Source: Gracilimonas mengyeensis (lineage in GTDB: Bacteria > Bacteroidota > Rhodothermia > Balneolales > Balneolaceae). From it: a DNA stretch of 57,365 bases. The translations under genes were made by a program, and so were the position numbers. The DNA lies in the NCBI RefSeq assembly GCF_900182705.1, contig NZ_FXTP01000022.1, positions 1 through 57,365 on the forward strand, read 5' to 3'. Shown piece by piece: positions 1-57,365 of the stretch; positions within the stretch are counted from its first letter, which is position 1; every line of letters starts with the position of its first letter. The notes under the pieces are model-generated. The model was not told the DNA's origin. It ran no database searches and saw nothing but the letters and a program-made list of their open reading frames with translations.

Positions 1-5
1 CAAGG

Positions 6-334
6 CTACTGTAGATACATCACATGCAAAGGCATCATGATGTTCTTTGAAGACATAAAATAGAAGTTTCTCTTGATTTTTAACACAGTACCTGATGAAT
101 AAATATTGGCACCTACTGAAAGGAACCATTTTCCGTTTTGGGAAGGGAATAAAGTGGCGGCTGCAATGCTGGTATTATTGCCTTGCTGTATGTTTGTGGA
201 GATAAAGGAATCATGTAAGCCTACCCCACGAGCGGGATTAATTGGAAGGTATTAGGGGGCTGAATTACCTCCTGTTGAGCAAATACTAAACTACCTGTTA
301 AAAAGGTTAACAAAACTGTGAAAAGGACTCTCAT
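6..334 (-). pseudogene. Broken small secreted protein gene (frameshifted)
   Basis: On the minus strand an ATG at 334 opens a clear signal peptide (MRVLFTVLLTFLTG, cleavage expected after VFA-Q) and stops at 221-223 after 37 codons. A second minus-strand frame continues from about 245 down to a stop at 6-8. It reads like more of the same protein (NPARGVGLHDSF, then an A/V/S-rich stretch including LSVGANIYSSG). The two parts together would give about 109 residues, so a small indel near 240-260 most likely split one gene. I do not recognise the family. The NPARG start is reminiscent of the first strand of outer-membrane barrels, but that is a guess. It is divergent from the DUF4159 gene. A short genuine secreted peptide of 37 residues is the alternative. 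Confidence 0.4.
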
Positions 335-403
335 ACCCCTATATTTTATTAGCGGTGATTAGAATAGTACCTAAAATTTATCTCTATCCCAAAATTAATC
401 AAC

Positions 404-1096
404 ATGCGTTTACTTGCTTTCGTACTTGTATTTTGCACCTTTCTTACTGGTTTTCAAGTAGCGGAGGCTCAATCTGCCGGCGAGGTTGAAATAGCCCGAG
501 CCAAATACCGGGGTGGCGGAGATTGGTATAACGATCCTTCTGCCCTGACGAACCTGCTGAGTTTTGCCAAATCTAATTTTCCCCTGCATATTTCCGGCTC
601 CTATTCGGATGTATCCCTCGGCAGCACAGACTTGCACAACTATCCATTTGTTTTCCTTACCGGGCACGGCAACATCACGCTTAACGCAGCCGAAGCCCGT
701 AATGTGCGTGAGTACCTCCAAAACGGCGGCTTTCTTTACATTGATGATGATTACGGATTGGATCAATATATCCGTCCGGCCATGAACGACGTATTCCCGG
801 ATGAAGAGTTCGTGGAAATTCCCTTTAGTCATCCCATTTACGATCAGGCGTACGAATTTCCAAATGGCGTCCCCAAAATTCACGAACACGACGGCAAGCC
901 CCCACAAGGTTTTGGCATTTTTTACGAAGGACGGCTGGTTGTCTTCTACACCTACGAATCCAATTTAGGCGATGGCTGGGCCGATGCTGAAATACACAAC
1001 ACCCCCCAAAACCTGCGCCAGCAAGCCTTCCGGATGGGCACCAACATCCTCATCTACGCCCTCACCGGAAGTGATCAAGTGACTGCTTCCAATTAG
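404..1096 (+). CDS. DUF4159-domain exported protein
   Basis: A 230-residue protein with an N-terminal signal peptide (MRLLAFVLVFCTFLTGF, cut near AEA-Q). The rest matches the DUF4159 pattern: an ARAKYRGGGDWYND opening, LLSFAKSNF, FVFLTGHGN, and a glycine-rich GGFLYIDDDYGLD segment near residues 105-120. In other bacteria this domain is often found at the C-terminus of von Willebrand/CARF-like membrane proteins encoded near MoxR ATPases; here it stands alone and is predicted to be periplasmic. Its fold resembles a glutamine-amidotransferase-like Rossmann domain, and no catalytic function is established. The ATG at 404 is the only start that keeps the signal peptide. It is convergent with dnaG across a repeat-rich gap. 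Family confident, function unknown. Confidence 0.85.
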   Translation: MRLLAFVLVFCTFLTGFQVAEAQSAGEVEIARAKYRGGGDWYNDPSALTNLLSFAKSNFPLHISGSYSDVSLGSTDLHNYPFVFLTGHGNITLNAAEARNVREYLQNGGFLYIDDDYGLDQYIRPAMNDVFPDEEFVEIPFSHPIYDQAYEFPNGVPKIHEHDGKPPQGFGIFYEGRLVVFYTYESNLGDGWADAEIHNTPQNLRQQAFRMGTNILIYALTGSDQVTASN

Positions 1097-1198
1097 CTTA
1101 TTGTTTTAGCGATATCGAAATGGAACGCGGATAACACGGATTGGGCGGATGATCGCTGATCATTATGTGTTTTTTTAGATCTCAGGCGATCTTTAAGC

Positions 1199-1252
1199 GA
1201 TCTTTTGAAGTTGCACTTCAAAAGTAAAAGCCCGGCAAGGTTGTACCTTGCC
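1199..1252 (+). repeat. Dispersed double-hairpin repeat, copy 1
   Basis: Two adjacent palindromes are separated by a purine-rich spacer ending in AAAAGCCC. Hairpin 1 is TTTTGAAG-TTGCA-CTTCAAAA and hairpin 2 is GGCAAGG-TTGTA-CCTTGCC. The same architecture recurs at 1618, 3851, 14154 (inverted), 16828, 26954 and 27171. This copy lies between convergent genes. It resembles a REP/IS200-type palindromic element, but no associated transposase is in the window. Confidence 0.8.
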
Positions 1253-1320
1253 TTGGTTAGCACTGCCCTCTCGGCGGGCGAAATTGTCTAAGTTTCAATC
1301 ACCATCGTACACCCTCCGCC

Positions 1321-1464
1321 GGTTTTAACGAGTTAAAACCAAGGCACCTTCCTCAAGGAAGGACTTTTCCTGAATGGAATTCAAAATACTATTCCTAATT
1401 CAACATTAACTTGATGATAACGCCCAAGAGAAGTCTCTCCTTGAGGAGAGTACGGCTTTAGCCG
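1321..1464. repeat. Cluster of unrelated perfect hairpins
   Basis: Four further palindromes follow copy 1: GGTTTTAAC-GA-GTTAAAACC at 1321-1340, CCTTCC-TCAA-GGAAGG at 1347-1362, CTCTCC-TTGA-GGAGAG at 1435-1450, and CGGC-TTTA-GCCG at about 1453-1464. No coding sequence is visible in 1097-1704. The region is a nest of intergenic palindromes between the convergent DUF4159 and dnaG genes. It may act as a transcript end or be a landing zone for small repeats. Confidence 0.65.
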
Positions 1465-1544
1465 GGAGAGGTGTTTGCATGTAACTGTATTCAAGTTTGT
1501 GTTGAAACGGAATTGTGCCGAATGCGAGGTTTTAAATCCTTGGT

Positions 1545-1583
1545 AACATTTACCCACCCCTTAATCCCCTCCCAGGAGGGGAA
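1545..1583 (+). repeat. CCCCTCC/GGAGGGG dispersed repeat, copy 1
   Basis: A conserved unit begins AACATTTACCC and ends with the palindrome CCCCTCC-CA-GGAGGGG (1566-1581). Near-identical copies occur at 4025-4063 and 19132-19170. Similarity also extends upstream of the AACATT start (an AAATCC-type motif), so the true unit is longer than the part marked here. Confidence 0.75.
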
Positions 1584-1617
1584 ATTCCGCGTTTATAATA
1601 CCATGGCCAAATGAATA

Positions 1618-1671
1618 GATCTTTTGGAGTTCTACTTCAAAAGGAAAAAGTCCGTCAAGGTTGTACCTTGC
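1618..1671 (+). repeat. Dispersed double-hairpin repeat, copy 2
   Basis: Same architecture as the copy at 1199. Hairpin 1 is TTTTGGAG-TTCTA-CTTCAAAA, which contains one G-T(U) wobble pair, and hairpin 2 is CAAGG-TTGTA-CCTTG. It sits immediately downstream of the dnaG stop codon, in the convergent gap. Confidence 0.75.
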
Positions 1672-1704
1672 ATCGGCTCCGGCGAGCCGTGCTACATCAC
1701 CCAA

Positions 1705-3732
1705 TCACTCCTCGCCCTTCATTTTGTACACAAACACCTTGTCGTTGTCCTCTTTGCGGAGACCTTTTTCCGGATCGGGAAATAAATCATCGGGATCGGC
1801 GGTTTCGCGGCGGGTGAGCTTGGATTTGATGTCTTTCTGGCGTTCCATCAGCTTCAGGCGCTTATCACCAGAGGATGATCCAATGCGATCAGCCAGCTCA
1901 TTCAGCTTTCGCTTGTAGAAATTAATTTGAGTCGCCCGGATGGCACTTTTCGCCGTTTTATAAGGATTTTTATCCTTTTCATACTTCAGCCCTACTTTTT
2001 CCTCATGTCGATCGCTGGCCGTATGCTGCTCCAGCAACACATCACCCACCAGACGTGGAAACGGCTCTTCTTTGCCGGAGTACACCTGAATCGAGATCTC
2101 TTTTTCTTCCTTAAACCGGTCGGTGACATCCTCGTAAAATTGCTGCAATTCCTCGTCCTCAAACAACTTGGCATTGGTAAACGAACAAATGTACTCCACC
2201 ATATCCCGCCCATAAGTGATCATCAAACGAATAAGTTCTTTCTCAAAATGCGGTTTCTTTTTTCGGGTTGATGACGCTTGCCGGTTTGGCCTTGCCGAAG
2301 TGCCCGGCAATGGAGGAACGTCATCATCCCCCGGACCTTCAGGAACCGGTGGCTGCTCTTGTTGCTGAGCTCGCTCCCGGGCCTGCTCACGACGGGCAGA
2401 GCGTTGTTCCTCCTGCCGCTTTTCTGCAAGCACGCGTTCCAGCTGCTCAAATAAATCTGACTCTTTAACCTTCTGGAATTTCTGTATTTGCTGATGCAGG
2501 TACTGCACATACACCTGCCGTTGAATGGTATCCGGGATATTGGCGATAGCCTCCAGCACTTCGGTAATTACTTTAGGCTTCTCGGTCGGTTTCGCCATGC
2601 GACCTTCTTCTTCTGCCTTTAGCAACAGGAAGTCCACAAAATCCGCGGCCTCTTCGTTCTTCAGTTCATCAAAAGATTCCTTCCCAAACTGCTTCACAAA
2701 CGAATCGGGATCCTGCCCTTCCGGAAGTTCCAGTAATTCAACTTCCATCCCTTCAGCCAGGGCAATATTTATCCCACGCTTCATGGCCGTTTGTCCCGCG
2801 CTGTCCGAGTCATAAATCATCACAATGCGCTCGCCGTAACGGTGTAGAATCTTCATCTGTCCGACGGTAAGCGAGGTGCCACTACTGGCTACCACATTTC
2901 CGATACCGTGCTCATTCAGCGTAATCACATCGGTGTAGCCCTCAACGAGAATTACTTCCTTGTTTTTACGAATTTCATTTTTCGCAAAATTGACGCCATA
3001 CACCACCTCGCTTTTGTTGTACACTTTGGTTTGTGCCGAGTTGATATATTTGGCCGTTTTCTCATCCCCCAAAACCCGTCCCGCAAACGCAATCACCTTG
3101 CCTGTGGGGTTGAAAATGGGGAACATCAGTCGCCCGCGAAAAGTATCGTAGAAGCCGCTTCCGCGATTACTTGGTTTGATAAGATTGGCTTCTACCAAGT
3201 ATTCATCATCGATACCGGCATTTTGGGCGGCTTTCCACAACGCTTCGCCATCAGAGGGAGCATAACCTAAGCCGAACTTCTTATACACTTCCCGGTTGTA
3301 TCCTCGTTTTTCCAGGTATTTCCGGGCTTTCTCTGCCTCACTATTTTCGATCAGGTTCCGATAAAAGAATACGCCGGCAAATTTGAGAGCGTGATAAATG
3401 CCTTCGCGCAACTGGGTGGTTTCGCTGGGCTCCTCATTGTCTTCTTCGGGGATGAACACGCCATAGCGCTCGGCCAGCTGACGTACTGCTTCGGTAAAGC
3501 CTACGCCCTCCTGGTCCATCACAAACTTGAATACATCGCCGGATTCCCCGCATCCAAAACATTTAAAAATCCCAAGTCGGGGAGTGACGTTGAAAGAAGG
3601 CGTTTTTTCGTCATGATAGGGGCATAGCCCTACAAAACCGCTGCCGGATTTTTTCAGCTTCACATAGTCGGATACAACCTCTACGATGTCGGCCGCGGCG
3701 CGTACTTCTTCCTTTTTATCGTCACTAATCAT
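1705..3732 (-). CDS. dnaG: DNA primase
   Basis: A 675-residue bacterial primase that makes RNA primers at the replication fork. The N-terminal CHC2 zinc ribbon is complete: C37 and H40 (CPYH), C58 and C61 (CFGC). The Toprim core is recognisable from LVEGYTDVITL and the acidic YDSDSAGQTA motif, with the RNA-polymerase-like core before it (YAPSDGEALW, FRGRLMFPI). A linker rich in Gln/Arg/Pro (about residues 430-490) leads to a C-terminal DnaB-helicase-binding region. Length is slightly above the usual 580-650 because of this linker. The ATG at 3732 gives the standard N-terminus. It is transcribed alone and separated from neighbours by repeats on both sides. Identification is secure. Confidence 0.97.
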   Translation of the reverse strand: MISDDKKEEVRAAADIVEVVSDYVKLKKSGSGFVGLCPYHDEKTPSFNVTPRLGIFKCFGCGESGDVFKFVMDQEGVGFTEAVRQLAERYGVFIPEEDNEEPSETTQLREGIYHALKFAGVFFYRNLIENSEAEKARKYLEKRGYNREVYKKFGLGYAPSDGEALWKAAQNAGIDDEYLVEANLIKPSNRGSGFYDTFRGRLMFPIFNPTGKVIAFAGRVLGDEKTAKYINSAQTKVYNKSEVVYGVNFAKNEIRKNKEVILVEGYTDVITLNEHGIGNVVASSGTSLTVGQMKILHRYGERIVMIYDSDSAGQTAMKRGINIALAEGMEVELLELPEGQDPDSFVKQFGKESFDELKNEEAADFVDFLLLKAEEEGRMAKPTEKPKVITEVLEAIANIPDTIQRQVYVQYLHQQIQKFQKVKESDLFEQLERVLAEKRQEEQRSARREQARERAQQQEQPPVPEGPGDDDVPPLPGTSARPNRQASSTRKKKPHFEKELIRLMITYGRDMVEYICSFTNAKLFEDEELQQFYEDVTDRFKEEKEISIQVYSGKEEPFPRLVGDVLLEQHTASDRHEEKVGLKYEKDKNPYKTAKSAIRATQINFYKRKLNELADRIGSSSGDKRLKLMERQKDIKSKLTRRETADPDDLFPDPEKGLRKEDNDKVFVYKMKGEE

Positions 3733-3850
3733 GGCCTAATGATGAGCATTTTGCGTGTAGAAATAAAGCGCTAAGATAGCAATTTCTGTAAAGGTTGATA
3801 AAGATATCTGGAACCGATCATTTGATTACTTCTCCAATCGAAATCTCTCC

Positions 3851-3904
3851 GATCTTTTGAAGTTCTACTTCAAAAGAAAAAGCGCAGCAAGGTTGTACCT
3901 TGCC
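3851..3904 (+). repeat. Dispersed double-hairpin repeat, copy 3
   Basis: Hairpin 1 is TTTTGAAG-TTCTA-CTTCAAAA and hairpin 2 is GCAAGG-TTGTA-CCTTGC. This is the only copy in a divergent gap (dnaG minus, GH3 fusion plus). The 606-bp gap 3733-4338 otherwise contains the CCCCTCC repeat and no convincing gene. Confidence 0.75.
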
Positions 3905-4024
3905 TCATTTAACACTGCCCATCTTGGTTTTTCAGATTGAGGCTATCGAAAATACGCCCTCCTCGTTCCACACACTCTGTCTTGGAATGAAACTTTACCG
4001 TATTCAAATTTCTAAATCCTTTGC

Positions 4025-4063
4025 AACATTTACCCTCCCCTTAATCCCCTCCCAGGAGGGGAA
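4025..4063 (+). repeat. CCCCTCC/GGAGGGG dispersed repeat, copy 2
   Basis: Matches the copy at 1545 almost base for base, with the palindrome at 4046-4061. It follows double-hairpin copy 3 by about 120 bp, and the same two families also lie close together at 1545-1671, so they tend to be neighbours. Confidence 0.75.
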
Positions 4064-4338
4064 ATACCGGGTTTGTATTTTCCCTGTAGCTGACCAAATC
4101 ATCTTTCACATTTATAGCCAACACATCACTATATCACACAAAGCCACAGATATCACAGTAAAACAAGAAGGCAGACTATATAACGGACCTCGGTTCCAAG
4201 AGCCAATAAATTCACTAAATCAACATATCGCTCAATTACCATTACATCCCTTATGAAATAAACCATTGGCGTAGTCTGTTACTATCACGTACATTTCACC
4301 CCTATAGTTATTCATCATTTACGGTTTTATAACATCCT

Positions 4339-7239
4339 ATGAAGAGCAGTATCAAGACGGCTTTTATAACAGCGCTACTATTGCTGATGAACGGCTCGTA
4401 TCCGGCCACTGCCCAAGGAATTTCGGAATTCCTTTTTGGGCAGACATTGAAAAGCAATCAGTCACAGCTCCTCGACCCAAACTCTGAAGTATATCTCGAT
4501 TCTCTGGTGGCCAATACCTCACTGGAACAGAAAGTAGGACAACTTTTCTTTATCCCCGCTTACGGAGACTTCACCAGCAAAAAAAGCCGCACCTTCAAAG
4601 AGCTGGAAAACATGGTGCAGGATTATCATGTAGGTGGCATCATTTTTATGCAGGGTGATATTTATGGACAAGCGGTGTTAACCAATAAACTGCAACGCAT
4701 GGCAAAGTTTCCGCTTTGGATTTCGCAGGATATGGAGTTTGGAGCAGCTATGCGGGTTTCCGGCACCACCCGGTTTACTCCGGCAATGGGCGTGGCCGCT
4801 TCCGGTAACAAGCGCAATGCGTTCATGATGGGCAAGATCACCGCCCTGGAAGCCAAGGCTCTTGGAGTGCATCAAATTTATGCACCGGTTCTTGATGTAA
4901 ACAACAACCCGGAAAACCCGGTTATAAATGTGCGCTCGTTTTCTGCAGATCCGGATATCGTAACCACTTTTGGCACGGCTTTTATGCAGGGCGTACAAAG
5001 TGAACAGCTGGTGGCTACTGCGAAACACTTTCCCGGTCATGGAGACACGGATGTAGATTCTCATCACGACCTGCCGGTTGTGCGGCACAAATATCCGCGA
5101 CTGGACTCGCTTGAACTGTCACCCTTCAAAGCTGCTATCCGGCAGGGTATTCCCAGTATCATGAGTGCTCACATTGCATTTCCAAATATCGGCTCTGATG
5201 ATTATGTGCCTGGAACCTTGGACCCCGCCATTCTTGGAGACATCCTCAGAGATTCCCTGAATTTTCAGGGTATGGTGGTGACTGACGGACTTGAAATGCG
5301 CGGTATCACCTCAAAATATTCCCCCGGTGAAGCTGTTGTTGAAGCCCTGCAGGCCGGAGCCGATATCATGCTGATCAGTCCCGATGTGTACACCGCTGTT
5401 GATGAAGTAATTGATGCAGTAAAAAAGGGCGATATCTCTGAAGAACGTATCAACCAATCATTCCGAAAGCTGATGGCCTGGAAGCAATTGTACGGCCTGT
5501 TTGAATCGGATAACCTTGTGAATTTGGAAAGCCTCGATTCACGTATAAACACTCCCTACCATCAAGCAGTAGCCGACCGCATTGCAAGAGAATCCGTTAC
5601 CATCCTGAAAAACGAGAATAACATTCTTCCCATCCAGCCTTCTGAGTATCCCGAGATTATGGTAGTGGCCCTGGCAGACGATCAATCGGGACGAACCGGC
5701 TCCAGTTTTGTACTCGAGCTTCGCAATTATCATCCCGATGTGTCTTATCATGTGTATGATGAGCGGACTTCCGAGCGAGACAAGCAAGTGATGTTACAAC
5801 AAGCCCGGCAGGCTGATCTGATTATCATTGGCTCCTTTATCTATCTTCGCTATGGACAATCTATTCACCTTTCAAGAGGACAGCAAAATTTTTTGGATAA
5901 GCTTGCAAATACCGGCAAGCCCAACATATTGGTTTCATTCGGCAATCCTTATGTATTAAGTGATATGAAACAGGCCGATGTGCACGTACAGGGTTGGTAT
6001 AATACCGGCGAACAGGTAGATGCCGTAGCCCCGGCCTTATTTGGCGCTTCTGCTGTTAAAGCGACTTTGCCGATAGATATCCCTGGCCTGTATGCTTTGG
6101 GAGATGGAATTAACATCAAGCATACGGCACTTCGTTTTGGTAACCCACAGGATGTGGGACTGGAACCGGAAAAACTGTATGAAATTGATAACGTGCTGCG
6201 TGAAGCTATCCGTGATTCTGTATTTCCCGGAGCGACTGTTGGCGTTGTGAAGGATGGCGTACTGGCATATCACCAGGGCTTCGGCTACCAGGATTACTCC
6301 AAAACCGAAGCTATACGCGCCACAGACACCTACGATGTGGCATCCATCACAAAGGTAATGGCTACCACCGCTTCTACCATGAAGCTGGTTGACGAAGGTA
6401 AACTGGGCCTCGATGACCGTTTGGCTGAATTCTTTCCGGAGTTTAAAACCGATGGAAAAGCTGATATTACCATTCGCGATGTGCTCTTGCATCAATCCGG
6501 ATTACCTCCCTTCCGCGTGTATGTAGATTCACTGAAAAGCCGTCAAGCTATCATAGAAGCCATCAAGAATGAACCCCTGACCTATGAACCCGGGAGCAAA
6601 TATGTGTACAGTGATTTGGGCATGATCTTACTTGGTGAAATTATTCATGAAGTTTCCGGCAAACCACTGGACCGTTATGCCCGCGATGAATTCTATTACC
6701 CGATGGGCATGTATTCCAGCTATTTCAACCCGGTAAAAAACAGCAGCTGGCTGATACGGCGCATCCCACCCACAGAAATTGATACTGTGTTTGACCGCGG
6801 TCTGGTTCAGGCACGCGTGCACGACGAACGCGCCTGGTTTATGGATGGCGTTGCCGGACATGCCGGCCTGTTTTCATCTGTGGTGGATATGGCCAAGTTT
6901 AGCACCATGCTCTTGAATGAAGGAACTTATGCCGGCAGAAGGTATCTCAGCCCCGAAACCGTCCAACTATTTACTAAAGATCAATCAGCACACAATACCC
7001 GTGGGCTTGGATTTGACCGCAAAAGCGGGCAGGGATTTTCAACGGCCGGATCACTTGCCAGCGACGATACTTTTGGGCATCTTGGATTTACCGGTACTAG
7101 TTTGTGGATAGACCGGAAAAAAAATATGACTATCATCTTATTGACAAACCGAACATTTCCTCATCGATCTTATGGAAAAACCATAAGTCAAATCAGAGCT
7201 GAAATAGCTGATATTGCCTTTTCATCAATTACAAAATAA
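4339..7239 (+). CDS. Periplasmic GH3 beta-N-acetylhexosaminidase / serine beta-lactamase fusion
   Basis: A 966-residue secreted two-enzyme protein with a signal peptide (residues 1-25, cut near ATA-Q). The first half is a NagZ-type glycoside hydrolase family 3 domain. KHFPGHGDTDVDSHHDLP (about residues 230-247) holds the His/Asp general acid pair typical of NagZ, and the nucleophile Asp lies in VVTDGLEMRG (about 314). The second half, from about residue 600, is a class C beta-lactamase/PBP4-like serine hydrolase with SITK (S-x-x-K, about 669), YSD (about 757) and a HLGFTG box near 914. Such fusions are known in Bacteroidota and are thought to act on peptidoglycan fragments (amino sugar cleavage plus D-peptidase or esterase action). 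The substrate of the second domain is unproven. Likely co-transcribed with the cytidine deaminase 7 bp downstream. Confidence 0.92.
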   Translation: MKSSIKTAFITALLLLMNGSYPATAQGISEFLFGQTLKSNQSQLLDPNSEVYLDSLVANTSLEQKVGQLFFIPAYGDFTSKKSRTFKELENMVQDYHVGGIIFMQGDIYGQAVLTNKLQRMAKFPLWISQDMEFGAAMRVSGTTRFTPAMGVAASGNKRNAFMMGKITALEAKALGVHQIYAPVLDVNNNPENPVINVRSFSADPDIVTTFGTAFMQGVQSEQLVATAKHFPGHGDTDVDSHHDLPVVRHKYPRLDSLELSPFKAAIRQGIPSIMSAHIAFPNIGSDDYVPGTLDPAILGDILRDSLNFQGMVVTDGLEMRGITSKYSPGEAVVEALQAGADIMLISPDVYTAVDEVIDAVKKGDISEERINQSFRKLMAWKQLYGLFESDNLVNLESLDSRINTPYHQAVADRIARESVTILKNENNILPIQPSEYPEIMVVALADDQSGRTGSSFVLELRNYHPDVSYHVYDERTSERDKQVMLQQARQADLIIIGSFIYLRYGQSIHLSRGQQNFLDKLANTGKPNILVSFGNPYVLSDMKQADVHVQGWYNTGEQVDAVAPALFGASAVKATLPIDIPGLYALGDGINIKHTALRFGNPQDVGLEPEKLYEIDNVLREAIRDSVFPGATVGVVKDGVLAYHQGFGYQDYSKTEAIRATDTYDVASITKVMATTASTMKLVDEGKLGLDDRLAEFFPEFKTDGKADITIRDVLLHQSGLPPFRVYVDSLKSRQAIIEAIKNEPLTYEPGSKYVYSDLGMILLGEIIHEVSGKPLDRYARDEFYYPMGMYSSYFNPVKNSSWLIRRIPPTEIDTVFDRGLVQARVHDERAWFMDGVAGHAGLFSSVVDMAKFSTMLLNEGTYAGRRYLSPETVQLFTKDQSAHNTRGLGFDRKSGQGFSTAGSLASDDTFGHLGFTGTSLWIDRKKNMTIILLTNRTFPHRSYGKTISQIRAEIADIAFSSITK

Positions 7240-7246
7240 CACACTT

Positions 7247-7954
7247 ATGAGCTGGAATTCATTACTAGAAAATGCTTATGTCCCCTACTCTGAAGCAGCA
7301 AAAGCTTGTATTGTAGAATCTGACAAAGGAAATTTCTTTGCAGGCGTACGCATCGAGAATATTTCTTATCCCGTTACCATTTCTTCACTTCAGGCCGCAT
7401 GCAGTATCTGTCTGAGTGAGGGTGAAACACCGATACGGGTATTTCTGCCCCTCCAAATCGATGCCGATCAACTTAGCTACTGGAAAGATGAGTTTGATCT
7501 GGAAATCATTAAAACAGACGAACCACCACTGGATAAGCTGACTTCGTGCTTTAAAGAAGAACCTGAGGATTTTTCATCCCAGGAAGAGCTCAAAAACCTG
7601 ATCAACCGTGCGGTAACTCCTAATTCCGATTTCCCGGTATCAGCTATTTTATTTGTTGAGGGTGGATACTTTGAGGGCGTAAATGTAGAAGTGAGTGACT
7701 GGAGCATGGGACTTTGTGCCGAACGCGTGGCCATTGCAAAAGCCAAGGCTGCCGGAATCAGCAAATTTAAACGGATGGACGTTCATACCCTCAAGGGTGA
7801 ATTTAGCAGTCCTTGCGGAGCCTGCCGACAGGTAGTGACCGAAATGATGCCTTATCATGAATTGAGTTTATACCATGCCGATGGATCTCTGTCCAAGCAC
7901 TTGTCAGCTGACTTACTTCCTTTCAGCTTCAAAACATCCAGTTTAAAAAAATAA
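7247..7954 (+). CDS. cdd: Two-domain cytidine deaminase (degenerate N-half, catalytic C-half)
   Basis: A 235-residue enzyme expected to deaminate cytidine/deoxycytidine to uridine forms in pyrimidine salvage. Catalytic zinc motifs are in the C-terminal half: CAERVA (C157, E159) and PCGAC (C190, C193). The N-terminal half looks like a second deaminase fold that has lost its zinc site: AYVPYSEAAKACIV, then FFAGVRIENISYP, and SLQAACSICLSEG where the C/HAE motif would be. In the E. coli dimeric enzyme the order is reversed (catalytic domain first, dead domain last). I chose the ATG at 7247, 7 bp after the preceding stop, over an upstream TTG at 7214 that would add 11 residues inside the previous gene. 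Confidence 0.88.
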   Translation: MSWNSLLENAYVPYSEAAKACIVESDKGNFFAGVRIENISYPVTISSLQAACSICLSEGETPIRVFLPLQIDADQLSYWKDEFDLEIIKTDEPPLDKLTSCFKEEPEDFSSQEELKNLINRAVTPNSDFPVSAILFVEGGYFEGVNVEVSDWSMGLCAERVAIAKAKAAGISKFKRMDVHTLKGEFSSPCGACRQVVTEMMPYHELSLYHADGSLSKHLSADLLPFSFKTSSLKK

Positions 7955-8035
7955 GCTTACATACATAGCTTTTTAGTTCATTTATTCGAGTGCCACTTAC
8001 AGTAATCTTGCAACCAAATTAACTGCAAAACTTTT

Positions 8036-8683
8036 ATGCCTATACAATACATCGCCGTATTAGACCGGGAACACCTGGATAATTCGGTATTTCTCACTGC
8101 TTTTGCTAAATCTCTGGCCCAGCATGGCAGCCGAAAGGGAATCATTGTACACAGTGACAGTCCGTACACCGACCGCCTAATCCAAACTGGTATGATGAGG
8201 GAAGATGCGCGACTGCGGGCCATTAAAGACTTGAACCGAAGGCTTGTCGGGCTGTTTGCTGATCAGGGCATTTCAACCATTGGCGTGCATGGTTATCAAA
8301 AAGGATTGATAAAAAAAGAAGCAGGAACGGTACAATTAAGCAAAGAAGTATTGAATGAATTGCATGACAGCCCGCATCTTCTGGTTTCCAGTTTAGTGGA
8401 ACAAGATGATGAGGTTGTACATGTACCATTACCGGAAGTAGTGAAAGTGCTTTCCCGCTCCCTGGATGAGCCCGATGTGTTACTTTTTTCGAGGAAGGAG
8501 AAAGATGAAATCATTCTCTCTGATAACAATAAAGAGTACCGCTGGGAAGATTTACCTACCAGATTTGAGGAAGAAACACTCCCCGAAGAATTCCAAAATT
8601 TCGACTTTCCGGTACATGTTACCACCGCTACAGCCTTCGCTCAGTGGCCAAATCTCAAAAAAGTGACAAAAATCAGCCCTTAG
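8036..8683 (+). CDS. Uncharacterised protein, possible degenerate amino-acid-kinase fold
   Basis: A 215-residue cytoplasmic protein with no signal peptide or membrane segment. The N-terminal half (KGIIVHSDSPYTDRLIQTG, then NRRLVGLFADQGISTIGVHG) has the spacing of acetylglutamate/uridylate kinases: a glycine loop after a beta strand, then a helix and a second strand. The usual GGG loop is replaced by HSDSP, so catalysis is doubtful. The C-terminal half is acidic and of unknown type. It is preceded by an 81-bp gap after cdd and followed by the H1-like gene. The fold assignment is my inference from pattern only and could be wrong; no function is proposed. Confidence 0.6.
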   Translation: MPIQYIAVLDREHLDNSVFLTAFAKSLAQHGSRKGIIVHSDSPYTDRLIQTGMMREDARLRAIKDLNRRLVGLFADQGISTIGVHGYQKGLIKKEAGTVQLSKEVLNELHDSPHLLVSSLVEQDDEVVHVPLPEVVKVLSRSLDEPDVLLFSRKEKDEIILSDNNKEYRWEDLPTRFEEETLPEEFQNFDFPVHVTTATAFAQWPNLKKVTKISP

Positions 8684-8715
8684 ATTGAAAAAAACTGCAA
8701 TTCTAATGCAAAAAA

Positions 8716-8769
8716 GCACTTTCTAATTTGATTCAAAATGCCCGAATCAATAGCTTCAGCGCACTTTCT
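8716..8769. promoter_or_regulatory. Inverted repeat bracketed by direct repeats upstream of H1-like gene
   Basis: A perfect 7-bp inverted repeat, TTGATTC (8728-8734) and GAATCAA (8744-8750), lies between two direct copies of GCACTTTCT (8716-8724 and 8761-8769). It precedes the H1-like start codon by about 45 bp and could be an operator or an mRNA leader hairpin. The bracketing direct repeat makes chance less likely, but no regulator is known. Confidence 0.35.
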
Positions 8770-8814
8770 GAAAACAGAAATATTTAACCTAAAAATAATT
8801 TAACGGAGCTATTA

Positions 8815-8991
8815 ATGAGCAGAGTTGAAGAAATAAAAAACCTCGTAGACGAAACCGCAGTAGAAATGGAAAAATTCTACGAGAAAGGAAACAAAGCGGC
8901 CGGTACACGTGCCCGTAAAGGCCTTCAAGAACTTAAAAAATTAGCCCAGGAAATCCGTCTGGAAATCCAGGATATCAAAAACAAGGACTAA
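8815..8991 (+). CDS. Histone H1-like (Hc1-type) DNA-binding protein
   Basis: A 58-residue, lysine-rich, helical protein starting MSRVEEIKNLVDE and containing KGNKAAGTRARKGLQELK, the hallmark of the small H1-like proteins found across Bacteroidota and grouped with the chlamydial Hc1 family. These are thought to bind DNA non-specifically and compact the nucleoid. The ribosome-binding GGAG at about 8806 precedes the ATG at suitable spacing, and a strong intrinsic terminator follows the stop by 25 bp, so it is probably a monocistronic, highly expressed gene. The protein is short enough to be skipped by automated gene callers. Family assignment is confident; the physiological role here is inferred. 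Confidence 0.88.
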   Translation: MSRVEEIKNLVDETAVEMEKFYEKGNKAAGTRARKGLQELKKLAQEIRLEIQDIKNKD

Positions 8992-9015
8992 TTTTTATAG
9001 CTCTACGTTTTTATA

Positions 9016-9047
9016 AAAAGCCGCTTTTTTAAGCGGCTTTTTTTTTA
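9016..9047 (+). terminator. Intrinsic terminator of H1-like gene
   Basis: Stem AAAAGCCGCTT / AAGCGGCTTTT with a short T loop, followed by an uninterrupted run of T. It lies 25 bp after the H1-like stop codon. Confidence 0.9.
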
Positions 9048-9127
9048 TGCCTTTCACTCACTGTGTTGGAACTTTTTGTTCGTATCAGGCTTTATAACTA
9101 TAAGAGTAACAACAAATTAATATAGTT

Positions 9128-9427
9128 ATGTATAAAGATTTAGCCGACGCCACCGAATCATTGGAAGACAAGGGTTACACCCATACTTTTGAATTGGGGG
9201 ATAACTGCATAACCTGTAAAAAACTGTCTAAGGAGTACAAACCAGACGACTTGGTTATCAAAGAAACTCACAGTTTTGATCAAGGCACCGATCCCGGCAG
9301 CGAGGCCACCGTGTATGCCATTGAAGCTGATGATGACGTTAGAGGCACCCTGATTATCTCTTACGGCATGTATGTGGATCAGGATAAAGCAAGTGTCATA
9401 GATCGCTTGCTGCAAGACCAGGAATAA
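9128..9427 (+). CDS. Small conserved acidic protein, unknown function
   Basis: A 99-residue acidic protein: MYKDLADATESLEDKGYTHTF, then DNCITCKKLSKEYKPDDL and a C-terminal half with VYAIEADD and GTLIISYGMYVD. The layout (helical start with KGYT, CxxC, then IE strand and YG strand) matches a family of about 100-residue Bacteroidota proteins. These are sometimes labelled phosphoribosylpyrophosphate synthetase in databases, but they are far too short for that enzyme and the label looks like propagated error. The CxxC pair could bind metal. It is monocistronic, preceded by an AT-rich leader and convergent with the NTF2-like pair only 15 bp away. Function unknown. Confidence 0.75.
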   Translation: MYKDLADATESLEDKGYTHTFELGDNCITCKKLSKEYKPDDLVIKETHSFDQGTDPGSEATVYAIEADDDVRGTLIISYGMYVDQDKASVIDRLLQDQE

Positions 9428-9442
9428 ATAGCTTATCCCAAG

Positions 9443-9964
9443 TTAATCCAGATATTTTTCAGGGATAGGATTAGCTTCTGAGGCATGCGCCCAGTATATC
9501 GTAACTATCCACCAGCGCTCTCCGTCGTTAAAAAGCTGTATGCTGTTGATACCTTTGTTAAAAGGTTCTTCATCAGCTTTGCTCCGTTTGGATGCATAAG
9601 TACTGAAAAGGTGCACTACCCTCCCATAATGATGTTCTTCACGGGATAACTCATATTCATAGAAACCGTTTTCTACAAAATATTCATTGGTATTTTCAAT
9701 GAATTCCTCCGGATTCATCACACGGTAGGTATTTTTCCCATCTTCATTTTCTCCTGTTGGAATCAGACGTGCCTCAGGGATAAACAGATTTCTAAAACGA
9801 TCCCACTGTCTCGGCTCTCCCTTTTCACCGGAAATAGTAGCATATAAAGCTTCTATCAGATTATCTATGTTTTCCACATCAGCTGAAAAATCAGCTTTTT
9901 GTTGTGCTTGGGTTGATAGCGGTTGAACCAGAAGAGCGGCAAAAATCAATACGGCATATTTCAT
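9443..9964 (-). CDS. Exported NTF2-like (SnoaL-type) protein
   Basis: A 173-residue protein with a signal peptide (MKYAVLIFAALLVQPLSTQA-Q). The mature part has the cone-shaped NTF2-like pattern: helix with IDNLIEALYATISG, WDRFRNLFIPEARLIPTG, a NPEEFIEN helix, and the strand-rich end GINSIQLFNDGERWWIVTIYW. This superfamily includes ketosteroid isomerases and many non-enzymatic binders, so no reaction can be assigned. The start at 9964 follows an AGAGGAT ribosome-binding site. It is the second gene of a minus-strand pair whose first gene encodes another member of the same superfamily 18 bp upstream, which suggests a duplicated or heteromeric periplasmic pair. Confidence 0.8.
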   Translation of the reverse strand: MKYAVLIFAALLVQPLSTQAQQKADFSADVENIDNLIEALYATISGEKGEPRQWDRFRNLFIPEARLIPTGENEDGKNTYRVMNPEEFIENTNEYFVENGFYEYELSREEHHYGRVVHLFSTYASKRSKADEEPFNKGINSIQLFNDGERWWIVTIYWAHASEANPIPEKYLD

Positions 9965-9982
9965 AATCGAATCCTCTAAAAG

Positions 9983-10456
9983 TTATTGTGGGCAATTGGT
10001 TGTACGGCGGGTATCCACGATAGCAAAAATTTGCCAGCCTTTATCATTATTTATGAGTTGAAACGCATTTACTCCGCAATGTGAAAATTCTTCGCCGCGA
10101 TAAAACTCATAAGGCGTCCAGGCAGTAGCCAGTTTCCCATCTATTTTAATAACATAATCCAGAATCTTTTCGTCCCAAATTAACTCCTTCGGGGAACCAA
10201 CGGCATTCAGGAAAGCTTCCAACTTGCCGGTTCTTATCTCCACCTCGCCGGCTTCATTTTCTACTATCGTTTGCATAAGAGCATCACTGGTAAACGCACC
10301 GCCTGCCATGGTGCTATCGCTGGCGCGCATGCCATCAAAAAGTTGCTCAATCACCGTAATTACGGCTTGTTCATCCTGTTCTTGAGCTTGAACAGGTTCA
10401 ATAGCAGTAGCAATCAGGGTACAACAAAAAATCAGGAGGGCTGGGAATGCTTTCAT
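9983..10456 (-). CDS. Exported NTF2-like protein, paralogue of its neighbour
   Basis: A 157-residue protein starting MKAFPALLIFCCTLIATA (ATG at 10456), a signal peptide cut near VQA-Q. The open frame extends to 10588, but the extra 44 residues precede the signal peptide and are unlikely to be translated. The mature part resembles NTF2-like folds: ITVIEQLFDGMRASDSTMAGGAFTSDALM, then TAWTPYEFYRGEEFSHCGVNAFQLINNDKGWQIFAIVDTRR. The ending strand pattern (NAFQL-NDKGWQI) parallels SIQLFNDGERWWIV in the downstream gene, supporting common ancestry. Probably co-transcribed with it. Ligand and function unknown. Confidence 0.78.
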   Translation of the reverse strand: MKAFPALLIFCCTLIATAIEPVQAQEQDEQAVITVIEQLFDGMRASDSTMAGGAFTSDALMQTIVENEAGEVEIRTGKLEAFLNAVGSPKELIWDEKILDYVIKIDGKLATAWTPYEFYRGEEFSHCGVNAFQLINNDKGWQIFAIVDTRRTTNCPQ

Positions 10457-10810
10457 AGTGGATAGATTAAATTTCGGGTCTCGCACAATTACGCAAATTT
10501 TGGTGAGAAGTTTGTTAGAAGTTGTAATCAACTCCCTGCTTATTCGATAAAAAACCATTAAGTCCAACTTCCAGTCTCCCTTCATCAACTTTGAAGCGAC
10601 CTATTCTATAATTATCTGACCATCCAAAAAAACAGTTGTAACACCATTTAGTCCTCTATTCTAAAATATTTATCAAGAACTAAAATAATTAATAATAAAT
10701 ACCGTTTGAATTAATTATACTATTATAAGTGCAATATTCACATAAATATGTTTTTAAAAACGGGTTACGGATTTGCACTTTTACTTTCCACCTTAACTTA
10801 AAATCACATC
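10457..10810. other. AT-rich divergent intergenic region
   Basis: A gap of 354 bp between the divergent NTF2-like pair and the outer-membrane barrel gene. It is strongly AT-rich at 10,620-10,760 and must carry both promoters, but I cannot identify convincing -35/-10 pairs, repeats or an RNA gene in it. Confidence 0.5.
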
Positions 10811-11497
10811 ATGCAACATATAGTCAAGATTTCAGTTTTCGCGGTTACACTTTTGCTTTCCCTCGCAACCTCTATATCAACTTTTGCCCAAAGTAATAGT
10901 GATGATACCCATGCACCTGCACCCGGCGATAAAGCTCTGCAATTTCAAATCACAGATAACTTTACTCTCGGGTCTTTTGAAGGTTCAGCCCTCTCGCTTC
11001 AAAATCAGGTAACAGAGAAAAGAGCCCACCGTATTGGTGTGAGTATTAGTAATTTGCTCAATGACTTAAATTCAGAATATCAAAATTCTGAATCAGAAGA
11101 TAAACGGACCAATAGCAGGGCAGAATTTTCATTTACCTGGAAAAATTATATTACCACCGATAATCCAATAAAAGCCTATTATGGGATAGGACCGGAATTT
11201 TCTTACTTCTATGAGAAAAACAAAGATAAGAATGAAAGTCAAAATCAATTAGAAACTCAAAGATATTACAATATTGGTCTTGGAGTGTTGGGCTACTTTG
11301 GCGTTGAATGGTTTTTTCACCCTTCAATCAGCATGCATGCTGAATACAGAGGTTCTGTCTCAGGTTACTACCAACATCGAAAAATGAAACAAAAAGACCT
11401 GATTTCAACAACTGAAACTACTACGGATAAGCAATATGGTAAAGGCATATCCTTCGGTGGCAATGGCGTAGCTTTTGGCCTTTCCGTTTATTTTTAG
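10811..11497 (+). CDS. Outer-membrane beta-barrel protein
   Basis: A 228-residue protein with a signal peptide (MQHIVKISVFAVTLLLSLATS, cut near TFA-Q). The mature sequence alternates hydrophobic and polar residues in strands: FTLGSFEGSALSLQNQV, AEFSFTWKNYIT, IKAYYGIGPEFSYFYEK, YYNIGLGVLGYFGVEWFFHP, ISMHAEYRGSVSGYYQH. It ends in an aromatic residue (GVAFGLSVYF), the usual Bam-recognition signal. About eight strands fit an OmpW/OmpX-sized barrel. The loop between strands is rich in E/K/N/Q, suggesting exposed turns. It is monocistronic with a terminator just after. The specific function cannot be told. Confidence 0.82.
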   Translation: MQHIVKISVFAVTLLLSLATSISTFAQSNSDDTHAPAPGDKALQFQITDNFTLGSFEGSALSLQNQVTEKRAHRIGVSISNLLNDLNSEYQNSESEDKRTNSRAEFSFTWKNYITTDNPIKAYYGIGPEFSYFYEKNKDKNESQNQLETQRYYNIGLGVLGYFGVEWFFHPSISMHAEYRGSVSGYYQHRKMKQKDLISTTETTTDKQYGKGISFGGNGVAFGLSVYF

Positions 11498-11524
11498 TCC
11501 TCCATACTACTGATAAGACCAAAC

Positions 11525-11567
11525 AGACCCGCTGGCTTCTCTTTGATTACATCAAATAGCCACCGGG
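11525..11567 (+). terminator. Intrinsic terminator after barrel gene
   Basis: Arms AGACCCGCTGGCT and AGCCACCGGGTCT (one mismatch), followed by a T run. It lies between the barrel gene and the convergent threonine aldolase gene. Confidence 0.85.
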
Positions 11568-11612
11568 TCTTTTTTTATTTTGGGTTACTCTATTCTGGTC
11601 CTGCAAAGATGC

Positions 11613-12626
11613 CTAAAACTCAGCCAGTACTTCTTTTACTTTCTCCACTTCCTCCTCGCTGATTTGAAAATGGAAAGTAGCACGTATGGTTTTATGACCA
11701 AATTGCGTCATCAAAATGCCTTCCTCTTTCAGTCTTTCTAAAACGTCAGCCGCCGCCTCATGTACCGTATCAAAAAGCAGGATATTGGTTTGCAGGCTAT
11801 TCATATCAACGGCAAGCTTGTCGCTGTTATAAATTACCTCTGCCACTTCACGGGCCCGGCGATGATCCTCGGCCAGCTTCCCCCAGTTATGTTCCAGGGC
11901 ATAATCGGCCGCAGCAGCCAGGAGCCCAACTTGCCGCATTCCCCCGCCCCACATTTTACGATACCGTCGCGCTTTGGCAATATGCTCTTTGGATGAAAGC
12001 AACATGGAACCCACCGGGGCTCCTAATCCTTTAGAAAAACAAACGGAGATCGTATCTGCAATCTCCCCGAAGAAAGCAGGATTGATATCCGTGGCCGTCA
12101 TGGCATTCCAGATTCGGGCTCCATCCAGATGCACCGCAAGCTTATGCTCGTCAGCATACTCTTTGATATCGCTCAGTTCTTCTTCAGTGTAGCACACGCC
12201 ACCACCTTTATTGGTAGAATTTTCGAGACAAACCACACGGGTTCTGGGTTCCCAATCGTAACCTCCGCGTACACTGTGCTCCAAAACATCCGTACTTAAT
12301 TTCCCTTTGCTACCATTCAGGGTTTTAATCTGAACGCCCGAAAGAGCCGAAGCGGCCCCGGTTTCGTAATTAAAAATATGGCCTTTTTTATCGATCAGAA
12401 TTTCATCACCGGGTTCCGTTAACACTTTCACGCCCAATTGGTTACTCATGGTTCCGCTGGGCACAAAAAGTCCGGCTTCCATCCCAAACAACTTAGCTAC
12501 CTTTTCCTGAAATTCATTTACGGTTTCATCTTCCCCAAATACATCATCCCCAACTTCCGCTGCCATCATTACCTCAAGCATTTCCTGGGTTGGCCGGGTG
12601 ATGGTATCGCTGCGTAGATCAATCAT
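11613..12626 (-). CDS. ltaE: Low-specificity L-threonine aldolase (PLP)
   Basis: A 337-residue fold-type I PLP enzyme that cleaves L-threonine/allo-threonine to glycine and acetaldehyde. MIDLRSDTITRPT is the family's conserved N-terminus, so I use the ATG at 12626 rather than the upstream start at 12725, which would add 33 foreign residues. HLDGAR carries the PLP-pyridine Asp (D168), and K199 in VCFSKGLGAP forms the Schiff base. Length is standard. It is divergent from the lycopene cyclase gene, with 147 bp between start codons. Precise stereospecificity cannot be read from sequence; beta-eliminating relatives are possible but less likely. Confidence 0.93.
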   Translation of the reverse strand: MIDLRSDTITRPTQEMLEVMMAAEVGDDVFGEDETVNEFQEKVAKLFGMEAGLFVPSGTMSNQLGVKVLTEPGDEILIDKKGHIFNYETGAASALSGVQIKTLNGSKGKLSTDVLEHSVRGGYDWEPRTRVVCLENSTNKGGGVCYTEEELSDIKEYADEHKLAVHLDGARIWNAMTATDINPAFFGEIADTISVCFSKGLGAPVGSMLLSSKEHIAKARRYRKMWGGGMRQVGLLAAAADYALEHNWGKLAEDHRRAREVAEVIYNSDKLAVDMNSLQTNILLFDTVHEAAADVLERLKEEGILMTQFGHKTIRATFHFQISEEEVEKVKEVLAEF

Positions 12627-12773
12627 AGTTCTAATTTTTCTTTTTCGGTTTGATGGAATATAATCAATACCTGTAGCGAACTTAAGCCACATCCCCACTG
12701 TTGATGAAAAAAAGTATAAAACCAAGTGTATGTTATTTTTATATGATCCGCTTTTTGCCGGGGGACCACTCTT

Positions 12774-13940
12774 TTGAAGATTGAGGCCAAGTACGATATC
12801 ATCATTGCCGGGGGCGGACTTTCGGGATTAAGCCTGGCCTGGTACCTGGCCCAGGGCGGCTATAAGGGACAGGTTCTGGTGGCAGATGCTACTTTTGCGC
12901 CTACCAACGATAAAACCTGGTGCTTCTGGACCAAAGACGAACCGCCTTTCAAGGAGATCATCTACAAGCGATGGAAAAAAACCTGGGTTTCCGCCCTGGA
13001 TTACAGCACCTTCAGATATTTGAATGAATACACCTATTACTGCATCCGTAGCGGTGATTTCAGGGAATATGTACTCACCGGGCTCAGATCCTTCAAAAAC
13101 TTTGATTTACTCGAAGATAATATTCTGGATTTCTCCTCCTACAAGAATAAAGCCATTATGCTTACCAAAGGGGGAGACAGCTACCTGGCTAACCATATTT
13201 TTCAAAGTGTATTAAAACCAAAAAATCTGGATGCTGATGATATCAAATATCCCCTGAAACAGCATTTCCTGGGCTGGGAGATCGAAACCAATGAGACGGC
13301 TTTTGATCCGGAAACCTTTACACTCATGGATTTCAATGAAGATTTTTCTCCGGGCGTAGGGTTTATGTATGTGTTGCCTTATGGTCTGAAAAAAGCCCTG
13401 CTTGAGTTCACCGTATTCTCTGAAGATCTCTTGCCTCGAAAAGTGTATAAGAAGCACATCAAAGAATATCTATACTTTCATTTTGGGCTGGATAAATCGG
13501 ATTACAAGGTGATTCGAAAGGAAGATGGCGTAATACCGATGGAAGACCGTCCCTATCATCCTTATTACGAAAATAACATCATCAACCTGGGCTCGGTGGG
13601 CGGGCAGACGAAACCGAGCACCGGCTACACTTTTACCCGGATACAAGCGTATACCCAACAGCTGGCTGAACAATTGGTACAGGGTAAGTCACCGTCAGCT
13701 CCTTCTTTATCCAAGCTCAAGTACAGGTATTACGACCTGTTGCTGCTGCATATTCTATCTAATTCTACCGAAGAAAGTTTACAGGTTTTTCGTTCTCTGT
13801 TTAAGAAAAATCACTTTGATGATATCTTCCGCTTTTTGGGAGAGCAAACCAGTTTCAGGCAGGATTTGAAGATTATGAGTTCGGTACCTTACACGCCTTT
13901 TTTTAAAGCTATCGGCAATAACCTTCCGTTTTTGGGGTGA
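12774..13940 (+). CDS. Lycopene cyclase family FAD-binding protein
   Basis: A 388-residue flavoprotein expected to cyclise lycopene ends in carotenoid synthesis. The N-terminus has the dinucleotide-binding motif IIIAGGGLSGLSLAWYLA (residues about 8-25), followed by DKTWCFW, a signature of the CrtY/CrtL-b family. Further family motifs are VLPYG and GSVGGQTKPSTGYTF. The only start compatible with the FAD motif is TTG at 12774; no in-frame ATG lies near it. No other crt genes are nearby, so the pigment pathway must be completed elsewhere. It is divergent from the threonine aldolase gene. Family assignment is strong; the exact product (beta or gamma rings) is not readable. Confidence 0.88.
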   Translation: MKIEAKYDIIIAGGGLSGLSLAWYLAQGGYKGQVLVADATFAPTNDKTWCFWTKDEPPFKEIIYKRWKKTWVSALDYSTFRYLNEYTYYCIRSGDFREYVLTGLRSFKNFDLLEDNILDFSSYKNKAIMLTKGGDSYLANHIFQSVLKPKNLDADDIKYPLKQHFLGWEIETNETAFDPETFTLMDFNEDFSPGVGFMYVLPYGLKKALLEFTVFSEDLLPRKVYKKHIKEYLYFHFGLDKSDYKVIRKEDGVIPMEDRPYHPYYENNIINLGSVGGQTKPSTGYTFTRIQAYTQQLAEQLVQGKSPSAPSLSKLKYRYYDLLLLHILSNSTEESLQVFRSLFKKNHFDDIFRFLGEQTSFRQDLKIMSSVPYTPFFKAIGNNLPFLG

Positions 13941-14153
13941 TTCAAAATCTAATAATAGTCCAAAAGTCCATTTTTTTGAAAGAATGTGTCCCGCTGGAGG
14001 GACCGTTTCATGAGCAAGCGCGTCTTGCGAATGAAACAGGGAGGGAAGTTTTAATGAGGTAAGGCAAAGACTTTAAGAGCTTATGCTTCTGAAGGAAAAC
14101 TCTTGGTATTATGAGATTTAATTTACAATGATCCCATTTTCAATCACTTCAAT

Positions 14154-14204
14154 GTGAGGCACAGCCTCACAGGGCTTGCGCTTTTGAGGTTCAACCTCAA
14201 AAGA
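14154..14204 (-). repeat. Dispersed double-hairpin repeat, copy 4 (inverted)
   Basis: Same element on the opposite strand. Read on minus, TTTTGAGG-TTGAA-CCTCAAAA is followed by GTGAGGC-TGT-GCCTCAC. It lies in the convergent gap 13941-14243. The rest of that gap has a small GTCCC-GCTGGA-GGGAC hairpin near 13988 and no gene. Confidence 0.75.
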
Positions 14205-14217
14205 TCCAGAGGAACCA

Positions 14218-14240
14218 CCCGTAACCCGTAACCCGTAACC
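14218..14240 (+). repeat. Short 7-bp tandem repeat (CCCGTAA)n
   Basis: Three perfect copies of CCCGTAA plus two bases, ending four bases before the stop codon of the acyl-CoA synthetase gene. Unit length equals that of the larger array at 36767, though the sequence differs. Confidence 0.8.
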
Positions 14241-14243
14241 ACC

Positions 14244-16124
14244 TTACTCATCGTCTTTAAAGATATCCTCAATGAGGTGGCCGTATTTATCTGCAATAAC
14301 ACGGCGTTTAACTTTTAGGGTTGGAGTGATTTCGCCGGTTTCAACCGTAAACTCGTTCGCCACCAGTCGGAAATCCCGGATTTTTTCGTGTGAGGCCAGA
14401 TCCTTGGAGAAGGAGCGAATTTCTTTTTTGTAGATTTCTTTTATCTCATCCAGGGCTATCAATTCCTCGTTGCCTGAGTATTTGAGTCCATTCTCGCGGG
14501 CAAACTTGGCAATCGCTTCAAAATCAGGCACAATAATGGCCGCCATATAATTCTGTGCTTCACCAACCACCACAATCTGATCAATCCACTTGCTGGTTTT
14601 TAACATATCTTCAATAGGTCCCGGGTAAATATTTTTACCCCCGGCATTCACAATCATATGCTTAATACGATCAGTGATTTTAAGGTAGCCCTTATCAAAC
14701 TTGCCAACGTCTCCGGTGTGTAGCCAGCCGTCTTCATCTATCATCTCGTCAGTTGCTTCCTGATTGTTCCAGTATCCCTTCATCACATTGGGACCTTTAC
14801 ATAGAATCTCCCCTTCCGGGCTGGTAATATCCGTGGGATAATCTTCTCCACTTATCTGCGCAGTAATTTTCCCGTCCTCAAGGTTCTGAATGCCCACAGT
14901 AACGCCTGGAATAATTGTACCTACGGTTCCCACCCGCTCTTTACCCGGTTGATTGACCGCCATCACCGGCGAAGTTTCCGTTAGCCCGTAACCCTGCAGG
15001 ATATTCATCCCCGCACACTGGAAAAAAGTGTCAATTTCAGGAGGCAGTGCCGCTCCGCCGGATACAAATAAGCGAACATGTCCACCCGTGCGCTGCTTCA
15101 ACTTATCAAACACCAGTTTGTCCGCTACTTTCTTTTGGAGTGATATCAGTCCGCGTTCACCCTCTGCATAGCGCCGGCCGGTTTCAACCGCCCAGTTAAA
15201 AATCTTTTGCTTGGTATCGCTGCCCTCTTCCACACTTTTCACAATCAGATTGTACATCTTTTCAAACAAGCGAGGCACGCTAATCATGATGGTAGGTTTG
15301 GCTTCTGGCATGTTCTTGGATACCGTATCCACACTTTCTGCATAGTAAATTTCCACCCCGCTGGAGATCATTGCATAGTAACCGCCCGTACGCTCAAAAG
15401 AATGGCACAGGGGCAGAAAGGAAAGCAAGCGGTCCTTATCATCCCAGTAAATATGTTGGGTAGCCGCTTTTACATTGCTCACAATATTGTGATGTGTGAG
15501 CATGGCTCCCTTGGGCTTCCCGGTGGTACCGGATGTATAAATGAGGGTAGCCACATCTTCAGGATGCACCTGCAAACTGCGCTTTTTAATCGTTTCGCTT
15601 TTCTTGGAAAGATGTTTGCCTCCTTTTGACAATACATCCTCGAACATCCGCACATACTCTTCTTCTGCAAGATGCTCTAACTTGGGTTGATCAAAAGCCA
15701 CTACTTCCTTGAGCTCTTCGCAGTTTTCAAATACTTCCACGGCTTTCTTTAGCTGCAGCCCAGTGGATACAAAAAATATTTTAGCGCCTGAATCCTGCAG
15801 AATATACTCGCACTGTCCGGCCGGCAAAGTTGTATAAAGCGACACATTGATACCGCCGATCAGCTGCGTAGCCAAATCAACTACGGCCCACTCATAGCGG
15901 TTCTCGCTAAGTATGCCCACGCGATCTCCTTTTTGGATGCCTTGTTCCAGCAGATAAGCCGCTATGGAATACACATCGTCACTAACCTGTTTCCAGAAAA
16001 TGGGCTGATATTCCGAATCCGGGGTGGGTTTATAGTAGAAAGCAGCCTTTCCCGCGTTCTTGTATTTGCGCGAAAGATTTAAAAATAATTCAGTCAGTGT
16101 TTCAAAAGCGACAGTTGTAGGCAT
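14244..16124 (-). CDS. Long-chain fatty-acid--CoA ligase (FadD15/FAA1-like)
   Basis: A 626-residue AMP-forming acyl-CoA synthetase that activates long-chain fatty acids with ATP and CoA. The P-loop-like motif is complete (LIYTSGTTGKPKGAMLTHHN). The adenine-binding segment QGYGLTETSP and the hinge motif GWLHTGDVGKFDKGYLKITDR are both present, as is the C-terminal catalytic KVKRR. Length and layout (DRVGILSENRYEW, FVSGGAALPPEI) fit the FadD15/long-chain type common in Bacteroidota and Actinobacteria. The ATG at 16124 is standard. It is divergent from the Fur-family gene, sharing a 120-bp promoter region, so iron or peroxide control is possible but not shown. Confidence 0.94.
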   Translation of the reverse strand: MPTTVAFETLTELFLNLSRKYKNAGKAAFYYKPTPDSEYQPIFWKQVSDDVYSIAAYLLEQGIQKGDRVGILSENRYEWAVVDLATQLIGGINVSLYTTLPAGQCEYILQDSGAKIFFVSTGLQLKKAVEVFENCEELKEVVAFDQPKLEHLAEEEYVRMFEDVLSKGGKHLSKKSETIKKRSLQVHPEDVATLIYTSGTTGKPKGAMLTHHNIVSNVKAATQHIYWDDKDRLLSFLPLCHSFERTGGYYAMISSGVEIYYAESVDTVSKNMPEAKPTIMISVPRLFEKMYNLIVKSVEEGSDTKQKIFNWAVETGRRYAEGERGLISLQKKVADKLVFDKLKQRTGGHVRLFVSGGAALPPEIDTFFQCAGMNILQGYGLTETSPVMAVNQPGKERVGTVGTIIPGVTVGIQNLEDGKITAQISGEDYPTDITSPEGEILCKGPNVMKGYWNNQEATDEMIDEDGWLHTGDVGKFDKGYLKITDRIKHMIVNAGGKNIYPGPIEDMLKTSKWIDQIVVVGEAQNYMAAIIVPDFEAIAKFARENGLKYSGNEELIALDEIKEIYKKEIRSFSKDLASHEKIRDFRLVANEFTVETGEITPTLKVKRRVIADKYGHLIEDIFKDDE

Positions 16125-16244
16125 ATCAGGCTGATTTATTCCGTTTAATAACTCCGGCGAAATATAATATTCTTGAAATCAAAAGCACGGGTTTCATAAG
16201 CAAGTTTACAAATCGTATATTTAAGCGAATTTAAAAGAGTACAC

Positions 16245-16748
16245 ATGGCACATCCAGCACACGAAGATACAGTTAATTTAGTAAAGGAGATTTTTCGCTC
16301 CTACCTTAAGGAACGTAATCAACGGCAGACCCCGGAGCGTTTCATGGTATTAGAGGAAATTTACACCTCCGACGGACACTTTGACGCCGACGATATTTAC
16401 TTCAACATGAAAGAAGCCGGACAGCGGGTTTCACGCGCTACGGTTTATAATACGCTCGACCTGTTGGTTGAGTGTGGCCTGGTTCAGCGCCAGCAGTTTG
16501 GTAAAAGCCAGTATTATTATGAGCGCGCTTACGCCTATCAACAGCATGATCACATCATCTGCAGAGATTGTGGACACGTGCTCGAGTTTTGTGATCCTCG
16601 CGTGGGTGAAATACAGCGCATGCTTTCCGAAATCCACGATATGAATATTGACGGGCACTCCCTTCACTTCTTCGGCAGCTGCCAGGATAAGGAAGCCTGC
16701 GAGCGACGGCAGGAAGCAGGTAGCAAAATTGCGGATTTGAAGGAGTAG
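16245..16748 (+). CDS. Fur/PerR-family metalloregulator
   Basis: A 167-residue transcription factor. The winged-helix N-terminal domain spans about residues 10-90 (RQTPERFMVLEEIY, SRATVYNTLDLLVECGLV as recognition helix), followed by the dimerisation domain with HDHIICRDCGHVLEFCD. The structural zinc is likely held by C106/C109 (CRDC) and C146/C152 (CQDKEAC). Regulatory-site ligands HFD (45-47) and the H101/H103 cluster are present. Whether it senses iron (Fur), peroxide (PerR) or zinc (Zur) cannot be decided. It is slightly longer than average because of a polar tail. The next gap (16749-16959) holds only repeats. Confidence 0.92.
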   Translation: MAHPAHEDTVNLVKEIFRSYLKERNQRQTPERFMVLEEIYTSDGHFDADDIYFNMKEAGQRVSRATVYNTLDLLVECGLVQRQQFGKSQYYYERAYAYQQHDHIICRDCGHVLEFCDPRVGEIQRMLSEIHDMNIDGHSLHFFGSCQDKEACERRQEAGSKIADLKE

Positions 16749-16827
16749 TTATATCCGCTCCAACGCAGAGCGTATGGAGCGAGACGGCTGAATATTTTAA
16801 TCTTGTCCAAACTCATTATCAAGCTCC

Positions 16828-16880
16828 GATCTTTTCAAGTTGTACTTGAAAAGTAAAAGTCCCAGAAGGCTTTGCCTTCC
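16828..16880 (+). repeat. Dispersed double-hairpin repeat, copy 5
   Basis: Hairpin 1 is TTTTCAAG-TTGTA-CTTGAAAA: relative to copy 1 one base pair is swapped on both arms, a compensatory change. Hairpin 2 is AGAAGGC-TTT-GCCTTC. Convergent gap between fur and murA. A second palindromic motif, AAGCTCCAGCTT, follows near 16,910. Confidence 0.78.
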
Positions 16881-16959
16881 GTCCGATCTGGTTATTTTAT
16901 CCTCGTTCCCAAGCTCCAGCTTGGTGAACGCTCGTGTGAAGCTCCTGCTTCAGTTCTGA

Positions 16960-18228
16960 CTAGTCTTCATCCACCCGACGGATGTTAGCACCAACGGCTT
17001 TCAACTTATCCTCCAGAGATTCATACCCCCGGTCCAAGTGATAAATACGCAGCACTTCTGAACCATTTTCAGCAGCAAGAGCAGCCAACACCAAGCTCAC
17101 ACTGGCACGCAAATCTGTGCTCATCACGGAGGCACCCGTGAGCGGGGTTTTACCTTTGATGGTAACCGTATTCTTCTCTACATCCATATCTGCACCCAGA
17201 CGCACTAGTTCGGGCACGTAACTAAAGCGATCAAAATAAACGGTATCGGTTACTTTGGAGGTGCCATCTGCCTGGGTCATCATTGTGGCCCATTGTGCCT
17301 GTAGGTCGGTGGGAAAGCCGGGATAGATCTCCGTTTTCAGAGACACCGGTTTCAGCACATCGGGAGCTTTTACTTTGATGATGGTACCTTCCACCGAAAC
17401 TTCTGCGCCTGTCTTTTTCAACTTTTTGGTGAAGTTTCCGAGCTGTTCCGGATTGCAACCGGTAAGGGTCAGTTCTGATCCCGGAATCATGGCACCGGCA
17501 ATCATAAAGGTACCCAGTTCGATGCGATCGGGATCGTTGGAAACATCCACGCCCTTCAACTCATCCACAGCGCGGACCGTCAACGTATCGGTCCCAATGC
17601 CATCAATGATCGATCCCATTTTTACCAGGTGGTTGCAGAGCTGCACCACATCCGGCTCTTTGGCAGCATTCTTGATGGTGAATTTCTTTGCTTTTAAGAC
17701 GGAAGCCAGCAATAAATTTACGGTAGCTCCCACACTGCTGGGTTCAAGCTTGAAACTGCCCCCCTCAATCTTATCATCCGCTTTGGCAATCACATAGCCC
17801 TTTTCCAGGGAAATATCAATGCCCATGGCTTCCATGCCTTTGAGGTGTAAATCAACGGGACGAGGTCCCCATGCACATCCGCCAGGAAGTGAGACTTTGG
17901 CCTCTCCGTGCCGGCCAACCAAAGCGCCCAGCATATAAAAAGAAGCCCGCATCTTGCGAACCAAATCGTAGGGAGCTTCCAGGTGATTTACATGCGCCGG
18001 ATCGATTCGAAGAATATTCTGCTCCTCTTCAAAGTCAACCTGCGCGCCGGATACACGAATCACATTATTGAAGGTATAAATATCCTTCAGGCGTGGAATA
18101 TTTCGAATGGTGGTGGGAGTACTGCCAAGTAACGAAGCGGCCATCAGGGGCAAAGCGGCATTTTTTGAGCCGCTTATGGGAATAGTTCCTTTCAGTGATT
18201 GTCCGCCTTCAACAACAAATTTATCCAA
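16960..18228 (-). CDS. murA: UDP-N-acetylglucosamine 1-carboxyvinyltransferase
   Basis: A 422-residue enolpyruvyl transferase catalysing the first committed step of peptidoglycan synthesis (PEP plus UDP-GlcNAc). SGSKNAALPLMAASLL near the N-terminus carries the catalytic Lys/Asn pair. C118 in LPGGCAWGPRPVDLH is the active-site cysteine that fosfomycin alkylates, so the enzyme is predicted fosfomycin-sensitive at this site. Standard length. It is the last gene of a three-gene minus-strand run: its ATG overlaps the end of the biotin-carrier gene by 8 bp, implying translational coupling. No second murA copy is visible here. Confidence 0.96.
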   Translation of the reverse strand: MDKFVVEGGQSLKGTIPISGSKNAALPLMAASLLGSTPTTIRNIPRLKDIYTFNNVIRVSGAQVDFEEEQNILRIDPAHVNHLEAPYDLVRKMRASFYMLGALVGRHGEAKVSLPGGCAWGPRPVDLHLKGMEAMGIDISLEKGYVIAKADDKIEGGSFKLEPSSVGATVNLLLASVLKAKKFTIKNAAKEPDVVQLCNHLVKMGSIIDGIGTDTLTVRAVDELKGVDVSNDPDRIELGTFMIAGAMIPGSELTLTGCNPEQLGNFTKKLKKTGAEVSVEGTIIKVKAPDVLKPVSLKTEIYPGFPTDLQAQWATMMTQADGTSKVTDTVYFDRFSYVPELVRLGADMDVEKNTVTIKGKTPLTGASVMSTDLRASVSLVLAALAAENGSEVLRIYHLDRGYESLEDKLKAVGANIRRVDED

Positions 18229-18727
18229 GAGCTTCGATCTCCAATATGGGTGAATTTTTTTCTAGTGATTGCCCGACTTCGGCCGAGATGCTGTCAATGG
18301 TTCCGCTTATAGGGGCTTTTAACTCGTTTTCCATTTTCATGGCTTCGAGGATTACCACGGGCTGATCTTTTTCTACCTCATCTCCTTCGGCTACCATAAT
18401 TTCCAGGATTTTACCTGGCATCGGGGCTTTCAGAATACCTTCGGCAGCAGCAGCGCCGGTTTTAAAGCCGAGGCGATCTAAGAGCAACTCCTGTTCATCT
18501 TTAACCTCTACCGAATGCCAAACGCCATTCATCGTAAATTCGATGGCATGACCTTCGTAGGATACATTATCAATTTTGTAGGTTTTTGTTCCCGTACGTA
18601 AAAGATACCGGCCGTTTACGTATTCAAAAGTGTAATCGCCCGACTTCTCCTCACTGGTATAGGTACCTGCTTCGGGATTTAAGGTGATGTCGCGGGCATT
18701 TTCGCCCAGGGTTGCCTGAAATTTCAT
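18221..18727 (-). CDS. Biotin carboxyl carrier protein of an acyl-CoA/pyruvate carboxylase
   Basis: A 168-residue biotinyl-domain protein. The C-terminal 70 residues form the biotinyl/lipoyl hammerhead with the modification site VILEAMKMENEL (biotin on K131) and PMPGKILEIMV before it. The N-terminal 90 residues are a beta-rich extension (NGRYLLRTGTKTYKIDNV) like that in decarboxylase or acyl-CoA carboxylase subunits, so it is probably a carrier for a propionyl- or methylcrotonyl-type carboxylase rather than AccB of fatty-acid synthesis. No carboxylase or transcarboxylase subunit is nearby. It overlaps its upstream neighbour by 4 bp and murA by 8 bp. Confidence 0.88.
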   Translation of the reverse strand: MKFQATLGENARDITLNPEAGTYTSEEKSGDYTFEYVNGRYLLRTGTKTYKIDNVSYEGHAIEFTMNGVWHSVEVKDEQELLLDRLGFKTGAAAAEGILKAPMPGKILEIMVAEGDEVEKDQPVVILEAMKMENELKAPISGTIDSISAEVGQSLEKNSPILEIEALG

Positions 18728-18996
18728 TTGTTCTGCCGCATGTGTTTTATTCCGGATTTGGTAATTCTAAACGTACACTCTCTCAGGTTATCTGAATCAT
18801 AAAAAGGGAGTGCGTTGTCAAAGGGCTGATCGGTATTTACGGTCTCTATCAGCCTTGAATTGATGAGGTTGATAAGATCGTCCCTTATTTCTCCATACTC
18901 CAGCTCAGTCTCCTCCTGAATCACTTCAAAGGGTTCAGGAAAAATAAGCCGGTCCAAAATTTTTCGCTCGGTTGGGGTAAGCTTTCTCATAGCCAT
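18724..18996 (-). CDS. Small helical protein, possible winged-helix fold
   Basis: A 90-residue protein: MAMRKLTPTERKILDRLIFPEPFEVIQEET, then YGEIRDDLINLINSRLIETV and a strand-like FRITKSGIKHMRQ end. The helix-helix-helix-strand pattern, with TERKILDRL and a terminal ITKSGIKHM, resembles compact winged-helix DNA-binding domains, but there is no firm family match. It heads the operon with the biotin carrier and murA (4-bp overlap with the former). An alternative start two codons downstream (18990) is equally plausible. Role unknown; it could be a regulator of, or merely co-inherited with, its operon. Confidence 0.7.
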   Translation of the reverse strand: MAMRKLTPTERKILDRLIFPEPFEVIQEETELEYGEIRDDLINLINSRLIETVNTDQPFDNALPFYDSDNLRECTFRITKSGIKHMRQNK

Positions 18997-19131
18997 TAAG
19001 ATATAGCCGATATGAAATTATCACAAATGTTTAGAGGGATAAAGGATTAAAGATTTAAAAATTAAAAATTGAAGATTGGGCTCTTTATAAAAAGTCAACC
19101 ATACTCAATCTTCAAGCAAATTACCTCTGGC

Positions 19132-19170
19132 AACATTTACCCTCCCCTTAATCCCCTCCCAGGAGGGGAA
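19132..19170 (+). repeat. CCCCTCC/GGAGGGG dispersed repeat, copy 3
   Basis: Palindrome at 19153-19168 within a 39-bp unit like those at 1545 and 4025. The surrounding 377-bp gap 18997-19373 has low-complexity A/T runs (repeats of the type ATTCAAAATCC and AAATTAAAAATT) and no gene. It separates the divergent small-protein/murA operon from the cysteine desulfurase gene. Confidence 0.75.
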
Positions 19171-19373
19171 GGCTTTGGTAAGATTGGATTTGGGTTTTAA
19201 TCACTTAGATGTTTATAAATTCATCATTCAAAATCCATCATTCCCAATTACTTCAATGTTCGATATTCAATGTTCCTTGTTCGTCATTCTTTATTCTTTC
19301 CGCCTGCTTTTCATTACGAATTTGGATATTTTCCGGCACCCAAATTTGAACCGGTAATCACAAAAAAGTATTC

Positions 19374-20531
19374 ATGCCAACGGTTTATTTAGACCACGCC
19401 GCTACTACTCCGCTCGATGAGCGCGTTTTGGAGGCTATGCTCCCCTATCTCAAAGAAAATTACGGAAACGCCAACTCCCTGCATAACCTGGGCCAAAAAG
19501 CCAAAGTAGTGGTGGAAGAGGCCAGGCAAAAAGTAGCTGAACTTATTGGGGCCGAATCCAATGAAATTATTTTCACCAGTGGTGGGACCGAAAGCGACAA
19601 CGCCGTAATTAAAGGAGTGCTTGCTGTTTCCGGTGATAAGAAAGAAGTGGTTACGTCTGAGTTGGAACATCATGCCGTACTACACACGGTAGAACTGGCT
19701 AAAATGCAGGGTATCAAACCCGTATTTGCAAAACCGGATAAGAACGGACTCATCACCCCGGAAGCCGTGGCGGATGCCATTACCGAAAACACTGCACTGG
19801 TAACCCTGATGCACGTTAATAATGAAATCGGCACCATCAACCCGATAGCTGAGATTGCGGAAGTATGCAAGGAAAAAGGCGTTCAGCTACACTCTGACAC
19901 CGTGCAAAGTCTGGGCAAGCTTCCTATTGATGTGAAAGAACTGGGATTGAATTTTTTGAGTGGAAGTGCCCATAAAATTTATGGCCCCAAAGGCACCGGT
20001 ATCATGTATGTCAAAAATGGTTCCCGATGGATTCCGTGGATGCAGGGAGGATCGCAGGAACGCCGCCGCCGTGGTGGCACCCTGAACGTGCCGGGCATTG
20101 TCGGCTTTGCCAAAGCGCTGGAGCTGGCCGTTGATGAAATGGACGATCACAAAAAACACTTTGAGAAACTCCGCACTCAGCTGCTGGAAAAATTGGAGCA
20201 GACGCTGGACTTCAACTACCAAATCAACGGATCTAAAAACGGGGTACCGCATATCCTGAATCTGTCGTTTAGCGACAACGAAGGCAACTTCATCGACGGC
20301 GAGATGTTACTGCTGAATCTGGATATTGAAGGTATTTGCGTTAGTAACGGATCGGCCTGTACCTCCGGAGCGGTGGAACCATCACATGTACTAAGTGGAT
20401 TGGGTATGGAGGACGGACTGGCAAATTCCAGCATTCGTGTTAGCTTTGGCAAACAAAACACCGAAGAAGATGTCCACTATTTCGTTGAAAAACTGGATGC
20501 TGTACTAAAGAGAATGTTTACGGTTGCGTGA
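19374..20531 (+). CDS. Cysteine desulfurase (NifS/IscS family)
   Basis: A 385-residue PLP enzyme that takes sulfur from L-cysteine for Fe-S cluster or tRNA thiolation pathways. YLDHAATTPLDERV is the conserved start, H100 stacks on the cofactor (ELEHHA), K201 in GSAHKIYGPKG forms the Schiff base, and C329 in SNGSACTSG is the persulfide-carrying cysteine on the mobile loop. The short loop before C329 fits the IscS/NifS group I rather than SufS. It leads a plus-strand run and overlaps the LOG-family start by one base (TGATG). No iscU or sufBCD is adjacent, so the acceptor is not evident. Confidence 0.94.
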   Translation: MPTVYLDHAATTPLDERVLEAMLPYLKENYGNANSLHNLGQKAKVVVEEARQKVAELIGAESNEIIFTSGGTESDNAVIKGVLAVSGDKKEVVTSELEHHAVLHTVELAKMQGIKPVFAKPDKNGLITPEAVADAITENTALVTLMHVNNEIGTINPIAEIAEVCKEKGVQLHSDTVQSLGKLPIDVKELGLNFLSGSAHKIYGPKGTGIMYVKNGSRWIPWMQGGSQERRRRGGTLNVPGIVGFAKALELAVDEMDDHKKHFEKLRTQLLEKLEQTLDFNYQINGSKNGVPHILNLSFSDNEGNFIDGEMLLLNLDIEGICVSNGSACTSGAVEPSHVLSGLGMEDGLANSSIRVSFGKQNTEEDVHYFVEKLDAVLKRMFTVA

Positions 20532-21082
20532 TGAAAAACATCTGTGTGTATTGCGGTTCAAGAGAAAGCAAAAACCCAAATTTTCCAGCCCTTGCTGAGC
20601 GAGCGGGGCGCGAAATTGCCCAGCGTAACTGGGGTATTGTGTATGGCGGTGGTAAAGTAGGAATGATGGGCAAACTGGCCGATGCAGTACTGGAAGCTGA
20701 AGGTGAAGTTTTTGGAGTTATTCCCACGCGGCTAAAGAAAGCCGAGGTAGCCCATACCGGTCTCACCGATCTCCATGAGACGCAGGATATGCATACCCGC
20801 AAAGCGCTCATGGAATCATTATCAGATGCCTTCCTGGTGTTGCCCGGCGGCTTTGGAACGCTGGATGAATTTTTTGAGATCCTAACCTGGCGACAACTGG
20901 GCATCCACAACAAACCCATTTTTCTTATCAATGCGGAAGGCTACTTTGATGGCCTGGTGCAATTCACCAAATCGGCTGTTGAGTACGATTTCATCCGCAA
21001 GAGCAGCCTGGATTTATTTCATATTTGCGAAGATATCGACGATTGCTTCAATCAGCTGGAACGATTTTTTGAGCTGGATTGA
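20531..21082 (+). CDS. LOG-family nucleoside-5'-monophosphate phosphoribohydrolase
   Basis: A 183-residue Rossmann-type protein. It has the family motif PGGFGTLDEFFE and the N-terminal CVYCGSRESKNP / VYGGGKVGMMG pattern of the YvdD/LOG type I proteins, which hydrolyse nucleotide monophosphates to a free base and ribose-5-phosphate (in plants, cytokinin activation). The ATG at 20531 shares a base with the preceding TGA; a GTG at 20528 is the alternative. Likely translationally coupled to the desulfurase. The bacterial role is usually nucleotide clean-up, so hormone production should not be assumed. Confidence 0.9.
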   Translation: MKNICVYCGSRESKNPNFPALAERAGREIAQRNWGIVYGGGKVGMMGKLADAVLEAEGEVFGVIPTRLKKAEVAHTGLTDLHETQDMHTRKALMESLSDAFLVLPGGFGTLDEFFEILTWRQLGIHNKPIFLINAEGYFDGLVQFTKSAVEYDFIRKSSLDLFHICEDIDDCFNQLERFFELD

Positions 21083-21122
21083 TACCATTGACGTGGATCA
21101 ACAATCGAAAGCAAAGTAAACA

Positions 21123-21482
21123 ATGGCTGAAGAATCTGTCAAAAATCCCTTACCCGCCTGTCCGGCTACGCCCAATTGTGTCCGTACAACCGAAAATTTT
21201 AAACACGGGATAGAGCAGGTTTTTGCTTCCCTGATCCAGCTTTTGGAACAGCAGGCACATAGTTTTGAAGTTACGGATCCCAAGCGAATTCAAATTCATG
21301 CCGTGTACCGAATACCAGTTTTTGGTTTTAAGGATGATGTCGACATAATTTTGGAAGAAGCTGAAGATGGCAGTTCTTCCATATTGTACATTCGTAGCGC
21401 CAGCCGGCTAGGTGCTTATGATTTGGGAGTGAATAAGCGCCGGGTTAAACGACTTGTCTCGGAGCTTCATGAACGATTGTAA
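21123..21482 (+). CDS. DUF1499 family protein
   Basis: A 119-residue soluble protein with the DUF1499 signature: CPATPNCVRTTE near the N-terminus, a central Y-RIPVFGFKDDVDI strand pair, and SASRLGAYDLGVNKRRVKRLV at the end. In many bacteria the domain is attached to a membrane anchor; this copy has none. Function unknown; the domain is often found near photosynthesis or stress genes in other phyla. It starts 40 bp after the LOG gene in the same direction, so probably in one transcript. Confidence 0.85.
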   Translation: MAEESVKNPLPACPATPNCVRTTENFKHGIEQVFASLIQLLEQQAHSFEVTDPKRIQIHAVYRIPVFGFKDDVDIILEEAEDGSSSILYIRSASRLGAYDLGVNKRRVKRLVSELHERL

Positions 21483-21570
21483 AACATCCTACTGCTCCTA
21501 ACTTTCTTAGAACGAATCTAAATTCTTGGCTATATTCCAAGTCCTATTATCACTTTTAAAACAACAGATT

Positions 21571-22011
21571 ATGTATACCGGTTTATTGCACGCACACTCA
21601 GGACTTCGATGGATTGTTTTGGTTCTTATCCTTTGGGCTATCATTAAGGCTTTCTCTGGCTGGATGGGAGGAAAAGAGTACACAAAATCTGACCGGCTAT
21701 CTGCCCTATTTGCCCTCATTTTTACGCACATTCAATTGCTTCTCGGGCTGGTGCTTTATTTTGTAAGTCCCAAAGTGCAGTTTACCGCCGATATGATGAA
21801 AACCACCCTGCTTCGCTTCTACACCATGGAGCATCTGGTATTGATGTTGGTCGCCATTGTACTTATCACTATGGGCTTCAGCAAAGCTAAAAGACTGACT
21901 GATGCTGTGGCCAAACACAAGAAAGTGGCTATTTACTATGGCATTGGTTTATTATTGATTCTTGCCGGAATTCCCTGGCCATTCCGCGGATTTGGTGCCG
22001 GTTGGTTCTAA
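21571..22011 (+). CDS. Four-helix integral membrane protein (cytochrome-b-like annotation in relatives)
   Basis: A 146-residue protein with four predicted transmembrane helices: GLRWIVLVLILWAIIKAF, LFALIFTHIQLLLGLVLYFV, EHLVLMLVAIVLITMGF and IYYGIGLLLILAGIPWPF. Conserved histidines lie at the helix ends (LLHAHSGLRW, FTHIQ, MEHLV, KHKK), and similar Bacteroidota proteins are often labelled cytochrome B, although heme binding is untested as far as I know. I start at ATG 21571 because MYTGLLHAHSG is the conserved beginning; the frame is open 15 codons further upstream. It may be in the same transcript as the DUF1499 gene. Confidence 0.82.
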   Translation: MYTGLLHAHSGLRWIVLVLILWAIIKAFSGWMGGKEYTKSDRLSALFALIFTHIQLLLGLVLYFVSPKVQFTADMMKTTLLRFYTMEHLVLMLVAIVLITMGFSKAKRLTDAVAKHKKVAIYYGIGLLLILAGIPWPFRGFGAGWF

Positions 22012-22068
22012 ATCAATTGGGGATTTATGATCCTCAATCATCTTAAAATGGATTTTGCTTGTTTACAC

Positions 22069-22145
22069 TATCTTGAACTTAACAATGGGTTCTTTCTTTA
22101 ACTCAAAAAAATGTGTTTATTAGTTTAAACATAAAGTTCAAGATA
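22069..22145. repeat. 12-bp perfect inverted repeat
   Basis: TATCTTGAACTT (22069-22080) and its exact complement AAGTTCAAGATA (22134-22145) bracket 53 bp that contain an inner near-palindrome around GTTTATTAGTTTAAAC. It lies upstream of the lipoprotein gene at 22213. It could be a large operator, a hairpin leader or a tiny non-autonomous element; no target duplication is visible. Confidence 0.55.
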
Positions 22146-22212
22146 GATGTTTTTACTTCTCGGGTAACAAAATGTATTTACCGGATTATAAACCAGTACA
22201 AATCCAAATGTC

Positions 22213-23043
22213 ATGAGAGTTATAGCCTTATTCTTTCTTTCGCTCACTTTAATTATCGGATGCTCCAATTCCGAAGAAAACATTGATCCTAAACTGGTTG
22301 GGGAATGGTACAAGGTTGAAAATCCCGGCACTTTTTCCAGCAATACTCCCCAACAGGTGTACACCGGTTGGCGCATTACAAAAGATGGAGGCATGGATCC
22401 GCTTGGAGTTGAATCAGCCACCGGTAAGCTGGCTCTGATTGACACCCGCTATCTGCCTGAAATCGGATTTGCCAATTCGGGAAAAATGGAAGTGACTTAC
22501 TTTGCTCATCCCAATGTGGATACAGAGGTCATTCGGTACAGTATCCGCAATAATATGCTGATATTAGAAGGTAGGTTTGCCGCCGGCACCTATATAAGAA
22601 GCAAATTATCCAGTAAAATTGCCCCCGCTACCCCAGCTGACTTCAGCGTTCATAAGGGTGAAGAGATTCTCGAGAATGTTAAAGTTGATCACCGGGTACC
22701 TACTGCTTATATCACCAGGGAAAGTAATTCGGAATGGGTACTTCATGCAGAAATGAAATGGCAAAGGATCTCCATCCAAATCAATGATTTTATAGGTACG
22801 GGAACCTATTCTATAGGAAAAGATCAAGCCAACTATTCCACTTTTGGTACCGATTGGATTGGGCCAACATTTACCTCACCCGAAGATTCAGGGGGCACGG
22901 TTATCATCGCCGATTGTAATGCCCAAAATACCCGGTGCTCCGGAGAGTTCAACTTTAGAGTGAATAATGTTTCATGGGGAGCTGTAGAAGACACCACCTG
23001 GCATTCTTTCACCAGTGGTAGCTTTGATCTACCGGTCTACTAA
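22213..23043 (+). CDS. Lipoprotein of unknown function
   Basis: A 276-residue protein with a lipobox (LTLIIGC, Cys18), so lipid-anchored, probably at the outer membrane. Two parts are visible. A first half begins LVGEWYKVENPG, like lipocalin-type stress proteins. The second half (EWVLHAEMKWQRISIQINDF, GTGTYSIGKDQANYSTFG, GTVIIADCNAQNTRCSGEFNFRVNN) follows the strand order of DUF6252-like Bacteroidota lipoprotein domains. I do not assign a function. It is monocistronic and flanked by unrelated inverted repeats on both sides. Confidence 0.75.
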   Translation: MRVIALFFLSLTLIIGCSNSEENIDPKLVGEWYKVENPGTFSSNTPQQVYTGWRITKDGGMDPLGVESATGKLALIDTRYLPEIGFANSGKMEVTYFAHPNVDTEVIRYSIRNNMLILEGRFAAGTYIRSKLSSKIAPATPADFSVHKGEEILENVKVDHRVPTAYITRESNSEWVLHAEMKWQRISIQINDFIGTGTYSIGKDQANYSTFGTDWIGPTFTSPEDSGGTVIIADCNAQNTRCSGEFNFRVNNVSWGAVEDTTWHSFTSGSFDLPVY

Positions 23044-23141
23044 CTTCATCGACTGCTCTCTTAAAGTGAAACCTTTTTCTTAGCAGTAAAGTCTACTCAC
23101 TGTTGATTTAACGCCAATTTGATATAAAGCTCGTCATTGCT

Positions 23142-23201
23142 GTAGGTGTTAGATAAATAATGGACAATTTTCTGGCTGTCACCGAATTATCTAACATCTA
23201 C
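23142..23201. repeat. 15-bp near-perfect inverted repeat
   Basis: GTAGGTGTTAGATAA (23142-23156) pairs with TTATCTAACATCTAC (23187-23201), one mismatch (a potential G-U pair), loop 30 bp. It is in the convergent gap between the lipoprotein and the propeller-like gene, so a bidirectional stem at transcript ends is plausible, though there is no T run. Confidence 0.55.
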
Positions 23202-23278
23202 TGGGATGACGGAACTTTTTTTCGTTATTCTTATCTCGAACTCAAGTTAATTAAGGCACCACTATTACAATTTCAAAA

Positions 23279-24265
23279 TCACTTTAGAGATTCAAACACT
23301 TCGAGCATCTGCTCATTGAGGATGTACACATTGTCCATTTGCTCAATATTTGGTACCGGTACCTCTTTGATTTTTTTCCGCTTTTTGATGTCAGTAACCA
23401 TCACCCTATTCGAGTGATATTCGCTTGTCGGAATGATTTTAAGATACCGTTTCCGGGTAGCTGAAAGACCAATATAAGCTCTGTTCGCTTCCTCCGAAAA
23501 GTCTGCGCCACGACCAAAGCCTCCGGTTTTGATACTGTCAATCAGATTCCATTCCTTATCGTAGATTTTTACTGACAGATCGCTGCTGTCCTGTATCCAA
23601 TAATTCCCATTTATTTTCCTTACGGAATGCGGACTTTGTAATTTTAAGGGAATCACTTCTTTGGTGTCCAGATTAATGACTCCACCCTCCCCTTGCTGTT
23701 TCACCAGCATCTCGAATAACATCCTGTAAAACAACCACCCATTTATGGTATGAATGAGCACACAGGTCTCTCCAGCATAGTTTTTGAATACCTGATTACA
23801 ATGAAAACGATCTTTGATTTTCTCAAACTCCTCGCCTCCTTGTGCCCATTCCTTTTCCGTACGGAATTCATCTAATGATAAGCGCTTCACCACTTCTGCT
23901 TTTTCGGCATCATAGCCGATAGCTTCATCGTATTCGGTATTTGAAATCCAGAGCAGGTCATCCAGAAAATGAATGTCGTGGATATCGCCAACGGTGCCCA
24001 AATCAAGAGTCTTCCACGATTTACTTTTAACATTCAGCCTTCGAATCTCATCATTTACCGAAACAAAAAGCTCATCCTTGAATTTTTGAGGCCAGGCAAT
24101 AGAACTCACTCCCACTTCTCCCCAATCATCAAAAAAAGAAACCGGTTCTATATTCTCGTCTTTATACATTATTTGAACAGGCTTGACCTGTGAGCGCTTA
24201 AGCTTTTGGTCCTCCTCTTTAGCGTTTTGAGAACCAAGGATCAGCAGATTATGTTGAACTTCCAT
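23279..24265 (-). CDS. Predicted beta-propeller-like protein, unknown function
   Basis: A 328-residue cytoplasmic protein without signal peptide (MEVQHNLLILGSQNAKEE). Repeating short strand units suggest a propeller: GVSSIAWPQKFKDELFVSVND, GDIHDIHFLDDLLWISNTEYDE, SPHSVRKINGNYWIQDSS, RAYIGLSATRKR. The pattern (locate, display, HS-R-ING-YW) is reminiscent of TIGR03032/DUF4915-like propellers, which in some bacteria sit in glycan or secondary-metabolite clusters, but the match is weak and by eye only. It is monocistronic, convergent with the lipoprotein gene and divergent from the penicillin acylase gene. Confidence 0.65.
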   Translation of the reverse strand: MEVQHNLLILGSQNAKEEDQKLKRSQVKPVQIMYKDENIEPVSFFDDWGEVGVSSIAWPQKFKDELFVSVNDEIRRLNVKSKSWKTLDLGTVGDIHDIHFLDDLLWISNTEYDEAIGYDAEKAEVVKRLSLDEFRTEKEWAQGGEEFEKIKDRFHCNQVFKNYAGETCVLIHTINGWLFYRMLFEMLVKQQGEGGVINLDTKEVIPLKLQSPHSVRKINGNYWIQDSSDLSVKIYDKEWNLIDSIKTGGFGRGADFSEEANRAYIGLSATRKRYLKIIPTSEYHSNRVMVTDIKKRKKIKEVPVPNIEQMDNVYILNEQMLEVFESLK

Positions 24266-24450
24266 CAGTAAATGTTTTATAGATCACTTTCAGGCTATTT
24301 CGAATTCCAGGTGAAGAAATAGACCTTAATTTTAGTTTCTTAAACCCCTGAACTTAAAGAAAATCATACCGATTAAGAATTCAATTCCCCATACTTAATG
24401 AAGCTTATATTTTTTAAGTTTGTACTTAACCTCTAACGGGCTCTTTTTCC

Positions 24451-26907
24451 ATGAACACTATTGTCAAGTTTTTGATTTTCCTGCTAATCTTAATCATTGG
24501 TTTTGCCGGATTGGCTTTCTACTGGACGTTTTATAAACCCCTGCCCGAATATGAGGCCACCATCCCCCTTGAAGAACTGAATGAAGAAGTGGACGTATTT
24601 TGGGACAATTATGGAACCCCTCATATTTACGCCAACCAGGAAGCTGATCTCTATTTTGCACTTGGGTATATCCACGCCCAGGATCGCCTGTGGCAAATGA
24701 CGCTAAGCCAGATTGCAGCCGAGGGCCGTTTTGCTGAGTTTTTTGGAAACGATGAGGAACTGATCCAGCTGGACAAATACCAGCGAACCATTGGCATCTG
24801 GAAGATTGCAGAGCAACTGGAAAAGGAGCTGAATGAAGAGGAGCTGGCTATCCTGGAAGCTTACTCAAGTGGTGTAAATCGTTTTATTGATGAAAACTCT
24901 AACCGTCTGCCCGTGCAGTTCGCCTTGGCGGATATGGAGCCATTGCGCTGGAATCCCGTACGCACACTGGCCGTTAGCCGTTTGATGGCCTGGGAGCTCA
25001 ACATGAGCTGGTGGAGTGAAATCACATATGGCTATCTCCGCGATAATCTACCTCCGGAATATTTCCAGGATTTACAATTGGAGTTTCCCGACGACGCTCC
25101 GACTACCCTTAACGAGGGCGAAACCCGAGGACTCACCGCTTCCTTAATGCCCATGTTGCAGCAAGAAGTAGACCGCCGGAATATGCTGGAAATAGAAGGA
25201 ACTCGTGTTGGGAGCAACGGCTGGGTGGTAGATGGTTCAAAAACTGATTCCGGTTATCCGCTGCTGGCCGGAGATCCTCACCTTGGTTTGGATATGCCTG
25301 GCAAATGGTATGAAGTGCATCTGAACCTGAATGGGAATGATGTATCCGGTGCCACCATTGCGGGCGTACCAGCAGTAATCATCGGCCAAAACGATGAAAT
25401 GGCCTGGAGCTTCACCAGTATTATGAGTGACGATACTGACTTTTTTGTTGAACAGGTTGATCCTGAAGACCGAGGACGTGTGGTTTCCGATTCACTGAAT
25501 GATTCTACCGCTGTGTATCAGCCCTTCACCAAAGAGCGCGAAATCATCAAAGTAAAAGAGGCAGATGACCAGTCGTTTGAGATTCGATACACCAAGCATG
25601 GTCCGGTAATTTCTGATATCTATCCTGCCCCTGAGCTAACGGATGACAAAGTCATTAGCATGCAATGGACCGGTCATCAGCTCACAAACGAAATGCGAAC
25701 GCTTTATCAAATTAACTGGGCGGAAAACTTCCAGGAGTTTAAAGAGGCCTTGCCTACGTACGGGGTACCCGGTTTAAATCTTTTTTATGGGGATGTGGAA
25801 GGCAATATCGCCATGTATTCTGTAGCCAAGCTGCCGAAGCGTTCCGGCAATCCTATAACGTTGAGAGAGGGTTGGGCCCCTGAACAGGACTGGCAAGGTT
25901 TTATTCCCTTTGATGAAATGCCGAAGGTAATCAATCCCGAAGATGGTTGGATTGCCAATGCCAATAACAAGATCACCACCGATAGCTACCCCCACTATAT
26001 TGCTACTTTTTGGGAGCCCCCATCACGGATCGAACGCATTGAGGAAATGCTGACAGCAAATCAAATTGTAAACACCAATGACTTTCAGGAACTTCAAAAC
26101 GATACCTACTCCTCTTTTGCAGCCAAGCTGACACCCCGTATTCTCAATATCATTAAAAACCAAAATGCCTATGATTTCTCCATGCCGGTTTCCTACCTGG
26201 AGAACTGGAATTTTGAGTATGGTCTGAAATCTACGGCTGCTTCTATTTTTGATGTTTTCTTTCTGAAACTGACGGAAAATACACTAAAGGATGAACTGGG
26301 AGAAACGGCGTACACCAACTTCATTCACTATCAAACCATACCGGTGCGTACCCTAACATCGCTCATTGAAACCGAAAGTGTGTTATTTGATGATGTAACT
26401 ACGCAGCAAGTCGAAACCAAAAATGAGATCGTGATCCAAAGCATGCAGGATGCCATTTTGTTTTTGAGTGATTCGCTGGGAAGCGAGCCTTTCGAGTGGC
26501 GCTGGGAGCAACTTCATACCCTTACACTTTCTCCCCCGCTGTTTGGTCGCGCAGCCTCTGATCCTGAAGCTCCAACTGCATTGAAAATGATCGTAGACAA
26601 TGTTCTTAGTCATGGCCCTTATGATGTGCCCGGCCATGGGATGTCGGTCAATAACGGTCAATATCTCTGGAATAATCCTTTCAATATGGTGCTGGGACCC
26701 TCTATTCGTCGTATTTCTGATTTATCAGATATGAGCAGAAGCATGAGCATACTGCCCACCGGACAATCAGGTAACCCACTGTCCGAGCATTACGGCGACC
26801 AAACCGAGCTCTGGCTTACCGGGCAATATCGCTGGCTCTACCAGGATACTACAGCTAATACCGCCACTGATTTTAGAAAAATGCGCCTGATACCCACTTC
26901 AAATTGA
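24451..26907 (+). CDS. Penicillin acylase family Ntn-hydrolase
   Basis: An 818-residue precursor expected to be cut autocatalytically into alpha and beta chains. An N-terminal membrane anchor or signal (about residues 7-27) exports it to the periplasm. The alpha chain shows IYANQEADLYFALGYIHAQDRLWQM, diagnostic for the family. The nucleophile is Ser255 (GSNGWVVDGS), which becomes the free beta-chain N-terminus, followed by PLLAGDPHLGLDMPGKWYEVHL and later WIANANNKI. Members hydrolyse amide bonds in penicillins, acyl-homoserine lactones or other N-acyl compounds, and the natural substrate is not predictable here. Quorum quenching is possible but unproven. Monocistronic, followed by repeat copies 6 and 7. 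Confidence 0.93.
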   Translation: MNTIVKFLIFLLILIIGFAGLAFYWTFYKPLPEYEATIPLEELNEEVDVFWDNYGTPHIYANQEADLYFALGYIHAQDRLWQMTLSQIAAEGRFAEFFGNDEELIQLDKYQRTIGIWKIAEQLEKELNEEELAILEAYSSGVNRFIDENSNRLPVQFALADMEPLRWNPVRTLAVSRLMAWELNMSWWSEITYGYLRDNLPPEYFQDLQLEFPDDAPTTLNEGETRGLTASLMPMLQQEVDRRNMLEIEGTRVGSNGWVVDGSKTDSGYPLLAGDPHLGLDMPGKWYEVHLNLNGNDVSGATIAGVPAVIIGQNDEMAWSFTSIMSDDTDFFVEQVDPEDRGRVVSDSLNDSTAVYQPFTKEREIIKVKEADDQSFEIRYTKHGPVISDIYPAPELTDDKVISMQWTGHQLTNEMRTLYQINWAENFQEFKEALPTYGVPGLNLFYGDVEGNIAMYSVAKLPKRSGNPITLREGWAPEQDWQGFIPFDEMPKVINPEDGWIANANNKITTDSYPHYIATFWEPPSRIERIEEMLTANQIVNTNDFQELQNDTYSSFAAKLTPRILNIIKNQNAYDFSMPVSYLENWNFEYGLKSTAASIFDVFFLKLTENTLKDELGETAYTNFIHYQTIPVRTLTSLIETESVLFDDVTTQQVETKNEIVIQSMQDAILFLSDSLGSEPFEWRWEQLHTLTLSPPLFGRAASDPEAPTALKMIVDNVLSHGPYDVPGHGMSVNNGQYLWNNPFNMVLGPSIRRISDLSDMSRSMSILPTGQSGNPLSEHYGDQTELWLTGQYRWLYQDTTANTATDFRKMRLIPTSN

Positions 26908-26927
26908 TCTGATCATATCAATTTAAG

Positions 26928-27005
26928 GATCTTTTGAGGTTGTACCTCCCACGGATCTTTTGAAGTTGTACTTCAAAAGTAAAAGCCCAAAGAGGCTGCG
27001 CCTCT
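26928..27005 (+). repeat. Dispersed double-hairpin repeat, copy 6, with truncated half-copy
   Basis: A truncated unit (GATCTTTTGAGG-TTGTA-CCTC, 26928-26948) runs directly into a full copy (26954-27005) with hairpins TTTTGAAG-TTGTA-CTTCAAAA and AGAGGC-TGCG-CCTCT. Tandem truncation suggests that the element inserts into or near itself. The convergent gap 26908-27227 contains this, copy 7 and no gene. Confidence 0.78.
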
Positions 27006-27170
27006 AAAAAGTAGTTGATTCTATAATCAGACTAAGCTGTATCTATCACTCCCCTCCCTGATTTATGTGCAGGACAAGCCTCCTCATAAATCGGTCCCTC
27101 CTAAGGGACACAGTGCTTTGCTTTGATGAAGTTACTTGCCTACCCAAAATCCGTGATAAAGCAGAGAAAA

Positions 27171-27222
27171 GATCTTTTGAGGTTGCACCTCAAAAGCACA
27201 AGCCAACAGAGGCTGTGCCTCT
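27171..27222 (+). repeat. Dispersed double-hairpin repeat, copy 7
   Basis: Hairpin 1 is TTTTGAGG-TTGCA-CCTCAAAA and hairpin 2 is AGAGGC-TGT-GCCTCT. It ends six bases before the stop codon of the phosphoglycerate-mutase-like gene and so would lie in its 3' untranslated region. Confidence 0.78.
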
Positions 27223-27227
27223 ACCAA

Positions 27228-27845
27228 TCAAACCAGCTGTTTCAAGTGATTTACCTGATTTAGCTTAACCGCTTCAAATTTACCGTCCTTCCAGGTGAGA
27301 TGATTGATGGCGGCGTTTTGGTGCTTCACCTTGTGCATGTTTTGCAAGCCGTAGCCCAGCCACTCGGAAAGCAAAATGCGGGTCAGCCGGCCATGAATCA
27401 TAAACACGATGATTTCCTCTTTAGCCGTTTCCAGGATTTCCACCACTTTGGCATTGGCACGGGCAAACGTCTGGCGGGGGGATTCTCCCTCATCCGGAGC
27501 AAAATCCACATTACCGCTCTTCCACTCGTTATGAATAACCTCCACTTCATCTTTGATGTCAGTGAATGCCCGGCCTTCCAGCACTCCGAAATCAATTTCA
27601 TCCAATTCCGGATATTTTTCTACGGTTAGCTTTCTTTGATCTGCCAGCGGTTGTACAGTTTCATGCGTGCGCACTAACCCGCTGGCTACAATTCGCTCCA
27701 CCTCATAGTTTTCCAGTGCTTCGATGATAGCCTGTGCCTGCATTCTGCCGGTATCATTGAGCGAAGCATCTACACCACGCCCCTGAATAACACCTGTTTT
27801 GTTGTTGTCGGTCTCTCCATGACGGATAAAGAAAAGTTGTTTCAT
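27228..27845 (-). CDS. Histidine phosphatase (phosphoglycerate-mutase-like)
   Basis: A 205-residue member of histidine phosphatase branch 1. The phosphoacceptor is H9 in FIRHGETDNN, followed by the usual LNDTGRMQAQAI, IVASGLVRTHETV and a second catalytic His in FMIHGRLTRILL. Size and motifs fit GpmB/CobC-type phosphatases rather than the cofactor-dependent glycolytic mutase (about 230-250 residues). The substrate is unknown. It lies 18 bp downstream of the membrane-protein gene on the same strand, so they are probably co-transcribed. Confidence 0.9.
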   Translation of the reverse strand: MKQLFFIRHGETDNNKTGVIQGRGVDASLNDTGRMQAQAIIEALENYEVERIVASGLVRTHETVQPLADQRKLTVEKYPELDEIDFGVLEGRAFTDIKDEVEVIHNEWKSGNVDFAPDEGESPRQTFARANAKVVEILETAKEEIIVFMIHGRLTRILLSEWLGYGLQNMHKVKHQNAAINHLTWKDGKFEAVKLNQVNHLKQLV

Positions 27846-27863
27846 GCCTTAAAGGTCAGTCTT

Positions 27864-28541
27864 CTATTTTTTCTTTTTACTCTTATGATAGTTTTTGATC
27901 CGGATTAACTCATCCTCCATGTCTTCCACCTCACCGGTGAGCTTGCCTTCTTTCATTCCATATCGGATGAGCAGCATATTCAGCACACGATCTTCACGGG
28001 AAGGTCCGGAATCGCCGGATGTCTTCTTTTGTATAAACTGTATTAATAGCCGCAGCAGTCCCACTTTGTATAAAAAAATCAAAACCAGTCCATACCAAAT
28101 CGCCTCAAAACTAACGGGCAATTGTAAAGATTCCATGATGTCGTTCAAGCTAATACCGATCAGCACAATGGCCGAGATTGTATAAACGACACCGTCCTTA
28201 CTGAGAAATTTTACAATTGGATTGGATGGGATATTTACAAAAGCACTGGTGTTAAAAAACCAGAACAGATAAAAAGCCAGCGAGATCAGGGTAGCTAATA
28301 GGGGATTCAAGGATACCAATACCAGGATAAAAAACAGCATCAAGGAAAGTCCATCCGCACTTTTCACCCAGGCATCGGCTTCTTCAATAATCTGCTCCAG
28401 CGGGTATTTATCGAGCAAGCCGGGAATATACTCCTCTATCCCCTCTGCCGTGATGCGGTACCAATTGCCATTAGATGTGGTAATGCCATCGGATAGCTCC
28501 AGCATTTGCCACTTACTACGTCCTCGTTGAAAATTTTCCAT
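27864..28541 (-). CDS. Uncharacterised membrane protein
   Basis: A 225-residue protein beginning MENFQRGRSKWQMLELSDG (ATG 28541; a TTG two codons upstream is less likely). A soluble N-terminal domain of about 65 residues includes WYRITAEGIEEYIPGLLDKYP. It is followed by hydrophobic helices at about 65-100 (LSLMLFFILVLVSLNPLL and onward), 115-135 (VVYTISAIVLIGISL) and 145-170 (YGLVLIFLYKVGLLRLLIQ), and a charged tail ending KSKKKK. No family recognised. It lies between a phosphatase and comF on the minus strand; the 30-bp gap to comF suggests one transcript. Confidence 0.75.
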   Translation of the reverse strand: MENFQRGRSKWQMLELSDGITTSNGNWYRITAEGIEEYIPGLLDKYPLEQIIEEADAWVKSADGLSLMLFFILVLVSLNPLLATLISLAFYLFWFFNTSAFVNIPSNPIVKFLSKDGVVYTISAIVLIGISLNDIMESLQLPVSFEAIWYGLVLIFLYKVGLLRLLIQFIQKKTSGDSGPSREDRVLNMLLIRYGMKEGKLTGEVEDMEDELIRIKNYHKSKKKK

Positions 28542-28571
28542 GCCCAAATATAGGCTTAAAATTACTTTGAT

Positions 28572-29282
28572 TCAGGCCTGTGCAACCGAAGCAATGGCAA
28601 TATTCCCGGAACCTGCAGATCTCAATGCCTTTGCCAGCTCAAATGTGGTGGCGCCGGTAGTAAATACATCATCGATAATCACACAAAACGCTTCTTCTAT
28701 TAAGTCGGGTCTCTGCACTTTAAAAGCTCCATTGATGTTTTCTCTTCTTTTCTCCAACGAAAAACCGGTTTGCGTGCGCGTATTCTTTACCCTTTTTATC
28801 GCCTGCTTTTTGAGAATATGCAAATTGGTTACCTCTGCCACTCCTCTGGTTACGTAAAAAGCCTGATTGTATCCACGTTTTTGTTCTTTTTTGGGATGAA
28901 GAGGAACTGGCACCAAACGTACTTTTTGATCTTCAATAGCTCTGATAAAAAAAGGATTTCGCAACAGAGTTTTACCCAGCTGCCGCCCTAAATCTACCCC
29001 TACGCCCGTTAAACGATTATATTTCAGCTGATGCAACAAATCCTGCAAGTGCCCGCCTTTATCAAAATTCCACAAGGCGTGCTGTAACACGATACCTTCC
29101 GGTAAAATAGTATCACTGCTTATTTGCTTGCCCTGCCGATTCGCCAGGTCAAATTTGTGTTCCAGGCAATGGGTGCAAACAAAGTGTTGGCTGGCCGATA
29201 CTTTCATCCCGCAAACCACGCAAATAGTGGGAAAAATAACCTCCGAAATACCCTCTTTTATTTTTTTAACAAGTGATTTCAT
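28572..29282 (-). CDS. comF: ComF-family phosphoribosyltransferase
   Basis: A 236-residue protein. The N-terminal zinc-finger-like part has ICVVCGMK and VCTHCLEH (two Cys pairs). The C-terminal phosphoribosyltransferase domain has the PRPP loop VIIDDVFTTGATTFELAKAL and an upstream LVPVPLHPKKEQKRGYNQAF, both diagnostic for ComF/GntX. In competent bacteria ComF is needed for DNA uptake, possibly through helicase partners; elsewhere its role is unclear. I prefer ATG 29282 (MKSLVKKIKEG) over the TTG at 29291. No other competence genes are visible here. Confidence 0.9.
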   Translation of the reverse strand: MKSLVKKIKEGISEVIFPTICVVCGMKVSASQHFVCTHCLEHKFDLANRQGKQISSDTILPEGIVLQHALWNFDKGGHLQDLLHQLKYNRLTGVGVDLGRQLGKTLLRNPFFIRAIEDQKVRLVPVPLHPKKEQKRGYNQAFYVTRGVAEVTNLHILKKQAIKRVKNTRTQTGFSLEKRRENINGAFKVQRPDLIEEAFCVIIDDVFTTGATTFELAKALRSAGSGNIAIASVAQA

Positions 29283-29373
29283 TTTGTACAATTAAAGCCA
29301 AAAGTTTGCTTTTACTGACAACTTTAATTACTTAGTTTTCTATAATCTCGCAAGCACAAAAAATCATCTGTCT

Positions 29374-30453
29374 ATGTCTCTCGGTAAAGACCTCGCATCC
29401 ATTCGAAAAAGCCAAAACCTCACTCTTGAGGATATCCAAAATGCGACTAAAATCCCGCTTCATATCTTAAAAAGTATCGAAGACGGACGCATCTTTTCCG
29501 ACTTTGAAGAAAATACGACCTATATCCGCAGTTTTGTGCGCAGCTATGCCAAGGCGCTGAAGATTGAGGACGACGCTATTATACAGGCTTTGGATGAGAA
29601 ACAAGCGGGCACCTACTCCGGCAGCCTACTCTCGGAAGGTCAGCAAGAAAATATCGACGATACTTTTGATGCCGAAGATGAAGACGTGACAGACGATGAA
29701 TACCCCCAACCTACCACTCCTCCTCAAAAAAACAGACCCGCAGATAAAACACCCGAACCCAAAACTACTATTTCTGCTGAATCTGATGGGGTAGACTGGG
29801 CTAACCTTGGGCATAGTTACAATCCTGGAAGAAAATCATCCCGCATGTGGATGGCCGCTATTGTTGTGCTTGTAATTGTAGGCCTCGGGACAGCCGCTTT
29901 CTTTTTTGGTGATGCTTTATGGGGTGATGATACTGAAGATCCGGTTGAAGAAGTGGCTGATGACGCTACACAAGATGAACTCCCACCCGCCCCTGCCGAT
30001 ACAGCTGATATTAACAACGAAACCCTCGTTCCTGCCAACCAAGGCGATTCTGAAGCAGATGCTGATTCAACCGTCAGGAATCAAGGAAACTTAGCTGCCC
30101 TTGGCGATACGCTTACCGTAAGCGTTTATGCCGCTTATGGACAACTGGAGCCTGTGCGAGTGACCAGTGATTTTAACGGCCAAACCAATCCATTTTGGGT
30201 AGAACAAGGCGTGGCCCATATGTTTGATTTCAGAGACACTTTGATGGTTCGTGGACAGTACAGTAGATTGTTGCTACTCTTTAACGGGCATGTCATTGAA
30301 AACCCCCGCCAGAATTATTTCAGCCCGGAGAACGATGCCATTATGATTACGCGTTCAGTCTTAAGCCAGGATGAATATTTAGCACCTGCCCCCGAGGAAT
30401 TTCCACTTGAGGTAGGTCCACCGGACAGTGTTTCTTACCTCATCCGTTTTTAG
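29374..30453 (+). CDS. RodZ-like helix-turn-helix membrane protein
   Basis: A 359-residue single-pass protein. The N-terminal RodZ-type HTH (LGKDLASIRKSQNLTLEDIQ, then KIPLHILKSIEDG, residues about 2-70) is followed by an acidic, proline-rich linker and a transmembrane helix near 157-176 (MAAIVVLVIVGLGTAAFFF). An acidic periplasmic linker leads to a C-terminal beta domain (TLTVSVYAAYGQLEPVRV, ARG-Q-SRLLLLFNG) resembling DUF4115. RodZ couples MreB to the cell-wall elongation machinery in rods; no mre genes are near. The orientation and the isolated terminator downstream suggest a single-gene transcript. Confidence 0.85.
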   Translation: MSLGKDLASIRKSQNLTLEDIQNATKIPLHILKSIEDGRIFSDFEENTTYIRSFVRSYAKALKIEDDAIIQALDEKQAGTYSGSLLSEGQQENIDDTFDAEDEDVTDDEYPQPTTPPQKNRPADKTPEPKTTISAESDGVDWANLGHSYNPGRKSSRMWMAAIVVLVIVGLGTAAFFFGDALWGDDTEDPVEEVADDATQDELPPAPADTADINNETLVPANQGDSEADADSTVRNQGNLAALGDTLTVSVYAAYGQLEPVRVTSDFNGQTNPFWVEQGVAHMFDFRDTLMVRGQYSRLLLLFNGHVIENPRQNYFSPENDAIMITRSVLSQDEYLAPAPEEFPLEVGPPDSVSYLIRF

Positions 30454-30478
30454 AATAAGTTTACAGTAGTAATGCAGT

Positions 30479-30544
30479 AAACCTGTCAGGTTTGAGTTCA
30501 CTATTACTAGTTATGAATTGAGGCAAAACCTGACAGGTTTTTTC
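30479..30544 (+). terminator. Terminator built from two self-complementary arms
   Basis: AAACCTGTCAGGTTT (30479-30493) and AAAACCTGACAGGTTTT (30525-30541) are each palindromic and also complementary to each other, so either two small hairpins or one long one can form. The last arm runs into a T tract. It lies between the rodZ-like gene and ligA. Confidence 0.8.
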
Positions 30545-30553
30545 TTTCATTAA

Positions 30554-32575
<2,022 letters not shown>

Positions 32576-32578
32576 GGT

Positions 32579-32619
32579 GTGATATGGTGATTGGGTGATA
32601 TAGTGATATAGTGATTTTG
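32579..32619 (+). repeat. GTGATATAG-type repeat, copy A
   Basis: Short tandem units of GTGATATAG/GTGATATGGTGATT right after the ligA stop. A matching unit lies on the opposite strand at 53707-53739 and a partial plus-strand copy at 53604-53634, so this is a small dispersed repeat family and not a gene. Confidence 0.65.
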
Positions 32620-32698
32620 TTTTTATGCTGTCTTCTGTAGATGCCGCATGTGTTGGCAGCAAACTTGCCACTAAAACCTAATCACTCAAAACTAAATC

Positions 32699-33736
32699 CT
32701 AAAAACTCAGAGCCCCATGCCACTGCTGGGTGATGGAATGAAGGGAGCATTTACCCCACAGCAAATCTTTAGAAGAAATTCCGATTATTTTTCGGCCTGA
32801 AAAGTAGTTTTTAAATAGTTCAACTGCCTGTCTATCATATTGGTTATCATACTGCGGAACCAGTACCACGCCATTAGCGATGTAGAAATTTGCATAGCTG
32901 GCGGGTAATTGTATTGAATCATTAAGCTTTACTTTTAGCAGAGGAAGCGTCTCGATGTTTAGCTTTTTTCCTCCATCCAGTCTTACTGATTCTAGCATTT
33001 CCAGGTTTTCTTGTAATATGGAGTAGTTAATATCCTCTTTGTCTTCACACACCATAGAAAGTACGGTATCTTCATTGAGCCAGCGGGTTATATTGTCGAC
33101 TCGATCATCGGTATAATCATCTGCCAGACCACGCTTTAACCAAATGATTTGCTTCGCACCAAGATACTCCCGCAGTTTATGTTCAATATCTTCCTTGCTT
33201 AAATAAGGACTTTGGTTTTGATTTAGCAGCAGCGATTCTGTAGTTATTAACGCTCCATTCCCGTTTATATCAATCGAACCTCCTGCCAATTTCATTTCCG
33301 GTTTAAGCCGTTCGATTCCAAACTTTTCGGCAATATATTTAGGGACTCCATCCTCGTCTTTCCTGTCTGAGTATTCATTTCCCCAGCCATTAAATCCCCA
33401 ATCTGTAATTACATAGTTGTTGCCTTTCTTCACAAACAAAGGCCCGTAATCCCTTGCCCGCACGTCATTTATTTTTTTCTGATGAATGATTACGCGGTCC
33501 AGGTCCACGGCCCGAAGTGAAAGTTTTTGCATCACCCGGTTTCGAACTTTCAGGTTTTCTACAAACAAATGAATAGGTTCATAAAAATGCAGTTCTTCTA
33601 TGATTTGGCAATATACTTCTTCCACTTTGTGTGGTTGCTCTTCCGGCCAGGTTATTTGGTTTGATGGCCAATGCAATTGTGTGGCGGCATGCTGATGCCA
33701 TTCTGCTGGCATTTGATAGCTGGGTTCAAGTATCAT
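32699..33736 (-). CDS. Agmatine deiminase / peptidyl-arginine deiminase family enzyme
   Basis: A 345-residue member of the guanidino-group-modifying superfamily. MPAEWHQHAATQLHWPSN, the LAGGSIDINGNGALITTESLLL core and the C-terminal nucleophile C330 (LLWGKCSLHSITQQWHG) all match agmatine deiminase (agmatine to N-carbamoylputrescine plus ammonia). The catalytic HxE-type region is less typical (LKRGLADDYTDDRVDN), so substrate identity is not certain and a peptidyl-arginine deiminase-like role is possible. The start at 33736 is preceded by an attenuator-like element. No N-carbamoylputrescine amidase gene is adjacent. Confidence 0.87.
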   Translation of the reverse strand: MILEPSYQMPAEWHQHAATQLHWPSNQITWPEEQPHKVEEVYCQIIEELHFYEPIHLFVENLKVRNRVMQKLSLRAVDLDRVIIHQKKINDVRARDYGPLFVKKGNNYVITDWGFNGWGNEYSDRKDEDGVPKYIAEKFGIERLKPEMKLAGGSIDINGNGALITTESLLLNQNQSPYLSKEDIEHKLREYLGAKQIIWLKRGLADDYTDDRVDNITRWLNEDTVLSMVCEDKEDINYSILQENLEMLESVRLDGGKKLNIETLPLLKVKLNDSIQLPASYANFYIANGVVLVPQYDNQYDRQAVELFKNYFSGRKIIGISSKDLLWGKCSLHSITQQWHGALSF

Positions 33737-33742
33737 ATTATT

Positions 33743-33865
33743 CTAATCCACAAATTGGTATAGCTGTAAAGCCTTGTGATCATTCGATGGCGAGGAATTT
33801 TCCTCATAAAAAAAGCGGACAAAAACCTGCCCGCTTAGCCCCAAAACCCAAACCATTACTGACAT
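33743..33865 (-). promoter_or_regulatory. Attenuator-like leader with intrinsic terminator (33807-33836) and 40-codon leader ORF
   Basis: Read on the minus strand, a hairpin AAGCGGGC / GTCCGCTT with 8-nt loop is followed by a T tract (33807-33836), ahead of the deiminase start at 33736. An ORF from ATG 33865 to a TAG at 33743-33745 (40 codons, starting MSVMVWVLGLSG) spans this terminator and ends 6 bp before the deiminase start. Together they resemble a transcription-attenuation leader. A small terminated RNA from this promoter region is the alternative. The rest of 33737-34050 is AT-rich and holds the sigma-factor promoter. Confidence 0.45.
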
Positions 33866-34050
33866 GAATGTATCCAAAAAAAATTGAAGATGTGATGAAT
33901 ATCAAGGATTTATTAGTTATGCCAAACAATTAATTTTATTGGCATTCTGTTGGTTTCCTAATATTAATTTTCTATAATCTAAGCTATATTCTACATTTAT
34001 TTTACCAAATAAACTTATTACCAACCGTTTCACTGAGACAGGTTTAAAAC

Positions 34051-34632
34051 ATGAGTAGTTCGAAGGAAGTTACAGTCCTGTTAAACCGGTTAAAAGAAGG
34101 CGAAGAAAAAGCCTACGATGAGCTGTACCCTATCATATATGATAAGCTAAAGCATATTGCCCATCGCCACATGAACCGGCAATATTCTGAGCATACCCTT
34201 TCCCGTACAGAATTGGTCCATGAGACCTATCTCAAGATGATAGAGCAGGAAAACATTGAGGTAAACGATCGCCAGCACTTTCTGGCTATTGCCTCAAAGT
34301 GTATGCGCCAAATCCTTATTGACTATGCCCGCAAGAAAAATGCGGAGAAGCGGGGTGGTAAAAATAATGATTGTACCTACGTGGAAGGGATTTACACTGC
34401 ATATGAACAACAGGCCCAGGAACTGATTGATATTGATGAAGCGCTAAATCGTCTTGCGGAACTTAATGAGCGGCTGAGCTCGGTAGTAGAAATGCGCTTC
34501 TTTGGAGAAATGAGTATCGAACAAACTGCTGAAGCACTCGATATTTCAAAAAGCACGGTAAAAAGAGACTGGATGAAAGCACGGGGTTGGCTTTATAAAG
34601 AATTAAAGGGACGGTTTGAAATAGATCGTTGA
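34051..34632 (+). CDS. ECF RNA polymerase sigma factor (Sig-70_X6 type)
   Basis: A 193-residue extracytoplasmic-function sigma factor. Region 2 (EEKAYDELYPIIYDKLKHIAHRHM, then SRTELVHETYLKMIEQ) and region 4 (SSVVEMRFFGEMSIEQTAEALDISKSTVKRDWMKARGWLY) are intact. The stretch LIDYARKKNAEKRGG between them is typical of the TIGR02999/Sig-70_X6 subgroup. In Balneolales, Planctomycetes and Acidobacteria this subgroup is normally encoded next to a Ser/Thr protein kinase and has no anti-sigma factor; here only a kinase stub follows (34701). Its regulon is unknown. Confidence 0.92.
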   Translation: MSSSKEVTVLLNRLKEGEEKAYDELYPIIYDKLKHIAHRHMNRQYSEHTLSRTELVHETYLKMIEQENIEVNDRQHFLAIASKCMRQILIDYARKKNAEKRGGKNNDCTYVEGIYTAYEQQAQELIDIDEALNRLAELNERLSSVVEMRFFGEMSIEQTAEALDISKSTVKRDWMKARGWLYKELKGRFEIDR

Positions 34633-34700
34633 GCTTTTTTTGATTTGCCTACCGTATATCTAATAAAGGCAATGAACTTTAGAAGGCTAATATCACCAAA

Positions 34701-34907
34701 ATGAATAAACAACGTTGGACAAAAATTGAGTCTCTGGTTGACGGGGCTCTTTCGTATCCAGAATCTCTGCAAAAGACCTACATACGCCAAAGCTGTAACT
34801 CGAATCCAGAAATCCGACAGGAAGCATTGGATCTTTTAATGGCTATAAAGGAATCCGAAGGGTGGATGGAGCAATTCTATCCTTTCAAAAAAATGTTTCT
34901 ACGTTAA
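34701..34907 (+). pseudogene. N-terminal stub of an ECF-associated Ser/Thr protein kinase
   Basis: 68 codons starting MNKQRWTKIESLVDGALSYP, then RQSCNSNPEIRQEALDLLMAI, matching the roughly 65-residue leader found before the catalytic domain in kinases encoded with Sig-70_X6 sigma factors. After KESEGWMEQF the frame ends at FLR-stop, where a kinase domain would begin. No GxGxxG, VAIK, HRD or DFG motif can be read in 34908-35163 in any frame. It looks like a decayed or deleted kinase gene retaining only the leader helix, 68 bp downstream of the sigma gene. A deliberately short partner protein is the alternative. Confidence 0.6.
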
Positions 34908-35163
34908 AGGATAATTCATACCCAGCTTAATTAATATTTTTAAATCTTTTTAGGAAAAGAGAGAAATCAGTGTCTTTATAAATTCATGCCAAGCCGAAAT
35001 CTTACGTTCATATTTAAGTGCTATGGGTTCTTTGCATAACTAATAAAAGCGCTTCCATAAAAATACTAAAAAGGCTTCAAAACCCATTTTTGGCTATGGT
35101 AAGCTGTTAATATTATAGAACTGAATCCGTACCTTTTTTGGAAATAAATATTCAAAAAAAGCT

Positions 35164-36780
35164 ATGAGTGTGGATTATCAAAAACAGCCCAAAAGCAAGA
35201 CTGGGCTACAGTACCTTGGATTGGAAAGTAATGACAACATATTCTGGAATCTCAGTCCCGCTGAGTTATATGAACAGGTTATCAAACGCGAAGAGGCCGT
35301 TTTAACTAAAGATCATGCCCTAAGAGTGCTCACTGGTAAATTTACGGGGCGCTCGCCCATGGACAAATTTATTGTTGATCAGCCTTCTATACACAATGAA
35401 ATTGACTGGGGTGAAATTAACCAGCCCATTTCAGAGGAAGTTTTTGACCGGCTGTATAAAAAAGCCATCACGTACCTGCAGGACAAAGACCTGTTTGTTA
35501 AAGATCTCTTTTGCGGGGCCGATGAGAATAATCGGCTGAATGTTCGCGTAGTTAGCGAAGCAGCATATCATGCACTATTTGCGCATAATATGTTCATTCG
35601 TCCATCCGCTGAGGAGCTGGCTAATCACGAACCTGAATTCACTGTGTTAGCTGCGCCCCATTTAAAGGCTATTCCCGATGAAGACGGTACCCGAAGCAGT
35701 ACCTTCATCCTCTGCAATTTCGATAAAAAAATTATCCTCATTGGCGGCACCCTTTATTCCGGAGAACTGAAGAAGGGTATCTTCTCAGTCATGAATTATC
35801 TGCTTCCCAAAAAGGGAGTCATGGCTATGCATTGCTCAGCCAATCATGATGAAAATGGAAAAACAGCAGTATTTTTTGGTCTGTCCGGTACCGGGAAGAC
35901 CACTCTTTCCGCCGATCCTGACAAAGTGCTTATCGGGGATGATGAGCATGGCTGGAGTGACGATGGGGTATTTAACTTCGAAGGCGGATGTTATGCAAAA
36001 ACCATCAACCTTTCTAAAGAGAACGAACCCCTTATCCATGCCACTACTAAGATGCCGGGCACTATCCTGGAGAATGTAGTGCTGGACGAGAAGAGGAGAC
36101 CGGATTTTGATGACGTCAGCCTCACCCAAAACACCCGCTGCTCTTATCCCCTGGATTTTATCCCAAATGCCAGTGAGACCGGGCGTGGTGATCATCCCGA
36201 AAACATCATCTTCCTGACAGCTGATGCTTTTGGTGTACTCCCTCCTATCTCACGGCTCACACCCGGGCAGGCCATGTATCATTTCATCAGCGGATATACA
36301 GCAAAAGTAGCAGGTACCGAGCGTGGTGTTACCGAACCCCAGGCTACCTTTTCCGCCTGTTTTGGAGCCCCATTTATGCCTTTGCATCCAACAGTATATG
36401 CCGAACTGCTTGCTAAAAAAATTCGCAAACACGGTTCCAAAGTATGGCTGGTAAACACCGGATGGACTGGTGGGGCTTATGGAACTGGTCATCGCATGAA
36501 ATTGGCCCATACCCGCCGGATGCTAAGCGAGGCGATTGCCGGCAACCTGGATAAAGAAGAATTCATCAAAGACCCGGTATTTGGCTTGGCAATCCCCAAA
36601 AAAATAAACGGAGTGCCTAATGAGGTTCTTATTCCCCGTAACACCTGGAAGGATAAAGCCGCCTACGATGCCAAAGCAGAAGAATTAGCCCAAATGTTTG
36701 TAGAAAACTTCAGCCAGTTTGAGGAGGAAGCCAGTGAGGAAATTCTCTCTGCCGCTCCGAAAATTACAGTTAGCAGTTAG
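35164..36780 (+). CDS. pckA: Phosphoenolpyruvate carboxykinase (ATP)
   Basis: A 538-residue enzyme for gluconeogenesis: oxaloacetate plus ATP gives PEP, CO2 and ADP. The P-loop is GLSGTGKTTLSAD (about residues 240-252), with metal site LIGDDEHGW, substrate region LTGKFTGRSPMDKFIV and kinase-family signature FFGLSGTGKTT in order. Length is standard. The last codons (TVSS-stop) already belong to a 7-bp tandem array that runs on for about 90 bp past the stop. The promoter region 34908-35163 is AT-rich with no gene. It pairs functionally with sucD nearby in C4 metabolism. Confidence 0.96.
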   Translation: MSVDYQKQPKSKTGLQYLGLESNDNIFWNLSPAELYEQVIKREEAVLTKDHALRVLTGKFTGRSPMDKFIVDQPSIHNEIDWGEINQPISEEVFDRLYKKAITYLQDKDLFVKDLFCGADENNRLNVRVVSEAAYHALFAHNMFIRPSAEELANHEPEFTVLAAPHLKAIPDEDGTRSSTFILCNFDKKIILIGGTLYSGELKKGIFSVMNYLLPKKGVMAMHCSANHDENGKTAVFFGLSGTGKTTLSADPDKVLIGDDEHGWSDDGVFNFEGGCYAKTINLSKENEPLIHATTKMPGTILENVVLDEKRRPDFDDVSLTQNTRCSYPLDFIPNASETGRGDHPENIIFLTADAFGVLPPISRLTPGQAMYHFISGYTAKVAGTERGVTEPQATFSACFGAPFMPLHPTVYAELLAKKIRKHGSKVWLVNTGWTGGAYGTGHRMKLAHTRRMLSEAIAGNLDKEEFIKDPVFGLAIPKKINGVPNEVLIPRNTWKDKAAYDAKAEELAQMFVENFSQFEEEASEEILSAAPKITVSS

Positions 36781-36867
36781 CAGTTAGCAGTTAGCAGTTA
36801 GCAGTTAGCAGTTAGCAGTTAGCAGTTAGCAGTTAGCAGTTAGCAGTTAGCAGTTAGCAGTTAGCAG
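36767..36867 (+). repeat. 7-bp tandem array (GTTAGCA)n across the pckA stop
   Basis: About 14 perfect copies of a 7-bp unit (GTTAGCA in one register), starting inside the last pckA codons and continuing downstream. Because 7 is not divisible by 3, every frame through the array cycles through the same seven codons and meets TAG within 21 bp. Copy number is likely variable, yet pckA would always stop after at most a few residues. Confidence 0.95.
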
Positions 36868-37102
36868 AAGCTTGGCAAAACTATTGTTCAGAGCAAGCTT
36901 TCAATTCAAAATTCAACACTTACCATTCAAAATTAATCTTCCATCTTTAATTTTGAATCTTGAATTCCTGATCACTGACTACTGATAACTGTTTACTGCT
37001 AACTAGCGCCATTGCAAACTGTTTTTACAAGTATTTCTGTTTCAATTCGTCCCCACAGATGCTATATTCCCAACCTCGAAATTTTAACTTCAAGAAAAGT
37101 CT
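36868..37102. other. Partly self-complementary gap between the tandem array and sucD
   Basis: After the array come ATTCAAAATTCAA-like and then TTAATTTTGAAT-like stretches, and a final ACTGCTAAC (36995-37003) that is the complement of the array unit. The gap could therefore fold as a long imperfect hairpin with the array. No gene is visible. Confidence 0.5.
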
Positions 37103-37978
37103 ATGAGCGTTTTAGTCGGAAATGATACCCGCTTAATTGTACAAGGATTTACCGGAAGTGAGGGTAGCTTCCATGCCGGACAAATGATTGAATACGGCAC
37201 CAATGTTGTTGGCGGGGTTACGCCTGGAAAAGGCGGACAAACCCACTTAGATCGTCCCGTTTTTAATACCGTGGCCGAAGCCGTTAAAGAAACTAATGCC
37301 AATACATCCGTTATTTTTGTACCCCCGGCTTTTGCCGGCGATGCCATCACCGAAGCCGCTTTTGCCGGTATCGAGGTGATTATTTGTATTACGGAAGGTA
37401 TTCCTGTTAAGGACATGATCACGGCCAAACAAATTGTTACCAGCCATGGTGCAACTTTAATTGGACCTAATTGTCCCGGCGTTATCACTCCCGGCGAAGC
37501 CAAAGTAGGTATTATGCCCGGTAGTATCTTTACTCCCGGAAAAGTGGGCCTTATCTCCCGTTCCGGTACGCTTACCTATGAAGCCGTTGATCAGCTTACT
37601 AAAGTTGGCCTTGGTCAAAGTACTGCTATCGGTATTGGCGGTGACCCAGTGATTGGCACCACTCACCTGGATGCCGTTAAGCTTTTGAATGATGACCCGG
37701 ATACTGAATCTATCGTGCTTATTGGCGAGATTGGTGGTACGGCTGAAGAAGAAGCCGGAGCCTGGATCAAAGACAATGTAGACAAACCTGTGGTAGCATT
37801 TATTGCTGGTTCTACGGCCCCTCCCGGACGTCGCATGGGACATGCCGGAGCTATCATCTCTGGTGGCAAAGGAACCGCACAGGAAAAGAAAAAAGCACTG
37901 GCTGAAGCTGGTATCACGGTAGTGGAAAGCCCGGCTGAGATCGGCGTAACGCTGAAGAACCTGCTGGAAACGGCTTAA
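37103..37978 (+). CDS. sucD: Succinate--CoA ligase, alpha subunit
   Basis: A 291-residue TCA-cycle enzyme subunit that binds CoA through an N-terminal Rossmann domain ([33 protein letters not shown]) and carries the phosphohistidine H247 in [32 protein letters not shown] and [12 protein letters not shown] are family-typical. Its beta partner sucC is not adjacent. A strong terminator follows. Split location of subunits is common in Bacteroidota. Confidence 0.96.
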
Positions 37979-38005
37979 GTTTTTCTGTCTTTATTATTTT
38001 CTTAC

Positions 38006-38042
38006 AAACCCCGTTTCAATCAGGAACGGGGTTTCTTTTTTT
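38006..38042 (+). terminator. Intrinsic terminator of sucD
   Basis: AAACCCCGTT (38006-38015) pairs with AACGGGGTTT (38025-38034), followed by a T run. It separates sucD from the convergent sensor-kinase operon. Confidence 0.92.
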
Positions 38043-38064
38043 AAGTGATAAACTTAGCGCTCTT

Positions 38065-41000
38065 TTAATCTACATCCGCCCGTTTAAACGACATGATAAA
38101 ACGAGCACCCTTGCCTTCACCATCGCTTTCCACCTTAATTTTGCCTCCCATTTCCTGAATGTAGTTGGCACTGCTATGCAAGCCAAAGCCATGTCCTCTT
38201 TTCTTGGTGGTAAAGCCCTGGTTAAATATTTTATTCAAATTCTTTTCTGTAATTCCATGCCCGTTGTCCTCTATAGACAAGTAGACCCTGCTATCATCTT
38301 CGGTAAGATTGATTTTTAGCACCTTGTCGTTTCTGTGGTTCTTAGACATTGCCTCTTTGGCATTGTTAAAAATGTTTACCAGCACATGGATGAGTTTGGT
38401 TTTTTGGCAAATAATAGGAGCAAAGGACTGATAATTCTTTAATACCTGTATGGAATGGCGTTCGGAAGAACCGGCGTTTAGCATAAATGCTTCATCCACA
38501 ATTTCCGAAAGGGTGTGCTCCTCAGAGTTAGCAGAAGTCATCGCATAATTCTGCTGTGCGGAAATTACATCTTTAATAAGATCGATCTTACCAGACAAGC
38601 GTTTACTAAGTTCTGTAATATTTTTCTGTTCTTCTTTCAGTGGCTCCTCAAGCTTCAGGTAATACTGCAACAGCTGTTTTCCTTTCGGATTATCCACTAT
38701 AAAGCTCTCAATATCATGCAATTGTTGCCTTAACAAGTCATTGGCTTTTTCCAGATTCTTTATTTTTGATTTGTCCAGCCGGTCTTCAATAAGCGCCGCC
38801 GACGTATTCACGCTATTTAGAATGTTGCCAACATTATGGAGCACTCCGGTAGCGATGTCCGCCATTCCGGCTTTGTGGGCTTTTTCAATGAGTTCATGCC
38901 GGGTTGTCTCCAGATCTTCCAGGGTTTGCTTCAGCTCATTATTACGCTTATCCAGTTCTGAAGTACGTTTTTCCACTTTCCGTTCCAACTCAATATTCCG
39001 TTCACGTATACTCCGAACCCGGTATCGATACACTGAAAATCCTGCCGCTGCAATTACCCCACCCACTATCAGGTAAAACCAAAAGGTTTCCCAAAAAGGA
39101 GGAGTGATAATTATGTCAACACTAGCTTCATGTTCGCTAATTACGTTATCGCTGTTATAAGCTTTTACTCTAAAGGTATATTCACCTGGGTCAAGGTTGG
39201 TATAGGTTGCCGATCTTTGTTCTCCTATATCGGTCCACTCTTCGTCAAAACCATCCATTTTATAAGAATAGCGATTACTTTTCTGCTCATTAAAATTGAG
39301 CGTGGCATATTCGAAGGTAAACACAGATGACTGATAAGAAAGTGTGATGGATTCTGCTTCGGATATATGCTTTTTAAGTGGAGAATCTCCACCAATTTTA
39401 ACTGAACGGTTAAACAGCTTGAAATCAGTAAAAACTATTGGATGAACCGTGGAATCAACTTTTATGCTATCAGGGTAGAAGCGATTGAAACCATTGATAC
39501 CTCCAAAATAGAAATAGCCTTCCTTATCCTTAAAAGCAGCACCTACCAAAAATTCCCCCTCCTGGAAACCATCCTGGCTTCCAAAAGCCTGCACGGTTTT
39601 TCGGTCAGGATTAAAACGACGAACGCCTTCACCAGTACTTACCCACAGGTTTCCACTATCATCTTCCAGTATGCCATAAATGGTTGCACTTGGCATACCC
39701 ACATTTTCATTATATACCCTAAAAGTATCGGCTTCCGGAATATAGTGGTTTAGCCCACCGCCTTTGGTCCCTATCCATAGGCGATTTTTATGATCTTGAT
39801 GAATACTTAAAATGACATTATTGCTGATATTGCTGTTATAGGTATTATATGCATTAAATTTTTCGGTTGAAGGATCAAACTTGACAATGCCACTTCCATA
39901 GGTACCGATCCAAATATTTCCTTCAAGGTCTTCAAACAGGCTTCGTACATAACCTATGTTAATAGCCCCGCCTGAAACCCGCACAGAGTCAGTGCCAAAG
40001 GCAGCAAACCGATTTCCTCCTGCACTTAAAGTGTCTACGCCTTCTCCATTGGTTCCTACCCATACCCTGTTTTTCCGGTCTACCATCATTGCATAAATAT
40101 GGTTTTGACTAATTCCTCCTTCCTCTGGATCGTACTTATAATGGGTATAAGTATTTGAAGCTACGTTATAACGGGTAGCGCCGCCATTATAGCTTCCAAT
40201 CCAGACATTCCCTCGCTTGTCGGATACCATTTCAAGGATGGAATTGTTAGCTATTGAATTGGGATTATTGGGATCATGCAGAAATATTTCAAAGCTCTGA
40301 GTATTTCTGTCAAATAAATTCAAGCCCGCTCCATCGGTTCCTACCCATAAATTCCCTTCCTGATCTTCTGCAAAAGCCTGTACAAAATTACTACTCAGCG
40401 ATTTTGGATCAGATGGATTATGCTGAAAATGCTGAACTTGTGGAACTTTTCGGTCTACCAGATTAATGCCGCCGGTGTAGGTACCAATCCACAAAATCTG
40501 GTCCTGACTTTCATACAAACTATACACTGCATCATTACTCAAACTGGTCGGATCTGCGTAATTATTGAGATATTGATAAAACCGGTTGTTTTGTCGGTCA
40601 AACACCATCAGTCCGTTCGATTCAGTTCCAATCCACAATACTCCTCTGCTATCCTCAATAATAGAGAAAACTGAATTTACCGGTACGGATCCTGAATCAT
40701 CCCGTTTGCGCAAATATTGCGAAAAAGTATCGCGCGTATAATCGTATTTATATAAGCCGTTGTTGTCCGTTCCAATCCAGATATCGCCCTGCCGGTCTTC
40801 TGTAATAGTATAAATCTTATCATCTAATGGTATCTGCTCGATTCGTTCAAAAATATCTTTATTTGGGAGATACCGGTTCAAACCATGTTCCGTACCAATC
40901 CACATGATGCCTCGGCTATCTTTAAAGAGCGTTTCAATATAATTGTCTGATATGGTGTTAGGATCACCGGGATCGGAGAAAACATATTGAAAGGTATCAG

Positions 41001-41508
41001 CCTCTGCTGCTTTTATATTGATACCGCTATTGGTAGCCAACCAAAGGTTTCCGTAATCATCTTCCGAAATACTGAAAACCGTGTTATCTGATAACCCCTT
41101 TGACTTGTCAAGATGATCTGGCAATTCTTTAATCGTTACAAAAGAATCCTTTTCAGGATCATACCTGTTTAGTCCCCCGCCCTGAGTTCCAATCCACAAC
41201 TGCTGCTTGCTATCCTCAAAAAGGGCAGATATATCATTTGATCCAATACTGGTACTATCGTTTTGCTTATGCCTGTAAATTTTTATCTCGTACCCATTGT
41301 ATTTATTTAGCCCATCCTGTGTGCCTATCCAGATATAGCCTTTGGAATCCTGTAAGATCTCATTACCAGTGCTTTGAGAAAGTCCTTCCCGGGTACTTAT
41401 ATGCCTGAAATTTATTTGGCCAGGATGTTGAGCCATTATAGCTTGCGCGGGAAATAAGGTGCCAGCAATAACTGAAAATAAGCCAATATATATCTTCAGT
41501 CCATTCAT
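38065..41508 (-). CDS. Two-component regulator propeller sensor histidine kinase, paralogue 1
   Basis: A 1,147-residue membrane kinase. After a signal peptide come 14 propeller repeats of the form ED-GNLWIGT-GGLNRYD (residues about 35-700, enough for two seven-bladed propellers). Then follow a Y_Y_Y domain (YSYKMDGFDEEWTDIG), one transmembrane helix near 805-825, a coiled coil, and an H-box GVLHNVGNILNSV (H891) that is not a standard HisKA. The ATPase has N-box NIFNNAKEAM, G1 EDNGHG and FTTKKRGHGFGLH. It ends after the ATPase, with no receiver or AraC domain as in Bacteroides hybrid sensors. Last gene of the four-gene operon; its ATG overlaps the upstream stop (ATGA). Ligand unknown, probably glycan- or nutrient-related by family. 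Confidence 0.92.
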   Translation of the reverse strand: MNGLKIYIGLFSVIAGTLFPAQAIMAQHPGQINFRHISTREGLSQSTGNEILQDSKGYIWIGTQDGLNKYNGYEIKIYRHKQNDSTSIGSNDISALFEDSKQQLWIGTQGGGLNRYDPEKDSFVTIKELPDHLDKSKGLSDNTVFSISEDDYGNLWLATNSGINIKAAEADTFQYVFSDPGDPNTISDNYIETLFKDSRGIMWIGTEHGLNRYLPNKDIFERIEQIPLDDKIYTITEDRQGDIWIGTDNNGLYKYDYTRDTFSQYLRKRDDSGSVPVNSVFSIIEDSRGVLWIGTESNGLMVFDRQNNRFYQYLNNYADPTSLSNDAVYSLYESQDQILWIGTYTGGINLVDRKVPQVQHFQHNPSDPKSLSSNFVQAFAEDQEGNLWVGTDGAGLNLFDRNTQSFEIFLHDPNNPNSIANNSILEMVSDKRGNVWIGSYNGGATRYNVASNTYTHYKYDPEEGGISQNHIYAMMVDRKNRVWVGTNGEGVDTLSAGGNRFAAFGTDSVRVSGGAINIGYVRSLFEDLEGNIWIGTYGSGIVKFDPSTEKFNAYNTYNSNISNNVILSIHQDHKNRLWIGTKGGGLNHYIPEADTFRVYNENVGMPSATIYGILEDDSGNLWVSTGEGVRRFNPDRKTVQAFGSQDGFQEGEFLVGAAFKDKEGYFYFGGINGFNRFYPDSIKVDSTVHPIVFTDFKLFNRSVKIGGDSPLKKHISEAESITLSYQSSVFTFEYATLNFNEQKSNRYSYKMDGFDEEWTDIGEQRSATYTNLDPGEYTFRVKAYNSDNVISEHEASVDIIITPPFWETFWFYLIVGGVIAAAGFSVYRYRVRSIRERNIELERKVEKRTSELDKRNNELKQTLEDLETTRHELIEKAHKAGMADIATGVLHNVGNILNSVNTSAALIEDRLDKSKIKNLEKANDLLRQQLHDIESFIVDNPKGKQLLQYYLKLEEPLKEEQKNITELSKRLSGKIDLIKDVISAQQNYAMTSANSEEHTLSEIVDEAFMLNAGSSERHSIQVLKNYQSFAPIICQKTKLIHVLVNIFNNAKEAMSKNHRNDKVLKINLTEDDSRVYLSIEDNGHGITEKNLNKIFNQGFTTKKRGHGFGLHSSANYIQEMGGKIKVESDGEGKGARFIMSFKRADVD

Positions 41509-44500
41509 GCACTTTGTCCGTTGTTCTTATTCCCTGCTTTAACGGGATTTGCCGGCAGCTCATTTATTTCTGTTGGAAAACTTAAAATGATACTTAGCCC
41601 AGATGTATCCTGCCTGTTTTTGGCCGTCATGGTACCCCCCATTTCTGTTACATAGTTAGCACTGCTATGCAGACCAAAACCGTGGCCCTCTTTTTTGGTT
41701 GTGAAGCCGTGGCTAAAAATTTTGTCAACATGTTCCTTATTTATACCTGTGCCATTATCGGTGATCTCTAAAAATGGCTTTCTGCTCATTTTGATACACG
41801 CGCGCCACTATCTCTTTATCCAACTTACCCGCCTCATTAATAGCATCTTTGGCATTTTTAAAGATATTTATGAGCACATGCACCAACTTAGTTTTCTGGA
41901 TCAATACTCCCGGTGTTTCTTCCACTTTTTTAGTAATCCTGATGCCGTGACGAGATAATGAGGCCCCATAAATGGTAAGGGCATCCTCCAACACCTGATC
42001 CAGTTTTGTCTGTTCACTATTTAACCCTACACTTGCATAATTTTGCTGAGCTGCAATCACACCGGTTATCAAATCTACTTTTTTACTTATACGCTCACTG
42101 TTCTCTTTCAGGGTTTCAACCTCGTGGCGAATCGATGCATCCAATTTTTGATAATAGGCAATTAGTTTTTTTCCTCTGGGGTCATGATTTAGAAACTCTT
42201 CCAGGTGATCAGCATGTTCCAGTAATAACTTATTGGCTTTAAACAGGCCTTCAAATTTTGGCTTGCTTAAAATATCCGCACTGATACTATTCGAAGTTCC
42301 AATGCTGTTTAATACGTTGCCAATGTTATGTACCACGCCGGTTGCAATGTCTGCCATACCTGCTTTATGAGCTTTCTCAATTAACTCACTTCGTGTTTCC
42401 CTCAGGTCATCCAGCGCTTTCTCCAGGTCTTTATTTCTCTGATTCAGTTCGGATGTACGCTCGTCTACCTTTTGAATCAGCAGTCTGTTTTGCTTTGTGA
42501 TCTGGCGCACACGTACCCGGTATATTCCAAAAATGCTGCCGCCGGCAAACAGCAAAACTACCAGGTAAAACCAATAGGTTTGCCAAAATGGAGGCGTTAC
42601 GGTTAGAGCCAGACTTGTTTCTTCACTCCAGTCACCATCCAAACTTGAAGAACGGACCCTCAACACATAATCTCCCGCACTCAGGTTTGTGTAGGTAGTA
42701 CTTCGTTTGTTTCCTACCTCATTCCATTCTTCCTCAAATCCTTCCAACAGGTAAGAGTAGCGCACCCCTTTTATCTCATTGTAATTTAGCGCAGCATACT
42801 CAAATGTTAGCACACTGGCTGAATAGGGTACAGTAATTTCACTGGTTTGGCTTATGTGTTTCTTTAGAGGACTATCCGGGCCTGGGGTAACAGTATTATT
42901 GAATATCTTGAAATCGGTAAACATGACTGGATAGGAGGAAGAATCAGTACGAATGCTATCCGGATGAAACCTATTAAAGCCATTTATTCCGCCAAAGTAC
43001 ATATACCCCTGTTGATCTTTGTAATAAGCCAATGCATTAAATTCATTGCCTTGTAAACCATCCTCCAGGTAAAAATTTTGGAAAGACTTTGTTTCCGGAT
43101 CAAAACTTGAAATCCCATTGTTGGTGCTCAGCCACAGTCTGCCCCCGTCATCTTCCAGAATACCTTTCACTGCATCACTTGAAAGCCCGTCATCGGAATT
43201 GAATGAAGTGAACCTGAGACTATCACGGTCGAACAAATTAAGACCGTCTTCCATAGTCCCAATCCAAAAATTTTCACGTTGGTCTTCATGCAGTGTCAGC
43301 ATGATATTACTTCGAAGGCCATGATCTCCCTCATAAAAATTCCAGACGCCCTCATTTACAAGATCAACTAACTTAAGTCCGCCGCCATAAGTTGCCACCC
43401 AAAAATTGTTTTTGGTGTCAATCAGGATATCACGGACTACCCCTTCAAGAAGCTGATACTTTGAAAATTCTTCAGTTTTTGGATCGAACTTACAGATACC
43501 ACCACCATTGGTTCCCACCCAAAGGTCTTCATTTTGATCTTTATACAGGGCAAATACATCGTTGTGGCATAGGCTGGTACTGTCTCCACGGATGTGTTTG
43601 AAGTGTGTAAATTCTTTTGTTTTAACATTATACCTGCTTATTCCACCACGATAGTATCCTATCCATATGTAATCCTCCACTCCTTGCAACAAAGCCAATA
43701 CAACATCACTAGACAAACTATTTTCATCCCTTGGATCATGCCTTAACGCCTGGAAAGTTTTCTCTTGGCGATTGAAAAGGTTCAGGCCTCCCCCATCCGT
43801 ACCTACCCACATATTACCGTTTCTGTCCTCAAGGAAAGAGGTGACAGAATTGGTACTTAACGGTTGGGACAGATTTTTATCGTATTTATAGAGTTCAAAC
43901 TTCTGCTTCTTCCGGTCTATGTAGTTTATCCCCCCTGAATAGGTTCCCACCCATAAAATGTGCTCAGAGTTTTCAAAAATGTCATAAATTGCATTGCTGT
44001 TCAGACTGTTGGGATCGTCCAGGTTCTGTTTGTAATGATAGAATGACTCGGTTTTATAATCGAACACATTTAAACCATTATTTTCAGTACCTATCCAAAG
44101 TAGCCCCTGATTATCTTCCAGTATGCTGAAAACTGCATTTCCGCTTATACTTCCCGGGTCATTACTGTCATATACATACCTGGTTAGGCTTTCCGTCTCC
44201 CGGTTATATCGTACTAACCCATTTTTGGTACCAGCCCAAAAGTTGTTCCTTGAATCATCGTACAACACAAGCACATTATTTATTCTGTTGGCCGGGTCAT
44301 CCGTTTCTTCGGTAAAATGCATAAACTCCTCGTTTACCGGATCCCACAAATTAAGTCCATTATCCGTGCCTATCCACAAAACCCCTTCTTTATCTTCATA
44401 AAGATAGTTAATGTAATTGCTGCCTAATCCGCTATCTGCTTCACCTGAAGTCTTTATTTGTATGAACTCGTCTTTATCGCGGTCATAAATATTTAAACCG

Positions 44501-44979
44501 TTGTAGGTTCCTATCCATAAGCTACCCTCTCGGGTTTCCAGTATACTGGTGATAGAATTATCACTTATTCCCGCATCCGGATCGGTATAATCAATTTTAA
44601 ATCTTCGGAAGCTATCTTCATCTCGGTTGTACATATTTAGGCCGGCCCCGGTAGTCCCAATCCAAAGGTTGCCTCGCTTATCTTCATAGATTGCACTGAT
44701 ATTATTCCCGCTGATACTTTTTGGGTTATCCGGATCATGCCGATAAACCGTAATATCATACCCATTGTATTTGTTGAGCCCGTTTCCGGTACCAAACCAC
44801 ATGTAGCCTTGAGAATCTTGGTAAATTACCTGTCCTGTACTTTGGGAAAGGCCTTGTTCTTGTGTAAGATGGCTAAAGTCCAAATCCCCTGGCCATTGCG
44901 CGTAGCCTGGCAATGCTATTACGAAATGCAGCCCTATAAGGCACAGTACACGGATGATATGTAGGTTAGTAAGCCTCAA
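41505..44979 (-). pseudogene. Propeller sensor histidine kinase, paralogue 2, frameshifted in the ATPase domain
   Basis: Same architecture as its neighbours: signal peptide, 14 propeller repeats, Y_Y_Y, transmembrane helix, H-box VVHNIGNVLNSI with H884. It starts with TTG at 44979, overlapping the upstream stop. The main frame ends at 41755 (KAIFRDHR-stop), just before the G1 box. The missing end (FLEITDNGTGI, FTTKKEGHGFGLH) is in another frame from 41789 to 41505. The whole span is 3,475 nt, one more than a multiple of three. The switch point sits at a run of five T on the minus strand (41770-41774). Gain or loss of bases there by slippage or sequencing error would explain it; the paralogues favour two missing T. 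If real, the kinase lacks a complete ATP-binding domain. Confidence 0.85.
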
Positions 44980-47900
44980 GCCTCTTCTTTGGTATTGCCT
45001 ATTGTTTTGCTCTTACGAGAGGAGGCCGACGGGAATATAAGTGTAAAGACAGCCCCTCTTTTATCATTATTACTGACGGTTAATTTTCCACCCATTTCTG
45101 TCATATAGTTCGCACTGCTGTGTAAGCCAAAACCATGTCCTTTTTTCTTGGTAGTAAATCCATGGGTGAAGATTTTTTTTAGATCTTCGTTCTTTATTCC
45201 TGGCCCGTTATCTGCAATTTCAATAAATATTTTGTCTGCTTTTTGATATAACCGAATACTGATTTTTTTCTGGGCAAAATTAGATTCGAGTAATGCATCT
45301 TTAGCATTTTTAAGCAGATTTACGATGACGTGAACTAATTTCGTTTTTTGAATTACCGCCCTTTCTACCGGTTCAATATTTTTTTCAATGTTGATGCCAT
45401 GGCGATCCATAGAAGTGGAGTAAATAGTCATAGCGTCATCAATTACCACGCTTAAATCAGCCAGTTCTTCGTTAGCCCCGGCTCTGGCGTAGGATTGTTG
45501 GGCCCCAATAATATCGTTTATCAAAATTACTTTCTTTTCAAGCCTTTTATTATGCTCTGTAAGTAGCTGATATTCTTCTTTTAAATTACTATCCAGCTTC
45601 AGATAGTACTCCATCAGCTTTTGCCCTTTAGGATTGTGCAGTAAAAACTCTTCCAGATTGTCACTGTGTTGCTCCAAAAGCGCGTTGGCCCGAAATAATT
45701 TCTTCAATTTTGAACTTCTCAACAGATCGGAGGTAAGAGTGGTGGAGGTGGTAACACTGTTTAGCACATTCCCGATGTTATGGAGCACTCCTGTGGCGAT
45801 ATCGGCCATGCCGGCTTTGTGGGCATTTAACACCAACTCCTCTTTCGTTTCTTGCAAGGCCTCCATGGCTTTCTTCAAATCCTTGTTACTTTCTTCCAAC
45901 TCAGATGTCCGTTTTGCTACTTGCTGCTCCAGCATTTTGTTGATTGAGGCCATCCGACGGGTACGATATCTTACGCCTCCAAAAATTAACCCAACCGATA
46001 GTATTCCCACTATACCGTAGAACCAGTACGTGCGCCAAAAAGGCGGCGTTATCACAAGCTGAACTTGTTTGATTTCTTCTCCCCAGATATTATCGCTATT
46101 GGCAGTTTTAACCATGAAGATATATTCACCGGGATCAAGGTTGGTATAAATAGCGGTGTTCTGATTGCCTACTTCGTTCCATTCCTGATCAAAACCTTCG
46201 AGCTTGTAGGCATACGTATACCCAAGATCCGGGTTAAAATTGAGTGCCGAATATTTAAAAGAAATAATGCTGGCCGAATGCGGCAATACAATTTCCTTAA
46301 CCTGATTAATATGCTTTTTTAAAGGAGAGTTGCCACCAATCTTGACAGATTTATTATTCAGCAGAAAATCAGTCAGAGCAATATTTGATACTTTACTGTT
46401 TTCACTAATACTGTCAGGATGAAAACTGTTAAAGCCATTGATTCCACCAAAATAAATGGTACCGTCTTCCATTTTGTAGGCCGCCCTTGGTTTAAATTCA
46501 CGGCTCTGCAATCCATCACTAACATTGTAATTTTTAAACGTACCGGTAACAGGGTTAAATCTTGACAGACCATTATTGGTACTTAACCAAAGATTACCAT
46601 TTTCATCTTCAATAATTGAATTGATGATATCATTTGGCAATCCGTCTGCGGTGGTGTAAGATTCGAAAAGGTCTTTTTCCGGATTGTATCTGTCCAGGCC
46701 TCCCCCCTTAGTACCTGCCCAAATTGTCCCATTGGAAGACTCATAAATATCCAGCACCACACTGCTGCTCATGGAGCCCTCTTGCATGTTGTATCTTTTA
46801 AGTAGTCCACTTTTGGGTTGAAAGTTTACTACGCCCCCTCCATAGGTGGTTACCCAGATGAAACCCTGCTGATCCTCAAAAATGTCTCGAATGTAATAAA
46901 GCGGAAAATAGAGGCTGTCTGACTGTGGATTCCAACTTTCAAAAACACCGCGATCTTCGTCTACCAACTTGCTGAGCCCGTTTCCATTTGTGCCTGCCCA
47001 GATATATCCATCACTGTCTTCCATCACAGCAAAAACTTGATTATGACTTAGACTCTGTGGGTCCTCAGGGTCGTGTAAATAGGTTTTAAAATCTGAGCTT
47101 TCCCTGTCGTACCGAACCAAACCACCGTTATAAGTTGCTATCCATATAATGCCCCGCCGATCTTCAATCATATCAAAAATAACATCACTTGAAAGACTGT
47201 TTGGATTACTTTCCTCCTTTCTGATATAGGAAAATTTCTCTGTCTTCGGCTTGAAGAGGTTAATCCCGCCTCCGTCCGTCCCTATCCATAATGACTCTCC
47301 ATCTGGTTTTAGAAAAGAAATGATGGAGTTTTCATTGAGGGTGCCTTTCGTACCGGGTCTGTTCTTATAGTGCTTAAATTTATTTTGTTTGCGGTTTAGA
47401 ATATTTAATCCGCCATCAAAAGTCCCGATCCATAAAATTTTATCCCTGCTTTCATATAGACTATATATGGAATTGCTATTGATTCCATTTAGCTTGGCTT
47501 CTGAGTACTTGTAGTGAAAAGGGCTTCGGCTACCGGGCGGAATGGCAAACAACCCGTCATTTTCCGTACCAATCCAGCAAACACCATCACTGTCTTCAAG
47601 AATGGTCATAATTGCAGCGGATTCCGGAATAATGGGTTCCAGGTCCGGCACTCGAAATTCTTCAACCTCACGATCAAAAACATATAAACCGCTTTCGGTA
47701 CCAATCCACAGATTATGCCGGGAGTCTTCGTACACTACATTAACATAGGTCCCGGATTGTCTGTGATTCTCCTCAGGCAGATAAAATCGGTCAAAGCTAA
47801 CCGAATCTTTGTGCATTCTATTTAACCCATCATTTGTACCTACCCAGATCTGGTTATTACTATCCTCAAAAATATCAGTGATATAATTTCCACTAAGACT

Positions 47901-48434
47901 GCTGCTGTCTCCGGGCTCTGAAAAATAGTTTAAAAAAGAATAGTCTTTGCGGTTCATCAGGTTAAGTCCCTTATAAGTACCCACCCAGATATTACCTTTA
48001 CTATCTTCCAGCATGTTATGCACGGTATTATCACTTAAACGACCAACATGCCGGTCTTCTGCCGCTGTAATGCGTCTAAAATGATCCTTGTCACGGTCAT
48101 ACAGGTTCAACCCACCCCAGTCTGTTCCAATCCAGAGATTGTTCTTGCTGTCTTCATATACAAACTCAATCTCATTGCTGCTCAACGTTTTGGGATCATC
48201 CTGATCGTGCTTGTAAACTACAATGTTCTTGTTTTGACCTTCATATTTATTTAGGCCTTCCAGCGTCCCAAACCACATGAACCCCTCGTGATCCTGGTAT
48301 ATCGTTTCAACAGTGCTTTGTGAGAGACCATCGTCGGGGGTCAAATACCTGAATTCCGGAAGCAACAGGTTTTGTGCATTGAGGGGCAACCCCAGCAAGG
48401 CAAACAAAATGATAAAATTGAACTTGGAGCCCAT
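44976..48434 (-). CDS. Propeller sensor histidine kinase, paralogue 3
   Basis: A 1,152-residue intact member of the same family: signal peptide (MGSKFNFIILFALLGLPLNA), 14 propeller repeats, Y_Y_Y (YAYKLEGFDQEWNEVG), transmembrane helix near 795-815 (FYGIVGILSVGLIFGGV), H-box VLHNIGNVLNSV (H885), N-box NLLKNAKDAL, G1 ADNGPG and FTTKKKGHGFGLH. The Cys-free propeller repeats differ in surface loops from paralogues 1 and 2, suggesting different ligands. Second gene of the operon, 15 bp after the hybrid kinase, with a 4-bp overlap into paralogue 2. It too lacks an output domain, so it must pass its signal to a separate receiver. Confidence 0.93.
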   Translation of the reverse strand: MGSKFNFIILFALLGLPLNAQNLLLPEFRYLTPDDGLSQSTVETIYQDHEGFMWFGTLEGLNKYEGQNKNIVVYKHDQDDPKTLSSNEIEFVYEDSKNNLWIGTDWGGLNLYDRDKDHFRRITAAEDRHVGRLSDNTVHNMLEDSKGNIWVGTYKGLNLMNRKDYSFLNYFSEPGDSSSLSGNYITDIFEDSNNQIWVGTNDGLNRMHKDSVSFDRFYLPEENHRQSGTYVNVVYEDSRHNLWIGTESGLYVFDREVEEFRVPDLEPIIPESAAIMTILEDSDGVCWIGTENDGLFAIPPGSRSPFHYKYSEAKLNGINSNSIYSLYESRDKILWIGTFDGGLNILNRKQNKFKHYKNRPGTKGTLNENSIISFLKPDGESLWIGTDGGGINLFKPKTEKFSYIRKEESNPNSLSSDVIFDMIEDRRGIIWIATYNGGLVRYDRESSDFKTYLHDPEDPQSLSHNQVFAVMEDSDGYIWAGTNGNGLSKLVDEDRGVFESWNPQSDSLYFPLYYIRDIFEDQQGFIWVTTYGGGVVNFQPKSGLLKRYNMQEGSMSSSVVLDIYESSNGTIWAGTKGGGLDRYNPEKDLFESYTTADGLPNDIINSIIEDENGNLWLSTNNGLSRFNPVTGTFKNYNVSDGLQSREFKPRAAYKMEDGTIYFGGINGFNSFHPDSISENSKVSNIALTDFLLNNKSVKIGGNSPLKKHINQVKEIVLPHSASIISFKYSALNFNPDLGYTYAYKLEGFDQEWNEVGNQNTAIYTNLDPGEYIFMVKTANSDNIWGEEIKQVQLVITPPFWRTYWFYGIVGILSVGLIFGGVRYRTRRMASINKMLEQQVAKRTSELEESNKDLKKAMEALQETKEELVLNAHKAGMADIATGVLHNIGNVLNSVTTSTTLTSDLLRSSKLKKLFRANALLEQHSDNLEEFLLHNPKGQKLMEYYLKLDSNLKEEYQLLTEHNKRLEKKVILINDIIGAQQSYARAGANEELADLSVVIDDAMTIYSTSMDRHGINIEKNIEPVERAVIQKTKLVHVIVNLLKNAKDALLESNFAQKKISIRLYQKADKIFIEIADNGPGIKNEDLKKIFTHGFTTKKKGHGFGLHSSANYMTEMGGKLTVSNNDKRGAVFTLIFPSASSRKSKTIGNTKEEA

Positions 48435-48449
48435 GGTTTCAGCATTGAA

Positions 48450-50234
48450 TTATGACTCTTCAGGAGAATTCTCCGTGGTCCACTTTCTTATTTTATCAAT
48501 CAAGTATTTTTTTGCGATAGGTTTTCCAAGAAAATCATCTACACCGGCATCAAAAATGCGCTTCTTATCTTTAGGCATTACGCTGGCCGAGATAGCAATT
48601 ATGGGAGTATAAGTGTCCCTTTCTTCTCCAAATTTCCGGATTAACTGTGTTGCTTCAACTCCGTCTATACCAGGCATATATACGTCCATGATGACGATAT
48701 CGAAATGCTCTTTCTTATATTTTTCAACCGCTTCTTTACCGTTTTTAGCAAGGGTGATATGCACACCATCTTCCGCAAGCATTCGCTGCGCAAGCAATTG
48801 ATTAGACTGGTTATCTTCTGCCAATAAAATATGGAGCTCACTGTCACCGTCAGTCATCTGGCCTTCCAGTATTTCATCTCCTAAATCGTCCCTGTCCTCA
48901 GGTTTTTCCTGCATTCTCACTTTAGACAGCTGCACTTCAAACCAAAATTCAGATCCCTCTCCTTCATTACTTTCTACGCCTACTTTTCCTTTCATTAATT
49001 CTGAAAGCTGCTTACAAATGGACAAGCCCAAACCGGTTCCACCATACTTCCGGGTAGTTGAGGCGTCTGCTTGTGAGAAGGGATCAAATATCTGTTGTCT
49101 TTTCTTTTCCGGGATACCAATACCAGTATCTTTAACCGCAAAACGGAAGTTTATTGCTTCTTCATCCTCTGAGAGAATCTCAGCTTTAAGCTCAATTTCA
49201 CCCTCTTCAGTAAATTTAACGGCATTGTTGCCAAAATTGAGCAGAATCTGGCGAATGCGCATTGGATCCCCGAGCACTTCTTCCGGTATCCCCGGATCTA
49301 TACTGGATTTAACCGCTACCCTCTCTTTATGCTCTGCAGAAAAAGCGATTAACTTGCGCAATTCCTCAATACTTTCTTTCAGGTCAAACGGAATTTCCTC
49401 TACTTCCATCTTGCCTGCTTCTACTTTCGCCAGGTCTAAAATATCGTTGATGATATTCATCAGGGCTTCCGCGCTGTATTTTACCAGTTCGGCATATTCT
49501 TTTTGTTCTTCATCCAGCGGGGTTTCCATCAGTAAATCATTCATCCCAATGATGCCATTCATCGGGGTACGTATTTCATGACTGACGTTGGCTAAAAATT
49601 CACTTTTCGCTTCTGAAGCCTGCTCCGCTTTTTCCTTCATGATGCGATATTCAGATACCATCCGAGTAAGTTCACTGGTACGTTCCTTAACCTGCTCTTC
49701 AAGCTTCTCAGTGTATTGTAACGTTTCCTGCCGGAGCTGCCATTTACGGGTAAGGGTCAATGCCGTTTGTTTTAAAGCAGTAGCATCAAAAGGCTTTTTC
49801 ATGAACAGCAATTTGTCCGAAGTTCCCAACTCGGATAAAATCTGCTCCCAGGAATAGTCAGAATAGGCCGTACAAATAACTATTTCAGTATTATCATGTT
49901 TTTCCCATATTTTTTTGATGGTCTGTATGCCATCCATCCCCGGCGGCATGCGCACATCCATAAAAATCAGTGAAAAGGGATTGCCACTGTTAGCGGCATC
50001 ATCCGCCATTTTAATAGCTTCTTCCCCCTGATAGGCGTGATTGATGTCATAGTGTATCTGAGATACTTCCAGTGTATTATCACTGGTATCAGTAGAGTCT
50101 GAAAATAATTCTTCTTCCATTGCACGAAGCTCATCATCATCTTTTGATGAAATACCCGCTAAAATAGACTGTATGTCTTTATGAATAGATGCGTTATCAT
50201 CTACAATAAGAATGTGTCGCTTTTCCTCTTCCAT
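48450..50234 (-). CDS. Hybrid histidine kinase: receiver - HisKA - HATPase - receiver
   Basis: A 594-residue soluble signalling hub. The N-terminal receiver has phosphoacceptor D93 ([14 protein letters not shown]), with an acidic insert of about 30 residues at 30-60. A coiled coil (160-210) leads to a canonical HisKA with H219 ([15 protein letters not shown]), an ATPase with [18 protein letters not shown] and [11 protein letters not shown], and a C-terminal receiver with D517 ([15 protein letters not shown]). No membrane segment, input domain or DNA-binding domain. It heads the operon, following a GGAG ribosome-binding site, and offers two receivers that the three receiverless propeller kinases lack. 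That they phosphorylate it is my inference. Confidence 0.94.
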
Positions 50235-50647
50235 AGAACTCCGTTATCCTAACAAAATCTTGTCTGTTTACCCAAATACCAACTGCCCACCTTGGATATT
50301 AATTTCTTCTCCGATTGAAGGTAGAAAAAAAAATTTTATAATTAAAAAAACTTAATATTTCTTTTTTGTTATCGGCAATCATCCAGAAAAATTAAATGAT
50401 AGGTCCCGAATTTTACGCCATAAAAACCCTAACGGCGCAGTATATGATTGGCCTACAATATGATTAGTAGAAAAGTAAACCGATTGAGTACCTTTTACTG
50501 TGTTTTATACACAGAATTTGTTAGTTGTATTCCGAATTATTGTTGTGCTGTTTTTTTTAATTTTTTCTATTGATTAGCCCATTTCAAGCAGATGTACCAA
50601 ACCTGCCTGTGCTGCCCTTATAACTAAATGGCTAAGTGTGTTTATTC
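50235..50647. other. AT-rich gap upstream of the kinase operon
   Basis: This 413-bp stretch must hold the promoter of the four-gene operon and the 3' end of glgC. The only clear structure is a small hairpin CTGTGT-TTTAT-ACACAG at 50499-50515. I see no gene, no convincing -35/-10 pair and no repeat-family copy. Confidence 0.5.
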
Positions 50648-51922
50648 TTATAAAATAGTACCGTCAGGGATTACCGTACCTTTTTTGACGATAATAATAC
50701 CGTCGCGTACGTAATGGTATTTAAAATCTCCGTCTTCCAGGTGTTTGCCTCCTACAATCCGTACGTCGTTACCAATGCATACATTACGGTCGATGATACA
50801 GTTGCTTATATAACAACGATGTCCAATACCCATGGCCGGGTTTTCTGGTTTAGCTTTCTCAATATCAGCCCGGTCCTGGAAAATATCATTCCCCATGATG
50901 ATTGAGTTTTCGATGGTGCTTCCTTTACCAATGCGTGAACGTATACCCACTACCGAACGCTCAATCCTGCTGGCCTCAATAATACATCCCTCTGCAATAA
51001 GAGCATGCTCCATCGTGGTTCCCGTCATTTTTGAGGGAGGAAGCAGGCGAGCGCGAGTGTATATAAAATTTTCGTTGTCATAAAGATTGAAATCCGGAAT
51101 CGTATCTGCCAAAGCCAGATTGGCTTGAAAGAAAGACTCAATCGTTCCGATATCCGTCCAGTAATCTCCAAATTCATAACTACAAACACGCTGTCCGCCT
51201 TCTACACATTTTGGAATGAGCTCTTTTCCAAAGTCAGTAGCATCGGGATTATCGGCAAAAAGTTTTTTCAGCACTTCGCGGTTAAAAATGTAAATCCCCA
51301 TTGAGGCAAGATAGTCTTTACCTTGTTCTTTATAGGGCTCGGGAACTTCAGATTTCCACTTTTCCAATTCATCCAGAGAGGGTTTCTCTACAAAGTTTTC
51401 TATATAACCGTCACTATTGGTTTTCATGATGCCAAAGCCGGTAGCATCCTGGGCATTTACCGGGATAGTTGCCACTGTCAGGTCCGCATCGTTTTCCTTA
51501 TGACGCTCCAGCATTTTCCGGTAATCCATCTGGTAAAGCTGATCGCCCGACAAGATGAGCACATGATCGTGTTCATGATTCTCCATATGGTGCAGCGATT
51601 GCCGTACCGCATCGGCCGTACCCTGAAACCAACCCGTATTATTTGGGGTCTGCTCAGCTGCCAAAATATCCACGAAACCGCTGCTGAATACATCAAAATT
51701 ATAGGTGTTTTTTATATGCCGGTTCAGTGAGGCTGAATTAAACTGGGTTAGCACATAAATACGGCGGATATTGGAATTCAAGCAGTTAGATATGGGAATG
51801 TCTACAAGGCGATATTTACCCCCTACCGGAACTGCTGGCTTTGAACGGTGATCGGTTAATGGATAAAGACGTGTACCGCGTCCTCCCCCAAGAATTACTG
51901 CAATTACGGATGAACTTTTCAT
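50648..51922 (-). CDS. glgC: Glucose-1-phosphate adenylyltransferase
   Basis: A 424-residue nucleotidyltransferase that makes ADP-glucose from glucose-1-phosphate and ATP, the committed step of bacterial glycogen synthesis. GGGRGTRLYPLTDHRSKPAVPVG is the glycine-rich substrate loop, FGIMKTN and FVEKP line the sugar site, ILSGDQLYQMDY carries the metal-binding Asp, and a left-handed beta-helix (residues about 290-424, ending VKKGTVIPDGTIL) carries allosteric contacts. Downstream of glgA on the same strand (140 bp), hence probably co-transcribed. Confidence 0.96.
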   Translation of the reverse strand: MKSSSVIAVILGGGRGTRLYPLTDHRSKPAVPVGGKYRLVDIPISNCLNSNIRRIYVLTQFNSASLNRHIKNTYNFDVFSSGFVDILAAEQTPNNTGWFQGTADAVRQSLHHMENHEHDHVLILSGDQLYQMDYRKMLERHKENDADLTVATIPVNAQDATGFGIMKTNSDGYIENFVEKPSLDELEKWKSEVPEPYKEQGKDYLASMGIYIFNREVLKKLFADNPDATDFGKELIPKCVEGGQRVCSYEFGDYWTDIGTIESFFQANLALADTIPDFNLYDNENFIYTRARLLPPSKMTGTTMEHALIAEGCIIEASRIERSVVGIRSRIGKGSTIENSIIMGNDIFQDRADIEKAKPENPAMGIGHRCYISNCIIDRNVCIGNDVRIVGGKHLEDGDFKYHYVRDGIIIVKKGTVIPDGTIL

Positions 51923-52062
51923 ATTGAATGTATTTTATATTTCCCTTTAATAAGTCTCTTTATAGCTATACACTATATTTAATAGAATAAACAGCTATGT
52001 ATATTGTGTGAAATTGTATTGATTTAAGAAGGTTTAACACTCCGGTTTGGCTGGAGTTAAAC

Positions 52063-53505
52063 TCAGGCTGTACTTCTTAGTCCGTTGTACATTTTCAGAT
52101 ATTCCCTGGCAGAACTCTTCCATGAGAAATCAAGCTTCATAATTCGTTTTAGTACTTCCGAGTACCGGGCTTCGTCTTTATACAACTCCACAGCCCTGCT
52201 TAAGGCCTCTGATGCCGCATCAAGATTAAAATCGCTGAAAGTAACTCCATATCCTTCATCTTCAGAAATATCCCTTACGGTATCTTTCAACCCTCCAACA
52301 GCTCGTACGATAGGAACCGTTCCATAACGCATAGCAAACATTTGATTTAACCCGCATGGTTCTACGCGTGAAGGCATTAAAATAAAATCTGATCCGGCGT
52401 AAATTTGATGGGCCAGTTTCTCGTTGTATTCCAGCGTGGCATCAAAAAATCCTACATGATCATCTTGCATGCTAGCAAATACCTGGTGCAACTGAGGATC
52501 GCCCGTGCCCAATAATACAAAATTAACTTCCTTGTCGGAATACATCACCCGCTTAAAAAGGTCCGGGAGTAAATCGGCGCCTTTTTCCCGTACCAATCTT
52601 CCGATAAAAGAAATAGTTGGCCGGTCAGGGTTTAATCCAAATTCTTTACATAAATGGGCTTTATTCTCCAGCTTACCTTTCTTTCGATTCCGGAAGCTGA
52701 AATTATATTCAATCAGCTCATCTGTGGCAGGGTCCCAGACTTCCGTGTCAATGCCGTTTACAATACCGGTGGATTTATCTTTCTCGTGATCAAATAACAT
52801 CTCTAAGCCGCTGCTGTTATGAGCAAGCTCATCCATATAAGTATTAGACACCGTGGTAATCTTCCAGGCGTTTTTAAGCCCTGCCGCCAGGGAATTTAAT
52901 CTTCCGTTCCAGTCTAACAAGCCGATATTATCTAAATTGAAAGCCGGCAATAACTTAAATTTATCAATGTCATGCTCCCCATGGTATTCGGCATTATGAA
53001 CCGTGATGACAGAGGGCGTATCCGCCATATCCCGATAACGATTGCAATGGGCCATCATAAACGGTACCAGTGCGGTGTGATGATCATGGCAATGCACGAT
53101 ATCCGGCCTAATATTCTCGGCCTTCATCCACTCCATTGCAGCCGTCTGAAAACTTACAAAGCGTTCCAATTCATCCCAATACCCGTGGCCTGACCAGGGA
53201 TCAATATAGATGCCGGGACGATCAAAACGCCCGGGGATATCAATCACATAAAATGGAAATCCCAGTTTGTCATCTTTCATGCGCTGCACGGAAAAATGAA
53301 CCGGTTCGGCGGCCATAGAAAAAGCGCCCTCAAAAACCTTTTCAAATTCCTGTTTTCCCATCCAGTGATTGTCGTATTTAGGAATCACTACTTCACACTC
53401 TTCCCCCAACTGATTCAGATATTTGGGAAGTGAGCCAACTACATCTGCCAGCCCGCCTGCTTTGGCGGCCGGATAACATTCCGCGCTCAGATGAATAATG
53501 TGCAT
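52063..53505 (-). CDS. glgA: Glycogen synthase (ADP-glucose)
   Basis: A 480-residue GT5 glycosyltransferase that elongates alpha-1,4-glucan from ADP-glucose. AECYPAAKAGGLADVVGSLPKYL contains the KxGG ADP-glucose loop (K15), and the C-terminal half has SFIGRLVREKGADLLPD and the ExxGLxxxE-type motif SRVEPCGLNQMFAMRYGT. Length is standard. It precedes glgC on the minus strand. The stop codon overlaps a stem-loop (GTTTAAC-TCC / GGA-GTGTTAAAC, about 52032-52062) in the intercistronic space, which could stabilise or partially terminate the transcript. Confidence 0.96.
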   Translation of the reverse strand: MHIIHLSAECYPAAKAGGLADVVGSLPKYLNQLGEECEVVIPKYDNHWMGKQEFEKVFEGAFSMAAEPVHFSVQRMKDDKLGFPFYVIDIPGRFDRPGIYIDPWSGHGYWDELERFVSFQTAAMEWMKAENIRPDIVHCHDHHTALVPFMMAHCNRYRDMADTPSVITVHNAEYHGEHDIDKFKLLPAFNLDNIGLLDWNGRLNSLAAGLKNAWKITTVSNTYMDELAHNSSGLEMLFDHEKDKSTGIVNGIDTEVWDPATDELIEYNFSFRNRKKGKLENKAHLCKEFGLNPDRPTISFIGRLVREKGADLLPDLFKRVMYSDKEVNFVLLGTGDPQLHQVFASMQDDHVGFFDATLEYNEKLAHQIYAGSDFILMPSRVEPCGLNQMFAMRYGTVPIVRAVGGLKDTVRDISEDEGYGVTFSDFNLDAASEALSRAVELYKDEARYSEVLKRIMKLDFSWKSSAREYLKMYNGLRSTA

Positions 53506-53603
53506 AATGTTTTTGTAACCTTAAGTGTCCTTATTCGTTATCAATAAATATTAATGTGAGAAATAAGAAATCTTTAGGCATCTTCCAAAAGAAAAGTGGG
53601 GGA

Positions 53604-53739
53604 TTTGGTGATATAGTGATATAGTGATTTTGTGTAAATTAAAAGGTTACTGTATCATTTCAATGGACACAACTTATCCTTAGAGATAACGTCCCCATCG
53701 CCTCCTTCACTATATCACCAAATCACCATATCACTCAAA
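53604..53739. repeat. Inverted pair of GTGATATAG-type repeats
   Basis: A plus-strand unit at 53604-53634 and a minus-strand unit at 53707-53739 can pair around a 73-bp loop. The second matches the copy at 32579 nearly perfectly on the opposite strand. They sit just upstream of the ABC transporter start codon. No gene in 53506-53750. Confidence 0.65.
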
Positions 53740-53750
53740 TCAAAAAAACT

Positions 53751-54671
53751 ATGGCAGTAATTGATGTTAAGAACGTGATTAAGGCCTTTGGAAAAACCAA
53801 GGCGGTTAATGACGTTAGCTTCGAGGTACATAAAGGCCGGATTTTTGGATTGCTTGGTCCCAATGGGGCTGGCAAAACTACCACCATCCGTATGATTAAT
53901 CACATCCTGAATCCAGACTCCGGTGAAATCACCATAAACGGACAACAAGCCAGCCCGGAAACCCAGCGGATGATTGGCTACATGCCGGAAGAGCGCGGCC
54001 TGTATAAGAAGATGAAGGTGATGGACCAGCTGCTCTATCTCACCCAACTCAAAGGAATGAGCGCCTCCGAGGCAAAAAAGGCCATCAACTACTGGCTGGA
54101 CCGCTTTGACGCCTCCGACTGGAAGAAGAAGGAAGTGAGTGAGCTCTCCAAAGGAATGTCGCAGAAAATTCAATTCATTGCCACTATTGCGCACGATCCG
54201 GACATTTATATTTTTGACGAACCTTTCAGTGGTCTGGATCCCATCAACAGCGAAACCCTGAAAGAAATTATTATTGAGCTGCGGGAAAATGGTAAAACTA
54301 TTCTATTCTCCACCCACCGTATGGAACAAGTGGAACAGATGTGTGATGACATTTGCCTGTTTAACCAAGGGGAAGCCGTACTGACCGGCAAATTGCGCGA
54401 AATCAAAGCCTCCTTTGGCAAAAACACCATCAACCTGGAATTTGAAGGTGACGGAGCCTTTCTGGATCAGCTGGAAGATGTGCGCATCAACAATCGCTCT
54501 ACCAATTTTGCAGAAATTCGGGTACTGAACGGACAGAATATGCAGGACATCCTAAAGCTGGCCATGGAACATGCGGAGATTCACAAGTTCGAACGCATTC
54601 AACCCACCCTCAACGAAATTTTCATCTCAACCGTAGGCGAAGACAACCTCAAAAAAGCGGAGATCCAATAA
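53751..54671 (+). CDS. ABC transporter ATP-binding protein (NatA-like exporter)
   Basis: A 306-residue ATPase. Walker A is GPNGAGKTTT (residues 37-46), the signature is ELSKGMSQKIQF, Walker B with catalytic Glu is IYIFDEPFSGLDP, and the H-loop is FSTHRMEQVEQM. A C-terminal DUF4162-like regulatory domain (INLEFEGDGAFLDQ, ERIQPTLNEIFI) matches Na+/drug exporters of the NatA/CcmA type. It pairs with the permease beginning 2 bp after its stop. The substrate is unknown. It lacks a peptidase C39 domain, so it is not by itself a double-glycine-peptide exporter. Confidence 0.93.
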   Translation: MAVIDVKNVIKAFGKTKAVNDVSFEVHKGRIFGLLGPNGAGKTTTIRMINHILNPDSGEITINGQQASPETQRMIGYMPEERGLYKKMKVMDQLLYLTQLKGMSASEAKKAINYWLDRFDASDWKKKEVSELSKGMSQKIQFIATIAHDPDIYIFDEPFSGLDPINSETLKEIIIELRENGKTILFSTHRMEQVEQMCDDICLFNQGEAVLTGKLREIKASFGKNTINLEFEGDGAFLDQLEDVRINNRSTNFAEIRVLNGQNMQDILKLAMEHAEIHKFERIQPTLNEIFISTVGEDNLKKAEIQ

Positions 54672-54673
54672 TC

Positions 54674-55972
54674 ATGAGTTTTCACAAAATTTGGCTGGTA
54701 CTGAAGCGAGAATATCTCACAAGGGTAAAAAGTAAAGGCTTTATCATTGCTACGGCACTAACGCCTCTGGCCTTAGTTGCTTTAGTTGGTATCCTTGTTT
54801 TTGTCAACATCACTGATGCCGAGGTCGAGAAACAAATCGGGATATCAGATAACACAGGAGTGTTGTACGATCGGTTAACCGAAATCAATGAAACTCGCTA
54901 TTTGGATGTAAGCAATCTTTCTGAAGACAGCCTTCGTTCACAAGTGCTTTCGGAAGATATTGATGGCTTTATTGTCCTCGATGATTCCGTTTTGACATAT
55001 GGTAAAACTCCCGTCATGATATATGGAGGGAGCGGCGGCATTGGCTTCATATCTTCCGTGCGTTCTGATCTCCGAGATGTTATCCGGGAGGAACGATTGT
55101 CTCGGGAAAATGTATCTGAAGACGTACGTAATATCTTTGAAACCCGGACCGGCCTCGAGGCCATAAAACTCACCGAAGAAGGAGAGTCAGAGGATAACAC
55201 GGTAGCAGCCTCTATGGTAGGTTTTGCCTTGGGCTTTATGATCTTTATGGGAATTTTCATTTATGGATCGGTTCTTATGCGGGGCGTGATTGAAGAAAAA
55301 ACCAACCGCATTGTGGAAGTCATTGCTTCCTCAGTGAAGCCTATTGAGTTGATGTATGGTAAGCTTTTTGGAGTGTTAGGCATGGCCGTAACCCAATTTG
55401 GTATTTGGATTGCATTCTACATTGGCCTCTCACTGGCAGCGGCACCCGTTGCCGCTATGATTATGCAGGCGCAAATGGAAAGCATGCCTGAAGAAGCGGC
55501 AGAAGCAACCGCCTCCTCCTTTGATCCATCTTCGCTGGAACAATTGGCTATAGACCCTTCTATATTCCTTTATTTCTTACTGTTTTTCATCGTAGGATTT
55601 TTAATCTACAGTGCCATTTTTGCAGCCATAGGAGCTGCTGTTGAAAACGAGCAGGATTCCCAACAATTCATGTTTCCAGTAGCGGTTCCTATCATGCTTG
55701 GCTATTTCTTCAATGTTAGAGTAATGGAATCCCCCGATTCAGCATTATCCATCTTCACATCCCTCTTTCCTCTTACCGCACCAATCAATATGGTTACACG
55801 GATTGCCACTACTGAAGTTCCTTTACTTCAGATAATATTATCCCTGGTTTTAATGGTACTCACTTTCTTTGGCATCATGTGGTTGGCTGCCAAAATTTAT
55901 CGCGTAGGTATTTTGATGTACGGCAAAAAGCCTTCTTTTAAAGAATTAGGGAAATGGATTAAGCAAAGCTGA
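54674..55972 (+). CDS. ABC transporter permease (NatB-like)
   Basis: A 432-residue ABC-2 permease with an N-terminal helix (about 20-43), a large extracytoplasmic domain (about 45-180) and five further helices in the C-terminal half (VGFALGFMIFMGIFIYGSV; LGMAVTQFGIWIAFYIGLSL; FLYFLLFFIVGFLIYSAIFAAIG; ISLFPLTAPINM region; IILSLVLMVLTFFGIMWLA). MRGVIEEKTNRIVEVIASSVKPIELMYGK is the coupling motif shared with NatB. Co-transcribed with the ATPase. Cargo cannot be inferred. Confidence 0.93.
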   Translation: MSFHKIWLVLKREYLTRVKSKGFIIATALTPLALVALVGILVFVNITDAEVEKQIGISDNTGVLYDRLTEINETRYLDVSNLSEDSLRSQVLSEDIDGFIVLDDSVLTYGKTPVMIYGGSGGIGFISSVRSDLRDVIREERLSRENVSEDVRNIFETRTGLEAIKLTEEGESEDNTVAASMVGFALGFMIFMGIFIYGSVLMRGVIEEKTNRIVEVIASSVKPIELMYGKLFGVLGMAVTQFGIWIAFYIGLSLAAAPVAAMIMQAQMESMPEEAAEATASSFDPSSLEQLAIDPSIFLYFLLFFIVGFLIYSAIFAAIGAAVENEQDSQQFMFPVAVPIMLGYFFNVRVMESPDSALSIFTSLFPLTAPINMVTRIATTEVPLLQIILSLVLMVLTFFGIMWLAAKIYRVGILMYGKKPSFKELGKWIKQS

Positions 55973-55981
55973 TTGATATAT

Positions 55982-56015
55982 AAAAAAAGAGAAAGGGTGA
56001 TTTTACCCTTTCTCT
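55982..56015 (-). terminator. Intrinsic terminator of the double-glycine peptide gene
   Basis: A perfect 11-bp stem AGAGAAAGGGT / ACCCTTTCTCT (55988-55998 / 56005-56015) with a 6-nt loop, followed on the minus strand by a run of seven T. It also lies just past the permease stop and may stop transcripts from both sides. Confidence 0.9.
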
Positions 56016-56055
56016 ATTCATTTCTTGAAATATATTAGCAAGTACTTTACGTGGT

Positions 56056-56250
56056 TTAATCCATTAATTCACACACTGCATAATAACCAGCCGCACCACC
56101 TGCCATAATACCACCGGCTAGTGGTCCGCCCAACATAAATGCGGCTAATCCTATACTAGCTAGAGTATGTGCATTTCGTGCAACATCGCACACAGGATCA
56201 ACATCTCCACCTTCTATTTTCTCCATTTTATTTACTGACAGTTCTTTCAT
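56056..56250 (-). CDS. Double-glycine-leader peptide, bacteriocin-precursor-like
   Basis: A 64-residue peptide with a 15-residue leader MKELSVNKMEKIEGG ending in a GG motif of the type cut by C39-peptidase ABC exporters. The leader has the E/L/K periodic pattern seen in ComC and bacteriocin leaders. The 49-residue core starts DVDPVCDVARNAHTL and ends CELMD. It contains a Gly/Ala-rich hydrophobic segment, LGGPLAGGIMAGGAAGYY (residues 41-57), typical of class II bacteriocin cores, and two cysteines (C21, C60) that could form one disulfide. It has its own terminator and a candidate promoter. No immunity gene or C39 exporter is in the window, so export and activity are unproven. A signalling peptide is the alternative. 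Confidence 0.65.
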   Translation of the reverse strand: MKELSVNKMEKIEGGDVDPVCDVARNAHTLASIGLAAFMLGGPLAGGIMAGGAAGYYAVCELMD

Positions 56251-56282
56251 AGCTTAATCATTGAGTTACAATTAACGCTATT

Positions 56283-56311
56283 TATATAAATAATATATTA
56301 AATTATTTCAA
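56283..56311 (-). promoter_or_regulatory. Candidate promoter for the double-glycine peptide
   Basis: On the minus strand TTGAAA (56306-56311) and TATATA (56283-56288) are separated by exactly 17 bp, about 33 bp upstream of the ATG at 56250. The match is sigma-70-like, whereas many Bacteroidota use a different consensus, and the region is very AT-rich, so chance is possible. No clear ribosome-binding site precedes the start codon. Confidence 0.35.
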
Positions 56312-56390
56312 TTATAATATATATCATACAATGCAATATTTGGTAAATAAATTTTAACTAACCACAAATCATAACTAAAGAGAGATATTT

Positions 56391-57125
56391 ATGATAAGTG
56401 TTTATAAAAATATTTCGTCCAAATTCATTATAACATTAGCACTCATTGTTAGTATTCTCTTGGGATGCGGTATATCAAATAGCGATGATACCGCAAAGAT
56501 GATTTTCGAATATGATTTCAGGCAACAACCAGCCGAATGGGAAGCTTTTTTTACCAATTACAATGTGGGCTGGGAAGAAAAAATGGAGTTAAGTTCCGAA
56601 TACCGAAATCTGCCAGAACCACTTGATAGTCAGGATAGCGGCCACTATATCAGCGCAGTAAACAACAGCGACGATGTCAAAATGCTGTTCCGCAAACAGG
56701 TGGATGGTCTGGAAGCTAATACCACCTATAAGGTAGCATTTGAAGTTAGTTTCGCCACCTCTGCACCCTCCGGATGCGTCGGTATTGGCGGAGCACCCGG
56801 AGAGGCGGTAAAAATCATCGCCGATGCCAGCACCACCCAACCCCAACCCATCTTAAATGAAGAAAAGGATTATTATTTGCTAAATATTGAACAGCAGAAT
56901 GATCCTCAGCAGTGGTACCAAAATGTCATTATGGGACACATTGCTAACAGCCGCGAATGTGAAGAAGGCGAGCAATATGAAATAAAAACATTACAATCCG
57001 ATCAACATACAACGGTAACCTCCGACGAAAACGGCCGTGCATGGCTGCTATTTGGTTCCCGCTCAGGCTTTGAAGGAGAAACCGAATTGTACTATACGTA
57101 CTTTAAAGCCACCTTCAATAAGTGA
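56391..57125 (+). CDS. Lipoprotein, unknown function
   Basis: A 244-residue protein with a lipobox (SILLGC, Cys27), so lipid-anchored. The rest looks like a beta-sandwich with motifs FEYDFRQQPAEWEAFFTNY, ADASTTQPQPILNEEKDYYLLNIEQ, DENGRAWLLFGSRSGFEGETELYYTYFKATF and three further cysteines. Similar proteins occur in marine Bacteroidota and Rhodothermota and carry no known function. It is divergent from the double-glycine peptide gene, sharing a 140-bp AT-rich region, but nothing in the sequence ties it to immunity. Confidence 0.78.
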   Translation: MISVYKNISSKFIITLALIVSILLGCGISNSDDTAKMIFEYDFRQQPAEWEAFFTNYNVGWEEKMELSSEYRNLPEPLDSQDSGHYISAVNNSDDVKMLFRKQVDGLEANTTYKVAFEVSFATSAPSGCVGIGGAPGEAVKIIADASTTQPQPILNEEKDYYLLNIEQQNDPQQWYQNVIMGHIANSRECEEGEQYEIKTLQSDQHTTVTSDENGRAWLLFGSRSGFEGETELYYTYFKATFNK

Positions 57126-57251
57126 TGTGAGTTCGAAATAAAATGTACATTTTGACGGTCTCATATGTTAGAGGGAGAACTATTTACCAACAGGCAAAAG
57201 GTTGTATAAGTAGCTTGTGATCTTTACTCTCTGCCTGTTTTATTGGAATCG

Positions 57252-57334
57252 AGCCAGCCTGGTACCTTCCGTATTGGTCTATGCACTGCCTGCAGGCAGA
57301 TGCACTTCGTCAGGTATATCCAGGCTGGTTTTTT
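57252..57334 (+). terminator. Terminator-like stem with nested palindrome
   Basis: AGCCAGCCTGG (57252-57262) pairs with CCAGGCTGGTT (57320-57330), and a run of six T closes it (57329-57334). Inside the loop is the perfect palindrome CTGCCTGCAGGCAG (57286-57299). It is probably the transcript end of the lipoprotein gene. No gene in 57126-57365. Confidence 0.6.
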
Positions 57335-57365
57335 CTGCCGTTGAACCTCAACAGTACCAACAGAG

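Follow-up and report, generated by a model that had tools for sequence, protein, structure and literature searches.

Bacteroidetocins, proposed as class IIf bacteriocins, are the closest described systems to the peptide gene reported here. As described by Coyne et al. (2019, PMC6671954), the precursors have a leader of 15-16 amino acids ending in GG and a core of 35-50 amino acids with at least two Cys. They are encoded with a protein of five transmembrane segments (five-TM protein), a C39 exporter and, mostly, a thiol oxidoreductase, and this four-gene set is enough for toxin production in E. coli. The four bacteroidetocins assayed were active on Bacteroidota, and the target of bacteroidetocin A is BamA (PMC6671954, PMC8546649). 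Small peptide genes of this sort are easily overlooked in annotation; the bacteroidetocin peptide was unannotated in 16 of 35 regions (PMC6671954). Predicted bacteriocins are already known from Balneolaeota, where one genome carries 20 predicted homologues of bacteriocins of other types (zoocin, colicin etc.) and no antiSMASH bacteriocin cluster (PMC6243061). The double-glycine kind was not met in the literature searched by the names Balneolaceae, Balneolota and Balneolaeota together with bacteriocin.

The window, that is, the whole stretch of DNA analysed, is a contig of 57,365 nucleotides from Gracilimonas mengyeensis, a member of the Balneolaceae. It holds a small gene that is rather probably an orphan class II-type bacteriocin-like precursor, processed in trans by a C39 exporter encoded on another contig, C8. 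Bacteroidetocin-type gene sets were found in Balneolaceae, and with the window gene the ability of a single C39 exporter to serve a precursor encoded elsewhere can be tested cleanly.

The precursor gene and its surroundings

The features of the locus are as follows.

56056 to 56250, minus strand: precursor gene, 64 codons plus stop, from the open reading frame listing, a leave-one-out profile (E 6.5e-10) and PF10439 (E 2e-5; 24.9 bits, below the curated 27.1)
56206 to 56250, minus strand: double-glycine leader of 15 residues, MKELSVNKMEKIEGG, from the leader pattern and TIGR01847 (15.4 bits, cut-off 15.7)
56059 to 56205, minus strand: predicted mature core of 49 residues, hydrophobic, with two Cys and a net charge of -4, from sequence composition
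55988 to 56015, minus strand: intrinsic terminator, a perfect stem and, on the minus strand, a tract of six T, with convergent genes on either side, from stem search and folding
56251 to 56390, no strand: AT-rich stretch separating divergent genes and presumably holding the promoter, 18% GC against 44% for the window
57157 to 57365, no strand: non-coding end of a multi-copy IS110-family element within which the contig stops; the boundary is approximate and the repeat also stands at the start of C8

The 64-codon precursor gene is real. It starts with ATG at 56250 and stops at 56056, and its product of 64 amino acids begins with exactly the 15-residue leader ending in GG that had been read from the sequence alone. 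Residues L, M, I, G and G occupy positions -12, -7, -4, -2 and -1 of the leader, which we take to be the canonical double-glycine spacing, and the leader has the features that define the class (about 15 residues, hydrophobic residues at -12, -7 and -4, and GG or GA at -2 and -1). The hydrophobic Gly/Ala-rich core with two Cys was likewise borne out, with 37% Gly+Ala and the Cys being residues 6 and 45 of the core. An AlphaFold model of the precursor gives a helix at residues 27-63, with a pLDDT of only 56, which is weak.

The leader motif by itself is suggestive of a precursor, and a genome of 4.67 Mb is large enough for it to arise by luck. Dinucleotide shuffling of the window, to a total of 2.29 Mb, produced a single strict leader frame starting with ATG (a rate of about 0.025 per window, or about 0.4 per Mb), and six when any of three start codons was allowed. 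At the ATG rate about two would be expected in a genome of this size, which is the case for a chance frame with a leader-like start. A profile built from six other Balneolaceae precursors, three of them from C8, with the window sequence left out, nevertheless found the window gene in a search of its whole genome at 41.6 bits. Up to E 10 its other matches were the three C8 precursors and a single one at 0.26. This independent match settles the question and places the gene beyond motif luck. The Pfam family PF10439 (Bacteriocin_IIc) matches residues 1-55 of the precursor, with a genome-wide E of 1.5e-4, and a terminator stands directly after the stop. Against this evidence a chance origin is very improbable. 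PF10439 matches 7 of the 13 precursors at E<=1, and the precursor's match to known families, judged from these sequence scores, is moderate.

On the minus strand TTTTTTATAT comes after the terminator stem of 11-12 pairs; the folding energy is -17.7 kcal/mol (z -4.4), a stability that 0 of 200 shuffles equalled. The perfect terminator of the sequence-only reading thus stood. The stem lies just outside the interval 56056-56311 to which it was credited and may serve both of the convergent genes between which it stands. The -35/-10-like pair proposed upstream did not survive: 5 promoter-like pairs were counted in 55500-56700 on both strands, against 4.9 expected, which is chance level. The spacer at 56251-56390 holds no Shine-Dalgarno-like site ahead of the precursor, whereas GAGG precedes 10 of the 12 sister precursor genes (by eye). 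Such a site is also missing from 25 of 29 other hand-picked frames of the window.

The exporter cluster and its relatives

The neighbouring ABC exporter had been said to lack the C39 domain, so that the processing enzyme would be elsewhere, and a genome without any C39 peptidase had been named as fatal to the proposal. The ABC pair adjoining the precursor is indeed of the ABC-2 type with no C39 match, and the genome contains one C39 match at E<=0.001, at C8:19314-19703 (E 3.1e-36). The exporter that bears it has 729 residues and the full C39-membrane-ATPase architecture. It matches the PCAT1 structure 4ry2 over residues 18-716 (E 3.6e-106), and its C27, H104 and D120 align with that structure; these are presumably the catalytic residues of the C39 peptidase. 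The exporter's neighbours on C8 include a thiol oxidoreductase (closest NCBIfam family ResA, E 8.5e-15, below cut-off), a five-TM protein, three sister precursors, ABC genes and an AraC-type HTH gene. The suggested search for further precursors with a like leader returned three, all beside the C39 exporter, and the exporter shares the genome of the window peptide and is linked to its relatives. Two Cys are present in two of the C8 precursor cores and only one in the third. Five transmembrane segments are predicted for the C8 membrane protein; of the five relatives compared, C8 included, four have this number and the other has four segments.

Some further features of this region were recorded (locus L020, C8 10000-29999). 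The leader of the sister precursor at L020 13635-13832 ends in AG instead of GG, inside the exporter cluster as it is. The cluster is adjoined by a secreted-looking small protein of 87 amino acids with three Cys (L020 16556-16819) and by a 6-bladed beta-propeller (PF17170; L020 15524-16504). Another propeller-like gene stands close to the cluster of genome G026 (L039 419-1414, by eye).

At E<=0.1 the precursor profile matched 8 of 92 family genomes, and 6 of these, the window genome included, have leader-bearing precursors. The match in G072 (E 0.084) was dropped, as it covered only model positions 33-70 inside a 423-amino-acid frame, as was that in G093 (E 0.015), which covered only positions 28-68 and had no leader frame. 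In all 6 precursor genomes, a precursor shares its contig with a C39 exporter no more than 6 kb away; 41 of the 92 family genomes have any C39 match. G026 has an additional precursor at the end of contig C85, with no exporter visible. A single-sequence search at E<=1 gave 17 matches besides the window, and only loci L003, L006 and L016 were kept as relatives. The genus genomes G001 and G003 had two matches each (best 0.178 and 0.133), which were set aside for having no leader start and for running in part through stop codons or within long frames. No precursor relatives were found in viral contigs and plasmids.

It had been proposed that homologues which conserve the core as strongly as the leader and are known structural proteins would speak against the reading; like the absence of a C39 peptidase, this did not come true. 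Over the 78 pairs of 13 precursors, mean pairwise identity is 54% in the leader and 26% in the core (shuffled cores, 21%), and the leader is the more similar part in 75 of the 78. Such a contrast is expected if one processing leader is shared by cargoes that vary. The window core aligns with only 2 of the 12 other cores at a z above 2, and no close relative sharing it was found.

Similar gene sets with GG peptides are also present in other families of the phylum. The precursor profile matched 8 of 394 phylum genomes at E<=0.001, and 4 of the 8 do not belong to the Balneolaceae. Relatives of the exporter and of the five-TM protein lie near the precursors in three of the four outside loci, and the fourth is truncated where its contig ends. 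The three complete loci also have an oxidoreductase, found in two with the C8 query and in the third (L107) with an outside query. A five-TM scan of genome contigs gave 46 stretches fitting the pattern and 5 confirmed matches, in three Balneolaceae MAGs, Aliifodinibius salipaludis and Rhodohalobacter sulfatireducens; the two named species carry such exporter clusters. A plasmid search with a five-TM relative as query gave one distant match, from Flammeovirga. At E<=1e-5 the five-TM protein occurs in 29 of the 394 phylum genomes. Thirty such loci, 8 of them seeds of the five-TM profile, were surveyed with about 1.5 kb of flank each. Similarity to the C39 exporter appeared in 21 (in some only to the ABC domain, so that other ABC genes are counted), oxidoreductase similarity in 15, and a leader-like ATG frame in 10, some of these by evident chance. 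Neither exporter nor oxidoreductase lay within the flanks of 8 loci, so either five-TM proteins are not confined to this system or the genes are further away. At one locus that is not a seed (L123, G206 C95, around 28101-28745) an ATG at 2248 opens a frame with the leader MKELSLEKLENLEGG and a four-Cys basic core near the five-TM relative. By eye this peptide fits the published description, and it is possibly a true bacteroidetocin relative.

The orphan position and what may explain it

Within the contig examined, the window gene is an orphan. The description of it as a stand-alone peptide gene was upheld, as the locus yielded no exporter, five-TM protein, regulator or recognised immunity gene, and the genome's single C39 match and single five-TM match are both on C8. 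No oxidoreductase-like frame occurs in 48000-57365 (by eye), and Rfam found nothing in 55900-57365. The ABC-2 permease beside the precursor (54674-55972) is present in 10 of 10 genus genomes, with 69-75% identity in the other nine, and an ATPase gene adjoins it in 10 of 11 other loci, the eleventh of which starts at a contig end. None of the other 9 genus genomes has a related precursor at E<=0.1, and the ABC-2 pair was rejected as a partner since the permease is kept throughout the genus without the peptide. The divergent gene that follows the peptide encodes 244 amino acids with a lipobox (by eye). Of the 92 family genomes, 14 contain a relative of this gene, and the other nine of the genus give no match; it too was rejected, as only the window's own genome, of these 14, is among the 6 precursor genomes. 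Further along the contig, at 38065-50234 on the minus strand, three sensor-like genes stand in tandem (1147, 1074 and 1152 amino acids; repeats and a kinase-like C-terminus by eye), adjoined by a hybrid kinase-like gene of 594 amino acids.

The terminal repeat of the window contig occurs at 10 places in the genome, the window counted. Most are at contig ends, including the first 209 bases of C8. Contig C10 continues past the repeat into the beginning of a transposase of the IS110 family (PF01548, E 6.9e-7; 29.6 bits, cut-off 29). The precursor gene is 0.9 kb from this IS110-family end. The assembly, which breaks at this repeat, is in 33 contigs, and the window contig ends 1.1 kb from the gene; the true neighbourhood is therefore only partly visible.

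In the mechanism that we infer, the window leader would be read by the N-terminal C39 peptidase of the C8 PCAT exporter, which would cut after GG, and the hydrophobic 49-residue core would be exported. The two core Cys may form a disulfide, assisted by the thiol oxidoreductase encoded on C8. The orphan copy would be served in trans and may have been placed where it is by mobile DNA. Killing is the commonest role of peptides with double-glycine leaders, and the released core would most likely be antibacterial. Several features go against this account, among them the lack of a Shine-Dalgarno-like site, the acidic core, the lack of a close relative sharing the core, a PF10439 score just under the cut-off and the absence from the locus of an exporter, five-TM, regulator or recognised immunity gene.

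Some of these features suit a relic, a precursor copy carried off from the cluster by mobile DNA and now unexpressed. The gene stands alone near a repeated IS110-family end, it has no ribosome-binding motif of the kind that most sisters have, and its own genome is the only one of ten in the genus with a related precursor at E<=0.1. The intact frame, the canonical leader and the strong terminator behind it argue otherwise, and the missing motif counts for less given that most window frames examined also lack it; we regard a relic as unlikely. A pheromone-like secreted signal, using the same leader and export route and controlling the AraC-type regulator or the C8 cluster, appears more doubtful still. 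Double-glycine leaders and C39 exporters serve pheromones too, and ComA, which exports a competence factor, is among the structure matches of the C8 exporter. AraC-type HTH genes lie near the precursors in C8 and in the clusters of G026, G091, G102, G069 and G032, and the sensor-kinase-like genes of the same contig are about 6 kb off (by eye). A hydrophobic Gly/Ala-rich stretch of 49 residues is, however, long for a typical pheromone. No kinase or regulator frame lies in 53751-57365 (by eye), and several differing cores per cluster are better suited to a bacteriocin-like mixture. The sequence-only reading had offered a bacteriocin or a signal peptide; it is supported, with the bacteriocin as the likelier of the two.

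The favoured trans-processed bacteriocin could be part of a broader arrangement, in which one exporter cluster serves dispersed precursors and IS110-family elements move orphans that join the secreted mixture by keeping the leader. We consider this extension improbable. If true, it would be a plug-in route to a changing antibacterial repertoire.

Comparison with known systems

The window precursor resembles members of PF10439, class II bacteriocins with a double-glycine leader, in its match over residues 1-55 and differs from them in scoring below the family cut-off. Microcin V (PF17508) has a double-glycine leader too, and its core bears a disulfide. The match to that family is weak (E 0.056; 14.5 bits, cut-off 27) and probably reflects leader and composition. 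C39 (PCAT) exporters such as PCAT1 (4ry2, 6v9z) and ComA (8hf4) are the known counterparts of the C8 exporter, whose peptidase residues align with 4ry2; its pairing with the window peptide is a prediction.

The comparison with bacteroidetocins goes by features of the published description (PMC6671954). The 15-residue leader ending in GG and the 49-residue core with two Cys agree with it, as do the five-TM protein, thiol oxidoreductase and C39 exporter of the C8 cluster. In contrast to the described loci, the window gene lies outside any such gene region, the set being on C8 with the three sisters. Its core is Gly/Ala-rich and acidic (-4) with two Cys, whereas bacteroidetocins A and B have four Cys and core charges of +6 and +2 (PMC6671954). 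The window precursor is accordingly filed as bacteroidetocin-like, not as a bacteroidetocin, because the peptide has the described features and its own locus fails the described neighbourhood.
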